Below are positions 1 to 64,000 of a stretch of 64,000 bases of DNA, piece by piece. The DNA comes from Roseibium sediminis (GTDB taxonomy: Bacteria > Pseudomonadota > Alphaproteobacteria > Rhizobiales > Stappiaceae). The position numbers and the translations under genes are program-made. The DNA is taken from assembly GCF_008711325.1 (NCBI RefSeq), contig NZ_VXDB01000014.1, positions 62,001 through 126,000 on the forward strand, given 5' to 3'. Position 1 is the first letter of the stretch. Every line of letters begins with the position of its first letter. The notes under the pieces were generated by a model. That model was not told the DNA's origin and made no database searches. It saw only the letters and a list, made by a program, of their open reading frames with translations.

Positions 1-1439
1 TTGAAAAGAACCTGTCGACCTGGCGTCGCATGCCGTCCGAAAACGAGATGTTCTACTCGGTCATCCAGCGCGGACTGGACTACTGGAATGCTGCCTTTTT
101 CTGTGGTTCGGCCGCAGTGCTGCGTCGCTCGGCCCTCGCTGAAACGAACGGTTTCTCCGGCATCTCGATCACCGAGGATTGCGAAACTGCGCTTGAGTTG
201 CACTCACGTGGCTGGAACAGCCTCTATGTCGACAAGCCCATGATCGCCGGTCTCCAGCCGGAGACGTTCTCGAGCTTCATTGGCCAGCGGTCCCGCTGGT
301 GTCAGGGCATGATCCAGATCCTTTTGATGAAGAATCCGGTCTTCAAGCGAGGTCTGTCGCCAGCCCAGCGTATTTGTTACCTGTCGTCGGCGCTGTTCTG
401 GGCGTTCCCGTTTCCGCGCCTGACCTTTCTGGTCGCACCGCTGCTGTTCATTTTCTTTGAACTTCGGATTTTCGTGGCTAACGGCCAGGAGTTTCTCGCC
501 TATGCGGTGACCTATCTGTTGGCGAACATGATTCTCCAGAACTACCTCTTCGGGAAGGTCCGTTGGCCGTGGGTGTCCGAACTCTACGAGTACATCCAGT
601 CGTTCTATCTCGGCCCGGCGATTGTTTCTGTTCTGCTGCGCCCCAAGAAGCCGACCTTCAACGTGACCGAGAAGGGACTCACCACTGATCGCGATTCGCT
701 GTCCTCTCTGGCAGGTCCCTATTTCGCGTTCTTCGGCATCCTTCTTGTCGCGATGATCTATGGCGGATGGAAGTATTTCGATCAGGCCGTCGACAAGGAT
801 CTTCTGATCGTTGTTCTCATCTGGAACACGGCGAACCTTGTGCTCGCGGCGGGCGCGCTCGGTTGCGTGACCGAACGGTCGGAAAAGCGCAAGACACAGC
901 GCCTTGAAGTCAACCGCAGCGGCTATCTGGAATATTGCGGGAAATACTACCCGGTCAGCATCTTTGATGCGTCAAGCGAAGGCGCCGGGGTGTTCTTCCT
1001 GCCGAGCGCATCGCTGCCACCGCGCATCGAGGGGCATGCCTTGGGTAACCTCTACATCACGCCGGTCGATGGCAGCGAAACCACCACAAGCGTACCGATT
1101 ATCGTGCGGCGCGGCCTCTCGTCGGGCGGGCGCACGGGCTATGGCGTGCAGTTCTGCGCCGTCTCCAGCCTGCACCACAAGCTGATCGCCGAGCTGATGT
1201 TCGGACGCGCGGATCCGCTCGCCGACTTCTGGAATGTTCGGCGGGTTGGCAAGGGCATCATTCGGGGGACGGCACACTTCCTCTCCATGTCCGCTCGCCA
1301 GATCTTCCGTGCAATCAAGATTGCCTGGCGCGACTGGGTGCCCCGGTCTTCGGGCACTCCGGAAACAAATCCGCCGGTTCCCCTTCAGGGCGCGTCTAGC
1401 CCACCGGCCGGGGTCCTCGCACCGGTGATGGAGAAATAG
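1..1439 (+). CDS. bcsA: Cellulose synthase catalytic subunit BcsA (5'-truncated by window)
   Basis: Inner-membrane family 2 glycosyltransferase that polymerises UDP-glucose into beta-1,4-glucan and extrudes it. The reading frame is open from base 3, so the N-terminal membrane segments and first catalytic aspartates lie upstream of the window. Visible are the TED-type motif (ITEDCETALELHSRGW), the QxxRW product-binding motif (QRSRWCQGM), several membrane segments, and a C-terminal PilZ domain with RKTQR (RxxxR) followed by DASSEG (D/NxSxxG), the c-di-GMP-binding pair. Allosteric activation by c-di-GMP is therefore expected. bcsB starts 4 bases downstream. The identification rests on motifs and gene order and is firm. 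Confidence 0.96.
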   Translation, partial: EKNLSTWRRMPSENEMFYSVIQRGLDYWNAAFFCGSAAVLRRSALAETNGFSGISITEDCETALELHSRGWNSLYVDKPMIAGLQPETFSSFIGQRSRWCQGMIQILLMKNPVFKRGLSPAQRICYLSSALFWAFPFPRLTFLVAPLLFIFFELRIFVANGQEFLAYAVTYLLANMILQNYLFGKVRWPWVSELYEYIQSFYLGPAIVSVLLRPKKPTFNVTEKGLTTDRDSLSSLAGPYFAFFGILLVAMIYGGWKYFDQAVDKDLLIVVLIWNTANLVLAAGALGCVTERSEKRKTQRLEVNRSGYLEYCGKYYPVSIFDASSEGAGVFFLPSASLPPRIEGHALGNLYITPVDGSETTTSVPIIVRRGLSSGGRTGYGVQFCAVSSLHHKLIAELMFGRADPLADFWNVRRVGKGIIRGTAHFLSMSARQIFRAIKIAWRDWVPRSSGTPETNPPVPLQGASSPPAGVLAPVMEK

Positions 1440-1443
1440 GTTC

Positions 1444-3837
1444 ATGACCGCAATTTCAGAAAAAAAGCGCCAGAAGGCGAGTGGGCGTCATATGGCTCGG
1501 CTGAAATACTCTCTGGGGATTCTGGCATGCGTGGGGTTTGCGAGCCTGCCCGCGTTCGGTTTGGAACTCCAGACACTGGAGCTTCCCGATACCGCGTTCC
1601 GGCCGCTTCCAGCTCTTTCGACCGACCTTCGCCTGACCGGGGAGGCCGACTATCGCGAATGGCCGGTTTATCTCACCGCGTCGCAGGCGGAACAGAAGCT
1701 CGTTTTCGAGGCCGCTCTGACATCTGCTGTTTCCGTCATGCCAGAAGGATCGCTGATGCGCGTGACCGTCAATGGTCATGTCATTGACGAGCGGTCGATT
1801 GAGGCAATCGGCAAGCAGCAGCTGATTGCGTTCGATGTTACTCCCGGTGCATTTCAGCCTGGCTACAACGTGGTGCGTATGCAGATGCTGCAAAGGCACC
1901 GTGTCTCTTGCGAAACGGCTGCCACCTATGAATTGTGGACCGAGATAGATCCCTCACGGACAGGCCTGCGCTTTGAAAAGCCCAGCCTGGATCTCCTGTC
2001 CTTCAAGGATATTGCCGCTCTCGCGCCTGACCATCGCGGCGCAATTCGGCTCAGGGCCGTTCTTGGACCAAATCCATCTGATGCGCAACTGACGCGCGCG
2101 GTCCGGGTCTTGTCTGCTGTCGCCGTCACTTCAGGCTTCACCTACCCCTATGTGGAAGTGGTCGGGTCCGGAGGGGCTGGCGATGGTCTTGATCTTTTCA
2201 TGGGAGATGTCGATCAATTGACGGCGCTTGGGGCGCCGCTCATTCCCGAACTCAACACACTTGCCATCACGGAGAACGGATCAGGGGTCTCCTTGGTGAT
2301 CCATTCAGATGATGACGACACTGTCGACACGCTGGTCGCGCAAATCCTGGAGAACGGTCAGGACTTTTCTGCTGACGAAGCGAACAAGACACTCGGCGCC
2401 CTTTCCCGGGCCCTGAACAAGACTGTGGAACCCGGCTCTGAACTCTCACTGTCGGAACTGGGGGCCGAGACCATCGAGTTTAACGGTCGCCTTTTGCGGA
2501 CCCACTTCAATCTGCGCATGCCGGAGGACTTCTATCCGGTTGAAACGGATTCGGTGGAGCTCAATCTGGCTGGAGGATATTCGTCCGAGCTGCAGGACAA
2601 CAGCCAGATTGTTGTTCGTGTGAACGGTCTGATTGCTGCCGGTATTCCGCTTTCCCAGAAGGATGGAGAAGTCTTCCAGCAAAAGACGCTGCGTCTTTCG
2701 CTGGCCAAGTTCCGCCCCGGCGTAAATACGGTCGAAATCTCCACGCAGCTTATCAAGGCGCAGGACGAAGATTGTGACACCCTTGCCGCACTGAGCGCAC
2801 CACCTCGGTTCCTGCTGCTGGACGATACCAAGGTCAGCATTCCGGAACTGCCGCGCATTCTGGCGCTTCCCTCATTGAATGCGGGTCTCACTGGTGGTCC
2901 AGTTGGTGAACGGGATCAGCTCCAGCGTATTTTCATCCCTTATTCCGATCCAGGCATGATGTCGGCAGCGGCAACAATTGCGGTTCGTCTCGGACTGGAC
3001 AGCGAAGGGCAGGTTCCCGCGCAGATTATCTATGGACGCCCGGATCAGGAAAGCGGCGGCGCGATCATCCTGGGCTCGCATTCGAACCTGCCGCAATCAG
3101 CTTTGAAGAGCGTCGGGCTTTCGCCGGAACGCATTCAGACCGCGTGGACGCAACCTGCTCCCTACTACGAGACGGCCGAGTACGTGAACATTCACAGCTC
3201 CGTTCAAAGACGCGTTGTCTCTTTGCAGTCGATCAGCGATCAGGAGCCGTTGATGACGGCGTCCATCGGTTCAGGTCCGGAGGCGCCGCAGGTGCAGAAG
3301 CCGATCGTGCTTTCAAGCCTTCCTCGCGCCAATGATGCCGAGATCATGAAGCGCTGGGAGGAGAACGTCGACGGCAAGTGGAACATCAAGAATTCGCTGG
3401 CGGGTATCGGCGAAATCCTGACCGGTACCGAAGAGCTAGATGACGAAGTCACGAAGGATGTGGGGTCCACGACATCGCTGGTCATTGCGCAAGGAGAAGC
3501 CGCCGGGAGCAAGGACGGGTTCTGGACTGTGTTTGCCTCGCCAAGTTCCACCATTCTTGCCTTGTCCATTCAGGACATCGTCAGCCCTCATCGCTGGAGG
3601 CAGGTGCGTGGCAAGGAAGCGCGGTACGACATGATTGCCGACACGATCGAAGTTACATCGATCGCGCCGACCCGGTACTTTATTACGCAGCCGTATTCAC
3701 TGAAGAACTGGCGGCTGGTCACTGCAGGGTGGTTGTCGAGGAACCCGTTCATATATGCAGGCTTGCTCCTTGTTGTTGCGGTTTTCGTCGCATTCACAAC
3801 GCGCATGATGTTGTCCTTGAACCGGAGGGGTCAGTGA
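1444..3837 (+). CDS. bcsB: Cellulose synthase periplasmic subunit BcsB
   Basis: Periplasmic membrane-anchored partner of BcsA that guides the nascent glucan chain. The 797-residue product has a hydrophobic signal segment near residues 20-40 (KYSLGILACVGFASLPAFG), a long beta-rich body and one C-terminal transmembrane anchor (FIYAGLLLVVAVFVAF) near residues 770-790, as expected for BcsB. An internal ATG at 1492 (MARLKYS) would also leave an intact signal peptide, so the start is uncertain by 16 codons. The gene lies 4 bases after bcsA and its stop overlaps the bcsZ start (TGATG). Confidence 0.94.
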   Translation: MTAISEKKRQKASGRHMARLKYSLGILACVGFASLPAFGLELQTLELPDTAFRPLPALSTDLRLTGEADYREWPVYLTASQAEQKLVFEAALTSAVSVMPEGSLMRVTVNGHVIDERSIEAIGKQQLIAFDVTPGAFQPGYNVVRMQMLQRHRVSCETAATYELWTEIDPSRTGLRFEKPSLDLLSFKDIAALAPDHRGAIRLRAVLGPNPSDAQLTRAVRVLSAVAVTSGFTYPYVEVVGSGGAGDGLDLFMGDVDQLTALGAPLIPELNTLAITENGSGVSLVIHSDDDDTVDTLVAQILENGQDFSADEANKTLGALSRALNKTVEPGSELSLSELGAETIEFNGRLLRTHFNLRMPEDFYPVETDSVELNLAGGYSSELQDNSQIVVRVNGLIAAGIPLSQKDGEVFQQKTLRLSLAKFRPGVNTVEISTQLIKAQDEDCDTLAALSAPPRFLLLDDTKVSIPELPRILALPSLNAGLTGGPVGERDQLQRIFIPYSDPGMMSAAATIAVRLGLDSEGQVPAQIIYGRPDQESGGAIILGSHSNLPQSALKSVGLSPERIQTAWTQPAPYYETAEYVNIHSSVQRRVVSLQSISDQEPLMTASIGSGPEAPQVQKPIVLSSLPRANDAEIMKRWEENVDGKWNIKNSLAGIGEILTGTEELDDEVTKDVGSTTSLVIAQGEAAGSKDGFWTVFASPSSTILALSIQDIVSPHRWRQVRGKEARYDMIADTIEVTSIAPTRYFITQPYSLKNWRLVTAGWLSRNPFIYAGLLLVVAVFVAFTTRMMLSLNRRGQ

Positions 3838-5015
3838 TGATCCGGTTCCTGTGGGCAGTTCCGATCCTGTGCCTGGCAGCGGTTACGACGCAGCCCTATT
3901 GGGGTGAGCCGTTTCACAAGGCCATGGCCTTCATGACGGCAGATGCCCCTGATCCGGCAGGCGAGGTGAAGGTGGAAGTTGTCAACGTCGCAAGGGTTCA
4001 GCCGGGAGCACGGCCAGTCGAATCTGCGGTTGCCGATCGTCTGAAGTCACCCGGATTCTGGAAGGCCTATCAGGACAGCTTTGTCAGCCCGCAAGGGCGT
4101 GTCATCGATACGGCCAATGGCAATATCAGTCATTCCGAAGGGCAGGGCTACGGGATGCTGCTTGCCTTGGCGGCTAATGATCGCAAGGCCTTTACCCGCA
4201 TCTGGGACTGGACCCGCAGCCATCTGGACATTCGCAGCGACGCGTTGTCGGTCTGGAAATGGGACCCGCAGACAGCTCCCAACGTCACCGACGAAAACAA
4301 TGCGTCAGATGGCGACATTCTGATCATCTGGGCTCTGAACGAGGCGGCCAAATATTGGAAAGACGACAGCCTGAAGGATGTTGCCCGAACCAAGACCAGG
4401 GATCTGGCGCGGCTTGCCATCACAAGGGTTGGTGAACGGGATCTGCTTTTGCCGGGAGCGCGAGGGTTTTCGGAAGGAGAGCGGCAGGACGGTCCGGTCG
4501 TCAACCTGTCCTACTGGGTGTTTCCGGCCTTCGCCGCGCTTCAGGAGCTTGACCCGGATACGGACTGGACCGGTATTCGCGAAGCCGGGCTTGATCTGCT
4601 GGCAGGCAGTCGGTTCAGCTCCCGCAACATGCCACCTGAATGGCTTGCCCTTGGGGGAGACCGGCCCAAACCGGCCGAAGGCTTCGAAACCGTCTTCAGT
4701 TACAACGCGGTGCGCATCCCGCTCTACCTCGCCTGGTGGGGCGGAGGAGAGCGGCACCTGCTTGCTCCTTTCGTTGCAGCCTGGTCAGACAGCGCACCCT
4801 CAATCGTCAATCTCAAGACAGGTCGGTCCAGAGGTCACCTGTCGGGAGACGGCTATCGCGCGGTTGCCGATCTCACCTTTTGCGCAATGAACGGTAAGGC
4901 GCTCCCGCGCGATGCGGACCAGCTGACTGACGAACACTACTATCCGGCGACCCTGAAGGGACTCGTCCTGATCGCTTCCAATCACAGGTATCCCGAATGC
5001 AGACAGAGTTTCTAA
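3837..5015 (+). CDS. bcsZ: Periplasmic endo-1,4-beta-glucanase BcsZ (GH8)
   Basis: Glycoside hydrolase family 8 cellulase of the cellulose operon, thought to trim or relieve stress in the emerging glucan. The start at 3837 is preceded by a GGAGGGG ribosome site and overlaps the bcsB stop by one base; a longer frame opening at 3729 would run inside bcsB and is rejected. The 392-residue product has an N-terminal export signal (FLWAVPILCLAAVTTQ). The GH8 signature is plain: SEGQGYGMLLAL carries the catalytic glutamate, and DENNASDGDILIIWAL the conserved aspartate region. Its end overlaps the next gene by 19 bases. Confidence 0.94.
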   Translation: MIRFLWAVPILCLAAVTTQPYWGEPFHKAMAFMTADAPDPAGEVKVEVVNVARVQPGARPVESAVADRLKSPGFWKAYQDSFVSPQGRVIDTANGNISHSEGQGYGMLLALAANDRKAFTRIWDWTRSHLDIRSDALSVWKWDPQTAPNVTDENNASDGDILIIWALNEAAKYWKDDSLKDVARTKTRDLARLAITRVGERDLLLPGARGFSEGERQDGPVVNLSYWVFPAFAALQELDPDTDWTGIREAGLDLLAGSRFSSRNMPPEWLALGGDRPKPAEGFETVFSYNAVRIPLYLAWWGGGERHLLAPFVAAWSDSAPSIVNLKTGRSRGHLSGDGYRAVADLTFCAMNGKALPRDADQLTDEHYYPATLKGLVLIASNHRYPECRQSF

Positions 5016-6979
5016 CGCGCAGCTCGCATATTGCCCTGATGGTTGCCGCTCTGTGGCTGTCCTATCCGGACATCGCATGGAGCAACGCGACTGCTGTCAT
5101 TCAGGTCGATGAGAGCGCTCTTCGCTACTATGCCTCGCAGAACAATCGGGAACGCGTGGATGCCGAGATCCGGCGCTTGAAAACGCTCCATCCGAGCTGG
5201 GCACCGCCGAATGATCTCTACAAGGCCGACAACTGGATCAACCCGGAACGTGACCTTTGGGAGCTCTACGCGTCCGACCAGCTGAGTGATCTGCGACAGG
5301 AGATCAGCCGTCGTCAGCAGAAAGATCCGCAATGGCAGCCGTCTTCGGACCTCCTGAACAAGGTTGCGGTAAAGGAAGCACGCATCCGGTTGATCGAGGC
5401 CTCTGACGGCAAGCGCAATGGCGAGGTTGTTCGTCTGGTCGAAAGCCAGCCGCTCCTCCTGACAATTGAGGACCTCGACGTTCTGTGGCGTGTCGCTGAA
5501 GCCTATTCCGATACTGGCGCCGTTGCCGATGCTGCGGACCTCTATCTGCTTGCCCTTGGCAGCGGATCGGTGTCTGCCGACCTGAAGCAGGCGACTTCGC
5601 AAAAGGCGGTTGCGGCCCTGCCGTTGGATGAGGCTTCGGAGTTGTTGGACAAGCTTCGCGACCGGCAAAAGCAGGGGACGCTCGATTTCGAGATTGGTCC
5701 ACTTGCTCGCCAGATCGGACAAAGGTGGATTGCCGGGTATCTGGAAGGCAATTTTACCGAACAGCCGCCAACTCATCTTGTGGCAGCGCTGGAGGATGAT
5801 CCTGACAATGATCCGCTGATGGTGAGCGAACGATTGCTCGCATGGTATGACCGGATTTTGGGGCGGCACGGCGAAGCGCTGCGCAGGTTCGATGAGGTTT
5901 TGGCGAACGGACCGAATGCCGATGCGACGCTGGGACGTATCCTGTCGCTTGAAGCGCTGGGCCGTGTTGGCGAAGCCTGGTCCCTTGCGCGGGACATGAA
6001 GGAAGCTTCTCCACTCATTCGAACGGCTTTCGTGCGCCTGACACTTTACACCGTCAATGGCAGCGGACTGGCAGCGCTTACCGCGGACGATCTGAAGGCA
6101 TTTGCTGACGACATTCGCGAAGCACGGGATCCGGCGGGCGCTTCCGCTCTGGCGTGGTTTGCGTTCAAGGCAAACCAGATGGAAGCTGCTGCCGGCTGGT
6201 TCTCGACAGCACTCAAATGGGGTGGTGGGTCGAAGGATGCCGAGGGCCACATTCTCTCGGTGGAGAAGCTGACCAACACACACGAAGCAATGAAACTTCA
6301 GGCGGCATATGTCCAGCGCTACCCTGAGCTTGGTGCCCTGCGGCTCAAGCCTGCCGTTGTGCACAAGGGCGGCTCGGGGCGGTCCAGCAGCAATGGTGGC
6401 AGCGGTATTGGGCCGGCTCTCAAGGCACGCGAACGGGGAGATTCGCGAGGCTGTCTAACAAAGCTCGCGGCCCTGCCCAAACAGGGAGCGGATGCGGAAT
6501 TGCTGCGAGGCTGGTGCCTTCTGGATCTGGATCGTCCGGAAGAAGCCGCAAGGTCCTTCGATATTGCCATGCGGGGCAAGCATCAGGTCGCAAAGGATGC
6601 GGCTTACGGACGATCTTTGGCGTTGCTGCGTGTGGGACGAACATTTGACGCTATCGAAAGTGCCGGACAGGTGCCGCAAACACGCGTCCGTCGCCATGAA
6701 CTTGCCGCCGCTGCACTCGCCCAGACTGCAACGTCGGCATTCGATGCCGGCAACTATGTTGAGGCTCTGGAAGCATTGAACAAGCGTCGCGCCATCACCC
6801 GCGAACCGCGCGACCTCATGCTGCTGCGTGGCTGGGCCCTCTACTACACGGGGGATCGGCAGCAGGCGGCAAGTCTGTTCCGCTCGCTGGATCAGCAATT
6901 GTCCACCAAGGAAACAAGATCTGCCGTCATGCAGACAAGCGGGATATGGGGAGGAGCGCCAGTTAATGGGAACCGATAA
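4997..6979 (+). CDS. Secreted TPR-repeat protein of the cellulose operon (BcsK/BcsC-N-terminal-like)
   Basis: A 660-residue protein with a signal peptide (ALMVAALWLSYPDIAWS) and TPR-like helical repeats over most of its length, for example around residues 140-350 and 480-640. It sits where BcsC is found in enterobacterial operons but is far shorter than BcsC (about 1100-1200 residues) and shows no C-terminal beta-barrel. Rhizobial-type operons carry such a TPR protein, sometimes called BcsK. It probably acts as a periplasmic scaffold in cellulose export; the outer-membrane pore must then be another protein. It overlaps bcsZ by 19 bases and bcsN by 14. A Gly/Ser-rich linker near residues 455-470 separates two repeat blocks. 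Confidence 0.78.
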   Translation: MQTEFLTRSSHIALMVAALWLSYPDIAWSNATAVIQVDESALRYYASQNNRERVDAEIRRLKTLHPSWAPPNDLYKADNWINPERDLWELYASDQLSDLRQEISRRQQKDPQWQPSSDLLNKVAVKEARIRLIEASDGKRNGEVVRLVESQPLLLTIEDLDVLWRVAEAYSDTGAVADAADLYLLALGSGSVSADLKQATSQKAVAALPLDEASELLDKLRDRQKQGTLDFEIGPLARQIGQRWIAGYLEGNFTEQPPTHLVAALEDDPDNDPLMVSERLLAWYDRILGRHGEALRRFDEVLANGPNADATLGRILSLEALGRVGEAWSLARDMKEASPLIRTAFVRLTLYTVNGSGLAALTADDLKAFADDIREARDPAGASALAWFAFKANQMEAAAGWFSTALKWGGGSKDAEGHILSVEKLTNTHEAMKLQAAYVQRYPELGALRLKPAVVHKGGSGRSSSNGGSGIGPALKARERGDSRGCLTKLAALPKQGADAELLRGWCLLDLDRPEEAARSFDIAMRGKHQVAKDAAYGRSLALLRVGRTFDAIESAGQVPQTRVRRHELAAAALAQTATSAFDAGNYVEALEALNKRRAITREPRDLMLLRGWALYYTGDRQQAASLFRSLDQQLSTKETRSAVMQTSGIWGGAPVNGNR

Positions 6980-7982
6980 AAGACGCCGCCAGTTACTGGT
7001 TCTCCCGCTCGTTGCTGTGATCGCTTCCTGCGGGCAGATCCCCTATGCCCAGAATGCGTACAACAACTCGCCGTTCTCCGGTGATAGCGTGGCTGCCTAT
7101 GCCGTAAACGCCCAGCGTCCACTTGCCGAGTTGCCATTCGGAGCGGGAAGGGTGATCTCGGTCAACGAGAACCCGGACGGACTAGACCTTGTCCAACGTA
7201 TCGTTTTGCAAGGGGAACCAGGCACGATCGGGACAAACTATATCGACGTTCGCCTTGTACGCAGCGCGACCGAGCGACCGGCCATGACCGACGCAGAGCT
7301 TTTGAAGGAGTTGAGAGCGGCAAACCCGGAGCGGCGTATGTCGATCTCCAGCTATATGCCCGCCAACAGCTACGGACCTTTTGGCGTAGCGAGTGACGGC
7401 ATCGGCTGCTCGTATATTTGGCAGAACATAAACAGCAACTCGCGGAACAATTTCAGTTTCTTCCGTAAGCCCGCACTGAGAGCTGTAAATGTGCGCGTTC
7501 GCCTGTGTCAGGGCCGTCCGAACGAGAAGCTTGCGATTTCCTACATGCAGCAACTCCGGTTGTTTGTTGGTGGGGTTCCGCAAAGCGAGACCGCAACAAT
7601 AGCCGGTGTTGATGACCTTTTGATGCAGGAGCCGGAACCCGTGCGTCCGGCACCTCAAAAGACAAGGCCGGTCACGCCGACGGTCGCCTATCAACCGCCC
7701 GCGGTGCGGCAGACACCCGTCGCTCAGCTGGAACAGAAACCGTCGTATCTGCTGCCTGTCCCTCCGGCGGACATCCCGAATGTGCCGGCAAGACAGTTTC
7801 CGTCGGCCATAACGCAGGAAGTCCTGCTGACACCTGTTACTCCGGAAGTTCCGGTTATGCAGCCGGTGGTGCCAACGACCACAGCTGCCCCGCGTGTCAT
7901 CTTCCCGCCAGTCGCAACAGAACCTGTACCGACTTCCGGGGATGTGGTGACCACGGCCGCGATACCCATTCCCTTGCCGTAA
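6966..7982 (+). CDS. bcsN: Cellulose biosynthesis lipoprotein BcsN
   Basis: A 338-residue protein with a lipoprotein signal (LLVLPLVAVIASC, lipobox cysteine near residue 22), a conserved N-terminal domain of about 200 residues and a Pro/Thr-rich C-terminal third. BcsN is restricted largely to Hyphomicrobiales cellulose operons and is needed for cellulose production; its mechanism is unknown. I chose the ATG at 6966, which overlaps the preceding gene by 14 bases and gives a clean lipoprotein signal; the longer frame opening at 6828 lies inside the TPR gene. It is the last gene of the operon and is followed by an inverted repeat. Confidence 0.82.
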   Translation: MGTDKRRRQLLVLPLVAVIASCGQIPYAQNAYNNSPFSGDSVAAYAVNAQRPLAELPFGAGRVISVNENPDGLDLVQRIVLQGEPGTIGTNYIDVRLVRSATERPAMTDAELLKELRAANPERRMSISSYMPANSYGPFGVASDGIGCSYIWQNINSNSRNNFSFFRKPALRAVNVRVRLCQGRPNEKLAISYMQQLRLFVGGVPQSETATIAGVDDLLMQEPEPVRPAPQKTRPVTPTVAYQPPAVRQTPVAQLEQKPSYLLPVPPADIPNVPARQFPSAITQEVLLTPVTPEVPVMQPVVPTTTAAPRVIFPPVATEPVPTSGDVVTTAAIPIPLP

Positions 7983-8011
7983 GGGGATGTAGATACGGAA
8001 ATGCACTTTCG

Positions 8012-8041
8012 GCACACATGCAGGCGATCGCCTGTGTGTGT
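8012..8041. other. Inverted repeat after the cellulose operon
   Basis: A perfect 14-base palindrome CAGGCGATCGCCTG at 8021-8034 is flanked by imperfect ACACA/TGTGTGT arms. It lies about 30 bases after the bcsN stop and 150 bases before the carrier-protein operon. It could be a terminator stem without a T-run or an operator. The rest of the gap (7983-8185) shows no clear promoter by eye. Confidence 0.4.
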
Positions 8042-8185
8042 TGCCAAGCCGTCGGGCGCATTCTTGTAATTGGTGTCAGGATTTTTAACAGTTACTTTAA
8101 GTTGGTGTTTTAGGGCTATATCGACCAGACACATTGCCGGGTTCCGCTGCGAACCGCGACTAAACCTTGAGACAGGGCTTTAGAG

Positions 8186-8437
8186 ATGAACGATATTGTC
8201 CGCGAGTTGCTCGCCAAGCATGGAAGCCTGCCGGTTTCCGTGGACCAGATTTCTGATGATGCCGATCTATATGATGCCGGGCTGTCCTCCTTTGCCTCCG
8301 TTCAGCTGATGCTGGCTCTGGAGGAGCATTTCGATGTGGAGTTTCCCGAACACCTTCTGAACCGGAAGTCGTTCTCTTCGGTGGAAGCCATCGTAGCTGC
8401 TCTTGCGGAGATCACCGGCGACCAACAGGCAGCCTGA
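8186..8437 (+). CDS. Acyl carrier protein (aminoacyl acceptor)
   Basis: An 83-residue acidic four-helix carrier protein. The phosphopantetheine serine is predicted at Ser35 in DAGLSSFASVQ, which resembles the carrier proteins paired with amino acid:[carrier protein] ligases rather than the DSL motif of fatty-acid AcpP. It is the first gene of a five-gene operon (8186-14045), so it is probably the acceptor loaded by the ligase encoded at 9628. The next gene starts 2 bases after its stop. It follows a 200-base intergenic gap that should hold the promoter. Confidence 0.9.
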   Translation: MNDIVRELLAKHGSLPVSVDQISDDADLYDAGLSSFASVQLMLALEEHFDVEFPEHLLNRKSFSSVEAIVAALAEITGDQQAA

Positions 8438-8439
8438 CC

Positions 8440-9624
8440 ATGACAGCAGCAGGGCCGGTAACGGCATCAAGCTTATCAGACCGCGCGACGCGGGTTGCCA
8501 AGAGTGCTTCGGAGTGGGCAGACAAGGTTGATCGAGAGGCACGGTTTCCTGCCGAAGCACTGTCCGCATTGAAGGCCGAGCGGCTGATGGGCGTCATGAT
8601 CCCGGCGGAATTTGGCGGCGAAAACGCGTCACTGACCGAAGTTGCCGATATCTGCGTCATTCTCGGACAGGCCTGCGGCTCTGCCGCAATGGTCTACGCG
8701 ATGCACCAGATCCAGATCGCCAGCCTGTGTGGCTATGCCGTGGGCAGCGGTTGGCATGAAGACCTGCTGCGCCGGATCTGTGATGAACAGTTGCTGATCG
8801 GGTCGGCTACAAGTGAAGCAGGCGGGATTGGCGGAAACCTCCGCAACTCGATCTGTGCCATTGAGAGCGAGGGCGATCGCATTCGCCTGGAAAAGGACGC
8901 GACCGTCATTTCCTACGGCGAAGCGTCCGATGCGATCATGGTGACCTCGCGCCGCCACGCGGAGGCTGCCGCCGGAGATCAGGTCTCCACCGTATTCATG
9001 AAAGACCAGTACACACTGGAAAAGACGTCCAACTGGGACACGCTCGGCATGCGAGGGACCTGTTCCGACGGGTTCATTTTCCGCGGAGAGGGGAGCAAGG
9101 AACAGATCCTGCCGCGTCCCTTTGCTGAGATCGCCGCACAATCGATGCTGGCGGTTTCGCATCTGCTATGGAGCGCGCTGTGGTACGGAATTGCCGTTGA
9201 CGCGTTCAACCGTTCCCAGTCCTTCGTCAAGGCGGCTGCTCGCAAGAACCCGGGGCAGACACCTCCCGGAGCCCTCCGTGTTGCCGAGGCCGCAAATCTG
9301 CTTCAGCAGATCAAGGGCAATGTGGTGTCCGGCCTGAAGCAGTTTGAGCAGGCGAAAGGAAATCCCGACGCGCTGAATGCCATGAGCTTTGCGGTTGCCA
9401 TGAACAACATCAAGGTGGGGACGTCCCAGTCGATCCTGACGGTGATCAACCATTGCATGCTGATCTGCGGGATCATGGGATACAAGAACGGAACGCCCTA
9501 CAGTCTTGGTCGCCATCTGCGTGACGCCCATTCGGCTCAGCTGATGATTTCCAACGACCGTATTCTCGGCAATACGTCCAACATGCTTCTGGTCAACAAG
9601 CCAGATCCCAGCCTGGCAGGATGA
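8440..9624 (+). CDS. Acyl-CoA dehydrogenase-like flavoprotein
   Basis: A 394-residue flavoprotein of the acyl-CoA dehydrogenase fold, with the N-terminal helical domain, central beta domain (TSEAGGIGGN near residue 125 in the usual substrate/FAD loop) and C-terminal helical bundle. At the place where many family members carry IYEGT with the catalytic glutamate, this protein has ILGNT, so the usual base is missing; the base may be elsewhere, as in isovaleryl-CoA-type and prolyl-carrier dehydrogenases. Lying between a carrier protein and an aminoacyl-carrier ligase, it probably oxidises a carrier-bound aminoacyl group rather than a fatty acyl-CoA. That role is inferred. Confidence 0.88.
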   Translation: MTAAGPVTASSLSDRATRVAKSASEWADKVDREARFPAEALSALKAERLMGVMIPAEFGGENASLTEVADICVILGQACGSAAMVYAMHQIQIASLCGYAVGSGWHEDLLRRICDEQLLIGSATSEAGGIGGNLRNSICAIESEGDRIRLEKDATVISYGEASDAIMVTSRRHAEAAAGDQVSTVFMKDQYTLEKTSNWDTLGMRGTCSDGFIFRGEGSKEQILPRPFAEIAAQSMLAVSHLLWSALWYGIAVDAFNRSQSFVKAAARKNPGQTPPGALRVAEAANLLQQIKGNVVSGLKQFEQAKGNPDALNAMSFAVAMNNIKVGTSQSILTVINHCMLICGIMGYKNGTPYSLGRHLRDAHSAQLMISNDRILGNTSNMLLVNKPDPSLAG

Positions 9625-9627
9625 GGC

Positions 9628-10536
9628 ATGAGTTCATCGAAATCATTTCTGGACCAGCTGTTTGAAAGCCGCATCCTGCATGCCAGCGGGGTGGACGGTC
9701 TTTATGCGCGAAGTGGTACGTTCGAGGATGTGGTCAGCCGCTTTGAGACATTTGCGCTGACTTTCGGCGAGCACGAGATCACCGAAGCCATGGTGTTCCC
9801 GCCCGGCATGCCCATGGCAGACTTTGAGACCAGCGGCTACATGAAGAACTTCCCGCAGTTGGCGGGGACCGTCCATGCATTTTGCGGCGGCGACCATGAT
9901 CACATGGGCCTGTTGCAATGTATGGCAGCGGGCGAGGACTGGACCAAGGGGCAGGAAGCAACCCAGGTCGCGCTCATCCCTGCGGCCTGCTATCCACTCT
10001 ATCCGATTCTGGCGAGGCGTGGCGCTCTGCCGGAGAACGGGGCCTATGTCGCCTTGCAATCCTACTGCTTCCGGCATGAACCCTCGAAAGATCCTGCGCG
10101 CATGCAGATGTTTCGCCAGCGGGAATATGTGCGTGTTGGAACCGAGGACCAAGCGATGGCCTTCCGGGAGACCTGGAAGGAACGCGGTCAGGAAATGATG
10201 AAGCGCCTGTGTCTGCCGCATGAGGTCGATATTGCCAATGATCCCTTCTTCGGTCGGGGCGGACGCATGATGGGGGCCAGTCAGCGTGAGCAGGCTCTGA
10301 AGTTCGAGATGCTGGTTCCGATCAATTCGGTTGAAAGCCCCACCGCCTGCATGAGCTTCAACTACCACATGGACAATTTCGGAAAGGCCTGGGACATCAA
10401 GCTTCAGGACGGGTCGCCGGCCCATACGGCCTGTGTCGGTTTCGGCCTTGAGCGGATCACCCTCGCGCTCTTCCGCCATCACGGGCTTGATGTTGCCGCT
10501 TGGCCGGAAGACGTCCGCAAGGCCCTTTGGGGTTAA
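9628..10536 (+). CDS. Amino acid--[acyl-carrier-protein] ligase (class II aaRS-like)
   Basis: A 302-residue stand-alone catalytic core related to atypical seryl-tRNA synthetases, with no tRNA-binding arm. Such proteins activate a small amino acid with ATP and load it on the phosphopantetheine arm of a carrier protein. Class II motif 2 is seen at CFRHEP (147-152) and motif 3 at GFGLERIT (271-278). Cys121 (PAACYPLYP), Glu166 (RQREYV) and Cys269 (HTACVGFG) have the spacing expected for the zinc site that binds the amino group. The dedicated carrier protein is two genes upstream, as in characterised Bradyrhizobium and Agrobacterium loci. The amino acid (glycine or alanine in known cases) cannot be told from the sequence. 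Confidence 0.9.
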
Positions 10537-10539
10537 GCC

Positions 10540-11538
10540 GTGTCACACGCCATTTTCCCGGACATCGATCCCGCGACCTATCAACGCCACGCCCTTCATT
10601 CGGCAGAGCGCGACTGGCCGGAGACCAACTGCTATCTGGATGTCTGGATCGAACTGTTGAACGCGATGGGCCTTCCGCCGGAGGCCTGTCTGGGGTCCAT
10701 GATCACGCAGGACTTTGAAGGTGATCAGTTCACCTTCTTCAAGGTACCTTTGGAGGACCTTGAAACCCTGTTCGGCATTCGGGTCACCGAGCTTGCGATC
10801 TATGACCGCGTTGAGGTTCACGTTCTTGAGCAGCTCGCACGGGGCCGTCTGTCACTTGTCGAAGTCGACAGCTTTTTCTTGCCGGATACCCAAGGCTTCG
10901 GTTATCGCCAGTTCCATGGCAAGACGACGATTTCGGTGAACCGTCTCGACCTTGATGCCCGCAGGATGGATTATTTTCACGGCCTGTCCCACTACCGGGT
11001 GGAAGGGGATGATGTTGACGGCATTTTCCAGCGGGGGGACCACGCCCGGGACTTGCCGTTCATGCCGTATACGGAGTTCGTGAAACTTCCGGAGACCTTC
11101 CCCGAGACCGGGCAAATTGCCGACCGGGCCTTGCATCTCCTTCATCACCACATGGCGCGGCGACCGGCTGAAAACCCCATCAAAGCCTTTGCAGCTGTTC
11201 TGCCGCATCAGGTGAGCCAGCTGTTAGACAAGCCCTTTGAAGCCTTCCATCTTTATGCCTTCAACACGTTGCGCCAGCTTGGGGCAAATTTCGAGCTGTT
11301 CGCAACGCATCTCGAATGGCTTGGTGCACATGGGGCAGGAGAGTTTGGACAGGCCGCAGAGCATGCTCGCCAGATTTCCAAAACCTGCAAGACAGCGCAG
11401 TTCCAGCTGGCCCGTGCAGTGACGCGCAAGAAGACCGACAAACTTGAAATACTGCTGGAGTCTGCCGTTGAAGCCTGGGACAACCTCGTTCAGACTCTGG
11501 ACACTGTCCTTGTGTCCAAACAGGCCGCCGCTTCGTGA
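10540..11538 (+). CDS. DUF1839 family protein
   Basis: A 332-residue cytoplasmic protein starting with GTG 3 bases after the ligase gene. No signal peptide or membrane helix is visible. It resembles the DUF1839 family, which tends to occur beside amino acid:carrier ligases and has no established activity. Its N-terminal half includes a possible Cys/His-containing core (ETNCYLDVWIELL), with conserved-looking HGKTTISVNRLD near residues 128-140. Its position suggests that it acts on the aminoacyl-carrier thioester, for example as a transferase, but this is inference. Its stop overlaps the GTG start of the next gene. Confidence 0.75.
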   Translation: MSHAIFPDIDPATYQRHALHSAERDWPETNCYLDVWIELLNAMGLPPEACLGSMITQDFEGDQFTFFKVPLEDLETLFGIRVTELAIYDRVEVHVLEQLARGRLSLVEVDSFFLPDTQGFGYRQFHGKTTISVNRLDLDARRMDYFHGLSHYRVEGDDVDGIFQRGDHARDLPFMPYTEFVKLPETFPETGQIADRALHLLHHHMARRPAENPIKAFAAVLPHQVSQLLDKPFEAFHLYAFNTLRQLGANFELFATHLEWLGAHGAGEFGQAAEHARQISKTCKTAQFQLARAVTRKKTDKLEILLESAVEAWDNLVQTLDTVLVSKQAAAS

Positions 11539-14045
11539 GCGATAACGCAATTCACCTGCCTGTCGTCTCTCCCCGAGGATGGGAGATCAGTCCGCCGGAA
11601 CAGGTTCTCTCCGGAGGATGGAGATTGCTTGTAACGTGCGCGGGGGAATATGCAGATGCGTCGCTTCTGCCCGCGACGGGTGATTGGATCCCGGCACCGG
11701 TTCCGGGCACCGCTGCAAAGGCGCTTGCTGAGGCAGGGCGCTTTGATCCCGCTGATCCCTTGCCGCTGCATGACAAGGATATCTGGTACGTCACAAGTTT
11801 TCGGTCCGAGCAGTCCGGACCACGCCGGTTGGTCTTCGGTGGTCTGGCGACACTTGCAGAAGTTTATCTGAACGGGGAAAAGGTTCTAGCGAGTGAAACC
11901 ATGTTTTCAGCGCAGGAGGTCTGCGCGCGGGTCGAGGAAAACAATACGTTCGCCATAGTCTTTCGGGCACTGGAGCCAGAACTTAGCCGCAAAGGGCCAA
12001 GGGCCCGATGGAAGACGCAGCTGACCCCGTCACAGGGCCTTCGCCACCTCAGAACGACGCTGCTTGGCCACATGCCCGGCTGGTGTCCGGATGTGCACGC
12101 GGTCGGTCCGTGGCGTCCAATCACCCTTCATGAAGTGGATGCCCCGTGTCTGCGCGATCTCGCGATCAGGGCGGATCTCGCACATGATGGCACCGGACAT
12201 CTCTATGTCTCTTTTGATTGGAACAAGATCGGCGAAACCGCGATCGTTGAATGCGCGGGCCGATCCGTGATGCTTGAAGCTCGGGCGGACGGGAAAGTGG
12301 CTGGCGAGTTGTCTTTGCCGGGCATTGAGCCGTGGATGCCTGCAACGCACGGAAACCCGGCCCTTTACGACATCTGGCTGGGTTTTGGCGGGCAAAAGAT
12401 GCATCTGGGAAAGACCGGGTTCCGCAGGATCGAGGTGGATCGCGGCTCGGATGCGAAGGGCTTTGGGCTTCATGTGAATGGCGTGCCGGTATTCTGCCGC
12501 GGAGCTGTCTGGACCACCGCTGATCTCGTCGGCTTGTCGGGTGATACCGACACTTGTCGCCCGCTGCTGGAGCTGGCGCGGGATGCAGGCATGAACATGC
12601 TACGCATCGGCGGTACGATGGTCTATGAAAGCCGCGCGTTTTTCGATCTCTGCGCGGAACTGGGCATCATGGTCTGGCAAGACTTCCAGTTCGCCAATTT
12701 CGATTATCCGGTCAGCGATGTACCGTTTTCAGCCGCGGTCAAAGCGGAAGCGGACCACCAGCTCACTCTCTTGCAGGGCAATCCCGCGCTGACCGTTCTG
12801 TGCGGGGGCAGCGAAATCTATCAGCAAGGCGCGATGATGGGTTTGCCTGAAAGTCGCTGGCGCGGTGAGCTGACGCGCACGGTGCTTGCTGACTGCAGCC
12901 AAGAGCGAAGACCGGATGTACCTTATGTGGAGAACGCCCCCTGCGATGGGGCCATGCCGTTTTCCTCCAATGAGGGCATAGCGCATTATTACGGCGTTGG
13001 GGCTTATCGGCGGCCTCTTGAGGATGCCCGCCGGGCTGATGTCCGCTTTGCAGCTGAATGTCTCGGCTTTTCCAATGTGCCGTCCGCGCAATCCCTCACG
13101 GAGTTCGGTCTCGCAACGCCGCATGGCCCGGGCTGGAAGGCCGGTATTCCGAAGGATCGCGGCGCGGACTGGGACTTTGAGGATATTCGCGACCATTACC
13201 TCAAGACCTTGTACGGAATAGAACCGGAGGCGTTGCGGCGGGAGCGCCCTGACCGGTATCTCGATCTGTCGCGGTCCGTGGTTGCCGACATTCTGGAGGC
13301 CACGTTTGCAGAGTGGCGGCGGCAAGAAAGCAGCTGCAAGGGGGCTCTGGTCTGGAACTTTCAGGATGTTCGGCCCGGCGCCGGGTGGGGAATGCTGGAT
13401 GTGGCAGGGCGGCCCAAGGCGTCCTATTTTGCGCTCAAGCGAGCCTTTCGCCCGCTGCAAGTCAGCCTGACCGATGAAGGCACAAACGGCCTGATGGTTC
13501 ACCTCGCTAACGAGACACCGAACGAACGACATGTGCAGTTGGAATTGACCTGTCTGCGAGACGGGCGATTGCCGGTGGTCAGGGGCGCGCGGGACCTCAC
13601 CCTTGCATCCCGGGATGCTCTGACAATTGCAGCAACAGACATCTTTGGCGCGTTCTTCGATACCACATATGCGTTTCGGTTCGGCCCGCCGTCTCATGAC
13701 GTGACCTTTGCGCGTTTGACAGATCAGGCAACAGGTGAACTGCTTGCCGAAGCCACCTATTTTCCTCTCGGGTTTTTTGACGAAAAACACCCGCTGGAGC
13801 TGGACTGCACTCTCACAGAACGCGACGACGGGACATGGGAGCTGGAGCTGGAAACACAGCGCAGCTGGCGCTTTGTCCAGATCGACTGTCCCGGGTATCG
13901 TTCTTCCGACGACGGGTTCCATCTGCATCCCGGTGCAGCACGAAAGATCCATCTCTCCCCTGAGACTGCATCGGTAACGTCCTCGCGCCCGAAGGGAGCG
14001 CTCAGGGCCTTGAATGCGGACAATGCGGTGGTGTTTTCCGGATAA
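11535..14045 (+). CDS. Glycoside hydrolase family 2 / beta-mannosidase-like protein
   Basis: An 836-residue protein with the GH2 layout: a jelly-roll sugar-binding domain (about 1-170), an immunoglobulin-like domain (about 190-300), a TIM barrel (about 310-650) and a C-terminal beta domain. The expected acid/base is Glu427 in LCGGSEIYQQ (the family usually has GNNE) and the nucleophile Glu523 in SLTEFGLATP. No signal peptide is seen, so it should be cytoplasmic. The GTG start is within the preceding stop (GTGA), giving translational coupling to the aminoacyl-carrier genes, which is an odd partnership for a glycosidase. It may process or transfer a sugar acceptor. The family call is firm, the substrate unknown. 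Confidence 0.85.
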   Translation: MSDNAIHLPVVSPRGWEISPPEQVLSGGWRLLVTCAGEYADASLLPATGDWIPAPVPGTAAKALAEAGRFDPADPLPLHDKDIWYVTSFRSEQSGPRRLVFGGLATLAEVYLNGEKVLASETMFSAQEVCARVEENNTFAIVFRALEPELSRKGPRARWKTQLTPSQGLRHLRTTLLGHMPGWCPDVHAVGPWRPITLHEVDAPCLRDLAIRADLAHDGTGHLYVSFDWNKIGETAIVECAGRSVMLEARADGKVAGELSLPGIEPWMPATHGNPALYDIWLGFGGQKMHLGKTGFRRIEVDRGSDAKGFGLHVNGVPVFCRGAVWTTADLVGLSGDTDTCRPLLELARDAGMNMLRIGGTMVYESRAFFDLCAELGIMVWQDFQFANFDYPVSDVPFSAAVKAEADHQLTLLQGNPALTVLCGGSEIYQQGAMMGLPESRWRGELTRTVLADCSQERRPDVPYVENAPCDGAMPFSSNEGIAHYYGVGAYRRPLEDARRADVRFAAECLGFSNVPSAQSLTEFGLATPHGPGWKAGIPKDRGADWDFEDIRDHYLKTLYGIEPEALRRERPDRYLDLSRSVVADILEATFAEWRRQESSCKGALVWNFQDVRPGAGWGMLDVAGRPKASYFALKRAFRPLQVSLTDEGTNGLMVHLANETPNERHVQLELTCLRDGRLPVVRGARDLTLASRDALTIAATDIFGAFFDTTYAFRFGPPSHDVTFARLTDQATGELLAEATYFPLGFFDEKHPLELDCTLTERDDGTWELELETQRSWRFVQIDCPGYRSSDDGFHLHPGAARKIHLSPETASVTSSRPKGALRALNADNAVVFSG

Positions 14046-14046
14046 A

Positions 14047-15780
14047 TCAGGTGCCGGGCCGGGCTGTTGCCAGATCTTCGAGCTTGTCGAAAAGGGCAAG
14101 CCTTGCAGGCCGAGGCGTCAGGTTATGGTCGGCACCCGGAAGGATCATCAAGGATGTGTTCGGATAGGCTGCGAGCCCCTTTTGACCCTTGCCGAAATAC
14201 AGCGCGAGCTGCTCAAGGCTCTGATCTGCATCACTGCAAACGAAGTGCATCGCAACATCACGTTCTTTAAGTGCGCGGAACATCTTGTGGCATTCGGCGC
14301 GAAACCGGGCGTGTTTCGAGATATTCGGAAAGATCGGTGCCAAGAGATGTGACAGTCGGGTTTTCGCATGGCTGCCAAGACCGCGAAGAACGCCCGGAAT
14401 GGAAATGTCACCCGTAACGAGGCGCTTGAGTGTTTTCGGATCGACAAAGCGCTTCTTGTAATCGCCCATGGATCTCGGGCCCATGCGGGCCGGGTCGGTG
14501 AGACTTTCCTCCGGGTCCCAGATCAGGCGAACCTGATTGCAGAGCAGCAGCTGGCTGATCCGGTCATCCCGATAGGCCGCGTGAAAGGCGGTGTAGGCTC
14601 CGCTGCATCTGCCAACCAGGGTGATCGGGCCTTCGTGACGCTTGCGAAGGAAATCCAAGATGGCATGCGTGTCGAGAATTGGTCCGTCCGAATATAGAAC
14701 CTGTTCCGGCGCTCCGTCCTGCGGGCCGCTGTCGCCGATATTTGCGAAGTCGACGCGCAGCGATACAGCGCCCTTGGCCGCAAGGCGTCTTGAGGCATCG
14801 ACCCACGCGCGCGCCCAGCCGCCGTGGTGGTCATAGCCTGAATTCAGGAAGACAAAGACCGGGGCATTTTGGGTGATTGCCCTGGGGCGGCATTCGATTG
14901 CGTAAAGCCCCGGTGCCTCGCCGATGTAATGCCCTTCTTCCTGAAAGTCTGACCCGTCAAGAGCGGCTGCCGGGGGAGGCATATTTTCGGTCCGTCGGTT
15001 TGGTCTGGAGTTGCTCTCCGCACACCAGTCAGCAATCTCGTCAAGGAGAGTGTGGGGAATAACCGAAGCTGTAGGGTCCTCCATCAACCGGTCATAGCCG
15101 ACAAAGGAAAGTTCATCGATTTTGCTTCCGCTCTCTCTCAAACCTGATGAAAACTGCTGGTCAGCGTCAATGCCGGGGCGGGCGACGACAAGGGACGGTT
15201 TTGTTGTCGATGGCGTTGTGGCGGATTTGATGTCGGAGACCAGCCGGTCGTCCATCACCAGCCCGGCGATCGAGGTGGCATCCTTTGCAAGAGCAGTTTC
15301 CGGCAACCCCAAGCCTTCGATGATCACTTTGGCGCGAAGGGTTGTTTCGCGGAAATAGCGCCGCGGACTTGTCACAGGAGCCGCATGGACAACACTGCGA
15401 ACAGAAGGGTGGTCGGCGAGAAGGCCTGCAATAAAGCTCCCGAGGCCAAAGCCGAAAAGAACCACATCCTTGCATCCACTCTGGCGCTTCAGCAATTCGA
15501 TCCCGGCTTCTGCCGCCGCTAACCAGCTTTCAAGGCTTTGGCCTTCAGGTGGATCAAGGGCATCCACGGTTCCCGGATAATCGAACCGCAGGGAGGTCAT
15601 CCCCTTTGCAGCAAGGCGTTCGGCGAGCGCCCTGAAGAACTTGCGGGTACAAAGCTCGTCAAACCCCCAGGGGCGCAGCAAAAGCACGCTGGTTGCAAGC
15701 CGATCTTCTGAGGGCGGAAAGGTGAGGATGCCGTGGCATCCGGCGAAAGCGACCGGAAGGGTGTTAGAGGCGGCACTCAT
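14047..15780 (-). CDS. Tandem alpha/beta hydrolase with altered nucleophile elbows
   Basis: A 577-residue protein made of two alpha/beta-hydrolase domains (about 10-250 and 290-570). In the first, the nucleophile elbow reads GFGLG (110-114) with Gly112 in place of the nucleophile, so it is probably inactive. In the second, the elbow is GRCSG with Cys392 at the nucleophile position; a candidate acid (SDADQS) and histidine (GADHNL) follow near the C-terminus, so a Cys-Asp-His triad is possible. It resembles hydrolases associated with polysaccharide/exosortase loci. Its start overlaps the flippase stop (ATGA), so both are one operon. Its 3' end abuts the convergent GH2 gene. Confidence 0.8.
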   Translation of the reverse strand: MSAASNTLPVAFAGCHGILTFPPSEDRLATSVLLLRPWGFDELCTRKFFRALAERLAAKGMTSLRFDYPGTVDALDPPEGQSLESWLAAAEAGIELLKRQSGCKDVVLFGFGLGSFIAGLLADHPSVRSVVHAAPVTSPRRYFRETTLRAKVIIEGLGLPETALAKDATSIAGLVMDDRLVSDIKSATTPSTTKPSLVVARPGIDADQQFSSGLRESGSKIDELSFVGYDRLMEDPTASVIPHTLLDEIADWCAESNSRPNRRTENMPPPAAALDGSDFQEEGHYIGEAPGLYAIECRPRAITQNAPVFVFLNSGYDHHGGWARAWVDASRRLAAKGAVSLRVDFANIGDSGPQDGAPEQVLYSDGPILDTHAILDFLRKRHEGPITLVGRCSGAYTAFHAAYRDDRISQLLLCNQVRLIWDPEESLTDPARMGPRSMGDYKKRFVDPKTLKRLVTGDISIPGVLRGLGSHAKTRLSHLLAPIFPNISKHARFRAECHKMFRALKERDVAMHFVCSDADQSLEQLALYFGKGQKGLAAYPNTSLMILPGADHNLTPRPARLALFDKLEDLATARPGT

Positions 15781-17324
15781 GGCTTCGCATCGTCTTTGCG
15801 AGACACCAGAAGCAGGAGAACGGCAATGCTCACATCACGCAGGCGCTGCGGAATGATATCCGGCAGGTTTCCATCAAGAGCCAGGACATCACCGATTGGA
15901 ATGCATCTGAACAGGCGCAGGGACACGAGATAGGCAGCCGCTCCTGCCAGAATGGCAAGGCACAGCCCGACAAAGCCAGAATAGGCGACGAGCGTCAGGT
16001 GGGCAGCGAGTGCGCAGGCTGCCCCGGAGAGAAGCAGTTTTGCCATGTTCGCCAGATCAAACCGCACGCTCAAGCGATGCCAGCAATACCACAGAAGCCA
16101 CCCAAGCCAGATGGAGTGAATGGCTGCGCGGGTCCATGCCGCGCCAATGCCGCCCCAATTGGGAACGACCATGGCGAGAGCTGCGACGGAGACGACGGCC
16201 AGAATGGGTGTCGAATACAGAAAGAACGACGAATGCTCCCGCGCACTTACGGTCAGCGAAGGCACCAGGGAGAGGGCGGTGGCAAGGGCGGAGGCGACAA
16301 TGATGATCGCCATTGGAATTGCCGGAGTGAACTCGGAACCAAACAGCAGCGGCAGCAATTCGGGAATGACCGCCGCTCCGCCAAAGCAAACCGGGATCAT
16401 CAGCAAGGTTATCCAGCGCAAGACCCGTTGGTAGGTTGTGTTGATGCGGGTAAGGTCGTTGTTGTCGTGATGCTTGCCCATGTGAGGGGTAAGCGCGGCA
16501 ACCATCTGCGCAGGCAGCTGCACTACAAGGCTGGCTAGGGTCAGGCCTGCAGCGTAGTAACCGATGTCGGTCGTTGAGAAATACAGGCCGAGAAACAGGA
16601 TTTCGATGCGTCCCCAGATAAGCAGCCCCATACCATCCGAGAACCATTCGTTGCGGCCATGCGCTCGCATGCGCGGTTCCACTTCGACATCGTCTGCCGG
16701 GCGATGGCGAACATACTTGAAGATCTTGAGGGCTTGCGGAATGTAGCGCGCCACATAGCCGGCGAGCGCACCGGGTACGCCGAAGAAATATCCGCCGAGA
16801 AGGACGAGCGGGAGCTGGAAAAGGCAGCCGATGAAGACAAGGCGCCCCGTTTCGTCAAACCTGTTCAGCCCGCGAGCGGCAGCTTCGGCCACCGAGGCAA
16901 TGCTGAAAACCAGAAACAGGACCGCAATCATCAGCCATGTGTCGGGCGAATAGGTGTAGTCACTTCCGCTGGCATGCAACCAAACACCGTAGCCTGCGAA
17001 TCCAATCGTGGTGAGACTTACCGGAATAGCGAAATTTGGAAGGAGCACGCGTGTGAGGCCGCCGCCGGGGTTGCCGGGCCTGTCGAAGCCCGCCATGTAG
17101 CGGTTGAGGATGTGCGGGACACCGAAATTCGCCACGAGCGTCGTTGTTGTGGCCAGCCATAGCGAGAAGGCGATGGCGCCACTGCCTTCGGCGCCGAGTA
17201 GACGCGCAACGGCAATGCTGCAGAAAAATCCGAAAGTAAGGGAAACGATACCGGCCAGAGTGCTGAGTGCCGAGGCTGAAATGAAACTGGCCATGGATCT
17301 GTGTCGGAATACTCGGAGAAACAA
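15777..17324 (-). CDS. Polysaccharide flippase (Wzx/MOP superfamily)
   Basis: A 515-residue integral membrane protein with about 12-14 predicted helices and the layout of oligosaccharide flippases (ISASALSTLAGIVSL at the N-terminus, RLLGAEGSGAIAFSLW just after). It should move undecaprenyl-linked repeat units across the inner membrane. It lies 47 bases after the GT2 gene upstream on the same strand and overlaps the hydrolase gene downstream. Lipid II flippase MurJ is unlikely, given the context and weak resemblance. Confidence 0.88.
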   Translation of the reverse strand: MFLRVFRHRSMASFISASALSTLAGIVSLTFGFFCSIAVARLLGAEGSGAIAFSLWLATTTTLVANFGVPHILNRYMAGFDRPGNPGGGLTRVLLPNFAIPVSLTTIGFAGYGVWLHASGSDYTYSPDTWLMIAVLFLVFSIASVAEAAARGLNRFDETGRLVFIGCLFQLPLVLLGGYFFGVPGALAGYVARYIPQALKIFKYVRHRPADDVEVEPRMRAHGRNEWFSDGMGLLIWGRIEILFLGLYFSTTDIGYYAAGLTLASLVVQLPAQMVAALTPHMGKHHDNNDLTRINTTYQRVLRWITLLMIPVCFGGAAVIPELLPLLFGSEFTPAIPMAIIIVASALATALSLVPSLTVSAREHSSFFLYSTPILAVVSVAALAMVVPNWGGIGAAWTRAAIHSIWLGWLLWYCWHRLSVRFDLANMAKLLLSGAACALAAHLTLVAYSGFVGLCLAILAGAAAYLVSLRLFRCIPIGDVLALDGNLPDIIPQRLRDVSIAVLLLLVSRKDDAKP

Positions 17325-17371
17325 CAGGTTACGGAAGGATCACAAGAGATTGGGATTTTAGGCCATGTTCG

Positions 17372-18298
17372 TTAATTTTCCGAACCCAGAAGCCGTCTCA
17401 GGATGCGCTTCCTGACGATGCGACTGGTCGCCACGAGCCGAAGCATCGCCACGAAATCCCGCTTCGCCTTGGCTCGATGGAATGCCCCGATGGGCGCCAT
17501 CTGGTCGAAGTCTTCGATGCGGCGGTCCAGCGCCTCAAGCTCTTCCGGTGACATCCGGTCTTCCATGTCAGTGCGGAGTTGGCGCAAGGCGGACAGGAGT
17601 GCCGTGGTGTCAGCGGAGCTGCGCGAATGGGGCGAAGCAACCTTGCTAAGAGGGCCGACTGGCAGGGCGTAGACATAGAGCGGTTCTTTGACATACAGCA
17701 CCCGCGCGCCAGAAAGCAGGATCTGCAAGTTCAAAAGCAGGTCTTCGCCTGCCCGAATGCTCTCATTGTAACGAATGCCGTTCTCTTCAAGAAAGGACCG
17801 TCTGATCAAAGGTTGGAGATAGCCGAGATCATGTTCGCCCTCACGGCGCGCGCGCACAAAGTCGCTGAAGGTGAGCGGGCCGGTTTCGCGGTCAAGATAG
17901 ATTGCCCCGGTTTGAGTTTTCGCGGTTGCATCGTAGCCCATGATGTTATCGGCAATGAAGTCGGCAGTTTCGGATTGTTCGAGCAGATGCGATAGCCGGT
18001 TGGGAAGCCACCAGTCATCGGAATCAAGCAAACCGATCCACACGCCGGTTGCGGCATCGAGCGCAGCATTTCGGGCAGCCGATGGCCCCATGTTGCGGGC
18101 AAGACGGATCAGCTTCACCCGTGGTTCGTTGCCATAGCGGTCCTGAACCTCGATATACGTGCCGTCCGTCGAGCCATCATCCACGACGATGACTTCGACG
18201 GCATGTCCCTTTTGTTCAAGGGCGCTGTCAATTGCAGTCGCAATGCAGGCCTTTGTGTTAAAGCACGGTATAATCACAGAGACATCTGGTGCTTGCAT
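17372..18298 (-). CDS. Family 2 glycosyltransferase
   Basis: A 308-residue GT-A fold transferase. It opens with SVIIPCFNTKACIATAIDS and contains the nucleotide-sugar motif VVDDGSTDGT and the DSDDWW metal-binding region (DxD) near residue 95. I chose the ATG at 18298, which places the fold 5 residues from the N-terminus; the frame also extends to 18334. It is the first gene of the minus-strand GT2-flippase-hydrolase operon and is divergent from the deacetylase at 18412 across about 110 bases. Donor and acceptor sugars cannot be told. Confidence 0.9.
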   Translation of the reverse strand: MQAPDVSVIIPCFNTKACIATAIDSALEQKGHAVEVIVVDDGSTDGTYIEVQDRYGNEPRVKLIRLARNMGPSAARNAALDAATGVWIGLLDSDDWWLPNRLSHLLEQSETADFIADNIMGYDATAKTQTGAIYLDRETGPLTFSDFVRARREGEHDLGYLQPLIRRSFLEENGIRYNESIRAGEDLLLNLQILLSGARVLYVKEPLYVYALPVGPLSKVASPHSRSSADTTALLSALRQLRTDMEDRMSPEELEALDRRIEDFDQMAPIGAFHRAKAKRDFVAMLRLVATSRIVRKRILRRLLGSEN

Positions 18299-18411
18299 CA
18301 GGCACTCGCCAAGGGATTGTCGGAAGACTATCAAGGAACCAGTGGTTCTATACCGCTGCGGATCGTTTCCGCAAATGAAGGATTGCTCACAGTCGTGAAA
18401 TTGGCAGCTAG

Positions 18412-19530
18412 ATGTCGCATTTTTTGAGAAACTTGAGACGTGTCGGTCGGGAGATCAGGGATGTGCCGCTTGGGCAACTCCCCGAAACCCTGACCGGTTT
18501 TGCAAAGCCTAAACTCGAAAAGGCATTCGAGGAGGCACTCTACAGGTCTGGCCTCATGGCCTTCTCAAGTCGTCGCTTTTCAGGTCTCGGCATTGCACTG
18601 ATGTTCCACGAGATTCAGGATGATGTAGAAGGCGAGCTTTACACCGGCTGCCCTCAATCCCAGCTGGCCCGCATCCTTGCCGAGGTGAAGAAATCCGGGC
18701 GCGAGATCGTCACCATCGAGGAAGGGCTGCAGCGTCTGAAAGACCCGGCAAACTCCAAGCCCTTTGCCTTGTTGACCTTTGATGACGCCTATCGGGACAA
18801 CCTGTCCAACGCACTTCCGGTTCTGGAGGACGCGGCAGCTCCCATGACGCTGTTTGTGCCAACGGGAATGATAACCCGCCAAATTGACACTTGGTGGTTG
18901 GGCTTGCGGGACCTCTTGCGTGTGAACCAAGAGCTGCATTTCCCGCCCATGGACCGTCTTTTCAGATGCACGGACCTTCTGGAAAAATCAGCGGCTCTTC
19001 GGCAGATTACGGCCTGGATTGGCACTGACCAGTCAAGGGCGGAGCAGCTTGGCAGCTTTCTCTCGGCGTTGGGCATTGACGGGCCAGCCCTTGTCGACCG
19101 CTATGCCATGGACCGGGAGACCTTGCAGGCCTTTGCAGCTCATCCGCTGGTGACTATCGGCGCTCATACGGACACCCATCGCATCCTTTCTGCACTCGAC
19201 GACGAGACAGTTCTGACCGAATTCGTTTCCAACAAGGCGTTTCTTGAAGAGTTGACCGGTGTTGAAGTCAGCTATCTGGCTTACCCCTATGGAACGGAAG
19301 GGGCATGCGGATTGCGGGAGGCCGACATGGCAGCAAGAGCGGGGTTCAAGGGAGCCTTTACCACGCGCCCCGGGCACCTGTTCCCCGAACATCTCTCATC
19401 GCCATTTCTGTTGCCGAGAATTGATGTCGGCTATTTTCCGCAAAGGCAATCGGCTCTGGCCAGTCGGCTGACCGGCTTTCAGCGTGCGCGGCTGACGCGC
19501 TGGAGGGAACCGGTGGCGACCTTAACCTGA
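18412..19530 (+). CDS. Polysaccharide deacetylase (NodB-fold)
   Basis: A 372-residue protein with a carbohydrate esterase family 4 core. The metal-binding Asp-Asp is in LLTFDDAYRDN (about residues 122-132), the His pair in TIGAHTDTH (about 245-253), and the later conserved YLAYPYGT segment near 285. No signal peptide is seen, so it may act on a cytoplasmic or membrane-bound intermediate, removing N-acetyl groups from hexosamines. HfsH of Caulobacter holdfast synthesis plays that role; the comparison is by analogy. Its 3' end overlaps the convergent GT4 gene by 9 bases. Confidence 0.88.
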   Translation: MSHFLRNLRRVGREIRDVPLGQLPETLTGFAKPKLEKAFEEALYRSGLMAFSSRRFSGLGIALMFHEIQDDVEGELYTGCPQSQLARILAEVKKSGREIVTIEEGLQRLKDPANSKPFALLTFDDAYRDNLSNALPVLEDAAAPMTLFVPTGMITRQIDTWWLGLRDLLRVNQELHFPPMDRLFRCTDLLEKSAALRQITAWIGTDQSRAEQLGSFLSALGIDGPALVDRYAMDRETLQAFAAHPLVTIGAHTDTHRILSALDDETVLTEFVSNKAFLEELTGVEVSYLAYPYGTEGACGLREADMAARAGFKGAFTTRPGHLFPEHLSSPFLLPRIDVGYFPQRQSALASRLTGFQRARLTRWREPVATLT

Positions 19531-20550
19531 GGCACGGGTGCGAAGTATGTCCTCATAAAGTGCGACGTGCTTTTGCGCGATTGTTGACCAATCGAAGCGG
19601 TCCGCGATTTGGCTTGCCCGGCCACGGAGCTCCTTCAGGCTATCTTCGGACACGCCTTGCCCGAACAGCAGGTCAGCCGCCTGTTCCGGCGTATCCGCTT
19701 GAAGTGAGTTTTGACGGATCCAGTCCGGGGTGGCATCGCCGTATCTTGTGACCAGCGTACAGCCATTCACCAAAGCTGCAGCCATGCTGCCCCTGCGTTC
19801 ATCCGCTCCAGAGGGAAAAGGAAGATAGGCGAATTCATGCGCAGCAAGCTGGCGGGCGACTTCGCTTGCCGGAAGATCGATATGCAGCGCGAACCCGATT
19901 TCTTCCGCCTTTGATCGAATATGATCGAGGAAGGCTTCCTTTCCGGCCACGGGTGCCCCTATTACCGATAGGCTCGCGGGATCGATGCCGGCTTTCTTTG
20001 CCAATTCAGCGAACGTGATGAAGTCTTCAAGGCCCTTCCCCGGCCAGAACAGGCCGAAATAGGCAACACTGCTCCGCCGCCGCTCCACTCCGTCAGCCTT
20101 TGGAATATTGCTGCCGATGGGAATGATATGGTCCTGTCCCTTTCGGGTCGGGTAACTTTTTGCAAACCGGTCCAGTTCTTCGGTGCGCGAAAACACCCGC
20201 GCAGCCATCTTCAAGGCGATCGGCGCAAACACGAACCGCCAATAGCTGCGGTAAATCTGAAACTCGTGCAGTGTAATTACCGTCGGGCAATCGAGCTTGA
20301 GGTATCCTGTGGTTGCAGGAAGGAGCGAGCGTTTGTACCCGATGCTGGGATATTGGACATGCACAATGTCCGGCGCACTTTGCCTGAGGGCGGCCCTGTA
20401 ACGACCAGCATTGAAGATAGACCAGTCGTCCATGGCAATCCGGTCGACTTGAATTCCCTTATGCTCAAGGGCATTGGACAGCTGACGCGCGTAGTCGCCA
20501 ACGCCGCATTTGCCTTCAGTCCAAGTTCCTGAAACCAGAGCTACTTTCAT
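19522..20550 (-). CDS. Family 4 glycosyltransferase
   Basis: A 342-residue GT-B fold transferase. The N-terminal Rossmann domain starts MKVALVSGTWTEGKCGVGDYA, with the acceptor-side motif VHVQYP near residue 65; the C-terminal domain has VAYFGLFWPGKGLEDF and EFAYLPFPSGADERRGS in the donor-binding region. The usual EGFG-type E-x7-E motif is partly replaced by the latter segment. It lies 18 bases after the stop of the GH5 gene's neighbour on the same strand, so the two are probably co-transcribed. Confidence 0.87.
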   Translation of the reverse strand: MKVALVSGTWTEGKCGVGDYARQLSNALEHKGIQVDRIAMDDWSIFNAGRYRAALRQSAPDIVHVQYPSIGYKRSLLPATTGYLKLDCPTVITLHEFQIYRSYWRFVFAPIALKMAARVFSRTEELDRFAKSYPTRKGQDHIIPIGSNIPKADGVERRRSSVAYFGLFWPGKGLEDFITFAELAKKAGIDPASLSVIGAPVAGKEAFLDHIRSKAEEIGFALHIDLPASEVARQLAAHEFAYLPFPSGADERRGSMAAALVNGCTLVTRYGDATPDWIRQNSLQADTPEQAADLLFGQGVSEDSLKELRGRASQIADRFDWSTIAQKHVALYEDILRTRASG

Positions 20551-20568
20551 AGAAAACTGCCGAAATTC

Positions 20569-21657
20569 CTATTGTTCGCGAACCGGCTGCTGAAGAGCGG
20601 CGCAATTGTCCGGTTCTGAAATCACCGGCTTCCAATAGGCAGAAAGCAGCTTTGTCTGCGGGCGGTCTCCAGCTTCGGTCGGTTGTAGGGACAGGTAGTA
20701 GTCCCCCCACCATTCGCCGGCAGCCCAGGCCGTCCAGCCGATCCACACATCGCTGTTTCGATTGAGGTAAAGGATCACTTCTGCCATGCCTTGCAGGCAG
20801 TCGGGCGAGCTGGTGCCGCCAAATTCGCCCAGAAATCCAACGTAGCCTTTGTCTCGAAACCAGCCCTCGACACGGCGGAGGGCCGCGATCGCGTCATCCG
20901 TTCGCGGGCAGGTCAGGTTCGTGCCGGAGAAATTCTCGTCGAGATATTGATGGATATCGAAAACATAGTTGTTCAACGGGTCCACAACGCCAGTCAGAAG
21001 ATCCGCATTTGAGCCGCCCTCCTGCTCGTCAAACCAATGCACTGCACCGGTCCACAGGGTGCCCGGCACCATGATCATGTTGGACGCACCGGCCTTGCGA
21101 ATGGCGGCAATGGACGCATTCGTCGCCTCAAGCCACGTTGCGGCGGTGACCTCGATCGGTTCGTTCATCAGGAGGTAGATCACGTCGTCCCGGTTGGCAA
21201 AAAGAGGCGCAAGTCTCGCCCAGAAATCGGCGAATGCCTCAATCGTGACATTCCCGGTGCCGATCTTGTGCAAACCATATTCGGCAAAATTGTGTGGGCT
21301 GAGGACGACTTTCATGCCCCGTGCCGTAATGCGCTCCACCACGTCCGTCAGGCGGCCAAGTTCGTCTGCATCAAACGGCGCATGCAGCGAGGTCTGCAGG
21401 CGCTCCCATCTGAATGGAAACCGGACCGTGTTGACGCCAAGACCCGCAAAATGATCAAGCGTTTCATCGGTCGGGTAGATGTAGTTTGTCCCGAAAACAC
21501 CCGGAAGACTGCCGAACTCTGCCCCGGCGATGTTAACGCCGCGCAGGCATGTCATGGCCTGCGCAGGACCTGCACCAAGCATGGCAAGGCTCAATAGCGC
21601 ACACATGGCGCGCACCGAAATCGCGCGCAAGAGACGGCTTGGTTTCAAATGGCTCAC
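20569..21657 (-). CDS. Secreted family 5 glycoside hydrolase (cellulase-like)
   Basis: A 362-residue secreted GH5 enzyme with a signal peptide (residues 1-34, cleavage after GPAQA). The catalytic acid/base is Glu166 (LLMNEP) and the nucleophile Glu278 (FLGEFGG); the GH5 core around RGVNIAGAEFG and NTVRFPFRWERL is also present. It probably cleaves a beta-glucan in the periplasm or outside the cell. Embedded among glycosyltransferases, it may trim the polymer made by this locus rather than serve nutrition. It is 18 bases upstream of the GT4 gene on the same strand. Confidence 0.92.
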   Translation of the reverse strand: MSHLKPSRLLRAISVRAMCALLSLAMLGAGPAQAMTCLRGVNIAGAEFGSLPGVFGTNYIYPTDETLDHFAGLGVNTVRFPFRWERLQTSLHAPFDADELGRLTDVVERITARGMKVVLSPHNFAEYGLHKIGTGNVTIEAFADFWARLAPLFANRDDVIYLLMNEPIEVTAATWLEATNASIAAIRKAGASNMIMVPGTLWTGAVHWFDEQEGGSNADLLTGVVDPLNNYVFDIHQYLDENFSGTNLTCPRTDDAIAALRRVEGWFRDKGYVGFLGEFGGTSSPDCLQGMAEVILYLNRNSDVWIGWTAWAAGEWWGDYYLSLQPTEAGDRPQTKLLSAYWKPVISEPDNCAALQQPVREQ

Positions 21658-21752
21658 CGGTTGTTAGTCGCGGGTCTGGTCCAGCCCCCATGGCGGACGG
21701 GCAGACCCAATGGCTTATCGGGTTGGGTATAATGACCATAGGTTGAAAAACG

Positions 21753-23144
21753 TTACCATACCCTTTGACCAGTAACCTGATGAAGGCGTTTCTCTTCTCC
21801 TTCGAAGCTGTCCGGGTTTGGGGCAGGTTCAAGGTTTGTCATCAGCCGCCGCGCGGCAAGGATACCGACAAGTGCGAACAGGATCCCGCCGAAAGCCTGT
21901 CCCGCCAGAACACCTGCGGCCCCTGCGAAAGAAGCACCAAGCAGCACAAAGGGCAATGTGCCAATCGTATGACGTGCCCAGTTCAGTGCGGTGGAGTAGA
22001 TCGGTTTGCCCAGATTGTTGAAGCTGGCGTTGCAGACAAACAATGCCCCATTAAAGAATTGCAACAAGGCAAGCGGACCACAAAACAGGAACAGAAGCGC
22101 CGCCATCTCTCCGGTCGCGTTAAACATTCCGGCAATCAGATCCCGCAGCAGGAACAAAAGCACCGAGACGAAGAGCACATAGAGACCGACAAACAGCAAT
22201 CCGTCGAGAAAGGCGCGACGGACGCGGTCAAGGCGGCCCGCTCCGAAATTCTGGCCGATAATCGGCCCAATCGCGCCGGAAAGGGCAAGGACGACAGCAA
22301 AGGCCAGCGGCGTCAGGCGGCCGATTACCGCCATGGCAGCAACAGCATCAGTGCCGTATTTCGCCATTTCACGTGTCACGATCGCGTTGCCGACCGGCGT
22401 GGCCAGATTGGTCAGAACCGCAGGGCCGGCAATGGCCAGCATGGGGCGGAGGTCCTGTGAAACCGCAGAAAGCGAGGGGCGTGCATAGCCGTTGCATCGG
22501 GAAACCACCAGCCAGATGCCGCCTGCCATCATGAAGGCACGTGCAACAACCGATGCATAGGCTGCCCCGTCCAGCCCAAGATCCAGCCCGAAGATCAGGA
22601 TCGGATCGAGGATGGCGTTGACGACACCGCCGCCCAGTGTTGTCAGCATGGAGGCCTTTGCAGCTCCATAGGCCCGCAGGACCGCCATGGAGGTCATCGC
22701 AAGACCCATGCAGATCATGGTTGGCAGGATGATGGTGCAGTATCGTGTGGCAAAATCCAGTGTCGCCCCTTCCGCACCCAGAAGGCTGAGGATTGATGGC
22801 AAATTCGGGACCACCACCATCGGAACCAGCAGGGACACCAAAGCAGCAAGCATGGCAACGGAAGTGGCAAGCCTGCGGGCTCGTTCTGCTTCATAGGCGC
22901 CAATCGCCCGGGCGACGAGGCTACCTGCTGCAATGGAAAGACCGATATTGATCGAGTTCGTGAAAAAGAGGAGTGTCCCAGCATACCCGACTGCGGCAGC
23001 CAGCTCTGCTTTCCCAAGCATGGCAATGAACATCACATCCACGAAATCGACAGCAAAGACGGCCAGAATGCCGATTGAGGCAGTCGAGGACATGACAGCA
23101 ACGTGCCGCATCAGGTTGCCAGTGAGGAAAACGGCTTGGGACAT
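21753..23144 (-). CDS. MATE family efflux transporter
   Basis: A 463-residue membrane protein with about 12 helices in two homologous halves, typical of the MATE/NorM family. These are Na+ or H+ driven exporters of cationic or other small molecules. It lies within the polysaccharide locus but need not belong to it. The nearby flippase is from the same MOP superfamily, so a lipid-linked sugar substrate cannot be excluded. It is divergent from the GT4 gene at 23255. Confidence 0.9.
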   Translation of the reverse strand: MSQAVFLTGNLMRHVAVMSSTASIGILAVFAVDFVDVMFIAMLGKAELAAAVGYAGTLLFFTNSINIGLSIAAGSLVARAIGAYEAERARRLATSVAMLAALVSLLVPMVVVPNLPSILSLLGAEGATLDFATRYCTIILPTMICMGLAMTSMAVLRAYGAAKASMLTTLGGGVVNAILDPILIFGLDLGLDGAAYASVVARAFMMAGGIWLVVSRCNGYARPSLSAVSQDLRPMLAIAGPAVLTNLATPVGNAIVTREMAKYGTDAVAAMAVIGRLTPLAFAVVLALSGAIGPIIGQNFGAGRLDRVRRAFLDGLLFVGLYVLFVSVLLFLLRDLIAGMFNATGEMAALLFLFCGPLALLQFFNGALFVCNASFNNLGKPIYSTALNWARHTIGTLPFVLLGASFAGAAGVLAGQAFGGILFALVGILAARRLMTNLEPAPNPDSFEGEEKRLHQVTGQRVW

Positions 23145-23254
23145 GACGGGTTCCCTGAAGGTTGGGTGAAAATGCGGCGGCGAAAGGAACTGTTCAATTA
23201 TGGTCTATACAAGCCGTGACAGGTTTGGCCACGGCATATTTCGCGAAGGACGCA

Positions 23255-24421
23255 ATGGGAAACGCAGAGGTAGAGGGCCGGGACACGACAAGCGGCAATG
23301 ATTTTGGGGGCACCCGCATTGTTCATGTCGTCAGACAGTTCGCTCCCATGGTTGGCGGACTTGAGGATGTGGTGCTTAACCTTGCGAAAAACCAGACCAA
23401 GCGCTTCGCAAATGTCAGGGTGATTACTCTGGACCGACTGTTTGTGAAGCCGGATGAAAAGCTTCCGCACCACGAAATCATCGACACTATTGAAGTGGTG
23501 CGTATCCCTTATTGGGGCAGCAAGCGATATCCGGTCGCGCCAGAAGTCCTTCAGCACCTGAGGGATGCGGACCTCGTTCATGTCCATGCCATTGATTTCT
23601 TTTTCGACGCTCTTGCCGCGACACGGTCACTGCACAGACGCCCTCTTGTTGCCACGACGCATGGCGGCTTTTTTCACACGGACCGGAATGCCGGCCTGAA
23701 GAAGGTGTGGTTCAACACCGTCACCCGTTTTTCCGCATCCCGTTATCGCGGCATTGCCTGCTGTGGCGAAAATGACTTCGAGCTGTTCCAGCCATTGGCA
23801 CCCGATCGCGTCCGGCTGATCGAAAACGGAGTTGATCTGACGAAGTTTGCAGACGCGGCGTCGATCAAGCCTGTCAAACGATTGGTGACGGTCGGCCGGT
23901 TTTCGCAGAACAAACGCCTTGAGCGGGTGCTTGATGGACTTGCGGCAGTCAGGGCACGGGACGAAGCGTTTGAACTGGATATCATCGGCTCCCCCTCGGA
24001 TCTTTCGATTGAGGATCTGGAAAGGGCAGTCGAAAGCCGCGGTCTTAATGGGGCTGTCGATATCCATGTCGGCCTTTCGAATGATGGGGTCCGAACAGCT
24101 TTTTCCGGGGCGAGCCTGTTTGTCAGCGCTTCCGATTATGAAGGTTTTGGCCTTGTACTGATCGAGGCGCTGAGTGCGGGCTTGATACCGGTGGTGCATG
24201 AAAATGCAGCCTTCCGGAGTTTGGCCGGGCATCATCCGACCGTCCGTTTGACCGACTTCTCAGCGCCGGAGAAGGCTGCCGACGCTGTGCTGGAAACGTT
24301 CGCGCATCTTGTTTCCGATGAGGATCTGCGGGCGCGGGCGCAACAATCCTCCCGACGTCATGGTTGGGAAAAGACCGCCCGTGACTATGAAGAGTTTTAC
24401 GCCGCAGCCTTGGAGCCGTAG
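23255..24421 (+). CDS. Family 4 glycosyltransferase
   Basis: A GT-B fold transferase of 388 residues from the ATG at 23255, which has a GAAGGA site just upstream; the open frame extends to 23162 without a better signal. The N-terminal domain shows HVVRQFAPMVGGLEDVV (Gly-rich acceptor loop) and DLVHVHAIDFF; the C-terminal domain shows RLVTVGRFSQNKRLERVL and the E-x7-E type segment ASDYEGFGLVLIEALSAG. It faces the convergent polymerase gene with a 24-base gap. Confidence 0.9.
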   Translation: MGNAEVEGRDTTSGNDFGGTRIVHVVRQFAPMVGGLEDVVLNLAKNQTKRFANVRVITLDRLFVKPDEKLPHHEIIDTIEVVRIPYWGSKRYPVAPEVLQHLRDADLVHVHAIDFFFDALAATRSLHRRPLVATTHGGFFHTDRNAGLKKVWFNTVTRFSASRYRGIACCGENDFELFQPLAPDRVRLIENGVDLTKFADAASIKPVKRLVTVGRFSQNKRLERVLDGLAAVRARDEAFELDIIGSPSDLSIEDLERAVESRGLNGAVDIHVGLSNDGVRTAFSGASLFVSASDYEGFGLVLIEALSAGLIPVVHENAAFRSLAGHHPTVRLTDFSAPEKAADAVLETFAHLVSDEDLRARAQQSSRRHGWEKTARDYEEFYAAALEP

Positions 24422-24445
24422 CGCTGTCCGGTCCTTATGGCTGCG

Positions 24446-25762
24446 CTACCTGCCTTGCCCATAGGCCAAACGCTCCCGGATTACCTCCGCGCGGCTTTTT
24501 TGCCTGTCTGTTTCTGAAACAGTCGTCGACGCCTGTCTGCCGGGCAGGAAATTGTCTGCAGCGCCTGCCGCAATCCAGAAAAGCGCAGCCATCTTGATCG
24601 AATAAAACGCATTCGAGACGGAGAACATCAGGCAGACATAGGTTGCAGCCAAAACCTTGAACTTGAAAGCCTCGTCCGATTTCGTCGGTGCATAGATGAA
24701 CAGCGTCCAAAGGGCCAGCATGCCGACAATGCCGATCTGTCCAAGTGTGTAGGCATAGCCATTATCGTCCAGGAAGGGCAGCGTTCGATCCAGCCCGAAT
24801 ACGGCTGCGGGCGACAGTTCCTGCATCAGCAGGGCCGAGTTGAGAATTCGGCCCGGGAAGTTGTCTTCCCATCGGGTTTCGGTGGTCAGAGATCCGTAGA
24901 GGGCGAGGATCAACGTGATGGCAAAGGGCAGGGCCCACCAGATGAACTTGGGCGCGAGGCGGTAAACTGGAGCCACAATCAGAAAGGCGATGCACACATA
25001 CCCGCCAAACCGGGCATCACCCATGATGATGACCACGATGGCGAGTGCGTAGAGGATGAAGCGAAAGCGCATGTGGGTGCGGAATGTCGCCCACAGGAAC
25101 AGGAACGCGCCAAAGTTTCCCATTGTCACCGGCTCGAGAAACACCGAGGAGGATCTGATGTCTCCCAGAAAGGGCAGGAAGTAGCGTCCGCCGACACGCG
25201 TGGCACTGATGAAGAGGTTTGAGCCTTCAATATAGTTGTCGTCAGGCTGGAGGGTGCCTCTGGCGACGTAGTATTCGAAAATGTTCACGATCCCAGTGAA
25301 AACATCCAGAAACAGCATCTCGAAGAGGCCGAAACTGATCACCAGTGTCGCACAGAGAAATACCAGGCGATCAACATCCTCGATGGCGCGCATGTTCCGG
25401 CCAATGAAGTAGAAGGTGATGGGGATCAGAATGTCGCGGATGGCCTTCAGGTCCAGCTCAGGCCGAAGCGACATGATCAGCACGATATATGTCAGGTAGA
25501 CAAAAAGCACCGCATAGAAGGAGATGCGGCGATCAAGTGCGAGAACAAGAGCGACCGAAAGCAGTGTCATCTCGGATAGCATGACCGTGTTTTCGCTGAT
25601 ACGGGCAACGTTCGTATTCACGAAGGCCAGCATCAGATTGAAAAGAAAACACCCGGTGACGACAGCGAAAACCGTGAAAAGCCAAAGCCGATAGTTTCGG
25701 TCGGCCTGTTCCTGCAGCCAGCCGGAAACGGCTGTTCGATCATGCAGCTTCCAGGACGACAT
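24446..25762 (-). CDS. Polysaccharide polymerase-like membrane protein (Wzy/O-antigen ligase type)
   Basis: A 438-residue protein with 10-12 predicted transmembrane helices and one large loop (about residues 165-215) of the kind found in Wzy polymerases and O-antigen ligases. These proteins have little sequence conservation, so the call rests on topology and on overlap (23 bases) with the Wzz/GumC gene just upstream in the same operon. It should polymerise lipid-linked repeat units on the periplasmic face. Confidence 0.72.
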   Translation of the reverse strand: MSSWKLHDRTAVSGWLQEQADRNYRLWLFTVFAVVTGCFLFNLMLAFVNTNVARISENTVMLSEMTLLSVALVLALDRRISFYAVLFVYLTYIVLIMSLRPELDLKAIRDILIPITFYFIGRNMRAIEDVDRLVFLCATLVISFGLFEMLFLDVFTGIVNIFEYYVARGTLQPDDNYIEGSNLFISATRVGGRYFLPFLGDIRSSSVFLEPVTMGNFGAFLFLWATFRTHMRFRFILYALAIVVIIMGDARFGGYVCIAFLIVAPVYRLAPKFIWWALPFAITLILALYGSLTTETRWEDNFPGRILNSALLMQELSPAAVFGLDRTLPFLDDNGYAYTLGQIGIVGMLALWTLFIYAPTKSDEAFKFKVLAATYVCLMFSVSNAFYSIKMAALFWIAAGAADNFLPGRQASTTVSETDRQKSRAEVIRERLAYGQGR

Positions 25763-27824
25763 TGCCGATCACCCGATCTTGCCATGGCTGGAGATATGCA
25801 AGTGTCCGGTCCAGATCACCGACATTCGTCTCGCCGATGGTGCTGACCAGAAGTACTCCGTCGCAGTGTCGAAGAAGGACGGGCAGGAACGGGCTGTTGC
25901 GCGCAGATCCCGCATCGACGATCAGAAAGGATTCGTCTGCCGCCAAATCCGGCCCGCCACCATATTTGCGACGGCTGTTGAACTGCTCGACCTTCAGATA
26001 GCGCGCGAGCGCCCCGGTCGGTTCAAGTGAGCGGCTTCGGCTTTCCGAACGATGTCTGTCATCGCCGCCACCTGCGAGCCTGGACAGGTTTCCGATACGG
26101 TCCTTGCGATCGTTGGATCTGGAGCGGCGTTTCTCGGGCTCCAGTGTCTTTGTTGTGATCTTTGTGGCGGTCTGCGCCAGCAACACATCTTCACCCATTT
26201 CGAACAATTGCGTGGCAATTGCCCGGGCGACCGACTCCGACTGTCGGGCATCATCGTCTATGGAAAGAACAAGAATGTTCGCGGAGTCATGATCTTCAAA
26301 GTCATGACGCAGCGCATAGGCAACCCGGCTGAGAGCAAGTCCCTTTTGTGTCTCGCTTCGACGTTCTGCCCCGGTCAGCTTGTGAACAAGCGTTCCAAGG
26401 ATTGGAATACCGACCGGGCGCATGTTCGGAACCAGAGAGACAATCGGCAAACCCGTCCGCTTGACCAGATCCCGTTCAGAAGTGACACGGCCCCGCAGAA
26501 CGGTCATCGCGACGCTCAGTCCGGCGGGTACGGCCACGCCGAAAAGCGCCGCTGCCAAAAGCACGATGAGAGAACTCGGTCCGCTGGCCTTGGATGGGAC
26601 TTGCGCCTCGCTCAGGATACGGGATTCGTTTGTGTCGAGCTCCGGCTGTTCTTCAAGTTCCTTGGCCCGGCGCAGGAAGGCCTCGTAGACGCTGCGGCTG
26701 GATTCCGCTTCAAGCTGAAGCTGGCGCAGTTCAACCAGATCCTTGCCCTGTTCCGAGTTTTCCGATTGCAGCGCACGGGACTGCGCCTGGAGCGCTGCCA
26801 GCGTTCCCTGCGCCTGTTCGTACTGACTTTTGATCGTGCGTTTGATGCGCTGAAGCTCGCTGTTGATCTGGCGCTGGGTATCAGCCAGCTGGGATCTGAA
26901 TTCACGTAAGGTTGGGTGACTTGCGCCCAGCGTTGTGGCGGCCTGAGCTTCCTGCTGGGCCACACGTGCATATTGAACGCGCAAAGAATTGAGTGTGGAC
27001 GTTTCCGTCGTTTGCGGCAAACCGCCTGCCTCGACATCTGCGAGGGTCAGGGGGGCGACGAGGTCAAATGTAGATTTGGCACGCTCCAGCTCGCCCTGCG
27101 CCTGGGCAATCTGGGTGTTGAGTGCCTGAATCTGCTGATCAACAACGAGCCCGGCGGTGCCGGTGCTGATCAGGCCCTTTTCGCTCTTGTAGGCTTCAAC
27201 AGCGTTTTCGGCTTCCTCCACCCGTTGTTTCAACGCGGTGGCCTGCCTTCCGAGGGAAGAGCTCGCCCGCGTTATGACATCGCTTCGCGATTCCACGGTG
27301 TAGGACAGATAGGATTGTGCGATCTCATTGGCGATGGTGGCCGACATCACCGCATCCGGATGGTCGACGACGACCAGAAATACAAAGGAACGACCCTGCC
27401 GTTCCACCCTGATCCGCTCTCTCAGGTTTGCAATTGTTTTTGCCCGCAATTGTGTATCGGACAAGGTGCTCGGTGCTGCGGACCCAAGCAGACGCTTCAG
27501 CAATCTTGGCTGATGAAGTGCAGGATCGTTGTCCAGACCGAGCTTCTCGGCCACCTGGTTGAGCACCTGGGTGGAGACGAAAATATAAGCCTGACTTTCC
27601 AGTTCTACGCTCTGGAAATCCGCGCCGGCAAGACCGGAGCCCGGACCATTTGCCAGCACCTGCACACCGCCTTGAGGCTCAATGAGAATTTCAACCGCCG
27701 CGCGGTAGCTGGGGGTCTTGAAGGCCAGAAAACCGAGGGCAAGCGGGATTGTCAGCAGTGGCCCGATCAAGAGCCACAGCATGTTCCTCCGCAAAATACC
27801 CGGGATGTCCGAAATATCGACCAT
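25740..27824 (-). CDS. GumC/Wzz-type polysaccharide copolymerase with degenerate kinase-like domain
   Basis: A 694-residue protein. The Wzz domain starts at the N-terminus with a first membrane helix (residues 17-35), followed by a periplasmic coiled-coil region (about 165-380) and a second helix near 415-440 (LIVLLAAALFGVAVPAG). The cytoplasmic tail (about 445-694) has the layout of a bacterial tyrosine kinase: VLSIDDDARQSESVARAIA is where the Walker A loop should be and FLIVDAG looks like Walker B, but the GxxxGKT signature is absent. No C-terminal tyrosine cluster is seen. It probably sets chain length and couples polymerisation to export without kinase activity. Confidence 0.85.
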   Translation of the reverse strand: MVDISDIPGILRRNMLWLLIGPLLTIPLALGFLAFKTPSYRAAVEILIEPQGGVQVLANGPGSGLAGADFQSVELESQAYIFVSTQVLNQVAEKLGLDNDPALHQPRLLKRLLGSAAPSTLSDTQLRAKTIANLRERIRVERQGRSFVFLVVVDHPDAVMSATIANEIAQSYLSYTVESRSDVITRASSSLGRQATALKQRVEEAENAVEAYKSEKGLISTGTAGLVVDQQIQALNTQIAQAQGELERAKSTFDLVAPLTLADVEAGGLPQTTETSTLNSLRVQYARVAQQEAQAATTLGASHPTLREFRSQLADTQRQINSELQRIKRTIKSQYEQAQGTLAALQAQSRALQSENSEQGKDLVELRQLQLEAESSRSVYEAFLRRAKELEEQPELDTNESRILSEAQVPSKASGPSSLIVLLAAALFGVAVPAGLSVAMTVLRGRVTSERDLVKRTGLPIVSLVPNMRPVGIPILGTLVHKLTGAERRSETQKGLALSRVAYALRHDFEDHDSANILVLSIDDDARQSESVARAIATQLFEMGEDVLLAQTATKITTKTLEPEKRRSRSNDRKDRIGNLSRLAGGGDDRHRSESRSRSLEPTGALARYLKVEQFNSRRKYGGGPDLAADESFLIVDAGSARNSPFLPVLLRHCDGVLLVSTIGETNVGDLDRTLAYLQPWQDRVIGNVVLEAA

Positions 27825-28125
27825 TCACTTCCATCATCAAGATCTGCGGAGGCACTTTGGGACCCTGACCTGCTCATGCCTCCGGTTGACAACCGAAGTG
27901 CGTGGCAAACGCCGCAAACATTCCATCCCCATGTATCCCTGATCATGATTAACAGAGTGCAAATGTCTCGCTCAATGGTTGCAAAATCTACGAAGTTCAA
28001 TAAATAGGAAAAGAGGAATATGATCTTGCTCTCTGCAAGGGAAGGTTGCCGTCAACGCTGTCACGGTCGAAGGAGAATTTCGGAGATCCGTGCAACCGTT
28101 GATTAACCACCGTAGATGTTAACAC
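27825..28125. other. Divergent intergenic region, copolymerase / WecG-type gene
   Basis: About 300 bases without a gene between two divergent polysaccharide genes, so promoters for both directions should lie here. The right half (27950-28140) is AT-rich compared with its surroundings and ends in the GATGTTAAC direct repeat. I see no RNA gene. Confidence 0.5.
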
Positions 28126-28136
28126 GTGATGTTAAC
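28115..28136 (+). repeat. Direct repeat GATGTTAAC x2 at the start of the WecG-type gene
   Basis: Two identical copies of GATGTTAAC at 28115-28123 and 28128-28136, 13 bases apart start to start. The second copy contains the candidate ATG start. A repeat of this spacing could bind a regulator, which would argue for a downstream translation start. Confidence 0.5.
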
Positions 28137-28989
28137 TCGATATTTCAAAGGGGCGTCAATTATCTCAGGTAGTGTACCCGACAGCACAATCGCACAAGAG
28201 CATCGGTCCGACGCGAACATGTTGCAGCAGGAAATAACAAGTGGGCTGCCGCTTCGGGCGGAGAAAATCAGTATCGGGCCGTTCGACCTGAATGCGTTGA
28301 CCGAGCGTGATGCTATTTCCGAAATTCGGGCCGCCATCGTGATGCGCCGACGGATGAATGTCGCGATCTGCAATGCCCACACCCTGTTGACCGCCTTTGA
28401 TGACCAGACTTACGCCGATGTCCTCCAGAAAATGACCCTTCTGAATGACGGGATCGGTGTGAATATCGCCAACATGGTCCTGAATGGCAGGCGGTTTCCG
28501 GCAAATCTCAATGGAACCGACTTTGTTCCACAGCTCTTGAAAGAGATAGGCATTCCGCTGCGCATCTATCTGCTCGGTGCTCGTTCCGAGCAGCTGGACG
28601 GTGCGGCCGCAGCCATTGCGGCGGACTATCCGCTCCACAAGGTGGTTGGAAAGCGCAACGGTTATTTCGATGCGGTGGATATCGAAACTATTTGCGCCGA
28701 CATTTCTGCTGCCAAACCGGATCTGCTGCTTGTTGCGATGGGCAATCCGCGGCAGGAGCGCTTCATCATGGAGCATCAGGACAAGCTCCATGTGACGGTG
28801 GCAATCGGGGTCGGTGCGCTGTTTGATTTCATGTCAGGAAGCGTTGTCAGGGCACCGCGCATCCTGCAGTTTGCCGGACTGGAATGGCTGTTCCGCTTTG
28901 CTCAGGAACCCAGACGCCTCTTCAGACGATATGTTGTTGGAATTCCAAGGTTCCTGTATCGCGTCTGGCGTCTCAAACGTGACGCGTAG
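28126..28989 (+). CDS. WecG/TagA/CpsF family glycosyltransferase (GT26)
   Basis: A 287-residue transferase of the WecG/TagA/CpsF family, which moves a sugar such as N-acetylmannosamine(uronate) onto a lipid-linked acceptor. Typical segments are NAHTLLTAFDD, LLNDGIGVNIA, RFPANLNGTDFVP, LLVAMGNPRQERF and the basic amphipathic C-terminus (LEWLFRFAQEPRRLFRRY) that docks to the membrane. The start is uncertain: GTG 28126 or ATG 28129 overlap a direct repeat and lack a ribosome site; an ATG at 28219 would shorten the poorly conserved N-terminus. HfsJ of the Caulobacter holdfast pathway is a family member. Confidence 0.9.
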   Translation: MMLTRYFKGASIISGSVPDSTIAQEHRSDANMLQQEITSGLPLRAEKISIGPFDLNALTERDAISEIRAAIVMRRRMNVAICNAHTLLTAFDDQTYADVLQKMTLLNDGIGVNIANMVLNGRRFPANLNGTDFVPQLLKEIGIPLRIYLLGARSEQLDGAAAAIAADYPLHKVVGKRNGYFDAVDIETICADISAAKPDLLLVAMGNPRQERFIMEHQDKLHVTVAIGVGALFDFMSGSVVRAPRILQFAGLEWLFRFAQEPRRLFRRYVVGIPRFLYRVWRLKRDA

Positions 28990-28997
28990 CTGATCCG

Positions 28998-29756
28998 TCA
29001 GGACGTCATCAGCTGTGCGGATATCATCTCCAGCAGCTCTTCAACCGCGCTCGCCGTTGTTGTTGACGGGAGCTTGGGGCGCTCGACCATAGTTACCGGC
29101 AGCTTCAGGAGCCTGGCAGCCTCCAGCTTGGCGAAGGCGCGTGTTCCACCGCTGTTCTTGCAGACAAGTCTCGTGATGCGGTGCCTTTGAAGCAGGTCAA
29201 GTTCGGCTTCAACAGATTGGGCCGGTCGCGCCAGCTCCAGATGCCAGCCCGAGGGGAGGGCATAGTCGGGTGGTTCGATCATTCGCGCCAAAGCAAAGAG
29301 GTCGTCGCGCTTGAGAAACGGTTGCAGGTCCTTGCGCCCAACGGCAAGAAACACACGGCTTTGGGGCTCAAGCTGATCGCAGGCCGCGTCCATGGACGAC
29401 ACTCCGGTCCAGTTGTCCTCTTCAGACGGAAGCCAGCTTGCGCGTTCTAACCGTATCAGCGCTGTCCCTGTCTGCTCGCAGGCAATGGCTGCGTTCCGGC
29501 TCATCTGCGCCGCATAGGGATGGGTCGCATCGACAACCAGCCGCACGTCCTTTTTGCGCAGATAATCAGCTAATCCCTCCACCCCGCCGAACCCGCCAAT
29601 GCGGGAAGGGAGCGGCAAGTCGGGCAGGTCGCTGACGATACCAGCATAGGACACCACCGCTGCAAGGTTCGGCGATGCTTTGAAAACCGCATGTGCCAGT
29701 TGGCGCGCTTCGAAAGTGCCGGCAAGGATCAGCAGATCAACCGTGTCAGCTTTCAA
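28998..29756 (-). CDS. cobK: Precorrin-6A / cobalt-precorrin-6A reductase
   Basis: NAD(P)H-dependent reductase of the corrin ring pathway. The product shows the CobK/CbiJ pattern: an N-terminal LLILAGTFEARQLA, DATHPYAAQMSRNA in the middle and VCKNSGGTRAFAKLEAARLL near the C-terminus. I chose the TTG at 29756 (252 residues) because a GGGGAGA site sits 6 bases before it and it overlaps the cbiD stop; another TTG at 29795 has no ribosome site. It is the second gene after cbiD, and its 3' end faces the WecG-type gene 8 bases away. Confidence 0.9.
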   Translation of the reverse strand: MKADTVDLLILAGTFEARQLAHAVFKASPNLAAVVSYAGIVSDLPDLPLPSRIGGFGGVEGLADYLRKKDVRLVVDATHPYAAQMSRNAAIACEQTGTALIRLERASWLPSEEDNWTGVSSMDAACDQLEPQSRVFLAVGRKDLQPFLKRDDLFALARMIEPPDYALPSGWHLELARPAQSVEAELDLLQRHRITRLVCKNSGGTRAFAKLEAARLLKLPVTMVERPKLPSTTTASAVEELLEMISAQLMTS

Positions 29757-30840
29757 AGCCGGTCTCCCCGAGCACTTTGCCCTTCCGGTCGACAATCAGC
29801 ACTTCCACCTTGATATCGGCATCCCGAAGGATGTTGCGTACCGCTTCTCGCGCCTTGAAAGCGAGAGGTGTTGAAAGGTCTATACCTTGCCCTTCTGCCT
29901 CGTCGAGAATTTCCTTTGCCGTGTTGGCAGAGTGCGCAAGGTCAATCAGGTCCGCTGGCGCATCAGCTTTTTCAAGCAGGGTTCCCAGAAAGGCGAAATC
30001 GACCTGGCTTCGTGCAGAGTGCAGATCCAGCGCTCCCTGGGCCAGTTTGGTGAACTTGGCAAAGCCGCCCGCCATGGTCAGACGTGGCAAGGGATGGGCG
30101 CGCAGGTATTTCAGCAATCCGCCCGCGAAGTCGCCCATATCGAGAAAAGCAGCTTCGTCAAGCTGGTAGCGCTCGCGAACGGCGTCTTCCGAGGTTGAGC
30201 CCGTCGCACCAACCACATGGGTAAGGCCGCTGGCCCTGGCGACATCGATTCCTCTATGGATCGAGGCAATCCAGGCGGCGCAGGAAAACGGCCTGACAAT
30301 GCCCGTGGTGCCCAGAACCGAAAGCCCGCCGATAATACCGAGCCGGGGGTTCATGGTCTTGAGAGCAAGTTCAGCGCCCCCTTCGATGGAAATCTCGATC
30401 TCAAGATCCCCCGCAACGCCCGTCTCGGCACAAATCTCCTCCACCGCCGCCCCAATCATCTGGCGGGGGACAGGGTTGATCGCCGGTTCTCCGGGCGGGA
30501 TTGGCAAGCCCGGTCTGGTCACCATGCCCACGCCCGGTCCTGCCTTGAAAATCAGTCCGCTTCCGGTTGGAAGCTTGCGGACTGTCGATGAGACAAGTGC
30601 GCCATGAGTGACATCGGGATCGTCACCTGCATCCTTTATGATGGAGGCGGTTGCCCGGTTCCCGGAAAGGCTGTGCCCGGCAAGGGCAAAATCGGTTTTG
30701 GCGCCTTTCGGCAGGGTAATGGTCACCGGGTCGGGAAAGTCGCCCGTAACCAGTGCTGCAAAGGCTGCCTTGGTTGCAGCTGTCGCACAGGCCCCCGTGG
30801 TCCAGCCGCGCCGCAATTCTGTTGGAACCGAACTTTTCAT
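29746..30840 (-). CDS. cbiD: Cobalt-precorrin-5B C1-methyltransferase CbiD
   Basis: S-adenosylmethionine-dependent C1 methyltransferase, 364 residues. The N-terminus ELRRGWTTGACATAATKAA is diagnostic of CbiD, and further Gly-rich segments occur at SGLIFKAGPGVGMVTRPGL and TGIVRPFSCAAWIASI. CbiD belongs to the cobalt-early pathway; the aerobic counterpart CobF is not seen in the window. It overlaps cobK and is divergent from cobA across about 120 bases. Confidence 0.95.
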   Translation of the reverse strand: MKSSVPTELRRGWTTGACATAATKAAFAALVTGDFPDPVTITLPKGAKTDFALAGHSLSGNRATASIIKDAGDDPDVTHGALVSSTVRKLPTGSGLIFKAGPGVGMVTRPGLPIPPGEPAINPVPRQMIGAAVEEICAETGVAGDLEIEISIEGGAELALKTMNPRLGIIGGLSVLGTTGIVRPFSCAAWIASIHRGIDVARASGLTHVVGATGSTSEDAVRERYQLDEAAFLDMGDFAGGLLKYLRAHPLPRLTMAGGFAKFTKLAQGALDLHSARSQVDFAFLGTLLEKADAPADLIDLAHSANTAKEILDEAEGQGIDLSTPLAFKAREAVRNILRDADIKVEVLIVDRKGKVLGETGFES

Positions 30841-30920
30841 GCATCTGGTTATAGCGCAGTTTTTTCCGTCTGCCGCGCGGCATTTGTGTCGATGTCGGAG
30901 TCAGGCCTTTCCATGTCCGA

Positions 30921-30951
30921 AATCCCCTTTGCCAAATGACACCAAGGGATT
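30921..30951. other. Imperfect inverted repeat upstream of cobA
   Basis: AATCCCCTT at 30921-30929 pairs with AAGGGATT at 30944-30951 with one bulged base, ending 10 bases before the cobA ATG. It overlaps the cobA leader and could be an operator or a translation-controlling hairpin. The 121-base gap is too short for a complete cobalamin riboswitch. Confidence 0.35.
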
Positions 30952-30961
30952 ACAAGAGGGT

Positions 30962-31831
30962 ATGAGTGACGGAATCGACAAGCTGCCACAGTCCGACGCC
31001 TTGCCTGTATTCGAGGCGGGATGGGTCTGGCTGGCCGGTGCGGGACCCGGAGATCCGGGTCTGTTGACCCTGCATGCCCTCAATGGCCTGCAGCAGGCGG
31101 ATGTCGTTGTCTATGACGCGCTGGTTGACACGTCGATCCTGCAATGGGTGAAGCCCGGTGCAGTGGTGGATTATGCAGGCAAGCGCGGTGGCAAACCGAG
31201 CCCGAAGCAACGTGATATCACCCTCAAGCTGATTGACTATGCCCGTGAAGGAAAGCGCGTGCTTCGTCTGAAGGGCGGCGACCCGTTTGTCTTTGGTCGC
31301 GGCGGCGAAGAGGCCCTCGGGCTAGTTGCCGCAAAAGTGCCGTTTCGCGTGATCCCCGGCATCACCGCCGGAATCGGTGGTCTCTCCTATGCGGGGATCC
31401 CGGCAACACATCGCGATTGCAACCAGGCTGTCACCTTCCTCACTGGTCATGATCAGACAGGTTTGACACCAGATGCGATTAACTGGGACGGTATCGCCAA
31501 AGGGTCTCCGGTGATCGTCATGTATATGGCGATGAAGCATCTGGAGACGATTGCCGACAAACTGATCGCCGGTGGGCGCTCTGCCAGCGAACCGGTGGGC
31601 ATCGTGTGCAACGCTTCCCTGCCGTCGCAGCAGGTTCTGGAGACCACACTGGGCGAGTGTGCCGAAGCGGCGAGAACGTCAGCGCTTGAACCGCCTGCCA
31701 TCGTCTGTGTTGGCGAAGTCGTGCGCCTGCGGGCAGGACTGGATTGGTTGGGCGCGCTCAATGGGCGCGTGCTTGATGCCGATCCGCTGGATCTCAAGAA
31801 CACTCTTGAGGCAGCTGCGGGCAGGTTGTGA
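30962..31831 (+). CDS. cobA: Uroporphyrinogen-III C-methyltransferase (SUMT)
   Basis: Methylates uroporphyrinogen III at C2 and C7 to precorrin-2, the entry to siroheme and cobalamin. The 289-residue product has the SUMT landmarks: LAGAGPGDPGLLTL, YDALVD, RLKGGDPFVFGRGGEE, GITAGIGGLSYAGIPATHR, and VMYMAMKHL. I chose the ATG at 30962 with AGAGGG upstream; the long open frame from 30608 is antisense to cbiD. There is no C-terminal dehydrogenase/chelatase domain as in CysG. The GTG start of cobB overlaps its stop. Confidence 0.95.
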   Translation: MSDGIDKLPQSDALPVFEAGWVWLAGAGPGDPGLLTLHALNGLQQADVVVYDALVDTSILQWVKPGAVVDYAGKRGGKPSPKQRDITLKLIDYAREGKRVLRLKGGDPFVFGRGGEEALGLVAAKVPFRVIPGITAGIGGLSYAGIPATHRDCNQAVTFLTGHDQTGLTPDAINWDGIAKGSPVIVMYMAMKHLETIADKLIAGGRSASEPVGIVCNASLPSQQVLETTLGECAEAARTSALEPPAIVCVGEVVRLRAGLDWLGALNGRVLDADPLDLKNTLEAAAGRL

Positions 31832-33135
31832 CCAACGGAGCCGCAAAAGGTATTGTCATCGCTGCGCCGTCTTCCGGCAGCGGCAAGACCACCGTCACGC
31901 TTGCACTCCTTCGCGCGCTCAAATCAGCCGGACATAAAGTGGTTTCGGCTAAGTCCGGCCCGGACTATATCGACCCGAAATTTCATGAAGCAGCCAGCGG
32001 GGAAGAGTGCATCAACCTGGATGCCTGGGCGATGAAACCGGCTGGCATCCGCTCCATGACCGGCGCGCATTCTCATGGACAGGACCTGCTGGTCGTTGAG
32101 GCCGCAATGGGTCTTTTTGACGGGGCTGCAAACGGCAAGGGCTCTGCTGCAGATCTTGCGGTCATTCTGGGCTTACCGGTGGTTCTCGTTGTTGATTGTG
32201 CCCGACAGGCGCAATCGGTCGCCGCTCTGGTCAGCGGGTTTGCGCATTTTCGCTCAGATGTCGATATTTGTGGCGTCCTCTTGAACAAGGTCGGAAGCGC
32301 CAGACATGAGGCAATGCTTCGAAAGGCCTTGGCCCCTCTCGGCATTCCGGTGATCGGGGCACTGCCAAGAAAACCGGAACTGGCCTTGCCCGAGCGCCAT
32401 CTCGGCCTCGTACAGGCTGGCGAGCATGAGGCGCTGGAAGAGTTTCTTACTGCTGCGTCAAACCTTTGCAAGGATCATGTGGATCTGGACCTTGTGGCAA
32501 GTTTGTGCGGGAGGTTGGCTCCCGCCGAAGCCACAGGTATTCTGCCGCTGAAACCACTGGCGCAACGCATCGCAATTGCGCGCGATATCGCCTTTGCCTT
32601 CTCCTATCCGCACATGCTCAACGCATGGCAGCAGGCAGGAGCGGAACTCAGTTTCTTTTCGCCGCTGGAAGATGAAGCGCCCGATCCTAAGGCCGGTGCA
32701 ATCTTTCTGCCCGGTGGCTATCCCGAACTCCATGCCGAAAAGCTCGCCGCAGCACGCAGGTTCAAGTCAGCTGTGCTGGCTTCGGCAGAAGCCGGAACGC
32801 TGATCTATGGGGAGTGCGGCGGCTACATGACACTTGGCGAAAGCCTGATCGATGCCAACGGCACCGCCCATGAAATGCTGGGTCTCCTGCCGCTGCAAAC
32901 CAGCTTCGCAACCCGCAAGCGGCACCTCGGCTATCGCCAGCTGACACCTGAACCGGGTGCGCCATTCGAAGCGCCTCTTTCAGCTCACGAGTTTCACTAC
33001 GCCTCGATCCTGCATGAGGGCGACTGCAATCGGCTGTTTCAGGCCGCCGATGCAGAAGGCAACCGGCTCGATCCGATGGGCCTCAGGCAGGGATCTGTCA
33101 TGGGCTCATTTGCCCACATCATCTGCGAAGCCTGA
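31828..33135 (+). CDS. cobB: Cobyrinate / hydrogenobyrinate a,c-diamide synthase
   Basis: Glutamine- and ATP-dependent amidase of the a and c carboxylates, 435 residues. The N-terminal dethiobiotin-synthetase-like domain has the P-loop APSSGSGKTT; the C-terminal class I glutamine amidotransferase domain carries the nucleophile Cys330 in YGECGGYM and the later EFHYAS segment. The GTG start overlaps the cobA stop (GTGA). Whether its natural substrate contains cobalt (CbiA) or not (CobB) cannot be read from the sequence, although CbiX, CbiD and CbiG nearby favour the cobalt form. Confidence 0.93.
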   Translation: MTNGAAKGIVIAAPSSGSGKTTVTLALLRALKSAGHKVVSAKSGPDYIDPKFHEAASGEECINLDAWAMKPAGIRSMTGAHSHGQDLLVVEAAMGLFDGAANGKGSAADLAVILGLPVVLVVDCARQAQSVAALVSGFAHFRSDVDICGVLLNKVGSARHEAMLRKALAPLGIPVIGALPRKPELALPERHLGLVQAGEHEALEEFLTAASNLCKDHVDLDLVASLCGRLAPAEATGILPLKPLAQRIAIARDIAFAFSYPHMLNAWQQAGAELSFFSPLEDEAPDPKAGAIFLPGGYPELHAEKLAAARRFKSAVLASAEAGTLIYGECGGYMTLGESLIDANGTAHEMLGLLPLQTSFATRKRHLGYRQLTPEPGAPFEAPLSAHEFHYASILHEGDCNRLFQAADAEGNRLDPMGLRQGSVMGSFAHIICEA

Positions 33136-33165
33136 AGCCGCTCGATCTGATCAGGTTCGGCTTCA
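33133..33165. terminator. Inverted repeat spanning the convergent cobB and cobM stops
   Basis: TGAAGCCG (33133-33140) and CGGCTTCA (33158-33165) form a perfect 8-base inverted repeat with a 17-base loop. The two arms include the stop codons of cobB and cobM. No strong T-run follows on either side, so bidirectional termination is possible but unproven. Confidence 0.4.
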
Positions 33166-33939
33166 CGCCTTCGCGGTTTTCCGCTTGGGCCGCAGCACGT
33201 GGACATGGTCCGCGTCATAAAGGGCGCTGTCGCGGAAATCCTGATCCGGCTTCAAGGCGTGTCCGACAAAGACAAGCGCCGTACGGGTGATCTTTGCCGC
33301 GCGGACCTTTTCGGCAATGGTGGAAAGGGTGCCGTGAATGAAGGACTGGTCCGGCCAACCCACACGGTAGGCAACAATCACCGGGCAGTCCGATCCGTAA
33401 TGCGGGGCCAGCTGCCGCTCGATTTCCCGCAAGTTTCGGATCGAGAGATGGATTGCGAGGGTCGCCCCGCTCTTGCCCAGTGTGTCGAGGTCTTCGTTGT
33501 TCGGCATGGCCGAGCTTTTCATGGCCGTGCGCGTGACGATGATCGTCTGGGCAACTTCCGGGATCGTGAGTTCCGTCTTGAGGGCCGCAGCAGCGGCTGC
33601 AAAGGCGGGAACACCGGGGGTAACGTCATAGTCGATGCCCAAGGCGTCGAGACGGCGCATCTGTTCGGCCGTCGCGCCATAGATCGACGGGTCGCCGGAA
33701 TGAACACGGGCCACATTCTGACCCTTTTCATGGGCGTCCTTGATTTCGGCAATGATCTCGTCGAGCGTCATGGGCGCCGTGTCGATGACACGGGCACCTT
33801 CCGGCGCAGCGGCCACGATCTGTTCAGGCACCAGCGATCCGGCATAAAGGCAAACCGGGCAGGACTGGATCAGTTTCAGGCCGCGCACGGTGATGAGATC
33901 AGGATCGCCGGGACCGGCTCCGATGAAATGAACGGTCAT
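33163..33939 (-). CDS. cobM: Precorrin-4 C11-methyltransferase
   Basis: S-adenosylmethionine-dependent C11 methyltransferase (CobM/CbiF), 258 residues. It shows VHFIGAGPGDPDLITVRG at the N-terminus, the conserved VARVHSGDPSIYGATAEQ and the GVPAFAAAAAAL segment. It is the last gene of the minus-strand cob operon, and its start overlaps the stop of the CbiG-CobJ fusion gene (ATGA). Confidence 0.95.
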   Translation of the reverse strand: MTVHFIGAGPGDPDLITVRGLKLIQSCPVCLYAGSLVPEQIVAAAPEGARVIDTAPMTLDEIIAEIKDAHEKGQNVARVHSGDPSIYGATAEQMRRLDALGIDYDVTPGVPAFAAAAAALKTELTIPEVAQTIIVTRTAMKSSAMPNNEDLDTLGKSGATLAIHLSIRNLREIERQLAPHYGSDCPVIVAYRVGWPDQSFIHGTLSTIAEKVRAAKITRTALVFVGHALKPDQDFRDSALYDADHVHVLRPKRKTAKA

Positions 33940-35780
33940 TCTGCAGCTCCTTGCAGCTGGTCCTTTGGGGCGTCGATGCGCTTGGCATAGCCGCGCGGCG
34001 TGTAGACAAACGGCTTGCCGTCGCCGCGCAACACGGCTTTGGAATTGGACGACCCGACAAGGACTGTGGTCAGCATGTCCACTTCATCCACTGTCAACTT
34101 GCCCAGCGTGGTGACACGCACGGTTTCTTCCAGGCGGCCGAGATTGACGCCAAGCACGACCGGGGTGGTTTCCGGCCGGTGTTTCAGCAGGATTTCGCGC
34201 GCAGCCGCCAATTGGGATCGGCGGCGTTTGGACACCGGATTGTAGAAGGCGACAACGAAGTCGCCGCTAGCTGCCGCATGAAGACGCTTTTCGATCGCTT
34301 CCCATGGGGTGAGCAGGTCCGATAGGGATATCGCACAAAAGTCATGGCCAAGCGGCGCGCCGATACGAGCCGAAGCTGCCTGCAGGGCGGAAATGCCGGG
34401 GGCGTTTGTCACGCTGATCCGGCGCGCTGCATCAGATACACCGCCGTTCGCCTCGTCGCGGTCCAGCAGTTCATAGACCAATGCACCCATTGCGTAGATG
34501 CCCGCATCCCCTGACGAAATCAGCGCAACATTCTTGCCCTTGCCCGCTTCCTCCAAGGCAAACCGCACCCGATCCTCTTCCGCGCCAAGCGGGAAGTTGT
34601 GATGGGTCTTGCCCTTGATGTGGGTGGACACGATGTCGAGATAGAGCGAATAGCCGACAACATCTTCTGCCTGGGACAGGAGACGTGTTGCCTGCGGCGT
34701 ACGCCACTCATCGGCCCCGGGGCCAATGCCGATGACCGAAAGGTGACCACGTGCCCGGCCAACGGATGTTGGATCAACCGGACTGGGCGCGCGAGCGATC
34801 GCGCAGGTCGCATTGGCCGTCTTCTGCTTTTCGACGACCAGCTCGCCATCGGGTCCAACAGCTGCGAGAGCAGCGCCTTCGCTAACGCCGTGGCAGCCGA
34901 CTTCTTCAAAGACGACGTTTGACGGATTTTTCAGACGCGGCGTTTCCGCCTCCAGCGTCGCTGCATCAAAGACACGGAACGGAACTCTGAGATGATCGCT
35001 GAGTGCGGTCATCGCGGCCTCGTCGGCCTTGAGGTCAATGCTGGTCACGCAGGCAATTGCGCCTTTGGCTAAGCCGCTTTCGGAAATCTGACCATCTACA
35101 AGATCGATGAGTTCCTGCGGATCGCAGCCGCGGGCACAACCGACGCCAACCACGTGCGTCTGCGGATGATAGACCAGCCGCGTCGGCGATCCTTCATCTG
35201 CGCGCTCTGTGACGGCAAGGCTGATGGCGGCATCATCGGCGACAGGAAAGCCGGCGGAGGAGAGCCAGTCCGACGTTCCCTCAATCCAGACGGATGCGCC
35301 GGAGAGGATCTCCGCCATCACCGGTTTCGCATCTTCCGGATTGGCCAGCACCAGCCCTTGCGGCGGCGCATCGAGCGCAATTCCAAAGGCACTGTCGCCT
35401 GCAGTGGTGATTGCCGCGTGGCCATCAAGAATACCTGAGATGTCGCGGGCTAGATCATTTGCACCCCGGTGTCCGCCCAAAAGCGGCACCACGCTTTTCC
35501 CATCCTCGGACAGGGCAAGAACCGGCGGCTCGGTGCGCTTGTCGGAGAGGACAGGAGCAAGAGCCCTGATCAGGATGCCGCTGGCGCAAATGCCGATGAT
35601 CGGGTGTCCTGCGGCAAACAGCAGGCGAATATGGTCCAGAGTCTCGTTGAAAAGCGTGTCCGCTTCACGAATGCGACCGGCAAGCCCATGGATTGCTGCC
35701 CCCGGAAGGGCAGCCTCAAGGCGGCGGGCCGTTGGAAGACCGGCTTCGTTCAGGACGAGAAGGATGGGGGAAGCGTCCAC
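33936..35780 (-). CDS. cobJ: CbiG-CobJ fusion: cobalt-precorrin-5A hydrolase / precorrin-3B C17-methyltransferase
   Basis: A 614-residue fusion. Residues about 1-335 match the CbiG architecture: an N-terminal part (ICASGILIRALAPVLSDKRTEPPVLALSEDG, split here in writing; LLGGHRGANDLARDI) and a C-terminal CobE-like part (VVGVGCARGCDPQEL, FEEVGCHGVSEGAAL). Residues about 345-614 form the CobJ/CbiH methyltransferase (SVIGIGPGADEWRTPQA, ISSGDAGIYAMG, FYNPVSKRRRSQL). The GTG start at 35780 has GGAG seven bases upstream and overlaps cobI by 31 bases. CbiG opens the delta-lactone in the cobalt-early route, directly after ring contraction by CobJ/CbiH, so the fusion joins neighbouring steps. Confidence 0.92.
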   Translation of the reverse strand: MDASPILLVLNEAGLPTARRLEAALPGAAIHGLAGRIREADTLFNETLDHIRLLFAAGHPIIGICASGILIRALAPVLSDKRTEPPVLALSEDGKSVVPLLGGHRGANDLARDISGILDGHAAITTAGDSAFGIALDAPPQGLVLANPEDAKPVMAEILSGASVWIEGTSDWLSSAGFPVADDAAISLAVTERADEGSPTRLVYHPQTHVVGVGCARGCDPQELIDLVDGQISESGLAKGAIACVTSIDLKADEAAMTALSDHLRVPFRVFDAATLEAETPRLKNPSNVVFEEVGCHGVSEGAALAAVGPDGELVVEKQKTANATCAIARAPSPVDPTSVGRARGHLSVIGIGPGADEWRTPQATRLLSQAEDVVGYSLYLDIVSTHIKGKTHHNFPLGAEEDRVRFALEEAGKGKNVALISSGDAGIYAMGALVYELLDRDEANGGVSDAARRISVTNAPGISALQAASARIGAPLGHDFCAISLSDLLTPWEAIEKRLHAAASGDFVVAFYNPVSKRRRSQLAAAREILLKHRPETTPVVLGVNLGRLEETVRVTTLGKLTVDEVDMLTTVLVGSSNSKAVLRGDGKPFVYTPRGYAKRIDAPKDQLQGAAE

Positions 35781-36475
35781 GCTTCGTCTCCCTTGTAGAT
35801 GAGGATCATGGAAAAATAGGGGGCCTTTTCAGCGGGCACATTGGCCAGCCGGAAGACCCGTTGTTCTGGAAGGCTGGCCCGTTCCACATAGCCTGCCTTG
35901 TCCAGCAGGCCCATGTCATCAAGAAGAGCTCTGAGCCGGGGCAGATGGCGGCCAACTTTCATGATGGCAATGGCTTGCGAGTTTTCGATACGGGGGCGCA
36001 GCTCCGTGTCGTCCAGCGGGCCGGGCAAAACCGTCAGAACGTCGGTCCGGCTGGTGAGCGGGCGCCGCAACTGAGCGGCGCAGGCTGTGAGCGACGTGAC
36101 ACCCGGAACGATCTCGCAGGGGAAACGGTCGGACAGACGCTCGAACAGATACATGAAGGAGCCGTAGAAGAACGGGTCGCCCTCGCAGAGCGTGACAACA
36201 TCTTGCCCCGAGGCGAGAACCTCGGCGATTTCCAAGGCGGCCTTGTCATAGATCTCCTGCGCCGGAAAACGGTCGACCCGCATGGGCACCACAATCGGGA
36301 TTTCACGAGCGTCTGCCGGAATGACATGTGCCGCGATGGAGCGGGCAAAGCTCTCACCGGAATCCGGGGCCGGATAGGCAATCACCCGGGCCGAGGAAAT
36401 CAGCCGGTGCGCCTTCAGCGTCATCAGTTCCGGATCGCCGGGGCCAAGGCCCACGCCATAGAGCGTTCCCGTCAT
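35750..36475 (-). CDS. cobI: Precorrin-2 C20-methyltransferase
   Basis: S-adenosylmethionine-dependent C20 methyltransferase (CobI/CbiL), 241 residues. It has the tetrapyrrole methylase landmarks TLYGVGLGPGDPELMTLKA, LCEGDPFFYGSFMYL and EIVPGVTSLTACAA. I chose the ATG at 36475, whose ATGA overlaps the cobL stop; a frame start at 36493 adds 6 residues without a ribosome site. Confidence 0.94.
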   Translation of the reverse strand: MTGTLYGVGLGPGDPELMTLKAHRLISSARVIAYPAPDSGESFARSIAAHVIPADAREIPIVVPMRVDRFPAQEIYDKAALEIAEVLASGQDVVTLCEGDPFFYGSFMYLFERLSDRFPCEIVPGVTSLTACAAQLRRPLTSRTDVLTVLPGPLDDTELRPRIENSQAIAIMKVGRHLPRLRALLDDMGLLDKAGYVERASLPEQRVFRLANVPAEKAPYFSMILIYKGDEAWTLPPSFSS

Positions 36476-37674
36476 GGTTTTACAAAACTCCATTGTGTGA
36501 CCGGCATGAGTGGTCGCCAGCCGGTCAACCCGCCAACAGCGCTTGCGCGATGGACAGAAAGCCGGGTCAGCTCACCGCCAAACTCCTGCCAGGCTTGCTG
36601 AAGCACCGCTTCGCCCTCCAGTGTCACCGCGTTGGCGACCAGCCGTCCGCCGGACTTCAGAGCCTTGTGGCAGGTTTGAACGAGGCCATCTGTCGTCAAA
36701 CCGCCACCGATGAAGATCGCATCCGGCGCAGGCAGGCCGTCCAGACCGTCCGGGGCAGCGGTATTGCGCACATCAAACTGGGGAACACCGAGTTCAAGCG
36801 CATTTAGATCTGCCATCTGACGACGCTCGTCATGCGGCTCAAGACCAATGGCCTTTCCGCGAGGCGATGCCCGCAGCCATTCGATCCCGACGGACCCGCA
36901 CCCGGCACCGATATCCCAGAGTGTTGCTCCGGGGTGGGGCTGAAGAGCGGCCAGCGTGACAGCGCGGATTTCGCGCTTGGTCATCTTGCCGTCGTGATGA
37001 AAGGCATCATCGGCTAGGCCAGGCGTCTGGTGCAGGAACCTTGCCCCGGCAAGCGGTTTCAGCTCGATGGCCAGCGTGTGAAAATCGGCTACGTCTTCCC
37101 GCCAGCCTTCTGCAGAACCTTCCACGATCCGCTCTGCGTCTCCGCCCATATGCTCCAGAACAGTCATGCGAGAGGGGCCGTATCCGGCATCCGTCAATAT
37201 ATCGGCAACCCGCGCAGGAGTTTCGCTGTTGCTGGTCAAGGCAAGAATACGCGCGCCCGGATAAAGCACCGTCTTCAAGGTTTCCACCGGGCGACCGTGC
37301 AGGGAAATGCAGTCGCAGTCTTGCACCGCCCAGCCAAGGCGACTGGCTGCCAGCTGGAAGGCGGAGAGGGAAGGCAGCACGCGCATCTCGGATGCCGGAA
37401 AATGCCTTGCCAGTGTCGAACCAATTCCGAACCATTGCGGGTCGCCGGTCGCCAGAATGGCAACCTTTTGTCCGCGAAGCGCTTTTAGATGGTCATAAAC
37501 CGCGGAGAACGGGCTTGGCCATGTTCGCTGTTCGCCGGAAACAGGACCAATCAGCTCGAAATGCCGTGCCCCGCCATAGATGACATTTGCCGTTGAAAGC
37601 AGATGTCGGGCGGCAGACGAAAGCGAGCCATCCTCGCCAATGCCGATGAGGCTCAACCATTTTCCGGACGTCAT
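36472..37674 (-). CDS. cobL: Precorrin-6B C5,15-methyltransferase (decarboxylating)
   Basis: Two-domain enzyme, 400 residues. The N-terminal CbiE-like domain (about 1-205) has LSLIGIGEDGSL and ILATGDPQWFGIG; the C-terminal CbiT-like domain (about 215-400) has the Rossmann SAM site LWDIGAGCGSVGIEWLR and DAIFIGGGLTTDG. It methylates C5 and C15 and decarboxylates the C12 acetate. Start and stop overlap the neighbours by 4 bases each (ATGA), which indicates translational coupling along the operon. Confidence 0.95.
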   Translation of the reverse strand: MTSGKWLSLIGIGEDGSLSSAARHLLSTANVIYGGARHFELIGPVSGEQRTWPSPFSAVYDHLKALRGQKVAILATGDPQWFGIGSTLARHFPASEMRVLPSLSAFQLAASRLGWAVQDCDCISLHGRPVETLKTVLYPGARILALTSNSETPARVADILTDAGYGPSRMTVLEHMGGDAERIVEGSAEGWREDVADFHTLAIELKPLAGARFLHQTPGLADDAFHHDGKMTKREIRAVTLAALQPHPGATLWDIGAGCGSVGIEWLRASPRGKAIGLEPHDERRQMADLNALELGVPQFDVRNTAAPDGLDGLPAPDAIFIGGGLTTDGLVQTCHKALKSGGRLVANAVTLEGEAVLQQAWQEFGGELTRLSVHRASAVGGLTGWRPLMPVTQWSFVKP

Positions 37675-37883
37675 GATTTCCGCTCCAGATTGAACGGTTT
37701 AATGGCGGGTTTTGTAGCGAGTTCTTCTGTCTTGCCTTCAGAGGAAGGTTGAACGCCGCGTTTTCCGCGGGACTTGTGATGGGCTTTCGGGTCCTCGCCG
37801 GGCGCGGCAGGTGTTCCGCCATGGGAGCGGAAACCGTAGGACTTGAGCGGCTTGCCGGTCTTGATGGACTTTCTCTCGCTCAT
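37671..37883 (-). CDS. Small basic protein of the cob operon, unknown function
   Basis: A 70-residue, Lys/Arg/Pro/Gly-rich protein with no recognised domain, signal peptide or membrane helix and a largely disordered composition (SYGFRSHGGTPAAPG, HHKSRGKRG). It is held between cobH and cobL by ATGA overlaps on both sides, so it is very likely translated. I do not recognise a family. It could be an assembly factor or nucleic-acid-binding protein, but nothing in the sequence shows this. Confidence 0.7.
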   Translation of the reverse strand: MSERKSIKTGKPLKSYGFRSHGGTPAAPGEDPKAHHKSRGKRGVQPSSEGKTEELATKPAIKPFNLERKS

Positions 37884-38545
37884 GCACGTTCCTCCGGCAA
37901 GCCCGCTGCAAGCGCATTCACGGCGGCCGCTGCAATGGCTGATCCGCCGCGCCGTCCTTTCAGCGCCAGAAAGGGCAAATCAAGCATGTTGGCGGCTAGG
38001 GCGTCCTTGGACTCCGCCGCGCCAACGAACCCCACCGGAAAACCCAAAACCGCGGCAGGTTTCGGCGCACCCTTTTCGATCATTTCCAGAAGATGGAAGA
38101 GCGCAGTTGGGGCATTGCCGATGGCAACCACGGCGCCATCCAGATGCGCGCGCCAATGTTCAACAGCCGCGGCAGACCGGGTGGTTCCGATCGACTGCGC
38201 AAGTGCCGGCACGTCTTCCCGATTGAGGGTGCAGATGACCTGATTGTTTGCAGGCAGGTGCCTTGGAATGATCCCGTGCACCACCATCTCCACATCGCAG
38301 AGCACAGGCGCGCCCTTCGTCAATGCATCATGTGCGATTTCGGCTACCCCGTCAGACCACATCAGGTCATGGGGAATATCCGTCATCCCGCAGGCATGGA
38401 TCAGGCGAACCGCCACTGGCTGCAGGGCCGGTGGCAGGATGCCAAGATCAGCTTCGGCCCGGACGATCGAAAAGGACTGCCGGTAAATCGCGGCAGGATC
38501 CTTTTCATACGCAAATGAGCCGGTGCCCGCGTCGTCCGATATCAC
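37880..38545 (-). CDS. cobH: Precorrin-8X methylmutase
   Basis: Moves the C11 methyl group to C12 giving (hydrogeno/cobyr)inate, 221 residues. The catalytic histidine is His50 in VRLIHACGM, and VLGFPVGFVGAAESK and LKGRRGGSAIAAA are the family signatures near the C-terminus. The GTG start overlaps the cbiX stop, and its stop overlaps the small basic gene. Confidence 0.95.
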   Translation of the reverse strand: MISDDAGTGSFAYEKDPAAIYRQSFSIVRAEADLGILPPALQPVAVRLIHACGMTDIPHDLMWSDGVAEIAHDALTKGAPVLCDVEMVVHGIIPRHLPANNQVICTLNREDVPALAQSIGTTRSAAAVEHWRAHLDGAVVAIGNAPTALFHLLEMIEKGAPKPAAVLGFPVGFVGAAESKDALAANMLDLPFLALKGRRGGSAIAAAAVNALAAGLPEERA

Positions 38546-39765
38546 CCGTTCTTGTCCATTGACTTGGGTCCAAGCGGGTGATCCGCATGGGGGTAAGGGT
38601 GATGATGGTGATCGTGCCCATGCCCGTGATCATGCGAATGCCCGTGATCATGCGAATGCCCGTGATCATGCGAATGAACGTGATGATGCCCATGATCGTG
38701 CGAATGGCCGTGGTCATGCCCGTGGTCATGATGGTGATGATCATGGCTGTGGTGATCATGCCCGTGCCCGTGCCCGTGCCCGTGATGGTCATGGTGATGA
38801 TGATGACCGCCCTTGCGCACTTCCTTCTCGCAGGCCCCGGTGCAGATCTCGTCGCACAGCTTGCATTCCGCTTCCGCGCCAAGACCTTCCACATGATGGT
38901 GGTGGCTTTCCTGCGCCAGGCCGATTTCTGCCTCAAAGCCAAGCACCTGCTCGCGGTACTTGCACATCTGGCAGTTCATCAGGTTCTGGCCTTCCAGAAT
39001 CTCGGTCACCCGGTCCGCCATCGTGTCAATCACTTGCGGGTGGTCGTTGAGATAGCCTGCCTTAAGGAACTCGATCTCCGGGTGAGCGGCGGCAACTTCA
39101 TCTGTCGCTGTATAGATCCGCTGCACCAGAACGCCGGTGAAGAGGAAGTAGGGGAAGACGATAATGCGCTTGTAACCAAGTTTGGCTGCATGCTCGAGGC
39201 CCGGTGTTACAAGCGGAAAGGTGACACCGGAGTAGCAGGTTTCTGCCCATCCAAAGCCGAACCCTTCCCAAAGGAGGCGGGTGATTTTGGCCACGTTGGA
39301 ATTGGCATCGGGATCCGACGCTCCGCGTCCGACAACCATCAACAAGGTTTCATGCAGCGGAATGTCGCTCTCGGCAGCGTCAATGGCTTCCTGAATGCGT
39401 GCCCCGGCGGCGCGCACCATGCGCATGTCGACGGCAAGTTCGCGGCCATAGGTGATCTTCATACCCGGGTTCTGGGCCTGATAGGTATTCAGGACAGAAG
39501 GAATGTCGTTCTTGGCATGACCAGCGGCAAAGAGCATGCCCGGCACAGCCAGAACATGCGTGCAGCCCTTGTCCTTAAGCTTGTCGAGGCCGTCCTTGAT
39601 GACCGGATTGGCAAATTCAAGATAGCCATATTCAACAGGCCAGCCGGGAAAACGGGCCGTCAGCCCCTCGGCCAATTGAGCGAACTGCTTCACGGCGCCC
39701 TTGTTGCGGCTGCCGTGACCACAGATCATCAGGCCGAGTTTCTCGCCCGTGTGTCTGTAACTCAT
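38542..39765 (-). CDS. cbiX: Sirohydrochlorin cobaltochelatase CbiX with Cys cluster and His-rich tail
   Basis: Inserts cobalt into sirohydrochlorin at the start of the cobalt-early pathway. Residues 1-260 hold two CbiX chelatase half-domains; catalytic histidines are likely His17 (ICGHGS) and His83 (FAAGHAKNDIP). An MxCxxC motif (Met263-Cys268), known to hold an iron-sulfur cluster in Bacillus megaterium CbiX, is followed by a second Cys group (Cys301, 304, 308, 312). The last 90 residues contain about 44 histidines in HSHDHG-type repeats, probably a cobalt store. The start overlaps the upstream small gene and the stop overlaps cobH. Confidence 0.94.
   Translation of the reverse strand: MSYRHTGEKLGLMICGHGSRNKGAVKQFAQLAEGLTARFPGWPVEYGYLEFANPVIKDGLDKLKDKGCTHVLAVPGMLFAAGHAKNDIPSVLNTYQAQNPGMKITYGRELAVDMRMVRAAGARIQEAIDAAESDIPLHETLLMVVGRGASDPDANSNVAKITRLLWEGFGFGWAETCYSGVTFPLVTPGLEHAAKLGYKRIIVFPYFLFTGVLVQRIYTATDEVAAAHPEIEFLKAGYLNDHPQVIDTMADRVTEILEGQNLMNCQMCKYREQVLGFEAEIGLAQESHHHHVEGLGAEAECKLCDEICTGACEKEVRKGGHHHHHDHHGHGHGHGHDHHSHDHHHHDHGHDHGHSHDHGHHHVHSHDHGHSHDHGHSHDHGHGHDHHHHPYPHADHPLGPKSMDKNG
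38623..38676 (-). repeat. Tandem 18-base repeat inside cbiX
   Basis: Three identical copies of an 18-base unit (CCCGTGATCATGCGAATG on the plus strand) encode repeated His-Ser-His-Asp-His-Gly. A hexamer array, CCCGTG x4, lies at 38761-38784. These are coding repeats that could change number by slippage without shifting frame. Confidence 0.9.
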
Positions 39766-39995
39766 TGGGCTGCCTCGGTGTCCGCATCTGCAGTTTCGCC
39801 TTCCGGCTTTTCATCCTGCTTCTTGCGGGTCTTCGTGGCGACGATGGCTGCGACTGCAGCAGCAGCGGCCAGTGCGCCCATGGCAATCCAGTGCGAATGG
39901 CCGGCAAGTTCGCCGACATGCCCTGCATGGGCATGGGCAAAACCTGGCAAAAGGGCAGCTGCGGCCATGGTGGCCAGACCGGTTACGTTTTTCAA
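39762..39995 (-). CDS. Small exported or membrane protein, first gene of the cob operon (DUF6732-like)
   Basis: A 77-residue protein from the TTG at 39995, which has GGGAGA just upstream; an in-frame ATG at 40025 lies inside a strong hairpin and is less likely. It has a signal peptide (NVTGLATMAAAALLPGFAHA), a short His-rich segment (HAGHVGELAGHSHW), one membrane helix (AMGALAAAAAVAAIVAT) and a charged tail. Similar small proteins occur beside cobalt genes; a role in cobalt entry or sensing is a guess. Its stop overlaps the cbiX start (ATGA). Confidence 0.7.
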   Translation of the reverse strand: MKNVTGLATMAAAALLPGFAHAHAGHVGELAGHSHWIAMGALAAAAAVAAIVATKTRKKQDEKPEGETADADTEAAQ

Positions 39996-40016
39996 AGGTG
40001 TCTCTCCCTGCTCATT

Positions 40017-40035
40017 CCGGCTCACGGAGAGCCGG
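40017..40035 (-). promoter_or_regulatory. Hairpin upstream of the first cob-operon ribosome site
   Basis: CCGGCTC (40017-40023) and GAGCCGG (40029-40035) form a 7-base GC-rich stem with a 5-base loop, ending about 10 bases before the GGGAGA ribosome site of the first gene. It could be the expression platform of the leader element upstream. Confidence 0.5.
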
Positions 40036-40063
40036 TCGCATCACATGGTTCAAGTGGAGGCCC

Positions 40064-40215
40064 GGCAGGAGAGAAAGCGGGCACAGCTGACCTGCGGCAC
40101 ATTGCAGGAAGCAGAACCTGTGACAGCTCCGGAGTTGGTCCCCGAATTGGGTCAACCTCAGCCAGAATCGCTTTCAGTCCCTCAAGGGACGCCGTCGAAT
40201 TCCGGCAACCTAGAG
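40064..40215 (-). promoter_or_regulatory. Possible divergent cobalamin riboswitch
   Basis: Read on the minus strand, the leader of the cob operon shows in order TAGGTTGCCGG, a GTCCCTTGAGGGAC hairpin, TGAAAGCGATTCTGG, a GGGGACC...CTCCGGAGCTGTCA segment and CTCCTGCC. These resemble the order GGTGCC, AAAAGGGAA, CCCCGCAACTGT, ACCTGCC of cobalamin riboswitches, at the usual total length of about 150 bases. The core is clearly not consensus, so this is a by-eye suggestion supported by its place upstream of eight B12 genes. Confidence 0.38.
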
Positions 40216-40306
40216 AACGGAGCCTGCTGGATCAAGCACGAAAACGACATGGAAAGGCAGCGGTGCGGTAAGCGGGCTCGCCAGCGCGCCTTTCCCGGCG
40301 AAATGC

Positions 40307-41596
40307 CTATTGCACGGCCCAGGCTGCGGCATCTTCGCGCGTGCCGATCATGGCCAGCCCCTTTGCGACGGAGGTCAGCTCTTCACCGCCCGACAAACGG
40401 CTCGCTCCAAACCGGGTCTCGAACTGTCGGCGCAAGGCCGGAACGAAGGAGGTGCCGCCGGTCATGAAAACATGATCGATATCTCCATCTGTAAGACCAG
40501 CTTCCTGAATGGTCTTGTCGAGGGCCTGATCCATGCGTTGAAGGTCCGGAGCGATCCACTCCTCGAAGTCGCTGCGGGAAACCGTTGCGACAAAATCTTT
40601 TCCAAGAGGCGCAAATCTGAGTTCCGCCTGATCCTCGCTGGAGAGGGCGGCCTTGGTCGTCGAAACAGACTTGAACAGGGGGTAACCCTGATCTTCCTCG
40701 ACCAGCTCGATGAACAGCTCGATCTTTTCCTGATCATCGCAGTAGCGCAGCAGCTTCTTCAGTTCCTTGTAGTCATTGGAGGTCTTGAAGATCGACAACA
40801 GGTGCCAGCGCGCGAAGTTGGTGAAGAGGTTCGGCGGAACCTCCAGTGTTTTGCCCATACTGGAATAGGTCGTGCCCTTGCCGATTTCCGGAAGGATGAC
40901 CTTTTCCAGAATGCGGTAGTCGAAAGTGTCTCCGGCAATGCCGACACCGCCGCGCCCCAGCGGATCTGCAGACAGGACATCGCCCTCCTTGCGGAATCGC
41001 ATCAGGGAGTAGTCGGTCGTGCCACCGCCAAAATCGGCGACAAGAACAGTTGCGTCCTTCTCCAGCCGATCGGCAAAGGAAAACGCCGCACCAACGGGTT
41101 CATAGACAAAGAGCACGTCTTCCACGCCGAGGCGGTTCAGTGTCTCGCGGTAACGGGCCATGGCAAGTGTCTCGTCGGGAACATTGCCAGCAAAGACCAC
41201 TGGCCGCCCGACGACGACGCGGGTGCCTTGTGGAAACAGGGGCGCACCATGATGGTCCCCTGCCTTGCGCAGGAAGGTTTCCATCAGGTCCTCAAACTCA
41301 AAACGTGTCCCGAAGACGCCGGTGCCATTGAATAGGCTGCTGGCGACGAAGGTCTTCAGCGACTGGATGAACCGCACGTCGTCCAGGCTTTCCAGAAAGG
41401 CACGAATGGCCCAGGGACCAATGGCTGCCTCCGGGCGCCGTTGCGGGCCGCGGTCAATGAAACTGAGCACCGTTGGAAGGCTCGCAAAAGCCTCGTCTCC
41501 AGCGCCAAGCTGGACCGGAGTAAGGGTGCGTTCGCTGTTCCCGCTCACCATCACCGTGTTGGACGTTCCAAAATCGAGTCCGAGGGCCAGCGCCAT
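40307..41596 (-). CDS. Hsp70-family protein (YegD-like)
   Basis: A 429-residue actin/Hsp70-fold ATPase lacking the substrate-binding domain of DnaK. Phosphate loops are seen at ALGLDFGTSNTVMV and VLVADFGGGTTDYSLM, the connecting segment at EPVGAAFSFA and the adenosine motif at VFMTGGTSFVPALR. The start at 41596 has GGAG 8 bases upstream; the frame extends to 41623. YegD-type proteins have no firm role. It precedes the cob leader on the same strand but is separated from it by about 280 bases, so it is a separate unit with its 5' end facing the DUF2946 gene. Confidence 0.9.
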   Translation of the reverse strand: MALALGLDFGTSNTVMVSGNSERTLTPVQLGAGDEAFASLPTVLSFIDRGPQRRPEAAIGPWAIRAFLESLDDVRFIQSLKTFVASSLFNGTGVFGTRFEFEDLMETFLRKAGDHHGAPLFPQGTRVVVGRPVVFAGNVPDETLAMARYRETLNRLGVEDVLFVYEPVGAAFSFADRLEKDATVLVADFGGGTTDYSLMRFRKEGDVLSADPLGRGGVGIAGDTFDYRILEKVILPEIGKGTTYSSMGKTLEVPPNLFTNFARWHLLSIFKTSNDYKELKKLLRYCDDQEKIELFIELVEEDQGYPLFKSVSTTKAALSSEDQAELRFAPLGKDFVATVSRSDFEEWIAPDLQRMDQALDKTIQEAGLTDGDIDHVFMTGGTSFVPALRRQFETRFGASRLSGGEELTSVAKGLAMIGTREDAAAWAVQ

Positions 41597-41831
41597 TTTG
41601 ATTTCTCCAAGAAATGAGCGCACACCCGCCAGGCAAGGTGGCAGGCCGCGGGAAATTCAGGATGTGTCCAGAAACGGGGACGGCGTTCCTAGACTGATTG
41701 CAGGCAAAGGGCAATTGTCTTTTCCTGAAAATTCCTTCGGTAGCGAACGTGAATTCGCTCGCCTTCATGTTGCAGGCGGTTTTCGTTTTGGCTAGTCAGC
41801 TGCATCCAGAGAGGATGAGGGTGCGGTCTCC

Positions 41832-42236
41832 GTGACAGGTGCAGGCAAAAAATGGCGGTCGATTGCAGGAGCGTTGCTCCTGTTGCCGATGCTGTTGTCT
41901 GCTGTCATCCCGCAGGGCTTCATGCCCACAACGACAGAAGATGGCTACATTTCTGTCACACTTTGTACGACCGAGGGCTTGCGCACCGTTCTTTTGAACG
42001 AAGAAGGCGCCGAGGTCTCTCCGGCAAAGGGGCAGGACCTCCCGGAGAACCAGAGGCGAGCGGGCGAGCACTGCCTGTTTGCTGCAACTGTCGCACTGTC
42101 CCTGCCCGAACAGGTTCGGTTCCAGGCCCCTCTGGAACTGGTTTCTGTTTCCCTCGAACAGCTGACTGATTTCGATCTTTCTCCGCAGGGCCCGATCCTG
42201 CCGATAGGTGCCCGCGCACCACCTGCCTCCGCCTGA
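41832..42236 (+). CDS. DUF2946-like small membrane/exported protein
   Basis: A 134-residue protein starting with GTG. It has an N-terminal hydrophobic segment (SIAGALLLLPMLLSAVIPQGFMP), two isolated cysteines (TLCTTEG and EHCLFAA) and a C-terminal ARAPP, a pattern of DUF2946 proteins, which often neighbour copper- or TonB-related genes. The PepSY gene follows after 84 bases and may be co-transcribed. Function is unknown. Confidence 0.65.
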   Translation: MTGAGKKWRSIAGALLLLPMLLSAVIPQGFMPTTTEDGYISVTLCTTEGLRTVLLNEEGAEVSPAKGQDLPENQRRAGEHCLFAATVALSLPEQVRFQAPLELVSVSLEQLTDFDLSPQGPILPIGARAPPASA

Positions 42237-42320
42237 TCTCAAACAATCCCAGAATGAAAACAGGTTTTCGGGACCGGAGCTGTCATATATGCGCCGAGTG
42301 TCCCGACATGGAGACAAACA

Positions 42321-43724
42321 ATGGCACCCCAAGAGCTGCCTGCGCAGTCGGCTGCGCCCACCAAGGACATGTTCTATCGCGCTGCATGGCGTTGGCATTT
42401 TTACGCGGGGCTTTTCGTTGCCCCGTTCATGATCATCCTCGCCGTAACGGGCATGATGATGATGTATATCGGCTATTTCGATGGCCGGGACGGCGAGAAG
42501 ATCACTGTTCCGGTCGGCGTGGAACGGCTGGCAGTCTCGGAGCAGGCTGCCGCCGCGCTCGCCTCTATCCAGGACAGTTCTCTGGTGGAGTGGCTGAAGC
42601 CGCGAACCGATGCGAATGTTTCTGTCTTCCGTGTCCGCCATGGAGACTTTCAGTCCATGGTTGCGGTCGATCCCTATACCGGGGACGTAGTTGATACCTG
42701 GGTTCGCCGGGACGGCTGGTACGACTTTGCCGACGGCATCCACAGTGACCTGCTTCTGGGAACAACGGGGGACCGCATTCTGGAGATAGCTGCCGGTTTC
42801 GGCATCGTGCTTGTGATCACGGGGCTCTATCTCTGGTGGCCGAGAGATCGCGGACTGCTGCGATCCCTTCTTCCGGATCTTTCGAAACATGGACGTGAGA
42901 AATGGCGCGAGCTCCACGCGTCTTTCGGGATTTTGGTCTCTGTCTTCCTGATCTTGTTTCTGATTACCGGCATGTCGTGGACCGGTATCTGGGGCAGCAA
43001 GCTTGCTCAGGCGTGGAGCACCTTCCCGGCGGAAAAATGGAACAATGTGCCCCTTTCCGACGACACCCATGCCAGCATGAACCACGGCAACCTGTCGGAT
43101 GTCCCATGGGCGCTTGAGCAGACCCCAATGCCGGCTTCCGGCTCGGATGTTGGTGTGACCGGGACGCCTGCTGGTCAGCCGGTAAACATTGATACTGTCG
43201 CGGCTCTGGCAGGCCAGTTAGGATTTGATGCAAGGTTCCGGGTCGCCTATCCACGCGGTTCAACCGGGGTCTGGACAATCAATCAGGATACAATGAGTGC
43301 TGACGCGGAAGACCCGTTTGCTGACAAGACTGTTCATGTCGACAAGTATACCGGCAAGGTTCTGGCGGATGTCCGCTTTGCCGACTATTCGCTGGCCGGC
43401 AAGTCCATGGCGGTCGGCATTCCCATGCATATGGGGCTGATGGGGCTCTGGAACCTTGTGCTCAACACGCTGATCTGCCTTGTCGTGATCTTCCTGTCGA
43501 TCAGTGGTTTGGTCATGTGGTGGGTCCGCCGACCGAAGGGAAGTGCGCTTCGGGTCTTTGCGCCAAAGACACCGGAAAACCTGCCGCACTGGCGCGGTGC
43601 GATGATCGTGATGCTGTTTGTTGCAATGGCATTCCCGCTTGTCGGCATCACGCTGATCGTGGTCCTCACACTGGACTATCTGATTGTCAAACGCGTGCCG
43701 GCGCTGCGCCGGGCTTTCGCATGA
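42321..43724 (+). CDS. PepSY-associated transmembrane protein
   Basis: A 467-residue inner-membrane protein of the PepSY-TM family. Helices lie near residues 25-48 (AGLFVAPFMIILAVTGMMMMY), 155-175, 200-222, 370-395 and 420-455, and periplasmic PepSY-like repeats lie between them (QSMVAVDPYTGDVVDTW; KTVHVDKYTGKVLADVRF). Histidines near the helix ends (WRWHFYAG, ELHASFG, MHMGLMG) suggest haem binding, as in related iron-uptake reductases. The role is probably reduction linked to metal uptake, inferred from the family. Confidence 0.86.
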   Translation: MAPQELPAQSAAPTKDMFYRAAWRWHFYAGLFVAPFMIILAVTGMMMMYIGYFDGRDGEKITVPVGVERLAVSEQAAAALASIQDSSLVEWLKPRTDANVSVFRVRHGDFQSMVAVDPYTGDVVDTWVRRDGWYDFADGIHSDLLLGTTGDRILEIAAGFGIVLVITGLYLWWPRDRGLLRSLLPDLSKHGREKWRELHASFGILVSVFLILFLITGMSWTGIWGSKLAQAWSTFPAEKWNNVPLSDDTHASMNHGNLSDVPWALEQTPMPASGSDVGVTGTPAGQPVNIDTVAALAGQLGFDARFRVAYPRGSTGVWTINQDTMSADAEDPFADKTVHVDKYTGKVLADVRFADYSLAGKSMAVGIPMHMGLMGLWNLVLNTLICLVVIFLSISGLVMWWVRRPKGSALRVFAPKTPENLPHWRGAMIVMLFVAMAFPLVGITLIVVLTLDYLIVKRVPALRRAFA

Positions 43725-43751
43725 TTTGACGACTGCACGGCCAAGGAAGGG

Positions 43752-43774
43752 CGCGGGACATCCCGCGTCTTTTC
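43752..43774 (+). terminator. Rho-independent terminator after the PepSY gene
   Basis: CGCGGGA (43752-43758) and TCCCGCG (43761-43767) form a GC-rich stem followed by TCTTTTC. The loop is only 2 bases as drawn, so the top pair probably opens. Confidence 0.6.
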
Positions 43775-43883
43775 GGTGGTCATGCGAGGGCATGTCGCTC
43801 GCGGGCCGGTTTGCCGTCGCAAGTGCCTTGTAACGCGCGCCAGGAAAGGGCTCTATAGTTAGGAAAGACCATTGGAGGGCGCC

Positions 43884-44402
43884 ATGACACAGTCACTCGT
43901 ATTCACCGTTCTTGCCTCTGATCGCCCCGGCCTCGTGGAGCGTTTGGCAAAACTGATTGCCGATGTTGACGGCAATTGGGTGGAAAGTTCCATGGCCCGG
44001 CTTGGCGGCGAGTTCGCCGGTATCGTGAGCGCCGACATTCCCGATGACGCCGTGGATCAGCTGAAGGGCCAGCTTGCTGGGCTCTCTGACCAGGGGATCA
44101 CGGTTTCCATCCGTTCGGAAGGAGCTGCAGCGGAAGAGGCGACGGGTACACGGGCCCATCTTGAAATCACGTCTCAGGACCATCCTGGAATTCTACGGGA
44201 CGTCACCCAGGTTCTCGCCCGCCATCAGGTCAGCATCGAGCAACTGGAAACCTCTGTCGAACAGGGTTCGATGCAGGGTGGCGCCATGTTCCGCGCGTTT
44301 GCCGAGCTGCGTCTGCCAGACGGTGTGACACCTGAAATGCTCAGCGAAGCCCTGCACGAAACCGCAGGCGACCTGATTGCGGATATTCATCCGGCAGAGT
44401 GA
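43884..44402 (+). CDS. ACT-domain protein, glycine cleavage system repressor-like (GcvR type)
   Basis: A 172-residue cytoplasmic protein with two ACT domains: TVLASDRPGLVERLAKLIAD at the N-terminus and LEITSQDHPGILRDVTQVLA from about residue 88. This is the GcvR layout, a regulator that senses amino acids. The ATG at 43884 follows GGAGG by 7 bases and is preferred to the frame opening at 43872. No gcv genes are in the window, so its target is unknown. Confidence 0.85.
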   Translation: MTQSLVFTVLASDRPGLVERLAKLIADVDGNWVESSMARLGGEFAGIVSADIPDDAVDQLKGQLAGLSDQGITVSIRSEGAAAEEATGTRAHLEITSQDHPGILRDVTQVLARHQVSIEQLETSVEQGSMQGGAMFRAFAELRLPDGVTPEMLSEALHETAGDLIADIHPAE

Positions 44403-44406
44403 CACT

Positions 44407-44446
44407 CATAAAAAAGGGCGGCGTGAAATCACGCCGCCCTTTCTCG
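44407..44446 (-). terminator. Strong terminator between convergent ACT and adhP genes
   Basis: A perfect 14-base inverted repeat, AAAGGGCGGCGTGA (44413-44426) and TCACGCCGCCCTTT (44429-44442), with a run of six A at 44410-44415 on the plus strand, read as T on the minus strand. It is an efficient terminator for adhP and may also stop the plus-strand ACT gene. Confidence 0.9.
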
Positions 44447-44465
44447 AATCCACAGCGTGCCCGGG

Positions 44466-45485
44466 TTACATCGTCATCACGATGCGACCGTTGATATCTC
44501 CGGCGCGCATCTTATCAAAGATGGCGTTGATATTGTCGAGCTTGTCTTCCGAGTAATGTGAGGCGACCTTGCCTTCCGCGGCGAACTGAAGGGATTCCAT
44601 CAAATCATTGCGGGTCCCCACGATCGATCCGCGAATGGTCTTGCGTGTGAGCACCGTGTCGAAGATCGGCAACGGAAAGTCCCCCGGCGGCAGGCCGACC
44701 AGAGACATCGTACCCCGGCGCCCCAGCATGCCGAAGGCCTGACTGAAGGATTTGGGCGAAACGGCTGTCACCAGTGCGCCTTCCGCACCACCACCTTTTT
44801 GCACTTCTGCGACCGGATCGACTTCTGCCGCATTGATGGTCATGTCAGCGCCGAGGTCACGGGCGAGCTTCAGCTTGCTGTCTGCAATATCCACGGCAAT
44901 GACGTGAAGGCCCATAGCCTTGGCATATTGGACAGCAAGATGGCCGAGACCACCAATCCCGGAAATGACAACCGTGTCGCCCGGACGGGTATCGGTTTCC
45001 TTCAGGCCCTTGTAGACAGTCACCCCCGCGCACAGGATCGGCGCGGCAGGGGCAAAACCCAGATTATCCGGCAGGCGTCCGACGTAGTTGGGATCGGCCA
45101 GAACATATTCCGCAAATCCGCCGTTCACGCTGTATCCGGTGTTTTGCTGGTCGCCGCACAGGGTTTCCCAACCGCCAACGCAGTGGCGGCAATGGCCGCA
45201 GGCCGTGTGAAGCCACGGAACGCCGACGCGGTCACCTTCCTTGACGGACGTAACCCCTTGGCCGACTTCGCACACGAAGCCTACACCCTCATGGCCGGGA
45301 ATGAAGGGCGGATTGGGCTTGACCGGCCAGTCTCCTTCGGCTGCGTGAAGGTCGGTGTGGCATACGCCACAAGCCTCGATCTTCACGACGATCTTGCCGG
45401 GCGTGGCGGTCGGCCTTTTGACAGCGGAAACATCGAGCGGTGCACCAAAGGCGCGCACCACAGCCGCTTTCATTTCGTTGGGCAT
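44466..45485 (-). CDS. adhP: Zinc-dependent alcohol dehydrogenase (AdhP type)
   Basis: Oxidises primary alcohols with NAD+, 339 residues. Catalytic zinc ligands include Cys42 (EACGVCHTD) and His65-Glu66 (IPGHEGVG); structural zinc cysteines are Cys96, 99, 102 and 110 (CGHCRHCVGGWETLC). The nucleotide loop reads ISGIGGLGHLAVQYAKAMG. The ATG at 45485 has GGAG 6 bases upstream; the longer frame to 45575 is rejected. It is divergent from the isomerase gene and ends in a strong terminator. Confidence 0.93.
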   Translation of the reverse strand: MPNEMKAAVVRAFGAPLDVSAVKRPTATPGKIVVKIEACGVCHTDLHAAEGDWPVKPNPPFIPGHEGVGFVCEVGQGVTSVKEGDRVGVPWLHTACGHCRHCVGGWETLCGDQQNTGYSVNGGFAEYVLADPNYVGRLPDNLGFAPAAPILCAGVTVYKGLKETDTRPGDTVVISGIGGLGHLAVQYAKAMGLHVIAVDIADSKLKLARDLGADMTINAAEVDPVAEVQKGGGAEGALVTAVSPKSFSQAFGMLGRRGTMSLVGLPPGDFPLPIFDTVLTRKTIRGSIVGTRNDLMESLQFAAEGKVASHYSEDKLDNINAIFDKMRAGDINGRIVMTM

Positions 45486-45673
45486 CAATTGCTCCAATGT
45501 CGATAAAAAACACGCGGGCACACTGCTCAACCAGAGCGAGATAGGCAATACGCACCACACCGTATGAAGAAGCACGCAGTAACAGGATTACATGTCGATA
45601 CGTCAGGAGATTTCCGCTATTCGAAAACCGACGAATTTTGCGCGAATGGGAACGCGCTTTGGGAAATGACGAC

Positions 45674-46456
45674 ATGATCCGGTTTTCAGCAAATCTCGGC
45701 TTTCTCTGGACAGAATTGCCGCTTGTCCAAGCCATTTCCGCGGCCAAGGCAAACGGGTTCGAGGCCGTGGAAGTCCACTGGCCGTATGATGTGCCTGCTG
45801 AAGACCTGAATGGCGCACTTGCGAAAGCGGATATCCCGTTGCTCTGCCTCAACACCCGGCCCGGCAATCGGGAGGCGGGCGAGTTCGGTCTTGCTGCCCT
45901 GCCCGGAAGGGAGGCCGAAGCGCGTGCGGCCATTGACGAGGCTTTGGACTATGCGCGAGCGGTAAATGCCCGATATGTGCATGTCATGGCAGGATTGGGA
46001 GAGGGGCTCTTTGCCCACAACACCTTTGTCGCAAATCTTGACCACGCGTTGAACAGGGCGAGCGACCTGGGGCTCACCATTTTGATCGAGCCGATCAACC
46101 ACCTGGATGTTCCCGGATACTTTCTGGGCTCCTTCGTGCAGGCGGCGGACATTATCGTGGCGTTCGATTCTCCCAATCTGAAGATGATGTTCGATTGCTA
46201 TCACGCGGAAAAGTCAGGAGAAGACATTCAGGAGATCCTTCCTGAGCTCCTTCATCTGATCAGGCACATACAGTTCGCATCGCCCGAGGGACGAGCTGCA
46301 CCAAAGCTCGATGATCCGTGGTTTCAGGGCATTCTGGAAACCCTCGAAACGGTCGGTTGGGGTCAGCCGATCGGTGCCGAATACAAGACGAATGGCGCGA
46401 CTGAAGAGACGCTGGGTTGGATGGGGTGCAGGACATCAGTTCAGGATCGCAGTTGA
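45674..46456 (+). CDS. Hydroxypyruvate isomerase-like TIM-barrel protein
   Basis: A 260-residue member of the xylose-isomerase-like TIM-barrel superfamily, close to Hyi/OtnI. Metal-binding or catalytic segments are seen at GFEAVEVHWPYD, HVMAGLG, ILIEPINHLDVPGYFL (Glu), MMFDCYHAE (Asp, His) and GAEYKTNG (Glu). Known relatives interconvert hydroxypyruvate and tartronate semialdehyde or act on 2-oxo-tetronate. The ATG at 45674 is used because the conserved IRFSANLGFLW then follows directly. No partner gene of a glyoxylate or tetronate pathway is nearby. Confidence 0.85.
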   Translation: MIRFSANLGFLWTELPLVQAISAAKANGFEAVEVHWPYDVPAEDLNGALAKADIPLLCLNTRPGNREAGEFGLAALPGREAEARAAIDEALDYARAVNARYVHVMAGLGEGLFAHNTFVANLDHALNRASDLGLTILIEPINHLDVPGYFLGSFVQAADIIVAFDSPNLKMMFDCYHAEKSGEDIQEILPELLHLIRHIQFASPEGRAAPKLDDPWFQGILETLETVGWGQPIGAEYKTNGATEETLGWMGCRTSVQDRS

Positions 46457-46627
46457 AACCCTTTCCGAAGTATATTCGAGTAGCTTTCTGTTACTAAAGG
46501 TTTGTTGCAGATAGGTCATATGCATTGAATCCATAGGCGCGATAGCCTTCTTTCTTTCTCTCCCAAAAGCGATATTCCCGGCCCGGCCAAAAGGTCGCAA
46601 CGTATCCCGGTCTTTTGGAGAGACAAC

Positions 46628-47113
46628 ATGAAAAGCCATGCCCTTTTTCTCGGGCTGTCCCTTGGGTTGAGTGCTGCAGTTTCGGCCAGTGCCGTTCAAG
46701 CAGGCGAGTGCCCGCCTGAACACGTTCTCACTGAAGCGCGCAAAATTGACAGCATCCCCAGCTCCAAACTGACGCGGCAGGTTCTTGCAAATGTTCGCCT
46801 GGAGGGCTGGCGCGACATGGGTGCATTCATCTTGAGAATGCGCCGCCTTGAATTGCAGCCGGGCGGATTTGTACCGACACACTCTCATGGCGACCGACCG
46901 TCCATTGTCTATGTCGTCAAGGGAACGGTGATTGAGCACAGCAGCTATTGCGCAGTGCCGATTGAGCATGTCGCAGGCGATGTTACGCCGGAGTTTGGTG
47001 CAGGGCACGCCCACTGGTGGGAGAACAAGGGTGACGAAGTTGTCACTTTCATCTCAACCGACGTGCTGCCCTACAACAGCCCGAACGAACCCTTTGTAGG
47101 GTTTGAGAAATAG
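46628..47113 (+). CDS. Secreted cupin-domain protein
   Basis: A 161-residue exported protein with a signal peptide (SHALFLGLSLGLSAAVSASAVQA) and one cupin barrel. The first metal motif is PGGFVPTHSHGDRPSIVYVVKGT and the second is weak (GHAHWWENKGD). It sits alone after a 170-base gap and 19 bases before the hydroxybutyrate dehydrogenase gene. Function is unknown. Confidence 0.82.
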   Translation: MKSHALFLGLSLGLSAAVSASAVQAGECPPEHVLTEARKIDSIPSSKLTRQVLANVRLEGWRDMGAFILRMRRLELQPGGFVPTHSHGDRPSIVYVVKGTVIEHSSYCAVPIEHVAGDVTPEFGAGHAHWWENKGDEVVTFISTDVLPYNSPNEPFVGFEK

Positions 47114-47132
47114 GGTCTGAGGAAATATTGAA

Positions 47133-47915
47133 ATGACACTTGCAGGAAAAACTGCCGTCGTTACCGGCTCTTCAAGCGGTATCGGCCTTGGAATTGCTGA
47201 AGGTTTTGCTCGCGCGGGCCTGAACATCATGATGAACGGCATCGAACCTGCCGACGCAGTCGAGGCCGAACGGGCCCGACTGGAGGCTCTTGGCGGCAAG
47301 GTCCTCTATACGTCGGCAAACCTGATGGATCCGGCTGAAGTGCGCGGTCTGGTCAAGGCGGCTGAAGACGCCTTCGGCGGTGTCGATATTCTCGTCAACA
47401 ATGCCGGGATCCAGCATGTTGCGCCGGTCGAGGACTTTCCGGAAGGCAAGTGGGATGCGATTATTGCCCTGAACCTTTCGAGCAGCTTCCATGCCATCAA
47501 GGCCGTGGTTCCGGGGATGAAGGCCCGCGGCTGGGGACGGATCATCAACATCGCTTCGGCCCATGGCCTTGTCGCGTCCCCCTTCAAATCGGCATATGTC
47601 GCTGCAAAGCATGGCATTGTCGGGCTGACTAAAACCGTGGCTCTCGAGACGGCTGAAGTCGGTATCACCGTCAATGCAATCTGTCCTGGATACGTGCTCA
47701 CACCGCTTGTTGAGAAACAGATCCCGGATACGGCGAAAGCGCGTGGGATTTCCGAAGAAGCCGTCAAACGGGACGTCTTGCTGGCCGCACAGCCCACGAA
47801 GCAATTTGTCACCGTAGAGCAGCTGGCAGGGACTGCCCTGTTCCTGTGTTCCGACGATGCCGCCTCTATCACCGGTTCCGCCATCCCGGTCGAGGGTGGC
47901 TGGGTTGCTCATTGA
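47133..47915 (+). CDS. bdhA: 3-hydroxybutyrate dehydrogenase
   Basis: Short-chain dehydrogenase, 260 residues, converting (R)-3-hydroxybutyrate to acetoacetate in polyhydroxybutyrate breakdown. The NAD site is TGSSSGIGLGIA (11-22), followed by NNAG (89-92) and the triad Ser142, Tyr155, Lys159. The C-terminal part (VLLAAQPTKQFVTVEQLAG) matches the 3-hydroxybutyrate dehydrogenase subfamily. The patatin gene follows after 23 bases, a common pairing in this order. Confidence 0.92.
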   Translation: MTLAGKTAVVTGSSSGIGLGIAEGFARAGLNIMMNGIEPADAVEAERARLEALGGKVLYTSANLMDPAEVRGLVKAAEDAFGGVDILVNNAGIQHVAPVEDFPEGKWDAIIALNLSSSFHAIKAVVPGMKARGWGRIINIASAHGLVASPFKSAYVAAKHGIVGLTKTVALETAEVGITVNAICPGYVLTPLVEKQIPDTAKARGISEEAVKRDVLLAAQPTKQFVTVEQLAGTALFLCSDDAASITGSAIPVEGGWVAH

Positions 47916-47938
47916 GTTTGGCGCTGAAGGAACATCTC

Positions 47939-49009
47939 ATGGCTAAACGCTCCACTATCGAAAAAACGGTTAATCTGGCTTTGCAAGGGGGCGGGGCGCA
48001 TGGTGCCTTTACCTGGGGCGTGCTGGACAAGCTGTTCGAAGATGACCGGATCTGGGTCCAGTCGATCTCGGGCACATCTGCTGGCGCGATGAATGCGGTT
48101 GTCGCGGCTCAGGGCATGTATGACGGCGGCGCTATCAGTGCCCGGAAAGCGCTGCGCAATTTCTGGAAAGATGTCAGCGATGCCGGCCGGCTCAGCCCGA
48201 TGAAGCGGACGCCAATTGATCTTGTCTTCGGACAATGGAGTCTGGATTATTCGCCCGGCTATCTGATGATGGACCTGATGAACAGGCTGGCATCGCCCTA
48301 TGACACCAATATCTTCAACTATAACCCGTTAAGGGCGCTGGTCGAAAAGCACGTCGATTTCAATCAGGTTGGCGTGGAAGATGACAATTTCACACTATTT
48401 GTGTCGGCAACGGACGTAGAAACCGGTCGTGCGCGGATTTTCCGCCGCGCGGAGCTGTCTGTGGATGTCATCCTGGCGTCCGCGTGTCTGCCGTACATGT
48501 TCCGCGCGGTGGAGATCGACGGGCGCCATTACTGGGACGGCGGGTTCATGGGCAACCCCGTTCTTTCGCCTTTTGCCGAATCCAGTCCGGTGGATGATAT
48601 CGTCATTGTGCAGATCAATCCGATTGTACGCGAGGGAATTCCGGTAACCGCGCGCGAGATCCTGAACCGGGTAAACGAAATCAGCTTCAACGCGTCCCTC
48701 TTGCGCGATTTACGCGCGATCCATGAAAAGAACGTGTTGATCGATAGTGGCGAACTTAGTGCCGAGCGGCACCGGCGGATGCGTGTCCATATGATCGAAG
48801 CGCGAAAGCGGATGATCCCATTGGGTGCGTCTTCCAAGCTCAACACGGAATGGGCTTTCCTTGAGCACCTGTTCGATATCGGACGGGATGCCGCAGGAAC
48901 CTGGCTCTCCCGTCACTATGATGATCTGGAAAAACGCGAAACGCTGAGGCTCGACGAGATGTTTGCCAACGCTGGTGGCACATCGAGCGGATCCTATCCG
49001 GACTTCTAG
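47939..49009 (+). CDS. Patatin-like phospholipase/esterase
   Basis: A 356-residue patatin-fold lipid acyl hydrolase. The oxyanion loop is QGGGAHGAF (16-24), the nucleophile Ser47 is in SGTSAGAM, and the catalytic Asp is in YWDGGFMGNP. The ATG at 47939 is used; the open frame extends back into bdhA. Its repeated association with 3-hydroxybutyrate dehydrogenase suggests a part in storage-polymer or lipid metabolism, but this is inferred. Confidence 0.9.
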   Translation: MAKRSTIEKTVNLALQGGGAHGAFTWGVLDKLFEDDRIWVQSISGTSAGAMNAVVAAQGMYDGGAISARKALRNFWKDVSDAGRLSPMKRTPIDLVFGQWSLDYSPGYLMMDLMNRLASPYDTNIFNYNPLRALVEKHVDFNQVGVEDDNFTLFVSATDVETGRARIFRRAELSVDVILASACLPYMFRAVEIDGRHYWDGGFMGNPVLSPFAESSPVDDIVIVQINPIVREGIPVTAREILNRVNEISFNASLLRDLRAIHEKNVLIDSGELSAERHRRMRVHMIEARKRMIPLGASSKLNTEWAFLEHLFDIGRDAAGTWLSRHYDDLEKRETLRLDEMFANAGGTSSGSYPDF

Positions 49010-49015
49010 GAAAGC

Positions 49016-50251
49016 ATGATGGCAAGCGATTTCGGAGCATCCATTCTCATGGGGGCAACGCCCGCCCTCGATCAGGTTCCCCGTGAAAAGCGTCAGGAAG
49101 TCGTAACGAGGGCGCTTGTCATAGCCCTCATCGCCTTTCTCACCCTGATCGATCTTTTCGGCTCCCAGGCCTTGTTGCCTACACTGGTGGCCCATTACGG
49201 GGTATCGCCTGCCATCATGGGGTTTGCTGTCAATGCCAGTACATTCGGTATGGCAATCGCCGGATTGATTGTGGCGCTGTTTGCATCGGTCATCGACCGT
49301 AAACTGGCGATCTGGATGAGCCTTGCCCTGCTTTCAATTCCCACATTCTTGCTGGGTCTCACGCAGGACCTGACGACGTTCACCGTGTTGCGGGTCGTAC
49401 AGGGTTTCTTCATGTCAGCAGCGTTCACGCTTACCCTGACATATTTGTCGGAAGTGTGCACGGTAACTGCCGCGAGCGGTGCGATGGCCGCCTATATCAC
49501 TGGCAATGTAGCGTCAAACCTGTTTGGCAGGCTCCTTGCCGCCGGTATTGCCGACAATATCGGACTGTCCGAAAGCTTTTTCACCTTCTCGGCTCTGAAC
49601 CTGTTCGGCGCAGGCTTGGCCATCTTGTATCTGGGCCTGCGCGATGGACCACGAGGCGAAAGTCAGACAGTCAGGTTGTCTGTCTGGCAGGCGTGGGTGG
49701 ATCACATTTCCAATCCGAAGCTTCGTGCCAGCTTCGGCATCGGATTCATCATCCTTTTTGCGTTCGTCGGAACGTTCACTTATGTCAATTTCGTATTGGC
49801 AGAAGGTCCATTCAGCCTGCCTCAGGCGACGATCGGCCTCATATATTTCGTTTTCCTGCCGGCGATGCTGACCACGCCCATTGCTGGGAGCATTTCACGA
49901 AAATATGGTGCGCGTGCGGTATTCTGGTCTTCCATTTTCCTGAGCATGGCTGGCCTCATCATGCTCCTGACGCCGCATCTGGCGATCGTCCTGCTTGGCC
50001 TGGCTCTTATTGGAATTGGGCTTTTCTTTGGGCAGGCTGCCGCGACCGGATACGTTGGACGCACGGCAACTCACAGTCACGCTGCCGCCAATGGCCTTTA
50101 TCTCACCAGCTACTATGTCGGCGGTTTGGTCGGCGCTTTTGTGCTTGGTCAGGTTTATGTCCTGTCGGGTTGGGCTGCAGTCGTGCTGGTTCTCGTGGCG
50201 GTACTTGCCGTGGCCCTGGTGCTGGGGCGCGATTTGAAAGAAGGAACGTAG
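49016..50251 (+). CDS. Major facilitator superfamily transporter
   Basis: A 411-residue protein with 12 predicted membrane helices in two halves. Helix 1 (ALVIALIAFLTLIDLFGSQALLPTL) follows a short soluble N-terminus, and the segment between helices 2 and 3 has ASVIDRKLAIW. The usual drug-efflux loop motif between helices 2 and 3 is weak. Substrate unknown. It starts 6 bases after the patatin gene, so the two are co-transcribed. Confidence 0.9.
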   Translation: MMASDFGASILMGATPALDQVPREKRQEVVTRALVIALIAFLTLIDLFGSQALLPTLVAHYGVSPAIMGFAVNASTFGMAIAGLIVALFASVIDRKLAIWMSLALLSIPTFLLGLTQDLTTFTVLRVVQGFFMSAAFTLTLTYLSEVCTVTAASGAMAAYITGNVASNLFGRLLAAGIADNIGLSESFFTFSALNLFGAGLAILYLGLRDGPRGESQTVRLSVWQAWVDHISNPKLRASFGIGFIILFAFVGTFTYVNFVLAEGPFSLPQATIGLIYFVFLPAMLTTPIAGSISRKYGARAVFWSSIFLSMAGLIMLLTPHLAIVLLGLALIGIGLFFGQAAATGYVGRTATHSHAAANGLYLTSYYVGGLVGAFVLGQVYVLSGWAAVVLVLVAVLAVALVLGRDLKEGT

Positions 50252-50343
50252 TCGCTCTGCTGGCCGCAAATACCCGTTACCTTTGCCCTCACTTCAAGAC
50301 GTCGCATTAGACATCGAACAAAGTGCGCTCAAAAAATATGTCC

Positions 50344-52995
50344 CTAGTCGGGGTGAGGCCTTTCAGCTGCCGCCAATGCTGCGGACAGCGTCTGTTGCAG
50401 CTTTTTCATGGTGTAGGGTTTGCGCAAGGTCGCATAGACATTCGGGTCCTGAAAGGCCTTTGATTGCGCCTCTTCGGCAAAGCCGGTGACGATGACCGCC
50501 ATGACTTGCGGGTCAATCTGCTTCATTTCGGCCAAAGCCTGTGCTCCGTCCTTGTTCGGCATGTTGATATCGAGAAGGACAAGGTGGATGTCATGCCTGT
50601 GCAGGGAGAAAACCCGAACGGCGTCCTCACCGTCAACCGCTGTCAGAACCCTGTGCCCCAGTGCGCTCAGTATCGACGCGCCGACATCTCTCAGGTCCTC
50701 TTCATCCTCAACCAGAAGGATCGTTGCCGAGCGTTTTGAATCTGACAATGGCGAAAGAGTAACGATCTCCGGTTTGCCCGGTTGTACGGTTTCAGCGACA
50801 CTTGGAAGAAGGATGGTGAACGTGGTGCCCTTGTTGACCTGCGTTGTAACGAAAATTGCACCATGGTGATCCTGAACGGTACCAAGTGCCGCAGCTAGCC
50901 CAAGCCCCGTGCCTTCAGAGTTCGATTTGGTTGTGAAAAACGGGTCGAAGATGCGTGGCACCAGTAGGGAGGCAATACCTGTACCGGTGTCCGCAATCCG
51001 GATCCTGACATGATCGCCGGTACGCAGATCGAAATTCGGGTGTTTCTGGATGTCTCGGCGCGACAGATTGCAATTGTCTATCGTGATATCGAGAGAACCG
51101 CCGTCCGGCATGGCCTGTATGGCATTCAACCCGATATTCATGAAGACCGCCTGCAGGCTGCTGGCATTGCCAAGCGCGTGGGTGTTTGTGGCGTTGTTCT
51201 GGAAGGAAACGCTGATACGCCGGTCAATCGTGTTCTTCAGGAGTTCGAGCGTGTCCTCGACGATGTCGCCGAGGTCGACTTCCGATAGCGAATATTCCGC
51301 AACCCGTGCAAAGGCAGTCAGCTTTTCTATCAGCTCCGAAGACTGTTCCGCGGCCCGTATAATTTGGCTGACAAGCCGTTTGGTCCGGTCAGAAAACTTG
51401 TCGCTGTCATGCAGTTCGATCAATTCAACGGCACCAAGGATCGCTGCAAGGCTGTTGTTGAAATCATGGGCAATTCCGCCTGCAAGCTGACCGATTGCCT
51501 GCATCTTCTCGCTCGTGCTGATGCGTCGCTCGCGCAAATAGTCATCGGTCACATCCCGGAACACAAGAACAACACCAACGATCTGGCCGATGGCATCACG
51601 GATGGGTGCCCCGGAGTCGGTGATTTGATATTCGGTGCCATTTCTGGACAGCAGGGCCGTGTGGTTGGCGAGGCCGACGATATTGCCAGCCTCAAGCACA
51701 CGATCAACAGGACTGGGCACCACTTCGCCGGTCTGGCTGTTGCGGATGACAAACACTTCATTGAGGTGTCGTCCAACAGCCTCGGCGGCTCGCCAACCCG
51801 TCAGACTTTCGGCGATCGGGTTCATCCGGGTAACTCGCCCAAGACGGTCCGTTGCAATCACGGCATCCCCGATCGAGTTCAAGGTGATGCGCAGATTTTC
51901 CTCGCTGATCCTGAGAGCCTTTTCCGTTTGATATCGGCTGTGAATATTCGCAATGCAGACGATAACCAGCGAGACCGAGCCATCGATTTCGACCAGCGGC
52001 GCGTAGGTGACCGAAATCATCTGCTCGCCGACGTCTGTCGCGTAAAGCATGTCGAATGATATGGTCGCACCCTTGAAAGCCTCTGCAAGCCGTCCCTGGA
52101 CAATGGGCCAGTTCACGGGCCCGACCAGTTCCTCAACATGCTTTCCGGCCTGGAGATCCTGTTCGGTTATGTTGCGAAGGTTGCGAAAGGCAATATTGGC
52201 GGAAAGCACCCGGTAGTCGGGGCCGACGCCACACACGGCTACGGGAATATTGTCCAGAAGAACCTGCATCTCTGCCTGCGTGGCCGCCAGGTTACGAATG
52301 GTCGGATGCAGGATACTGCGCCATGCAAACAGGATGATTGCCAGAAAGACGACCATGCTGGCAGCAAAGATCTGCCAGATCTTGCGGACTGTGCGACCGC
52401 GGATGTCTTCCAGGAGATTGGAGCGCTGGAAAACCGGGTCCAGCACCTGACCGCTCTGGATGGAAAACACAAACTGGATGCTCCAGTGCGAGAAATTCGT
52501 TCGAATGAGCGGCTCCGGAGCTTCTGCCGCTTCCGACAACCGATTGAACAGCTCCCCGGAAACAAACAGGGATGCCATCCGGTCTTCTTCTTCGTCGGTC
52601 GTAACGAGAAGAGTGCGATAGGAGCGGCTGTCTTGCAGAAGCAACTTGATCTGGCCCTGCAGTTCTCTTTGCCGTTCCAGATTTTGCCCAAGGCTATGCT
52701 GCACCCGCTTGATCACCGAGATGGGGGTCGCATCCCCGGTCTTGGGATCAAGCAGGTAGTCAAGGATGCTCGTGGTTCTGCGCCACTGGTTTGCTTCCTG
52801 AAGAGTGAGGATGGAGGCGCTGCTGACCGATTGGTAGGCTTGGAAGACCCACAAGGCCAGAGCTGCGCTGAGAATGGCAAACACAGCGATTGCAAGAATG
52901 GACAGGTCTGCTGCTCTGCGTGAGGAAAACATGCCGGCCATTCTTGCAGGGTGAACTTTCGCGGTCCGATTGGCGGCATTTCCCGTATTTGTCAT
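50344..52995 (-). CDS. Hybrid sensor histidine kinase / response regulator
   Basis: An 883-residue membrane kinase. Predicted order: helix 1 near residues 33-55, a periplasmic sensor of about 150 residues, helix 2 near 205-228, two PAS domains (about 245-360 and 365-490), HisKA with His510 (GGIAHDFNNSLAA), HATPase (DTGTGIASLLVPRIFDPFFTTK), and a C-terminal receiver with Asp809 (LLDINMPNKDG). It starts within the stop of the solute-binding protein gene (ATGA), so the two are made together. The binding protein is probably its periplasmic sensing partner. Confidence 0.93.
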   Translation of the reverse strand: MTNTGNAANRTAKVHPARMAGMFSSRRAADLSILAIAVFAILSAALALWVFQAYQSVSSASILTLQEANQWRRTTSILDYLLDPKTGDATPISVIKRVQHSLGQNLERQRELQGQIKLLLQDSRSYRTLLVTTDEEEDRMASLFVSGELFNRLSEAAEAPEPLIRTNFSHWSIQFVFSIQSGQVLDPVFQRSNLLEDIRGRTVRKIWQIFAASMVVFLAIILFAWRSILHPTIRNLAATQAEMQVLLDNIPVAVCGVGPDYRVLSANIAFRNLRNITEQDLQAGKHVEELVGPVNWPIVQGRLAEAFKGATISFDMLYATDVGEQMISVTYAPLVEIDGSVSLVIVCIANIHSRYQTEKALRISEENLRITLNSIGDAVIATDRLGRVTRMNPIAESLTGWRAAEAVGRHLNEVFVIRNSQTGEVVPSPVDRVLEAGNIVGLANHTALLSRNGTEYQITDSGAPIRDAIGQIVGVVLVFRDVTDDYLRERRISTSEKMQAIGQLAGGIAHDFNNSLAAILGAVELIELHDSDKFSDRTKRLVSQIIRAAEQSSELIEKLTAFARVAEYSLSEVDLGDIVEDTLELLKNTIDRRISVSFQNNATNTHALGNASSLQAVFMNIGLNAIQAMPDGGSLDITIDNCNLSRRDIQKHPNFDLRTGDHVRIRIADTGTGIASLLVPRIFDPFFTTKSNSEGTGLGLAAALGTVQDHHGAIFVTTQVNKGTTFTILLPSVAETVQPGKPEIVTLSPLSDSKRSATILLVEDEEDLRDVGASILSALGHRVLTAVDGEDAVRVFSLHRHDIHLVLLDINMPNKDGAQALAEMKQIDPQVMAVIVTGFAEEAQSKAFQDPNVYATLRKPYTMKKLQQTLSAALAAAERPHPD

Positions 52996-54266
52996 TGAGG
53001 TCGGTCGCTATCTTGGTGCGTCGACAGCGCCCTGAGTGAGGCGATCGTTTCCTCAACAGCAGTTTCGATAGAGAGTTCCGGGGCCTCCCAAAGGGTAAGG
53101 CTTACTCCCGCAATGATGTCCATGGATTGGGTCCATTCCCGCGAACTCAGCAGAAACTTGTGCTCCGCCTTGTCCCACTTGCGGATAGATTGCTGCGAAC
53201 ATGTATTCAAAAGCGACGTGTCCACGTTCCGATAGGCCGGGATCCCCCCCTTGCGAACAATGTAGTTTCGGTTGTGTTCACCTGTGCCGACGATCTCGGT
53301 GAAAATATCCTGTCCCACGATTTCATCCGGTTCAATGGTGTTTGTCAGCGCAATCGTGTCGAGTGACCAGAGAACGTAGGTGTTTCCCGGAGGGAGATCG
53401 CAGGTGAAGTTTCCGTCTTCCGGCAAGAGAGGGGAGGAGAAATCACCCAGAACATTGGCAAGCGACTTTCCTTCCACGACCTTTCCCACAGCGTCATTCC
53501 AGGCAAGATCTTCCATATCCGTGTTCGCGTAATCCTTCAGGGCCCTGAACACCCTGTAAGCCTCGGCAAGATTCGCACGATGGCTATCCTTTGTCATATC
53601 CTGTGAAATGAGTTGGACGAACTCGTCCGGTTCGAATTTCTCGACGAGAATGGACCCGATCAGGAAGCGGACCTGCCATCTCTGGTCTGACATGCTGATG
53701 GCATCGTATCCGGCTGCCTTGGCTTTGCGGGCGATATCGAGAAACTCTTCCCAAGTAGCGGGGTGGTGGTCCGAGAGTTGCCTGAGAATGGTCTCGTTGT
53801 AGATAATGTGGTTTTGCAGGTGAATTCCTATGGGGAGAAGCGACAGGTTTTCCTCGTCGTATCTCACGACATCCAACACTTCCTGTCGGATAATCTTGCC
53901 AAAGTCGATGGACCCATTGCGGAAGGGGATCGACCGGAAAGTGCCCTGACTGATCAAAACGGATACAGCGTCGTTCCCACCGATCCAAAAGACACCTGTC
54001 GGAGCGGCGAAAAGCGCAAGGCGCTCGGCATAGGCCCGTCTTACGCCGATAAAATTGGTCTGCACCGCGTGTTCCGACCAGAATACGCCGCGTTGCTTGA
54101 CCGGCTCTACAAACGCGTTCAACGCATATGCTTCTTCGGGAGTCGCCCACAGGTGAAGTAGTTCAAATCGCGGCGGTTTGTTGTCCGCGGAAGCCGGATT
54201 ATTCCCACTCAGAAGAGCAGTGCATGTAAGGAAAAGTACCCAAAATATTGTATTGACTTGAAGCAT
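52992..54266 (-). CDS. Periplasmic solute-binding protein coupled to the sensor kinase
   Basis: A 424-residue family 1 extracellular solute-binding protein, as in sugar ABC importers. It has a signal peptide (FWVLFLTCTALLSGNNPASA), ELLHLWATPEEAYALNAFV at the mature N-terminus and the conserved hinge segments HIIYNETILRQL and ATWEEFLDIARKAKAAG. No ABC permease or ATPase gene is near; instead its stop overlaps the kinase start. It probably presents a bound solute, likely a sugar, to the kinase. The ligand is unknown. Confidence 0.9.
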   Translation of the reverse strand: MLQVNTIFWVLFLTCTALLSGNNPASADNKPPRFELLHLWATPEEAYALNAFVEPVKQRGVFWSEHAVQTNFIGVRRAYAERLALFAAPTGVFWIGGNDAVSVLISQGTFRSIPFRNGSIDFGKIIRQEVLDVVRYDEENLSLLPIGIHLQNHIIYNETILRQLSDHHPATWEEFLDIARKAKAAGYDAISMSDQRWQVRFLIGSILVEKFEPDEFVQLISQDMTKDSHRANLAEAYRVFRALKDYANTDMEDLAWNDAVGKVVEGKSLANVLGDFSSPLLPEDGNFTCDLPPGNTYVLWSLDTIALTNTIEPDEIVGQDIFTEIVGTGEHNRNYIVRKGGIPAYRNVDTSLLNTCSQQSIRKWDKAEHKFLLSSREWTQSMDIIAGVSLTLWEAPELSIETAVEETIASLRALSTHQDSDRPQ

Positions 54267-54626
54267 CGTAACGCCAGAATGTAGGGATGTAGGCAGCTAG
54301 GTTATTTGTAAAATAAACGAGCCTCAACATGCAAAAATTACTTATAATGGAGGCGTAGAGGTTGCAGTAAAACAATCGGTAATTGCATTTTTCTTCCTGT
54401 GCGGGATGAATGCAATTTTAAAGGGGGATGTTCCAATTGGTTCCGATTGCCGCTAGAGTCGTCGGGCATACTCTGCTTGCATGAGCCAATCGAATATGGA
54501 CCTCTTCAAATTTGCTTGGAGATACGAAAGAACGGCGGCGCCAAATCGCCTAGCGTCTGCCAGCTTGGTGTTCCATAAGGTACCTGACAGGTGTTGCAGC
54601 TACTCGAGTGAGGCGCGATCCCGACT
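54267..54626. other. Divergent regulatory region
   Basis: 360 bases, AT-rich in the part next to the solute-binding protein gene (54290-54430), with no gene. Promoters for the sensor operon and the MarR gene should be here. It contains the AATTGCATT inverted repeat described separately. Confidence 0.6.
54381..54417. promoter_or_regulatory. Candidate operator: AATTGCATT inverted repeat
   Basis: AATTGCATT (54381-54389) and AATGCAATT (54409-54417) are perfect reverse complements, with centres 28 bases apart, close to an integer number of helical turns. It lies between the divergent sensor and MarR genes and could bind either the MarR protein or another dimeric regulator. Confidence 0.45.
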
Positions 54627-55076
54627 ATGATAAAAAAAGATGTCGCTGCGGCAATTTTAATGGAAAAGATTGTCCGAGATGTTTATTCGAACAAAGGCTC
54701 CAGAGAGGTGCAGCCATTGCAATGGTCGATACTGCGCTATCTGGAAAGAGCATCAGCGAACAGCAGCGATCTGACCTCGATCGCGAGGTTTCTGGGGCTG
54801 ACACTTTCTCCGGTGAGCCGGGCGGTTCAGACCCTGGAACGACGGGGGCTGGTGACGAAGCGACCGGATCCGCAATCGGGACGGGCTGTAGTTGTTTCCT
54901 TGTCCAGTGAAGGGCTCGCAACTTTGGAAGCGGATCCGATTTTGAAGATTGCGAAAAAAATTAATGTCTTGCCGGAAGATGAGCGGGAGCAGTTCCGAAA
55001 TGCGCTCCGTTCATTGTGGCTCTTGGCAGACATGGAAAACGGGGATGCCGATGGCGCAGATTTTGCTCATCGATGA
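54627..55076 (+). CDS. MarR-family transcriptional regulator
   Basis: A 149-residue winged-helix protein. The DNA-binding part runs from LQWSILRYLERA through SSDLTSIARFLGLTLSPVSRAVQTLERRGLVTKR (about residues 45-80; written as separate short parts QWSILRYLE, SPVSRAVQTLERRGLV) with a wing at DPQSGRAVVVSLS. Dimerisation helices flank it. Its end overlaps the response regulator start by 26 bases, so both are one operon and probably work with the divergent sensor. Confidence 0.86.
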   Translation: MIKKDVAAAILMEKIVRDVYSNKGSREVQPLQWSILRYLERASANSSDLTSIARFLGLTLSPVSRAVQTLERRGLVTKRPDPQSGRAVVVSLSSEGLATLEADPILKIAKKINVLPEDEREQFRNALRSLWLLADMENGDADGADFAHR

Positions 55077-55437
55077 TGACGCCGATCTGGTGGAATTGTT
55101 TGCGGATATGCTTAGCCATGACGGCTTTGAGGTCCAGACCGCTCAAACGTTTCAGGCGGCGATCGAAATGATCCGCAATGGCTATGTTCCCGATGCCATG
55201 GTGGTTGACTTCTGGATCGGGAATGAAGATCCGACGGCATTTCTTGATGCAGTGCGTGCGGATTATCCGGAAATTCCGTTCCTTGTGATTTCCGGAGGGC
55301 GTGACGCCCTGTCGCTCGAAATGACACAGGCCGTGGCCGACATAAGTGGCGCAATTGTATTTCTGCAAAAGCCATTCCGGCGAGCGGAATTGACCGGCGC
55401 CCTGACCAATGTGCTCGCCATGGACAAAACCGCCTGA
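55051..55437 (+). CDS. Single-domain response regulator
   Basis: A 128-residue receiver domain with no output domain. Acidic pocket at LLIDDDADLVELF, phospho-acceptor Asp53 (MVVDFWIG), switch Ser in VISGG and Lys in FLQKPFR. The ATG at 55051 gives the usual receiver start. It could relay phosphate from the hybrid kinase or compete with its receiver. It overlaps the MarR gene and is followed by a terminator. Confidence 0.9.
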   Translation: MAQILLIDDDADLVELFADMLSHDGFEVQTAQTFQAAIEMIRNGYVPDAMVVDFWIGNEDPTAFLDAVRADYPEIPFLVISGGRDALSLEMTQAVADISGAIVFLQKPFRRAELTGALTNVLAMDKTA

Positions 55438-55467
55438 ACCAAGGCGCAAGCGTTTCCGACTTTTTAG

Positions 55468-55512
55468 AGCCTGTTCACCTCCTTTTGCGGAAAGGCGGGG
55501 AGCAGGCTTTTT
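55468..55512 (+). terminator. Terminator after the response regulator
   Basis: AGCCTG (55468-55473) and CAGGCT (55503-55508) close a long imperfect stem with an additional CCTCC/GGGG part, followed by TTTTT (55508-55512). Confidence 0.65.
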
Positions 55513-55594
55513 GTTCCTCCGCGGCATAACCAATGTTCGGTATTTATGCGAATCTTTTGCCTTGACTTCATTTGCTATTAGCAATAGAAAATAG

Positions 55595-55816
55595 ACATCG
55601 GAAACAAGACAGGGATAACGGGGGCTTCCGAGTGCGTTTGCCTTGATTGCCAAGGCGGACGAAACAAGAAAAACGGGGCATTCTGTTATAAAATTTGTCG
55701 GCCGATCCATACCGGAAAGAGCGAAACGCCATCCGGTCATAGCCAGATTTGCGTGGCCCCATCACGTGGCAAATCAGCTTCCAGATTGAAAAGGCCGCCG
55801 GCGGCGGCCTTTTTTA
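55595..55816 (+). ncRNA. Candidate small RNA
   Basis: About 220 bases without a convincing ORF. A TTGACT hexamer at 55562-55567 could be a -35 box. The stretch then holds three hairpins: GCCTTG/CAAGGC (55640-55656), ACCGGA/TCCGGT with an inner GCG-AAA-CGC (55711-55737) and CGTG/CACG (near 55752-55766), and ends in a strong terminator at 55791-55815. It is isolated from its neighbours by the terminator at 55512. No tRNA or known RNA family was recognised. Confidence 0.35.
55791..55815 (+). terminator. Strong intergenic rho-independent terminator
   Basis: AAGGCCGCC (55791-55799) and GGCGGCCTT (55803-55811) form a perfect 9-base stem with a GGC loop, followed by six T (55810-55815). No gene ends nearby; the previous gene already has a terminator 280 bases upstream. 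Confidence 0.85.
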
Positions 55817-55973
55817 TTGCCAATGGCAGTCCATCGGATTGGCTCTATAGAATTGAAATTTATTGCAAAACCTGCTCTGCGGGCTAAGGTACCGCGGCGC
55901 CGGTTTAAGGCTGAGTCTCAAGGCTCTTCCGGACTTGGCGCAAACGGGCAACAGACGATGGGAAGTCGCGGCA

Positions 55974-56690
55974 TTGACCAACCATGAGGGCAGGGCATCC
56001 GATGGCATAGTGCGGTCATTGGAAGGCAGGATTGTAAGCGGCGAATTGCCAGATGGTCGCCCTTTGCCGCCGGAAAGAAATCTGATGCTGGAATACGGGA
56101 CCAGCCGAACTGTTGTTCGGGAGGCGGTTCTTGCCCTTGCAAGCAGGGGTCTGGTTGAGGCCCGACCACGTCACCGACCCGTCGTGAGAAAACCTGGACC
56201 TGACACTGCCCTCAAAGCACTCGAAAGCACTGTCAGCCATCTGCTTGAGGCCGAAGACGGGCTGAAACACCTGTTTCGATCACGGATATTGATCGAGCAG
56301 GGGCTTGTGCAACATGCCGCAACCCGTGCCCGCTCGGAACAGGTAGCGGAACTGGAGGCAGCCCTGCAAGCCAATGAGGCTGCCATCGGTCAGTCGGAGA
56401 GATTTTACGAGACCGACAAGACTTTTCATGAAGTCCTCTACAAGATGCCGGGAAACCCGATCTGGCCTGCCGTTTACACGCTTTATCTGACGTGGCTGTT
56501 TCCCAAATGGCTCAAAATGCCGGACGACACAGCACGCAATGAACAAAATCACAGGGCCCACAAGTCGATTGTGGATGCCGTGAAAAGCCAGGATCCTCAG
56601 GCGGCATCAAATGCCCTGACGGCTCACCTTGAAGCTGCTTGGCAGCAATTGGAAACGTCGGGCGAAGCTTCAGCTGATCGTGCCAGGTAG
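55974..56690 (+). CDS. GntR-family regulator (FadR/FCD subfamily)
   Basis: An N-terminal winged helix (SLEGRIVSGELPDGRPLPPE, SRTVVREAVLALASRGLVEA) and a C-terminal all-helical FCD ligand domain with the metal-binding pattern (ETDKTFHEVLYK; NHRAHKSIVDAV). FCD regulators bind small carboxylates or sugar acids. The TTG at 55974 (238 residues) has GGAAG upstream and gives the family's usual length; the frame also allows a TTG at 55863 (275 residues). The convergent iorB gene ends about 140 bases away. Confidence 0.85.
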   Translation: MTNHEGRASDGIVRSLEGRIVSGELPDGRPLPPERNLMLEYGTSRTVVREAVLALASRGLVEARPRHRPVVRKPGPDTALKALESTVSHLLEAEDGLKHLFRSRILIEQGLVQHAATRARSEQVAELEAALQANEAAIGQSERFYETDKTFHEVLYKMPGNPIWPAVYTLYLTWLFPKWLKMPDDTARNEQNHRAHKSIVDAVKSQDPQAASNALTAHLEAAWQQLETSGEASADRAR

Positions 56691-56832
56691 CGAGACCTGC
56701 CCAGCATGTCAGGATACGCCGCAGAGCGGGGGCTGCCGGCTGCTCCTCATTGTGAACCTCGAGGACTTTGCTTAGCCGTCAAAACAATGTCTACTTTTGG
56801 CTCTGACCAGGCCAACTGCGACTGTCAGCTTG

Positions 56833-58401
56833 TCATGCTGTTTCCAGCTGACGCTCCTCTGTGAAAGTCTCGATTGTCCGGATAGCTCCTTCCAATGCCT
56901 TGCCATCTTCATCCTTGAGCGCAGCTTCCCGCATACGTGCCATCCATTGCGGGCCATCAGTGCGCTGATCAACAAGCCGTGCAGCGGAAAGGACGCGATC
57001 AAACTTCGTCTGACCGCGCGCATGTGTGTCCGAATAGCCTTTGATAAGGCGTCTGCAGTTCAAGACTTCAACCGCCATGTCGTATCTATCGGGAAGATAC
57101 TCGCGGGCCGTTCCAAGCCAGCGATCCATATGGGCCATCTCCACTGAATGTCGAAAGGTTCTCCGTCGCCATCCCCTCAAGCCACCTAGACAATAGAGGG
57201 TGAAGAAGCCAAAGAGGCGATCACTACGAATACGTCGACCCTTGCTGAACCAGCGGTCAATGCGTTTGCGCCATGTCTCGCTCTTGTCGAGACGATTTCC
57301 CATCTTCGCAGGCAGCATGCCAATGAGTTCATCCACTCCAGGATGCAGATACTCGGTTATGCGCATGGAGTAGCCATCGGCAACGCGCATTTCGTCTCTG
57401 ATCCGATCGAAACGATCCGCGCGGGTTTTCAGATCCGCAACCCGGATGACATCGTCATAGGCCAAGGCGTTGGCGATGTATTTGGCAGCTGCACGAGAGA
57501 GGCGAAACTCACGTGAGGCATGGTCGCAGGCTAGGAACTCCTCAAGTCGGTTCAGATAGACCAGTCCATAGTCTGTATCCTGAAAGTCGACCACCTTGCG
57601 CAGCCCTGCCAGAGCCAGTTCCCGGACAGGTTCCGGCATATCGCCGATGCGCGCCGAAAGCGTGGACCATGCGCGCATCGCACCCTCGGGGCCCGCTGCG
57701 TTGGAGACGGCAGGGGCACTTGGTGTCTCCGGCTCTCTGATTTCTCCATTGAGTGCGAGATCATGGCCAGCCGCGAAGGCCCTCAGGCTGGAGTCCACCC
57801 CTTTGCCACTGCCTTTGATTGCCTTTTCAAATGCCTCGCGCGGAAACGGCAGCGCACCGGAAGCCGCAAGAGCACCGAACAATGAGGCTGAAATGACCGA
57901 GCCAACCGAGACGGCTGCAGCTTCCATATCGGCCATGATCCGCGTTCGCGCTGCAATTTCCGTTGCCGCCAGGATTTCCTCGGACGGAGCAACGCCATTT
58001 CCGGGTACGGTTTTCTCTGACACGGCGAGGGAGCGGTGGGTCGAGCCGATCAACGTCGTGCGATCGGGCGTGACAAAGCCGCGCGTGATGGCGCGCCCGG
58101 CTTCCGCCAGTTCAGCGGCAATCAGAACGTCTACATCTCCTGCGGAGGGAGCAAGCGCAAAGACCGGCGTGGGGATGCTCGCAGGCGCCATTTCGATATA
58201 GTAGATCGTCGCGCCAGTACGTTGAGCAACACCCGCAACACTTGTCGCCTGACAATGATAGCCTTCTGTTCGCGCCAGGCTTTCAATCCAGTTCGTGAGT
58301 ACCCCGCCCCCCTGACCGCCAACGGCCATGATGGCAATCTTGATGATTTGCTCCAGATCCGGATGAGCCTTGCCGATCGTGTCAGAGTTTGTTCCAGCCA
58401 T
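56833..58401 (-). CDS. iorB: Indolepyruvate ferredoxin oxidoreductase beta subunit family protein
   Basis: A 522-residue protein. Residues about 20-200 form the 2-oxoacid:ferredoxin oxidoreductase gamma-type domain (MAVGGQGGGVLTNWI; TSVAGVAQRTGATIYYI); the rest is a helical extension found in proteobacterial IorB-like proteins. With IorA it decarboxylates aryl-pyruvates to acyl-CoA with electron transfer. The ATG at 58401 overlaps the iorA stop (TGATG) and has GGAG upstream; a GTG at 58404 is also in frame. Confidence 0.88.
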   Translation of the reverse strand: MAGTNSDTIGKAHPDLEQIIKIAIMAVGGQGGGVLTNWIESLARTEGYHCQATSVAGVAQRTGATIYYIEMAPASIPTPVFALAPSAGDVDVLIAAELAEAGRAITRGFVTPDRTTLIGSTHRSLAVSEKTVPGNGVAPSEEILAATEIAARTRIMADMEAAAVSVGSVISASLFGALAASGALPFPREAFEKAIKGSGKGVDSSLRAFAAGHDLALNGEIREPETPSAPAVSNAAGPEGAMRAWSTLSARIGDMPEPVRELALAGLRKVVDFQDTDYGLVYLNRLEEFLACDHASREFRLSRAAAKYIANALAYDDVIRVADLKTRADRFDRIRDEMRVADGYSMRITEYLHPGVDELIGMLPAKMGNRLDKSETWRKRIDRWFSKGRRIRSDRLFGFFTLYCLGGLRGWRRRTFRHSVEMAHMDRWLGTAREYLPDRYDMAVEVLNCRRLIKGYSDTHARGQTKFDRVLSAARLVDQRTDGPQWMARMREAALKDEDGKALEGAIRTIETFTEERQLETA

Positions 58402-60551
58402 CACATGCGCTCCATGGAAAAGGTGACACGCCGGGCTTTTCGACGGTTTTGCAAGGCGGTTCGCAGGCGGGTGGCCAGTGTGCTCAGGAAACTCTCCACC
58501 TTGCCGGGATTATGAACCGTCCGGACCTCGTAGAAGGACGGGCAAAGAATAGCTGCGTCCGCAACTTCCCCGCAATTGCCGCAACCAACGCATGTCTGGT
58601 CAATATGGGCAACGGGATCGTCCCTGAGGGGATCGTCGAGTTGCTTAAGGGAAAGAGAGGGGCAGCCGGACAGGCGAATACAGGCGTGGTCACCGGTACA
58701 AATGTCCTGATCGACCCCGAACCTCGGAACCTCAACCCTGCGGCCCTCACGGATAGCGGCTGTTCGCAGCGGCTTTTCGCGTCTTTGCTTGTTCAGCATG
58801 CATTCGGATGAGGCAACGATGACCTTGGGGCCATCATAATCGGTCGTCAGGGCTTCGCGAATGGTTTCGCGCATGCGCGGAACATCATAGGTCCGGTCGA
58901 TCTGCCGGATCCACTTGACCCCGACCCCTTCAAGCGCTTTTGAAATCGGATTGTTCGTGGATTTTGTCGGGTTCTTCGCCCGGCTGGACATGACGTCCTG
59001 CCCCCCGGTCGCAGCGGAATAGTAATTATCGACAATGACGGTCACCGTATCGGACCGGTTGAAAACCAAATTGCCGATCGAAGAGCTCAGGCCGTTGTGC
59101 CAGAAGCCGCCATCACCGAGAATGGAGATCGCCCGCCGTTCGCCGCCAGCATCGAAGGCGGCATTGCCTGCCGGGCCAAGGCCAAAGCCCATCGTCGACC
59201 CGCCAATTTCGAACGGAGGCAGAGCGGCGAAGAGATGACAGCCGATGTCCGCTGCAATCTGATGCTTGCCCAGTTCCTTTTCAGCCAATTTCAGCGACGC
59301 GAAAATCGGTCGCTCCGGGCAGCCAGTGCAAAATCCGGGTGGTCGGATCGGCACAGTCGAGGTCAAGTCGGGGATTTCGGGCTTCGGCTGGTTGGGCGCA
59401 AGGATCTGGCCGGGCAACAGGTCCGGTGCGTGTTTCCTGAAAAAGGCCTCGACCCCGTCGAACAGAACCTGCCCGGTGTATTCCCCGGCCTTGGGAAAAC
59501 AGCCCTTGCCTTCCAGATGAATGGGGGACCGCGCCTTGAACAGCATGGCTCCCAACTGTTGCTCTATGAACTCCGGCTGACCTTCTTCTATCAGCAGCAC
59601 GGCATCCTTGCCTTCGCAGAACTCCAGAAGCTCCGACTGAACCAGCGGATAGGCAACGTTGAGAACTTTAAGCGGAATCGAGGTGTTGCCGCTGATGTCG
59701 GATAAGCCGAGCCGCTGCAAGGCCCGGATGGTTCCGTTATACATTCCGCCAAGGCAGACAATACCAACTTTGCCGTCCTTCGGCCCAAACTGTTCATTGA
59801 GCCGGTTTTCCAGAATGAAGGCTTCTGCCGCGGGCCAACGGTTTTCAACCTTGTCGCGCTCATGCACGTAGGACATGGGCGGCAAGACCACACGGTTGAA
59901 GTCGCTTCTCGGATCGGAAAGGGCGTCCCTGACCGAAAGCGGCGGCGGCTGGTTGTCGCTGCATTCAAAGTTGCCTGTCACATGACAGGAGCGAATGCGC
60001 ACCATCAGCATGACCGCCGAATTGCTGGCTTCCGACAAGGCGAAGCCGTCTCCCACCGCCTTGACGATGGACGGAAGGTTGGGTCTGGGGTCAAGGAGCC
60101 AGAATTGCGATTTCATCGCAAAGCCGTAGGACCGCTCCTGCATGATGGATGACCCTTCGCCGTAGTCTTCTCCGACGATGATCAGCGCTCCTCCGGTCAC
60201 GCCGGCAGACGAAAGATTGGCCAAGGCATCCGAGGCAACATTCACGCCGACCGGGCCCTTGAAGGTGACCGCGCCGCGGATCGGGTAGTGAACCGATGCC
60301 CCAAGCATGGCGGCAGCGGCGCCTTCATTGGCGCTGGCGGCAAACCGGACACCGAGTTCCGAAAGGAGGTCCTGAGCATCAGCCAGAACATCCATGAGAT
60401 GAGAGACGGGTGCGCCCTGATATCCACCGACATATCCGACGCCATTTTCCAGGAGCGCCTTGGTGATTGCCAGAATGCCTTCGCCGGTAAAGGTCTCACC
60501 TTTGCCTTTGCGGAGATGTTCGACTTCCGCCTTGAATGACCGTTCGGCCAT
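58401..60551 (-). CDS. iorA: Indolepyruvate ferredoxin oxidoreductase alpha subunit
   Basis: A 716-residue thiamine-diphosphate enzyme. The N-terminal pyrimidine-binding part has GYVGGYQGAPVSHLMD and ASANEGAAAAM; the C-terminal thiamine part has LGDGGFWHNGLSS and VDNYYSAATGGQ (near 465-510). Two ferredoxin-like Cys groups follow: CTGDHACIRLSGCP, with fewer Cys than a classical CxxCxxC, and a complete CVGCGNCGEVADAAILCP. Substrates are indolepyruvate or phenylpyruvate-type 2-oxoacids. It is co-transcribed with iorB and 21 bases from the upstream marR gene. Confidence 0.92.
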   Translation of the reverse strand: MAERSFKAEVEHLRKGKGETFTGEGILAITKALLENGVGYVGGYQGAPVSHLMDVLADAQDLLSELGVRFAASANEGAAAAMLGASVHYPIRGAVTFKGPVGVNVASDALANLSSAGVTGGALIIVGEDYGEGSSIMQERSYGFAMKSQFWLLDPRPNLPSIVKAVGDGFALSEASNSAVMLMVRIRSCHVTGNFECSDNQPPPLSVRDALSDPRSDFNRVVLPPMSYVHERDKVENRWPAAEAFILENRLNEQFGPKDGKVGIVCLGGMYNGTIRALQRLGLSDISGNTSIPLKVLNVAYPLVQSELLEFCEGKDAVLLIEEGQPEFIEQQLGAMLFKARSPIHLEGKGCFPKAGEYTGQVLFDGVEAFFRKHAPDLLPGQILAPNQPKPEIPDLTSTVPIRPPGFCTGCPERPIFASLKLAEKELGKHQIAADIGCHLFAALPPFEIGGSTMGFGLGPAGNAAFDAGGERRAISILGDGGFWHNGLSSSIGNLVFNRSDTVTVIVDNYYSAATGGQDVMSSRAKNPTKSTNNPISKALEGVGVKWIRQIDRTYDVPRMRETIREALTTDYDGPKVIVASSECMLNKQRREKPLRTAAIREGRRVEVPRFGVDQDICTGDHACIRLSGCPSLSLKQLDDPLRDDPVAHIDQTCVGCGNCGEVADAAILCPSFYEVRTVHNPGKVESFLSTLATRLRTALQNRRKARRVTFSMERM

Positions 60552-60572
60552 GAATTCTCTCCCTCGGGCCCG

Positions 60573-61067
60573 TCAGATCGGGTTCTTGCGAATATTTTTC
60601 AGGATTCTCTGCAAGGTCGTGACGAAGCCACGCATCTCCTCAGAGCCGATGCCCTTGAACATCTGGTGATAGGCAACTGCGACATGCGGCCAGAGAATTT
60701 CGTAGGTCTTGCGCCCTGTGGCTGTGAGATAGACCCGGGTTGCCCTGCTGTCGGCCGGATCTGTTTCGCGCCTGACCAGACCATCCTTCTCCAATGCATC
60801 CAATGCGCGGCTGAGTGTCGATTGCTCCACCACCGCGTAGATGGCGAGTTCGCGGATCTGAAGACCGTCCATGACAGAAAGGACCGCGATTGACCGCATC
60901 TTGGGGGTGGTGAGACCAAGTTTCGCCATTTCCTCCCTGAGCGCGGCATTGTAGCGGCCCATGATCCGGTTCATGAGATAGGGAGGGAAGTTCTCCAACC
61001 CCATCTCGCCAAGGCGTGGCAGCTCGGGCACCTCATCCATGGGAGTGCCGGTGGCATCATCACTCAT
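60573..61067 (-). CDS. MarR-family transcriptional regulator of the ior operon
   Basis: A 164-residue winged-helix protein. The recognition region is LQIRELAIYAVVEQSTLSR and ALEKDGLVRRETDPADSRA supplies the wing. It lies inside the cyclase-marR-iorA-iorB operon, so it probably controls that operon in response to an aromatic acid, as MarR proteins commonly do. Confidence 0.9.
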   Translation of the reverse strand: MSDDATGTPMDEVPELPRLGEMGLENFPPYLMNRIMGRYNAALREEMAKLGLTTPKMRSIAVLSVMDGLQIRELAIYAVVEQSTLSRALDALEKDGLVRRETDPADSRATRVYLTATGRKTYEILWPHVAVAYHQMFKGIGSEEMRGFVTTLQRILKNIRKNPI

Positions 61068-61116
61068 TCCGGTCTCCCTTTCAGGTTCGTCCCGGTGTCC
61101 GGCGAAGGTTTCCAGT

Positions 61117-61908
61117 CTAGCTTCTGGGGACCAGAGCCAGAGCCCGAATGGGGCTCCCGGTCCCGCGCTCGATTTTCAGCGGCGCGGCGATCAGGATGGC
61201 TCCCTTTGGCGGCAGCTTGTCCAGATTGGCGAGTGAGGCGAGGCCGAAGCAGTTGTCCCGATGAAGCAGATTATGCGCCGGGTAAGGCGGAGTCATTCCG
61301 CCTGCCTGTCCAGCATCCGTGCCAATACACTGGCTGCCCCAGCCGACGATCCTCTTTGAAAGGAGATATTCAATTGCGTCCGGGGTTGGTCCGGGGCTGT
61401 GGGGTCCCGTTTCATCCGTGTTCAGGAAAAGCGCTTCGTCATGGGCGCGTTTGTCCCAATCCGTTCTCATGACCACCCATTCGCCCTCGCCAATCTCGCC
61501 GTGTTCTGCCTCCCAGGCCCGAATGAGATCGGCTGTAAGAAGGTAGTCCGGATTGGCTTCGCTTTCCTTGGAGCAGTCGATGACATTCACCGGGGCAACC
61601 AGTCGCTGCACATTCAATGTGTCGGTGAAACCGTCAGAGTAGTCCTTGCCGGTAATCCAGTGGTGGGGGGCATCGAAATGCGTTCCCGAATGCTCTCCAA
61701 GCACCATCCAGTTCCAGGCGAAAAAAGGCCCATCTGCATCATATTCGCTGATCTTGTGGATCTCGACCTTGGGCGTGTTCTTCGCAAAGTCCGGCGGAAG
61801 CTGAATGATGGGTGTCGAAGGGCCGAGCACGCCGGTGCAATCAACAACTTCGATTTTGCCTGTCAAAAGTCCCACTGCGAGATCCGCGAGCGCTCCCCCG
61901 TGTGCCAT
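61117..61908 (-). CDS. Cyclase-family metal-dependent hydrolase (kynurenine formamidase-like)
   Basis: A 263-residue member of the cyclase/formamidase family. The metal motif is HSGTHFDAPHHW, with later GWGSQCIGTDAG and PAHNLLHRDNCFGLASLANL. The ATG at 61908 has GGGGAGGAG just upstream; the frame extends to 62064. Relatives hydrolyse N-formylkynurenine, isatin or similar cyclic or amide compounds. As first gene of the ior operon it probably opens an aromatic or indole-derived compound before oxidation by IorAB. Confidence 0.87.
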   Translation of the reverse strand: MAHGGALADLAVGLLTGKIEVVDCTGVLGPSTPIIQLPPDFAKNTPKVEIHKISEYDADGPFFAWNWMVLGEHSGTHFDAPHHWITGKDYSDGFTDTLNVQRLVAPVNVIDCSKESEANPDYLLTADLIRAWEAEHGEIGEGEWVVMRTDWDKRAHDEALFLNTDETGPHSPGPTPDAIEYLLSKRIVGWGSQCIGTDAGQAGGMTPPYPAHNLLHRDNCFGLASLANLDKLPPKGAILIAAPLKIERGTGSPIRALALVPRS

Positions 61909-62202
61909 GTTCTCCTCCCCGATAGATGGCATGCGTCCAAGATGGGACGCCGGAGCGGGATGGTAGGCAAAATATATGCAAATGCAAATAAATTCATGCA
62001 TGGGAGCGACATTCGCAATCAGTAGTTTTTGGAATGGCCGAATGGTCCCTTGGGTAAGTTGCATGTTTCAGGGCGGATCTTATTGTGGAGGCTGTGCTGT
62101 TTCGTCCAACTTCGATTTTCTCGAAAAAGGCCTTTTCAAATCTCACAGTCTCTGGCGACACGCGGATTGTGTTCCCCGGACCTCGAAAGTGTTTTCTTCC
62201 GC

Positions 62203-63588
62203 ATGCCCCTGTCACATGACGTCATTGCCGCGCTTGCTCCTGATCAGTCGTCTCTGAAGGCTGCAAATGGGCTGACCAAGCCGCAAAAGTGGCCGACAAG
62301 AGCCAGTTCTTCGGCCGAGCCGCTGGTGTGGGGCGAATGTCAGGGGTCCGGCGCCAATCCCTATCGGACCGTCTTTGACACGGCCGATCACGGCTACAAG
62401 TGCACATGCCCTTCGCGCAAATTTCCGTGCAAGCATGTCCTGGCGCTGATGTGGATGTATGTCGATGATCCCGCGCCCTTTCAGCCGGCAGATGTGCCGG
62501 ACTGGATTTCCGACTGGATGGGCCGGCGGCGCAAAGGTGGCGCCGCGCCTGCGGCTGCCCCTTCGCCGTCCGGTGAAGGGAAGTCGCTGACAGAAGCAAT
62601 GCGGGAGGAACCCGAGAAGGAGGCCGATCCGAAGGCTGAGGCTCGCAAGAAAGCTGCTGCGGAAAAGCGGGCGAAGGATACGGAAGCAGCACTGATGGGG
62701 GCTGCCGACGAACTTGAGCAATGGATGGCGGATCAGCTGAGAACAGGCCTTTCGGGATTTCTCGAAGATATGACCGATCGCTGTCGATCCATTGCGGCCC
62801 GCCTTGTTGACGGCAAGGCACAGGCGCTTGCCAGTCGGCTGGATGAGCTTCCGGCGCTGGCTATGACGGCGACTGGTGAAGAACGGCTTGAGGTGATCAT
62901 CCGCGAGTTTGGAAAGATCCAGATCTTGGTGTCCGCATGGCGTCAGTCTCCGGAAGATCCGGAATTTCGTCGCCGGATTGCCACATCCGAGACCCGCGAC
63001 AGCCTGTTTGAAAATCCCGATGCTTTGAAAGTGGCTTCCACCTGGGAAGTCATCGGCGAAGACATCACGACCAGACGGGACGGTATGGTCAGTCAGGCAA
63101 CCTGGCTGATGAACCTGGCGAAAGGTCCGCGCTTCGCCGTATTGCTGGACTTTTTTCCCGCCAGTCTTGGCAAGCGAACCAGCGCCTTTGCGTCTGGTGA
63201 GCAATTTGATGCAGAACTGGTTTTTTATCCGGCGCGAGTGCCGCTTCGTGCCGTTTTGGGCGAACGAAAGCCTCTGGACGGAGACCCGGGTTCCTGGCCT
63301 GCAATCAATGCTGGGGATGATCCGCTTGATCCGTTTCTGAAGGCGCAAGACGACGCTCCGTGGTCAGGAGCGATGCCGCTCCTGCTTCCCGAAGGCCGGT
63401 TCGTGCAGGATGGCAAATCTGTCTGGTGGCAGTCTTTGGACGAACGCCTCAGCCTACCGGTTCGCAACAGCCTGTCGCGCACCATGACCGGCTTGCATTT
63501 GCATGGCTCCGTTGGAGTGTGGGATGGCCTTAGGGTCACGATGCTGTGTGCTCAAACCGATTGGGGGAGGGTGCAACTCAATGACTGA
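62203..63588 (+). CDS. SWIM zinc-finger protein
   Basis: A 461-residue protein with a SWIM finger at about residues 60-80 (CTCPSRKFPCKH, CxC...CxH), an Ala/Lys/Glu-rich linker (about 120-165) and a conserved C-terminal region. The ATG at 62203 is used; the frame opens at 62029. SWIM fingers bind DNA or protein partners. It overlaps the DUF5691 gene and in other bacteria such a pair is followed by MoxR-type ATPase and VWA-domain genes; those would lie outside this window. Confidence 0.88.
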   Translation: MPLSHDVIAALAPDQSSLKAANGLTKPQKWPTRASSSAEPLVWGECQGSGANPYRTVFDTADHGYKCTCPSRKFPCKHVLALMWMYVDDPAPFQPADVPDWISDWMGRRRKGGAAPAAAPSPSGEGKSLTEAMREEPEKEADPKAEARKKAAAEKRAKDTEAALMGAADELEQWMADQLRTGLSGFLEDMTDRCRSIAARLVDGKAQALASRLDELPALAMTATGEERLEVIIREFGKIQILVSAWRQSPEDPEFRRRIATSETRDSLFENPDALKVASTWEVIGEDITTRRDGMVSQATWLMNLAKGPRFAVLLDFFPASLGKRTSAFASGEQFDAELVFYPARVPLRAVLGERKPLDGDPGSWPAINAGDDPLDPFLKAQDDAPWSGAMPLLLPEGRFVQDGKSVWWQSLDERLSLPVRNSLSRTMTGLHLHGSVGVWDGLRVTMLCAQTDWGRVQLND

Positions 63589-64000
63589 TCTTTCCCAGAC
63601 GCTTGAACGGATCAAGGGGCGGTGGATGGTCGGAGGTGCGGCCTTGGATCAGGCCCCCGATGCCTGGCGCTCTGCGTTAACCGGCGCGGCAAATGGCGAG
63701 ACCGCACTTTTGGCTCTCGCCGCACAGGCGGGTCAGATTGCATTCCGACCAATGCCCTCTTCGCAACTGGCTCCCTTTCCGCCCCTGCCAAGGCTGGACC
63801 TGCCACCGCTTCCCGATGACATGAGAAGCCGGTTTCGCAGGCTCCTTTCGCTTTTGAAGCTCTCCCGTTCCCAGTGCGAACACCTCCTGTGGTTCATGGC
63901 AAGCCGGGGCTTTTCTGTCCATCCACTCGACTACATGCCCGAAAACTTCGAGGATTTGCCAACCTGTTATCTCGCCTGGGAAAACTGGGAAGAACGGGGT
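63581..64000 (+). CDS. DUF5691-like protein (3'-truncated by window)
   Basis: The first 140 codons of a gene that runs past the end of the window, starting within the 3' end of the SWIM gene. The visible part is soluble, rich in Leu and Pro (PFPPLPRLDLPPLPDDM), with no signal peptide or catalytic motif. The DUF5691 call rests on its coupling to a SWIM protein and general resemblance. Confidence 0.65.
   Translation, partial: MTDLSQTLERIKGRWMVGGAALDQAPDAWRSALTGAANGETALLALAAQAGQIAFRPMPSSQLAPFPPLPRLDLPPLPDDMRSRFRRLLSLLKLSRSQCEHLLWFMASRGFSVHPLDYMPENFEDLPTCYLAWENWEERG

Follow-up and report, generated by a model that had tools for sequence, protein, structure and literature searches.

What shared product could account for an operon in which a carrier protein, a flavoprotein, an amino acid ligase, a DUF1839 protein, and a glycoside hydrolase family 2 (GH2) protein are encoded one directly after another? 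The five genes occupy positions 8186-14045, all on the forward strand, of the window, by which we mean the entire 64,000-nucleotide stretch of Roseibium sediminis DNA analyzed here (GCF_008711325.1, contig NZ_VXDB01000014.1, positions 62,001-126,000, forward strand). The reading we favor, at a probability of about one in two, is that the genes form a single operon for making an aminoacyl amide, probably oxidized, on a sugar, most probably an amino sugar in an intermediate of a cell-surface polysaccharide.

From gene content, conservation, co-occurrence, predicted folds, and residues both kept and missing, we infer the reactions, amino acid, acceptor, and product as follows. The ligase would activate a small amino acid, which by analogy would be glycine or alanine, and load it onto the phosphopantetheine at Ser35 of the carrier protein. 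The flavoprotein would oxidize the loaded aminoacyl group, somewhat more probably by oxygenation than by classical dehydrogenation. DUF1839 would bind the charged carrier and pass the acyl group by way of Cys31 to the amino group of the sugar, in the manner of CcbD in the lincosamide pathway, and the GH2 protein would recognize the sugar so substituted through an altered -1 site, trimming or proofreading it before or during export by the neighboring Wzx system. In a more specific version, an exported polysaccharide has one of its amino sugars decorated with an N-oxygenated aminoacyl group (e.g. N-hydroxyglycyl or an oxime) by a retired tRNA synthetase serving as loader, a nitrososynthase-like flavoprotein working on the carrier-bound amino acid, an amide synthase like that of lincosamide synthetase, and an intracellular GH2 enzyme reshaped for the substituted sugar; in that full detail it is distinctly unlikely.

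The first-pass annotation of this locus gave an interpretation that was already in print in 2010. The note in proof of Aravind, de Souza and Iyer (PMC2922099) predicted a StRS-ACP-monooxygenase-Atu2574-glycosidase neighborhood in which a sugar derivative of the cell surface receives an amino acid on its amino group, with Atu2574 as the amide ligase and a redox enzyme that alters the aminoacyl moiety, probably through monooxygenation. Judging from gene context, Atu2574 would be DUF1839; the gene set is alike by that description, and the proposed role is the same. Within the note in proof, Atu2574 is given no fold, the redox enzyme is called a Rossmann fold, and the glycosidase is presented without residue analysis. 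Relative to that account, the present work contributes a CcbD-type fold, an acyl-CoA-dehydrogenase (ACAD) fold lacking the base Glu, a GH2_14-like active site, a hydrolase partner, a distinction between two locus types, and counts.

Conservation and co-occurrence of the cassette

Both the gene order and the tight coupling remarked on in the first-pass annotation hold up: the called open reading frames share a strand, are separated by 2, 3, and 3 bases, and finally overlap by 4 bases. A search for co-occurrence, which that annotation had proposed as a check, also came out in its favor. The order sample comprised 150 genomes, the window's own included. DUF1839 is present in 18 of these; the ligase scores above cut-off in 26, all 18 DUF1839 genomes among them; and the cassette form of GH2 (at least 688 bits) occurs in exactly the same 18, with other GH2 matches in the sample (E <=1e-30) scoring at most 154 bits. 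Because DUF1839, the ligase, and the cassette GH2 share these 18 genomes, and the DUF1839 loci outside the window's genome show identical order and strand in 17 of 17 cases, the cassette is not a chance association. In a phylum sample of 299 genomes, which overlaps the order sample, DUF1839 was found in 12 genomes, the ligase in 21 including all 12, and the cassette GH2 in the same 12. The complete ordered set of five is seen in 76 of the 80 named loci used for gene order, two others being cut by contig ends and two lacking only the ligase. The five genes are a conserved unit.

Two Roseibium genomes, one of them a metagenome-assembled genome of unstated completeness, keep the carrier protein, flavoprotein, DUF1839, and GH2 protein while no ligase was found in them; either the ligase is dispensable in some cases, then, or these operons now serve another purpose. 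The ligase family also has a second setting. In 12 further loci with neither DUF1839 nor the cassette GH2 nearby, the flavoprotein adjoins the ligase in every case and a divergent carrier protein was found in 9, making two locus types overall.

Carrier protein and ligase

The carrier protein (8186..8437, forward strand, an open reading frame of 83 residues) matches PF00550 and, at 114.7 bits against a cut-off of 72, NF005480. Ser35, singled out in the first-pass annotation as its phosphopantetheine site, is conserved in 76/76 rows, that of the window included, and so is Glu46. The ligase (9628..10536, forward strand, 302 residues) is a class II synthetase core that reaches 486.1 bits against NF005479 (cut-off 357) and aligns with the solved amino acid:[carrier protein] ligase 4h2w/3mey at an E-value of about 1e-87. 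Its Cys121, Glu166, and Cys269, which line up with 4h2w and which we take to be the zinc ligand positions of the catalytic core, are kept in all 85 homologs from DUF1839 loci and in all 10 from loci without DUF1839, counts that leave out one distant row (L193); the pattern had been correctly described as intact. By these matches the protein is a clear member of the amino acid:[carrier protein] ligase family (Mocibob 2010, 2013, as cited in PMC9437257), with a loading function predicted from its sequence.

The flavoprotein: dehydrogenase or oxygenase

The second gene (8440..9624, forward strand) encodes a flavoprotein of 394 residues that matches PF02771 and is the probable oxidizing enzyme for the carrier-bound aminoacyl group. 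Its predicted structure has the ACAD fold, with Z-scores of 38.4-40.9 to dehydrogenases and their relatives among the best 50 VIA entries. If the oxidation step of the first-pass annotation is read as dehydrogenation, it is one of the weaker points of that scheme. A true dehydrogenase, in an otherwise identical pathway, would desaturate the carrier-bound amino acid, for example converting alanyl to dehydroalanyl or glycyl to an imine, and we treat this as a real possibility even though the odds seem to us to lie against it. Among the best 50 VIA entries dehydrogenases take the top rows, reaching Z 40.9; oxygenases lie at 38.4-40.0, and KijD3 is in last place at 38.4. A profile search likewise puts dehydrogenases on top, the best NCBIfam model is FadE16 (at 95.5 bits, far under its cut-off of 600), and the VIA matches listed include ColB1 (7xp7, Z 40.0), an ACAD-fold protein whose title refers to dehydrogenation of assembly-line-tethered cysteine.

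Other searches rank the candidates differently. A phmmer search of PDB sequences returns KijD3 and DnmZ, which act on amino sugars, as best matches (8e-13), and Foldseek places the oxygenase TdsC first. Dehydrogenation is doubtful because neither of the positions that we understand to be the two known sites of the dehydrogenase catalytic Glu carries a Glu in any of 47 flavoprotein rows, as placed by profile alignments: the YEGT-base position (370) is Ile in 47/47, and the alternative helix position (240) is Ser in 37, Ala in 9, and Thr in 1. A glycyl group, moreover, has no beta carbon. We consider oxygenation, for example at nitrogen, to be somewhat more likely than classical dehydrogenation. 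Family searches found no flavin reductase among the five cassette genes.

Polysaccharide neighborhood and the probable acceptor

Beyond the cassette lies a two-domain alpha/beta hydrolase (14047..15780, reverse strand), a candidate extra part of the system, that resembles hydr1_PEP and hydr2_PEP at scores below their cut-offs. It is followed by a Wzx-type polysaccharide flippase identified by family search (15777..17324, reverse strand), and then by the remainder of a polysaccharide cluster, on both strands at 17372..28989, with GT2, polysaccharide deacetylase, two GT4, GH5, MatE, Wzz/GNVR, and WecG genes. Across the 80 loci the hydrolase is a neighbor in 58, GT4b in 36, Wzx in 26, and Wzc in 19, and hydrolase and Wzx flippase are fused in 12 distinct loci.

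The recurrence of glycosyltransferases, flippases, and hydrolase, together with the fusion, argues against a rather unlikely alternative, namely that the product of the cassette is a soluble metabolite of aminoacyl-sugar type, resembling a lincosamide or mycothiol, with the GH2 protein processing a glycosylated precursor and the polysaccharide genes as mere neighbors. The variability of those same neighbor counts fits such a metabolite, as do possible export genes that recur among the 93 loci used for neighbor clusters (a cluster for an ABC-transporter ATPase at 21 of them and one for an outer-membrane efflux protein at 10). The nearest structural relatives of DUF1839, which are CcbD, CtaG, and AziU3/U2, all serve pathways to soluble small molecules, and this counts against the polysaccharide reading. 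Many Rhizobium loci have EF-P-related genes, not sugar genes, as their closest neighbors upstream. Within the recurring neighbor clusters, genes for sugar amines are few, with a polysaccharide deacetylase cluster in 10 of the 93 loci, a NagA-like cluster in 9, and a SIS-domain cluster in 9.

DUF1839 as a predicted carrier-dependent amide synthase

The DUF1839 protein (10540..11538, forward strand, 332 residues) scores 418.3 bits against PF08893 (cut-off 22.5), its sole Pfam match at E <=1e-3, and its AF2 model has a pLDDT of 93.3. All 18 Foldseek matches of the model to PDB at E <=1e-3 are to AziU3/U2, CtaG, or CcbD. The comparison with CcbD gives Z 20.1 at 3.5 A over 291 residues, with 10 to 12% identity over the structural alignment, and covers residues 15-328 of the model, including the helical C-terminal part; the next other entry scores Z 9.0. 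On this model we predict a CcbD/CtaG-type papain-fold carrier-dependent amide synthase. According to PMC12945683, CcbD couples proline held by a carrier protein to a sugar's amino group, and because the DUF1839 fold is of the CcbD type, transfer from carrier to sugar, the role given to DUF1839 in the first-pass annotation, gains structural support; that annotation as a whole is partly supported.

The passage on DUF1839 in PMC10318531 assigns the family to the papain-like superfamily, gives it a C(T/S)H triad, and raises the possibility that it processes cell-wall glycans in an acyl-CoA-dependent way. An enzyme of hydrolase or protease-like type, whether its targets were glycans of the cell wall or carrier protein that had been mischarged, would fit that placement, but we judge it very unlikely given that the CcbD match extends through the helical C-terminus, that peptidase-type papain folds score only about 6 to 7 in Z, and that a crude hydropathy test finds no hydrophobic stretch at the N-terminus.

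Cys31, the candidate nucleophile, is present in 35/36 rows and begins a helix (31-42) of the model, its match to the nucleophile position being by secondary structure only. His126, His147, and Asp158 occur in 36/36 and Asp144 in 21/36; in these 36 rows, compared by sequence, no acid could be matched to the triad acid of CtaG. Basic residues toward the C-terminus, a candidate patch for docking the carrier protein as judged from conservation, include Lys284 (34/36), Arg292 (36/36), and Arg296 (35/36); on the carrier side, the acidic Glu46 is invariant. One copy inside a cassette (L154) has lost both Cys31 and Thr117.

Lincosamide synthetase (CcbC, CcbZ-CP, CcbD; LmbC, LmbN-CP, LmbD), as outlined in the sections of PMC12945683 and PMC4351081 devoted to it, likewise combines stand-alone amino acid activation, a carrier protein, and a cysteine-protease-like enzyme that forms an amide with an amino sugar. 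Its loader, however, is an adenylation domain where that of the cassette is a tRNA-synthetase relative, and the cassette adds a flavoprotein, a GH2 protein, and a polysaccharide setting. Closthioamide CtaG and azinomycin AziU3/U2 share their fold with the DUF1839 model and perform carrier-dependent chemistry on differing substrates; we know of no ligase/flavoprotein/GH2 operon around either. In butirosin synthesis, BtrI, BtrJ, and BtrO are a carrier protein, its loader, and a flavin monooxygenase that works on the group once it is loaded. With BtrH, described in the relevant part of PMC10318531 as a papain-like acyltransferase to an aminoglycoside, butirosin shares with the cassette a plan of carrier protein, loader, flavin enzyme, and papain-like acyltransferase, but it has another acyl group and is a soluble antibiotic, and DUF1839 has no BtrH_N (PF14399) match at E <=1e-3. 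The DUF1839-CcbD match makes the guess of the 2010 note in proof precisely testable. If the favored reading is true, antibiotic-type carrier chemistry decorates a surface sugar in many rhizobia and their relatives, and both DUF1839 and a GH2 subfamily acquire a function.

The GH2 protein

The fifth protein (11535..14045, forward strand, 836 residues) matches PF22666 and PF17753 and falls by sequence on the beta-mannosidase side of GH2 (2vjx, E 3.6e-45). Glu427 and Glu508, presumably the acid/base and nucleophile, align with 2vjx and are present in 85/85 cassette GH2 proteins. Residue 426 is Ser in 84/85, creating an SE motif, and residue 359, a position matched by sequence only, is Gly in 64 (the window's among them), Pro in 14, Ser in 5, and Ala in 2, with Trp in none of the 85; ordinary GH2 paralogs carry Asn-Glu and Trp at the matching positions in 16/16. 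A crude hydropathy test detects no signal peptide in the window's GH2 protein, which is probably cytosolic. That the protein simply rides along, or works as an ordinary beta-mannosidase and lies downstream by chance, as its affinity to 2vjx might suggest, is less probable than any other alternative considered here, since the subfamily is confined to DUF1839 genomes (18/18 and 12/12), differs from 20 distinct ordinary paralogs at residues 359 (85/85) and 426 (84/85), and shows distances that track those of DUF1839 (Mantel r 0.85, a correlation that shared species descent gives too). The GH2 partnership in the first-pass annotation is real; the sugar-handling step assigned to it is one of the weaker points.

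A close published description is that of GH2_14 in the corresponding sections of PMC12243196: there SE replaces NE, Gly replaces His/Trp near C2/C3, both tested enzymes are without signal peptides, and the closest subfamily is the GH2_13 beta-mannosidases. Compared with that description, the cassette proteins are alike in the SE motif and the lost Trp and differ in that residue 359 is Gly in only 64 of 85. One cassette GH2 protein, L201, keeps Asn in place of Ser426.

Co-occurrence of the five genes

The first-pass annotation had placed five coupled genes on one strand, and ORF calls bear out this layout, with plus-strand ORFs at 8186-14045 that are spaced by 2, 3 and 3 bases and then overlap by 4. 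Family scans identify these, in order, as a carrier protein (NF005480), a flavoprotein of the ACAD fold, an amino acid:carrier protein ligase (NF005479, 486 bits), a DUF1839 protein (418 bits) and a GH2 protein. The ligase matches a solved amino acid:carrier protein ligase, which we take to be of Bradyrhizobium origin, with an E-value of about 1e-87. The explanation we favor, with a probability of roughly one half, is an operon that makes an aminoacyl amide, probably oxidised, on a sugar, most likely an amino sugar of a surface polysaccharide.

The proposal had been staked on co-occurrence of the genes elsewhere, and they are indeed found together in all 18 genomes with DUF1839, the window's own genome counted, among 150 sampled from the order. 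Ligases scoring over the cut-off occur in 26 of the 150, including all 18, and a GH2 scoring at least 688 bits occurs in exactly the 18; no other GH2 match with an E-value up to 1e-30 exceeds 154 bits in this sample. At all 17 loci outside the window's genome, carrier protein, flavoprotein, ligase, DUF1839 and GH2 keep the same order on a single strand. A sample of 299 genomes from the phylum shares genomes with the order sample. DUF1839 is present in 12 of them; the ligase accompanies it in every case and occurs in 21 genomes overall, and the cassette GH2 is confined to those 12. Eight of nine loci newly added from this sample have all five genes; the ninth, near a contig end, holds the second DUF1839 of a genome, G388, that carries two.

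Named loci were taken for the best 80 of at least 568 relatives: 76 have all five genes in order, two are cut by contig ends and two lack only the ligase. A DUF1839 ORF was found at 93 loci, a set in which some genomes appear more than once, drawn from two sources; five complete ORFs are present at 61 of these, or 40 once near-identical loci are removed. Every gene pair is on the same strand in the 61, and the four successive junctions have gaps of at most 60 bases in 61, 61, 59 and 55 of them, although ORF starts were taken as the longest possible, so that gap sizes are lower bounds. Gene distances among the 40 non-redundant loci correlate with Mantel r of 0.75 to 0.92, values reached by none of 999 permutations; species descent alone would also yield correlated distances.

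Ligases in a second setting

Twelve loci from genomes with no DUF1839 match encode a ligase scoring over the cut-off. The flavoprotein is beside the ligase in all twelve, and a divergently transcribed carrier protein is found in nine; neither DUF1839 nor the cassette GH2 occurs in the surrounding 15 to 20 kb that were examined. The ligase thus belongs with the flavoprotein, whereas DUF1839 and GH2 look like a transfer module added to that pair. In the conservation count, loci without DUF1839 are represented by a single carrier protein sequence, too small a number to be informative. The named downstream genes in this second setting differ between loci.

The two cassettes lacking a ligase belong to Roseibium denhamense (L042:8502-13521) and a Roseibium metagenome-assembled genome (L058:8552-13468). 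Both keep carrier protein, flavoprotein, DUF1839 and GH2, and searches of the two genomes found no amino acid:carrier protein ligase elsewhere. Three sister genomes do have the ligase, and the two exceptions may be served by another loader.

DUF1839 and amide synthases

Neither phmmer nor profile search found a solved relative of DUF1839 by sequence; only the predicted structure (pLDDT 93.3, pTM 0.92) gave one. All 18 PDB chains returned by Foldseek at E-values up to 1e-3 belong to AziU3/U2 (3), CtaG (8) or the lincosamide amide synthase CcbD (7). VIA-align places CcbD first (Z 20.1, 3.5 A over 291 residues, model residues 15-328), AziU3/U2 and CtaG follow with Z between 16.0 and 18.7, after which the score drops to Z 9.0 for an entry whose alignment is limited to residues 191-331. 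According to passages of PMC12945683, CcbD loads carrier-bound proline onto its cysteine and from there transfers it to a thiooctose amino group. DUF1839 would run a reaction of this type, moving a carrier-bound acyl group to its own cysteine and then to a sugar amino group. CcbD, CtaG and AziU3/U2 serve soluble products, which counts against the polysaccharide part of the explanation.

In 36 selected DUF1839 sequences, Asn30, His126, Tyr145, His147, Asp158 and Arg292 are invariant and Cys31 is kept in 35; for this set and a corresponding set of 47 flavoproteins, one locus with an internal stop (L087) was left out and several ends were shortened. The lone sequence without Cys31, which has also lost Thr117 and Thr29, is the in-cassette copy (L154) of G388, one of the 12 DUF1839 genomes of the phylum sample. 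The second copy in that genome (L146) keeps both Cys31 and Thr117 and shares a contig with the two-domain alpha/beta hydrolase that often neighbors the cassette (L200). The two copies could perhaps form a pair like AziU2/U3.

Prior proposals

The gene neighborhood and the idea of an amide on a sugar already appear in a 2010 note in proof (PMC2922099), and the operon itself is therefore not newly discovered: a prediction of carrier-dependent amide synthesis from amino acid to sugar already existed. No later test of that proposal was found in the literature searched, whose scope excludes most subscription papers. For DUF1839, passages of PMC10318531 propose a C(T/S)H arrangement as the triad, with a function in cell-wall glycans. 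In the literature searched, DUF1839 is mentioned by name in a single paper, and passages on carrier proteins and on papain-like or CcbD/CtaG/LmbD/BtrH-type enzymes did not contain the link between DUF1839 and CcbD. Atu2573 is named merely as a hub gene of an expression module in one published study.

Chemistry of the flavoprotein

The best solved relatives of the flavoprotein by single-sequence search are KijD3 and DnmZ, which act on amino sugars, and the top Foldseek match is the oxygenase TdsC, with KijD3 in seventh place. That the protein is instead a true dehydrogenase acting on the carrier-bound amino acid is possible, though less likely than not: dehydrogenases top the profile search and the VIA rows (Z up to 40.9, with KijD3, at 38.4, last among the 50 matches listed), and the best NCBIfam model, far under its cut-off, is the dehydrogenase FadE16. 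Against this, both of what we take to be the known base sites of acyl-CoA dehydrogenases lack glutamate, the YEGT-motif position being Ile370 in 47 of 47 sequences and the alternative helix position Ser, Ala or Thr. We read this as speaking against classical dehydrogenation and as mildly favoring oxygenation. Monooxygenation was also the guess of Aravind and colleagues for the redox enzyme, in passages of PMC2922099. The structure matches include ColB1, an ACAD-fold protein titled as oxidising carrier-tethered cysteine. The more specific reading, in which the flavoprotein N-oxygenates an aminoacyl group that later decorates an amino sugar of an exported polysaccharide, with a reshaped intracellular GH2, we regard as unlikely.

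Active-site residues of the GH2

In an operon that places an aminoacyl amide on a sugar, the GH2 would handle the substituted sugar inside the cell. Its Glu427 and Glu508 align with the catalytic-motif glutamates of 2vjx and are kept in all 85 cassette GH2 sequences. Ser precedes the acid/base in 84 of these, L201 being the exception, and the position of the beta-mannosidase Trp is Gly in 64, Pro in 14, Ser in 5 and Ala in 2. Ordinary GH2 paralogues have Asn and Trp in 16 of 16 sequences and in four further distinct ones, for 20 distinct paralogues, since L234 repeats L218. The exo-glucosaminidase marker PF18368 could not serve as a control, since only 1 of 120 genomes carries it; the GH2 there has SD at the motif. 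The published subfamily GH2_14 has SE and Gly, and its larger pocket may accept substituted substrates; the two of its enzymes that were assayed were active, if slow, on pNP-beta-galactoside, with undetectable activity on mannobiose and mannotriose (passages of PMC12243196). The SE motif is common to GH2_14 and nearly all cassette proteins; at the presumed counterpart of the GH2_14 Gly, a position matched by sequence, the window has Gly359. A crude hydropathy test flags just one of the 85 N-termini, so the cassette GH2 is probably cytosolic.

Neighboring genes

The cassette adjoins a polysaccharide cluster that extends to 28989 and encodes a two-domain alpha/beta hydrolase, Wzx, GT2, a deacetylase, GT4, GH5, MatE, Wzz/GNVR and WecG. 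The hydrolase is found near 58 of the 80 named loci by tblastn, and near 55 by ORF search (best 80 of at least 568 relatives). In 13 ORFs of about 1100 residues, 12 of them distinct since L019 repeats L106, it follows a Wzx-like flippase as a C-terminal fusion, as in L086:14710-18015 and L100:14717-18067, the latter with domains confirmed by Pfam. This association points to a lipid-linked stage of polysaccharide synthesis. The two parts of the hydrolase are similar to the exosortase-locus hydrolases 1 and 2, with scores under the cut-offs for these; a literature search on exosortase-type hydrolases found nothing on topic.

Directly upstream of the cassette are cellulose genes at 30-7982 (BcsA-type, BcsB, BcsZ, TPR and, last, BcsN), but a cellulose link is rejected and the adjacency looks accidental, because Bcs genes were not seen beside the cassette at the other loci examined: the sole match in the 17 other order-sample loci is a 31% partial one to a BcsA-type glycosyltransferase (L024), and the neighbor tally of the 80 named loci (best 80 of at least 568 relatives) has none. 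Across the window, no RNA element matches Rfam at gathering scores.

Protein clusters recurring at 8 or more loci number 37, of which five are the core genes, six are labelled as other window genes and the rest are each named from one representative. No amino-sugar gene is general among the clusters of the 93 loci; a polysaccharide deacetylase occurs at 10, NagA-like and SIS-domain proteins at 9 each, an ABC ATPase at 21 and an outer-membrane efflux protein at 10. Upstream of the cassette, at 30 to 37 of the 93 loci, are genes for EF-P (30), an EpmA-like relative of class II lysyl-type synthetases (34) and an EpmB-like radical-SAM protein with a weak lysine-aminomutase match (37), each identified with Pfam from a single example; the examples are at L085:6388-7455, L115:5172-6236 and L081:4434-5237. 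These genes may constitute another amino-acid-attaching system adjoining the cassette.
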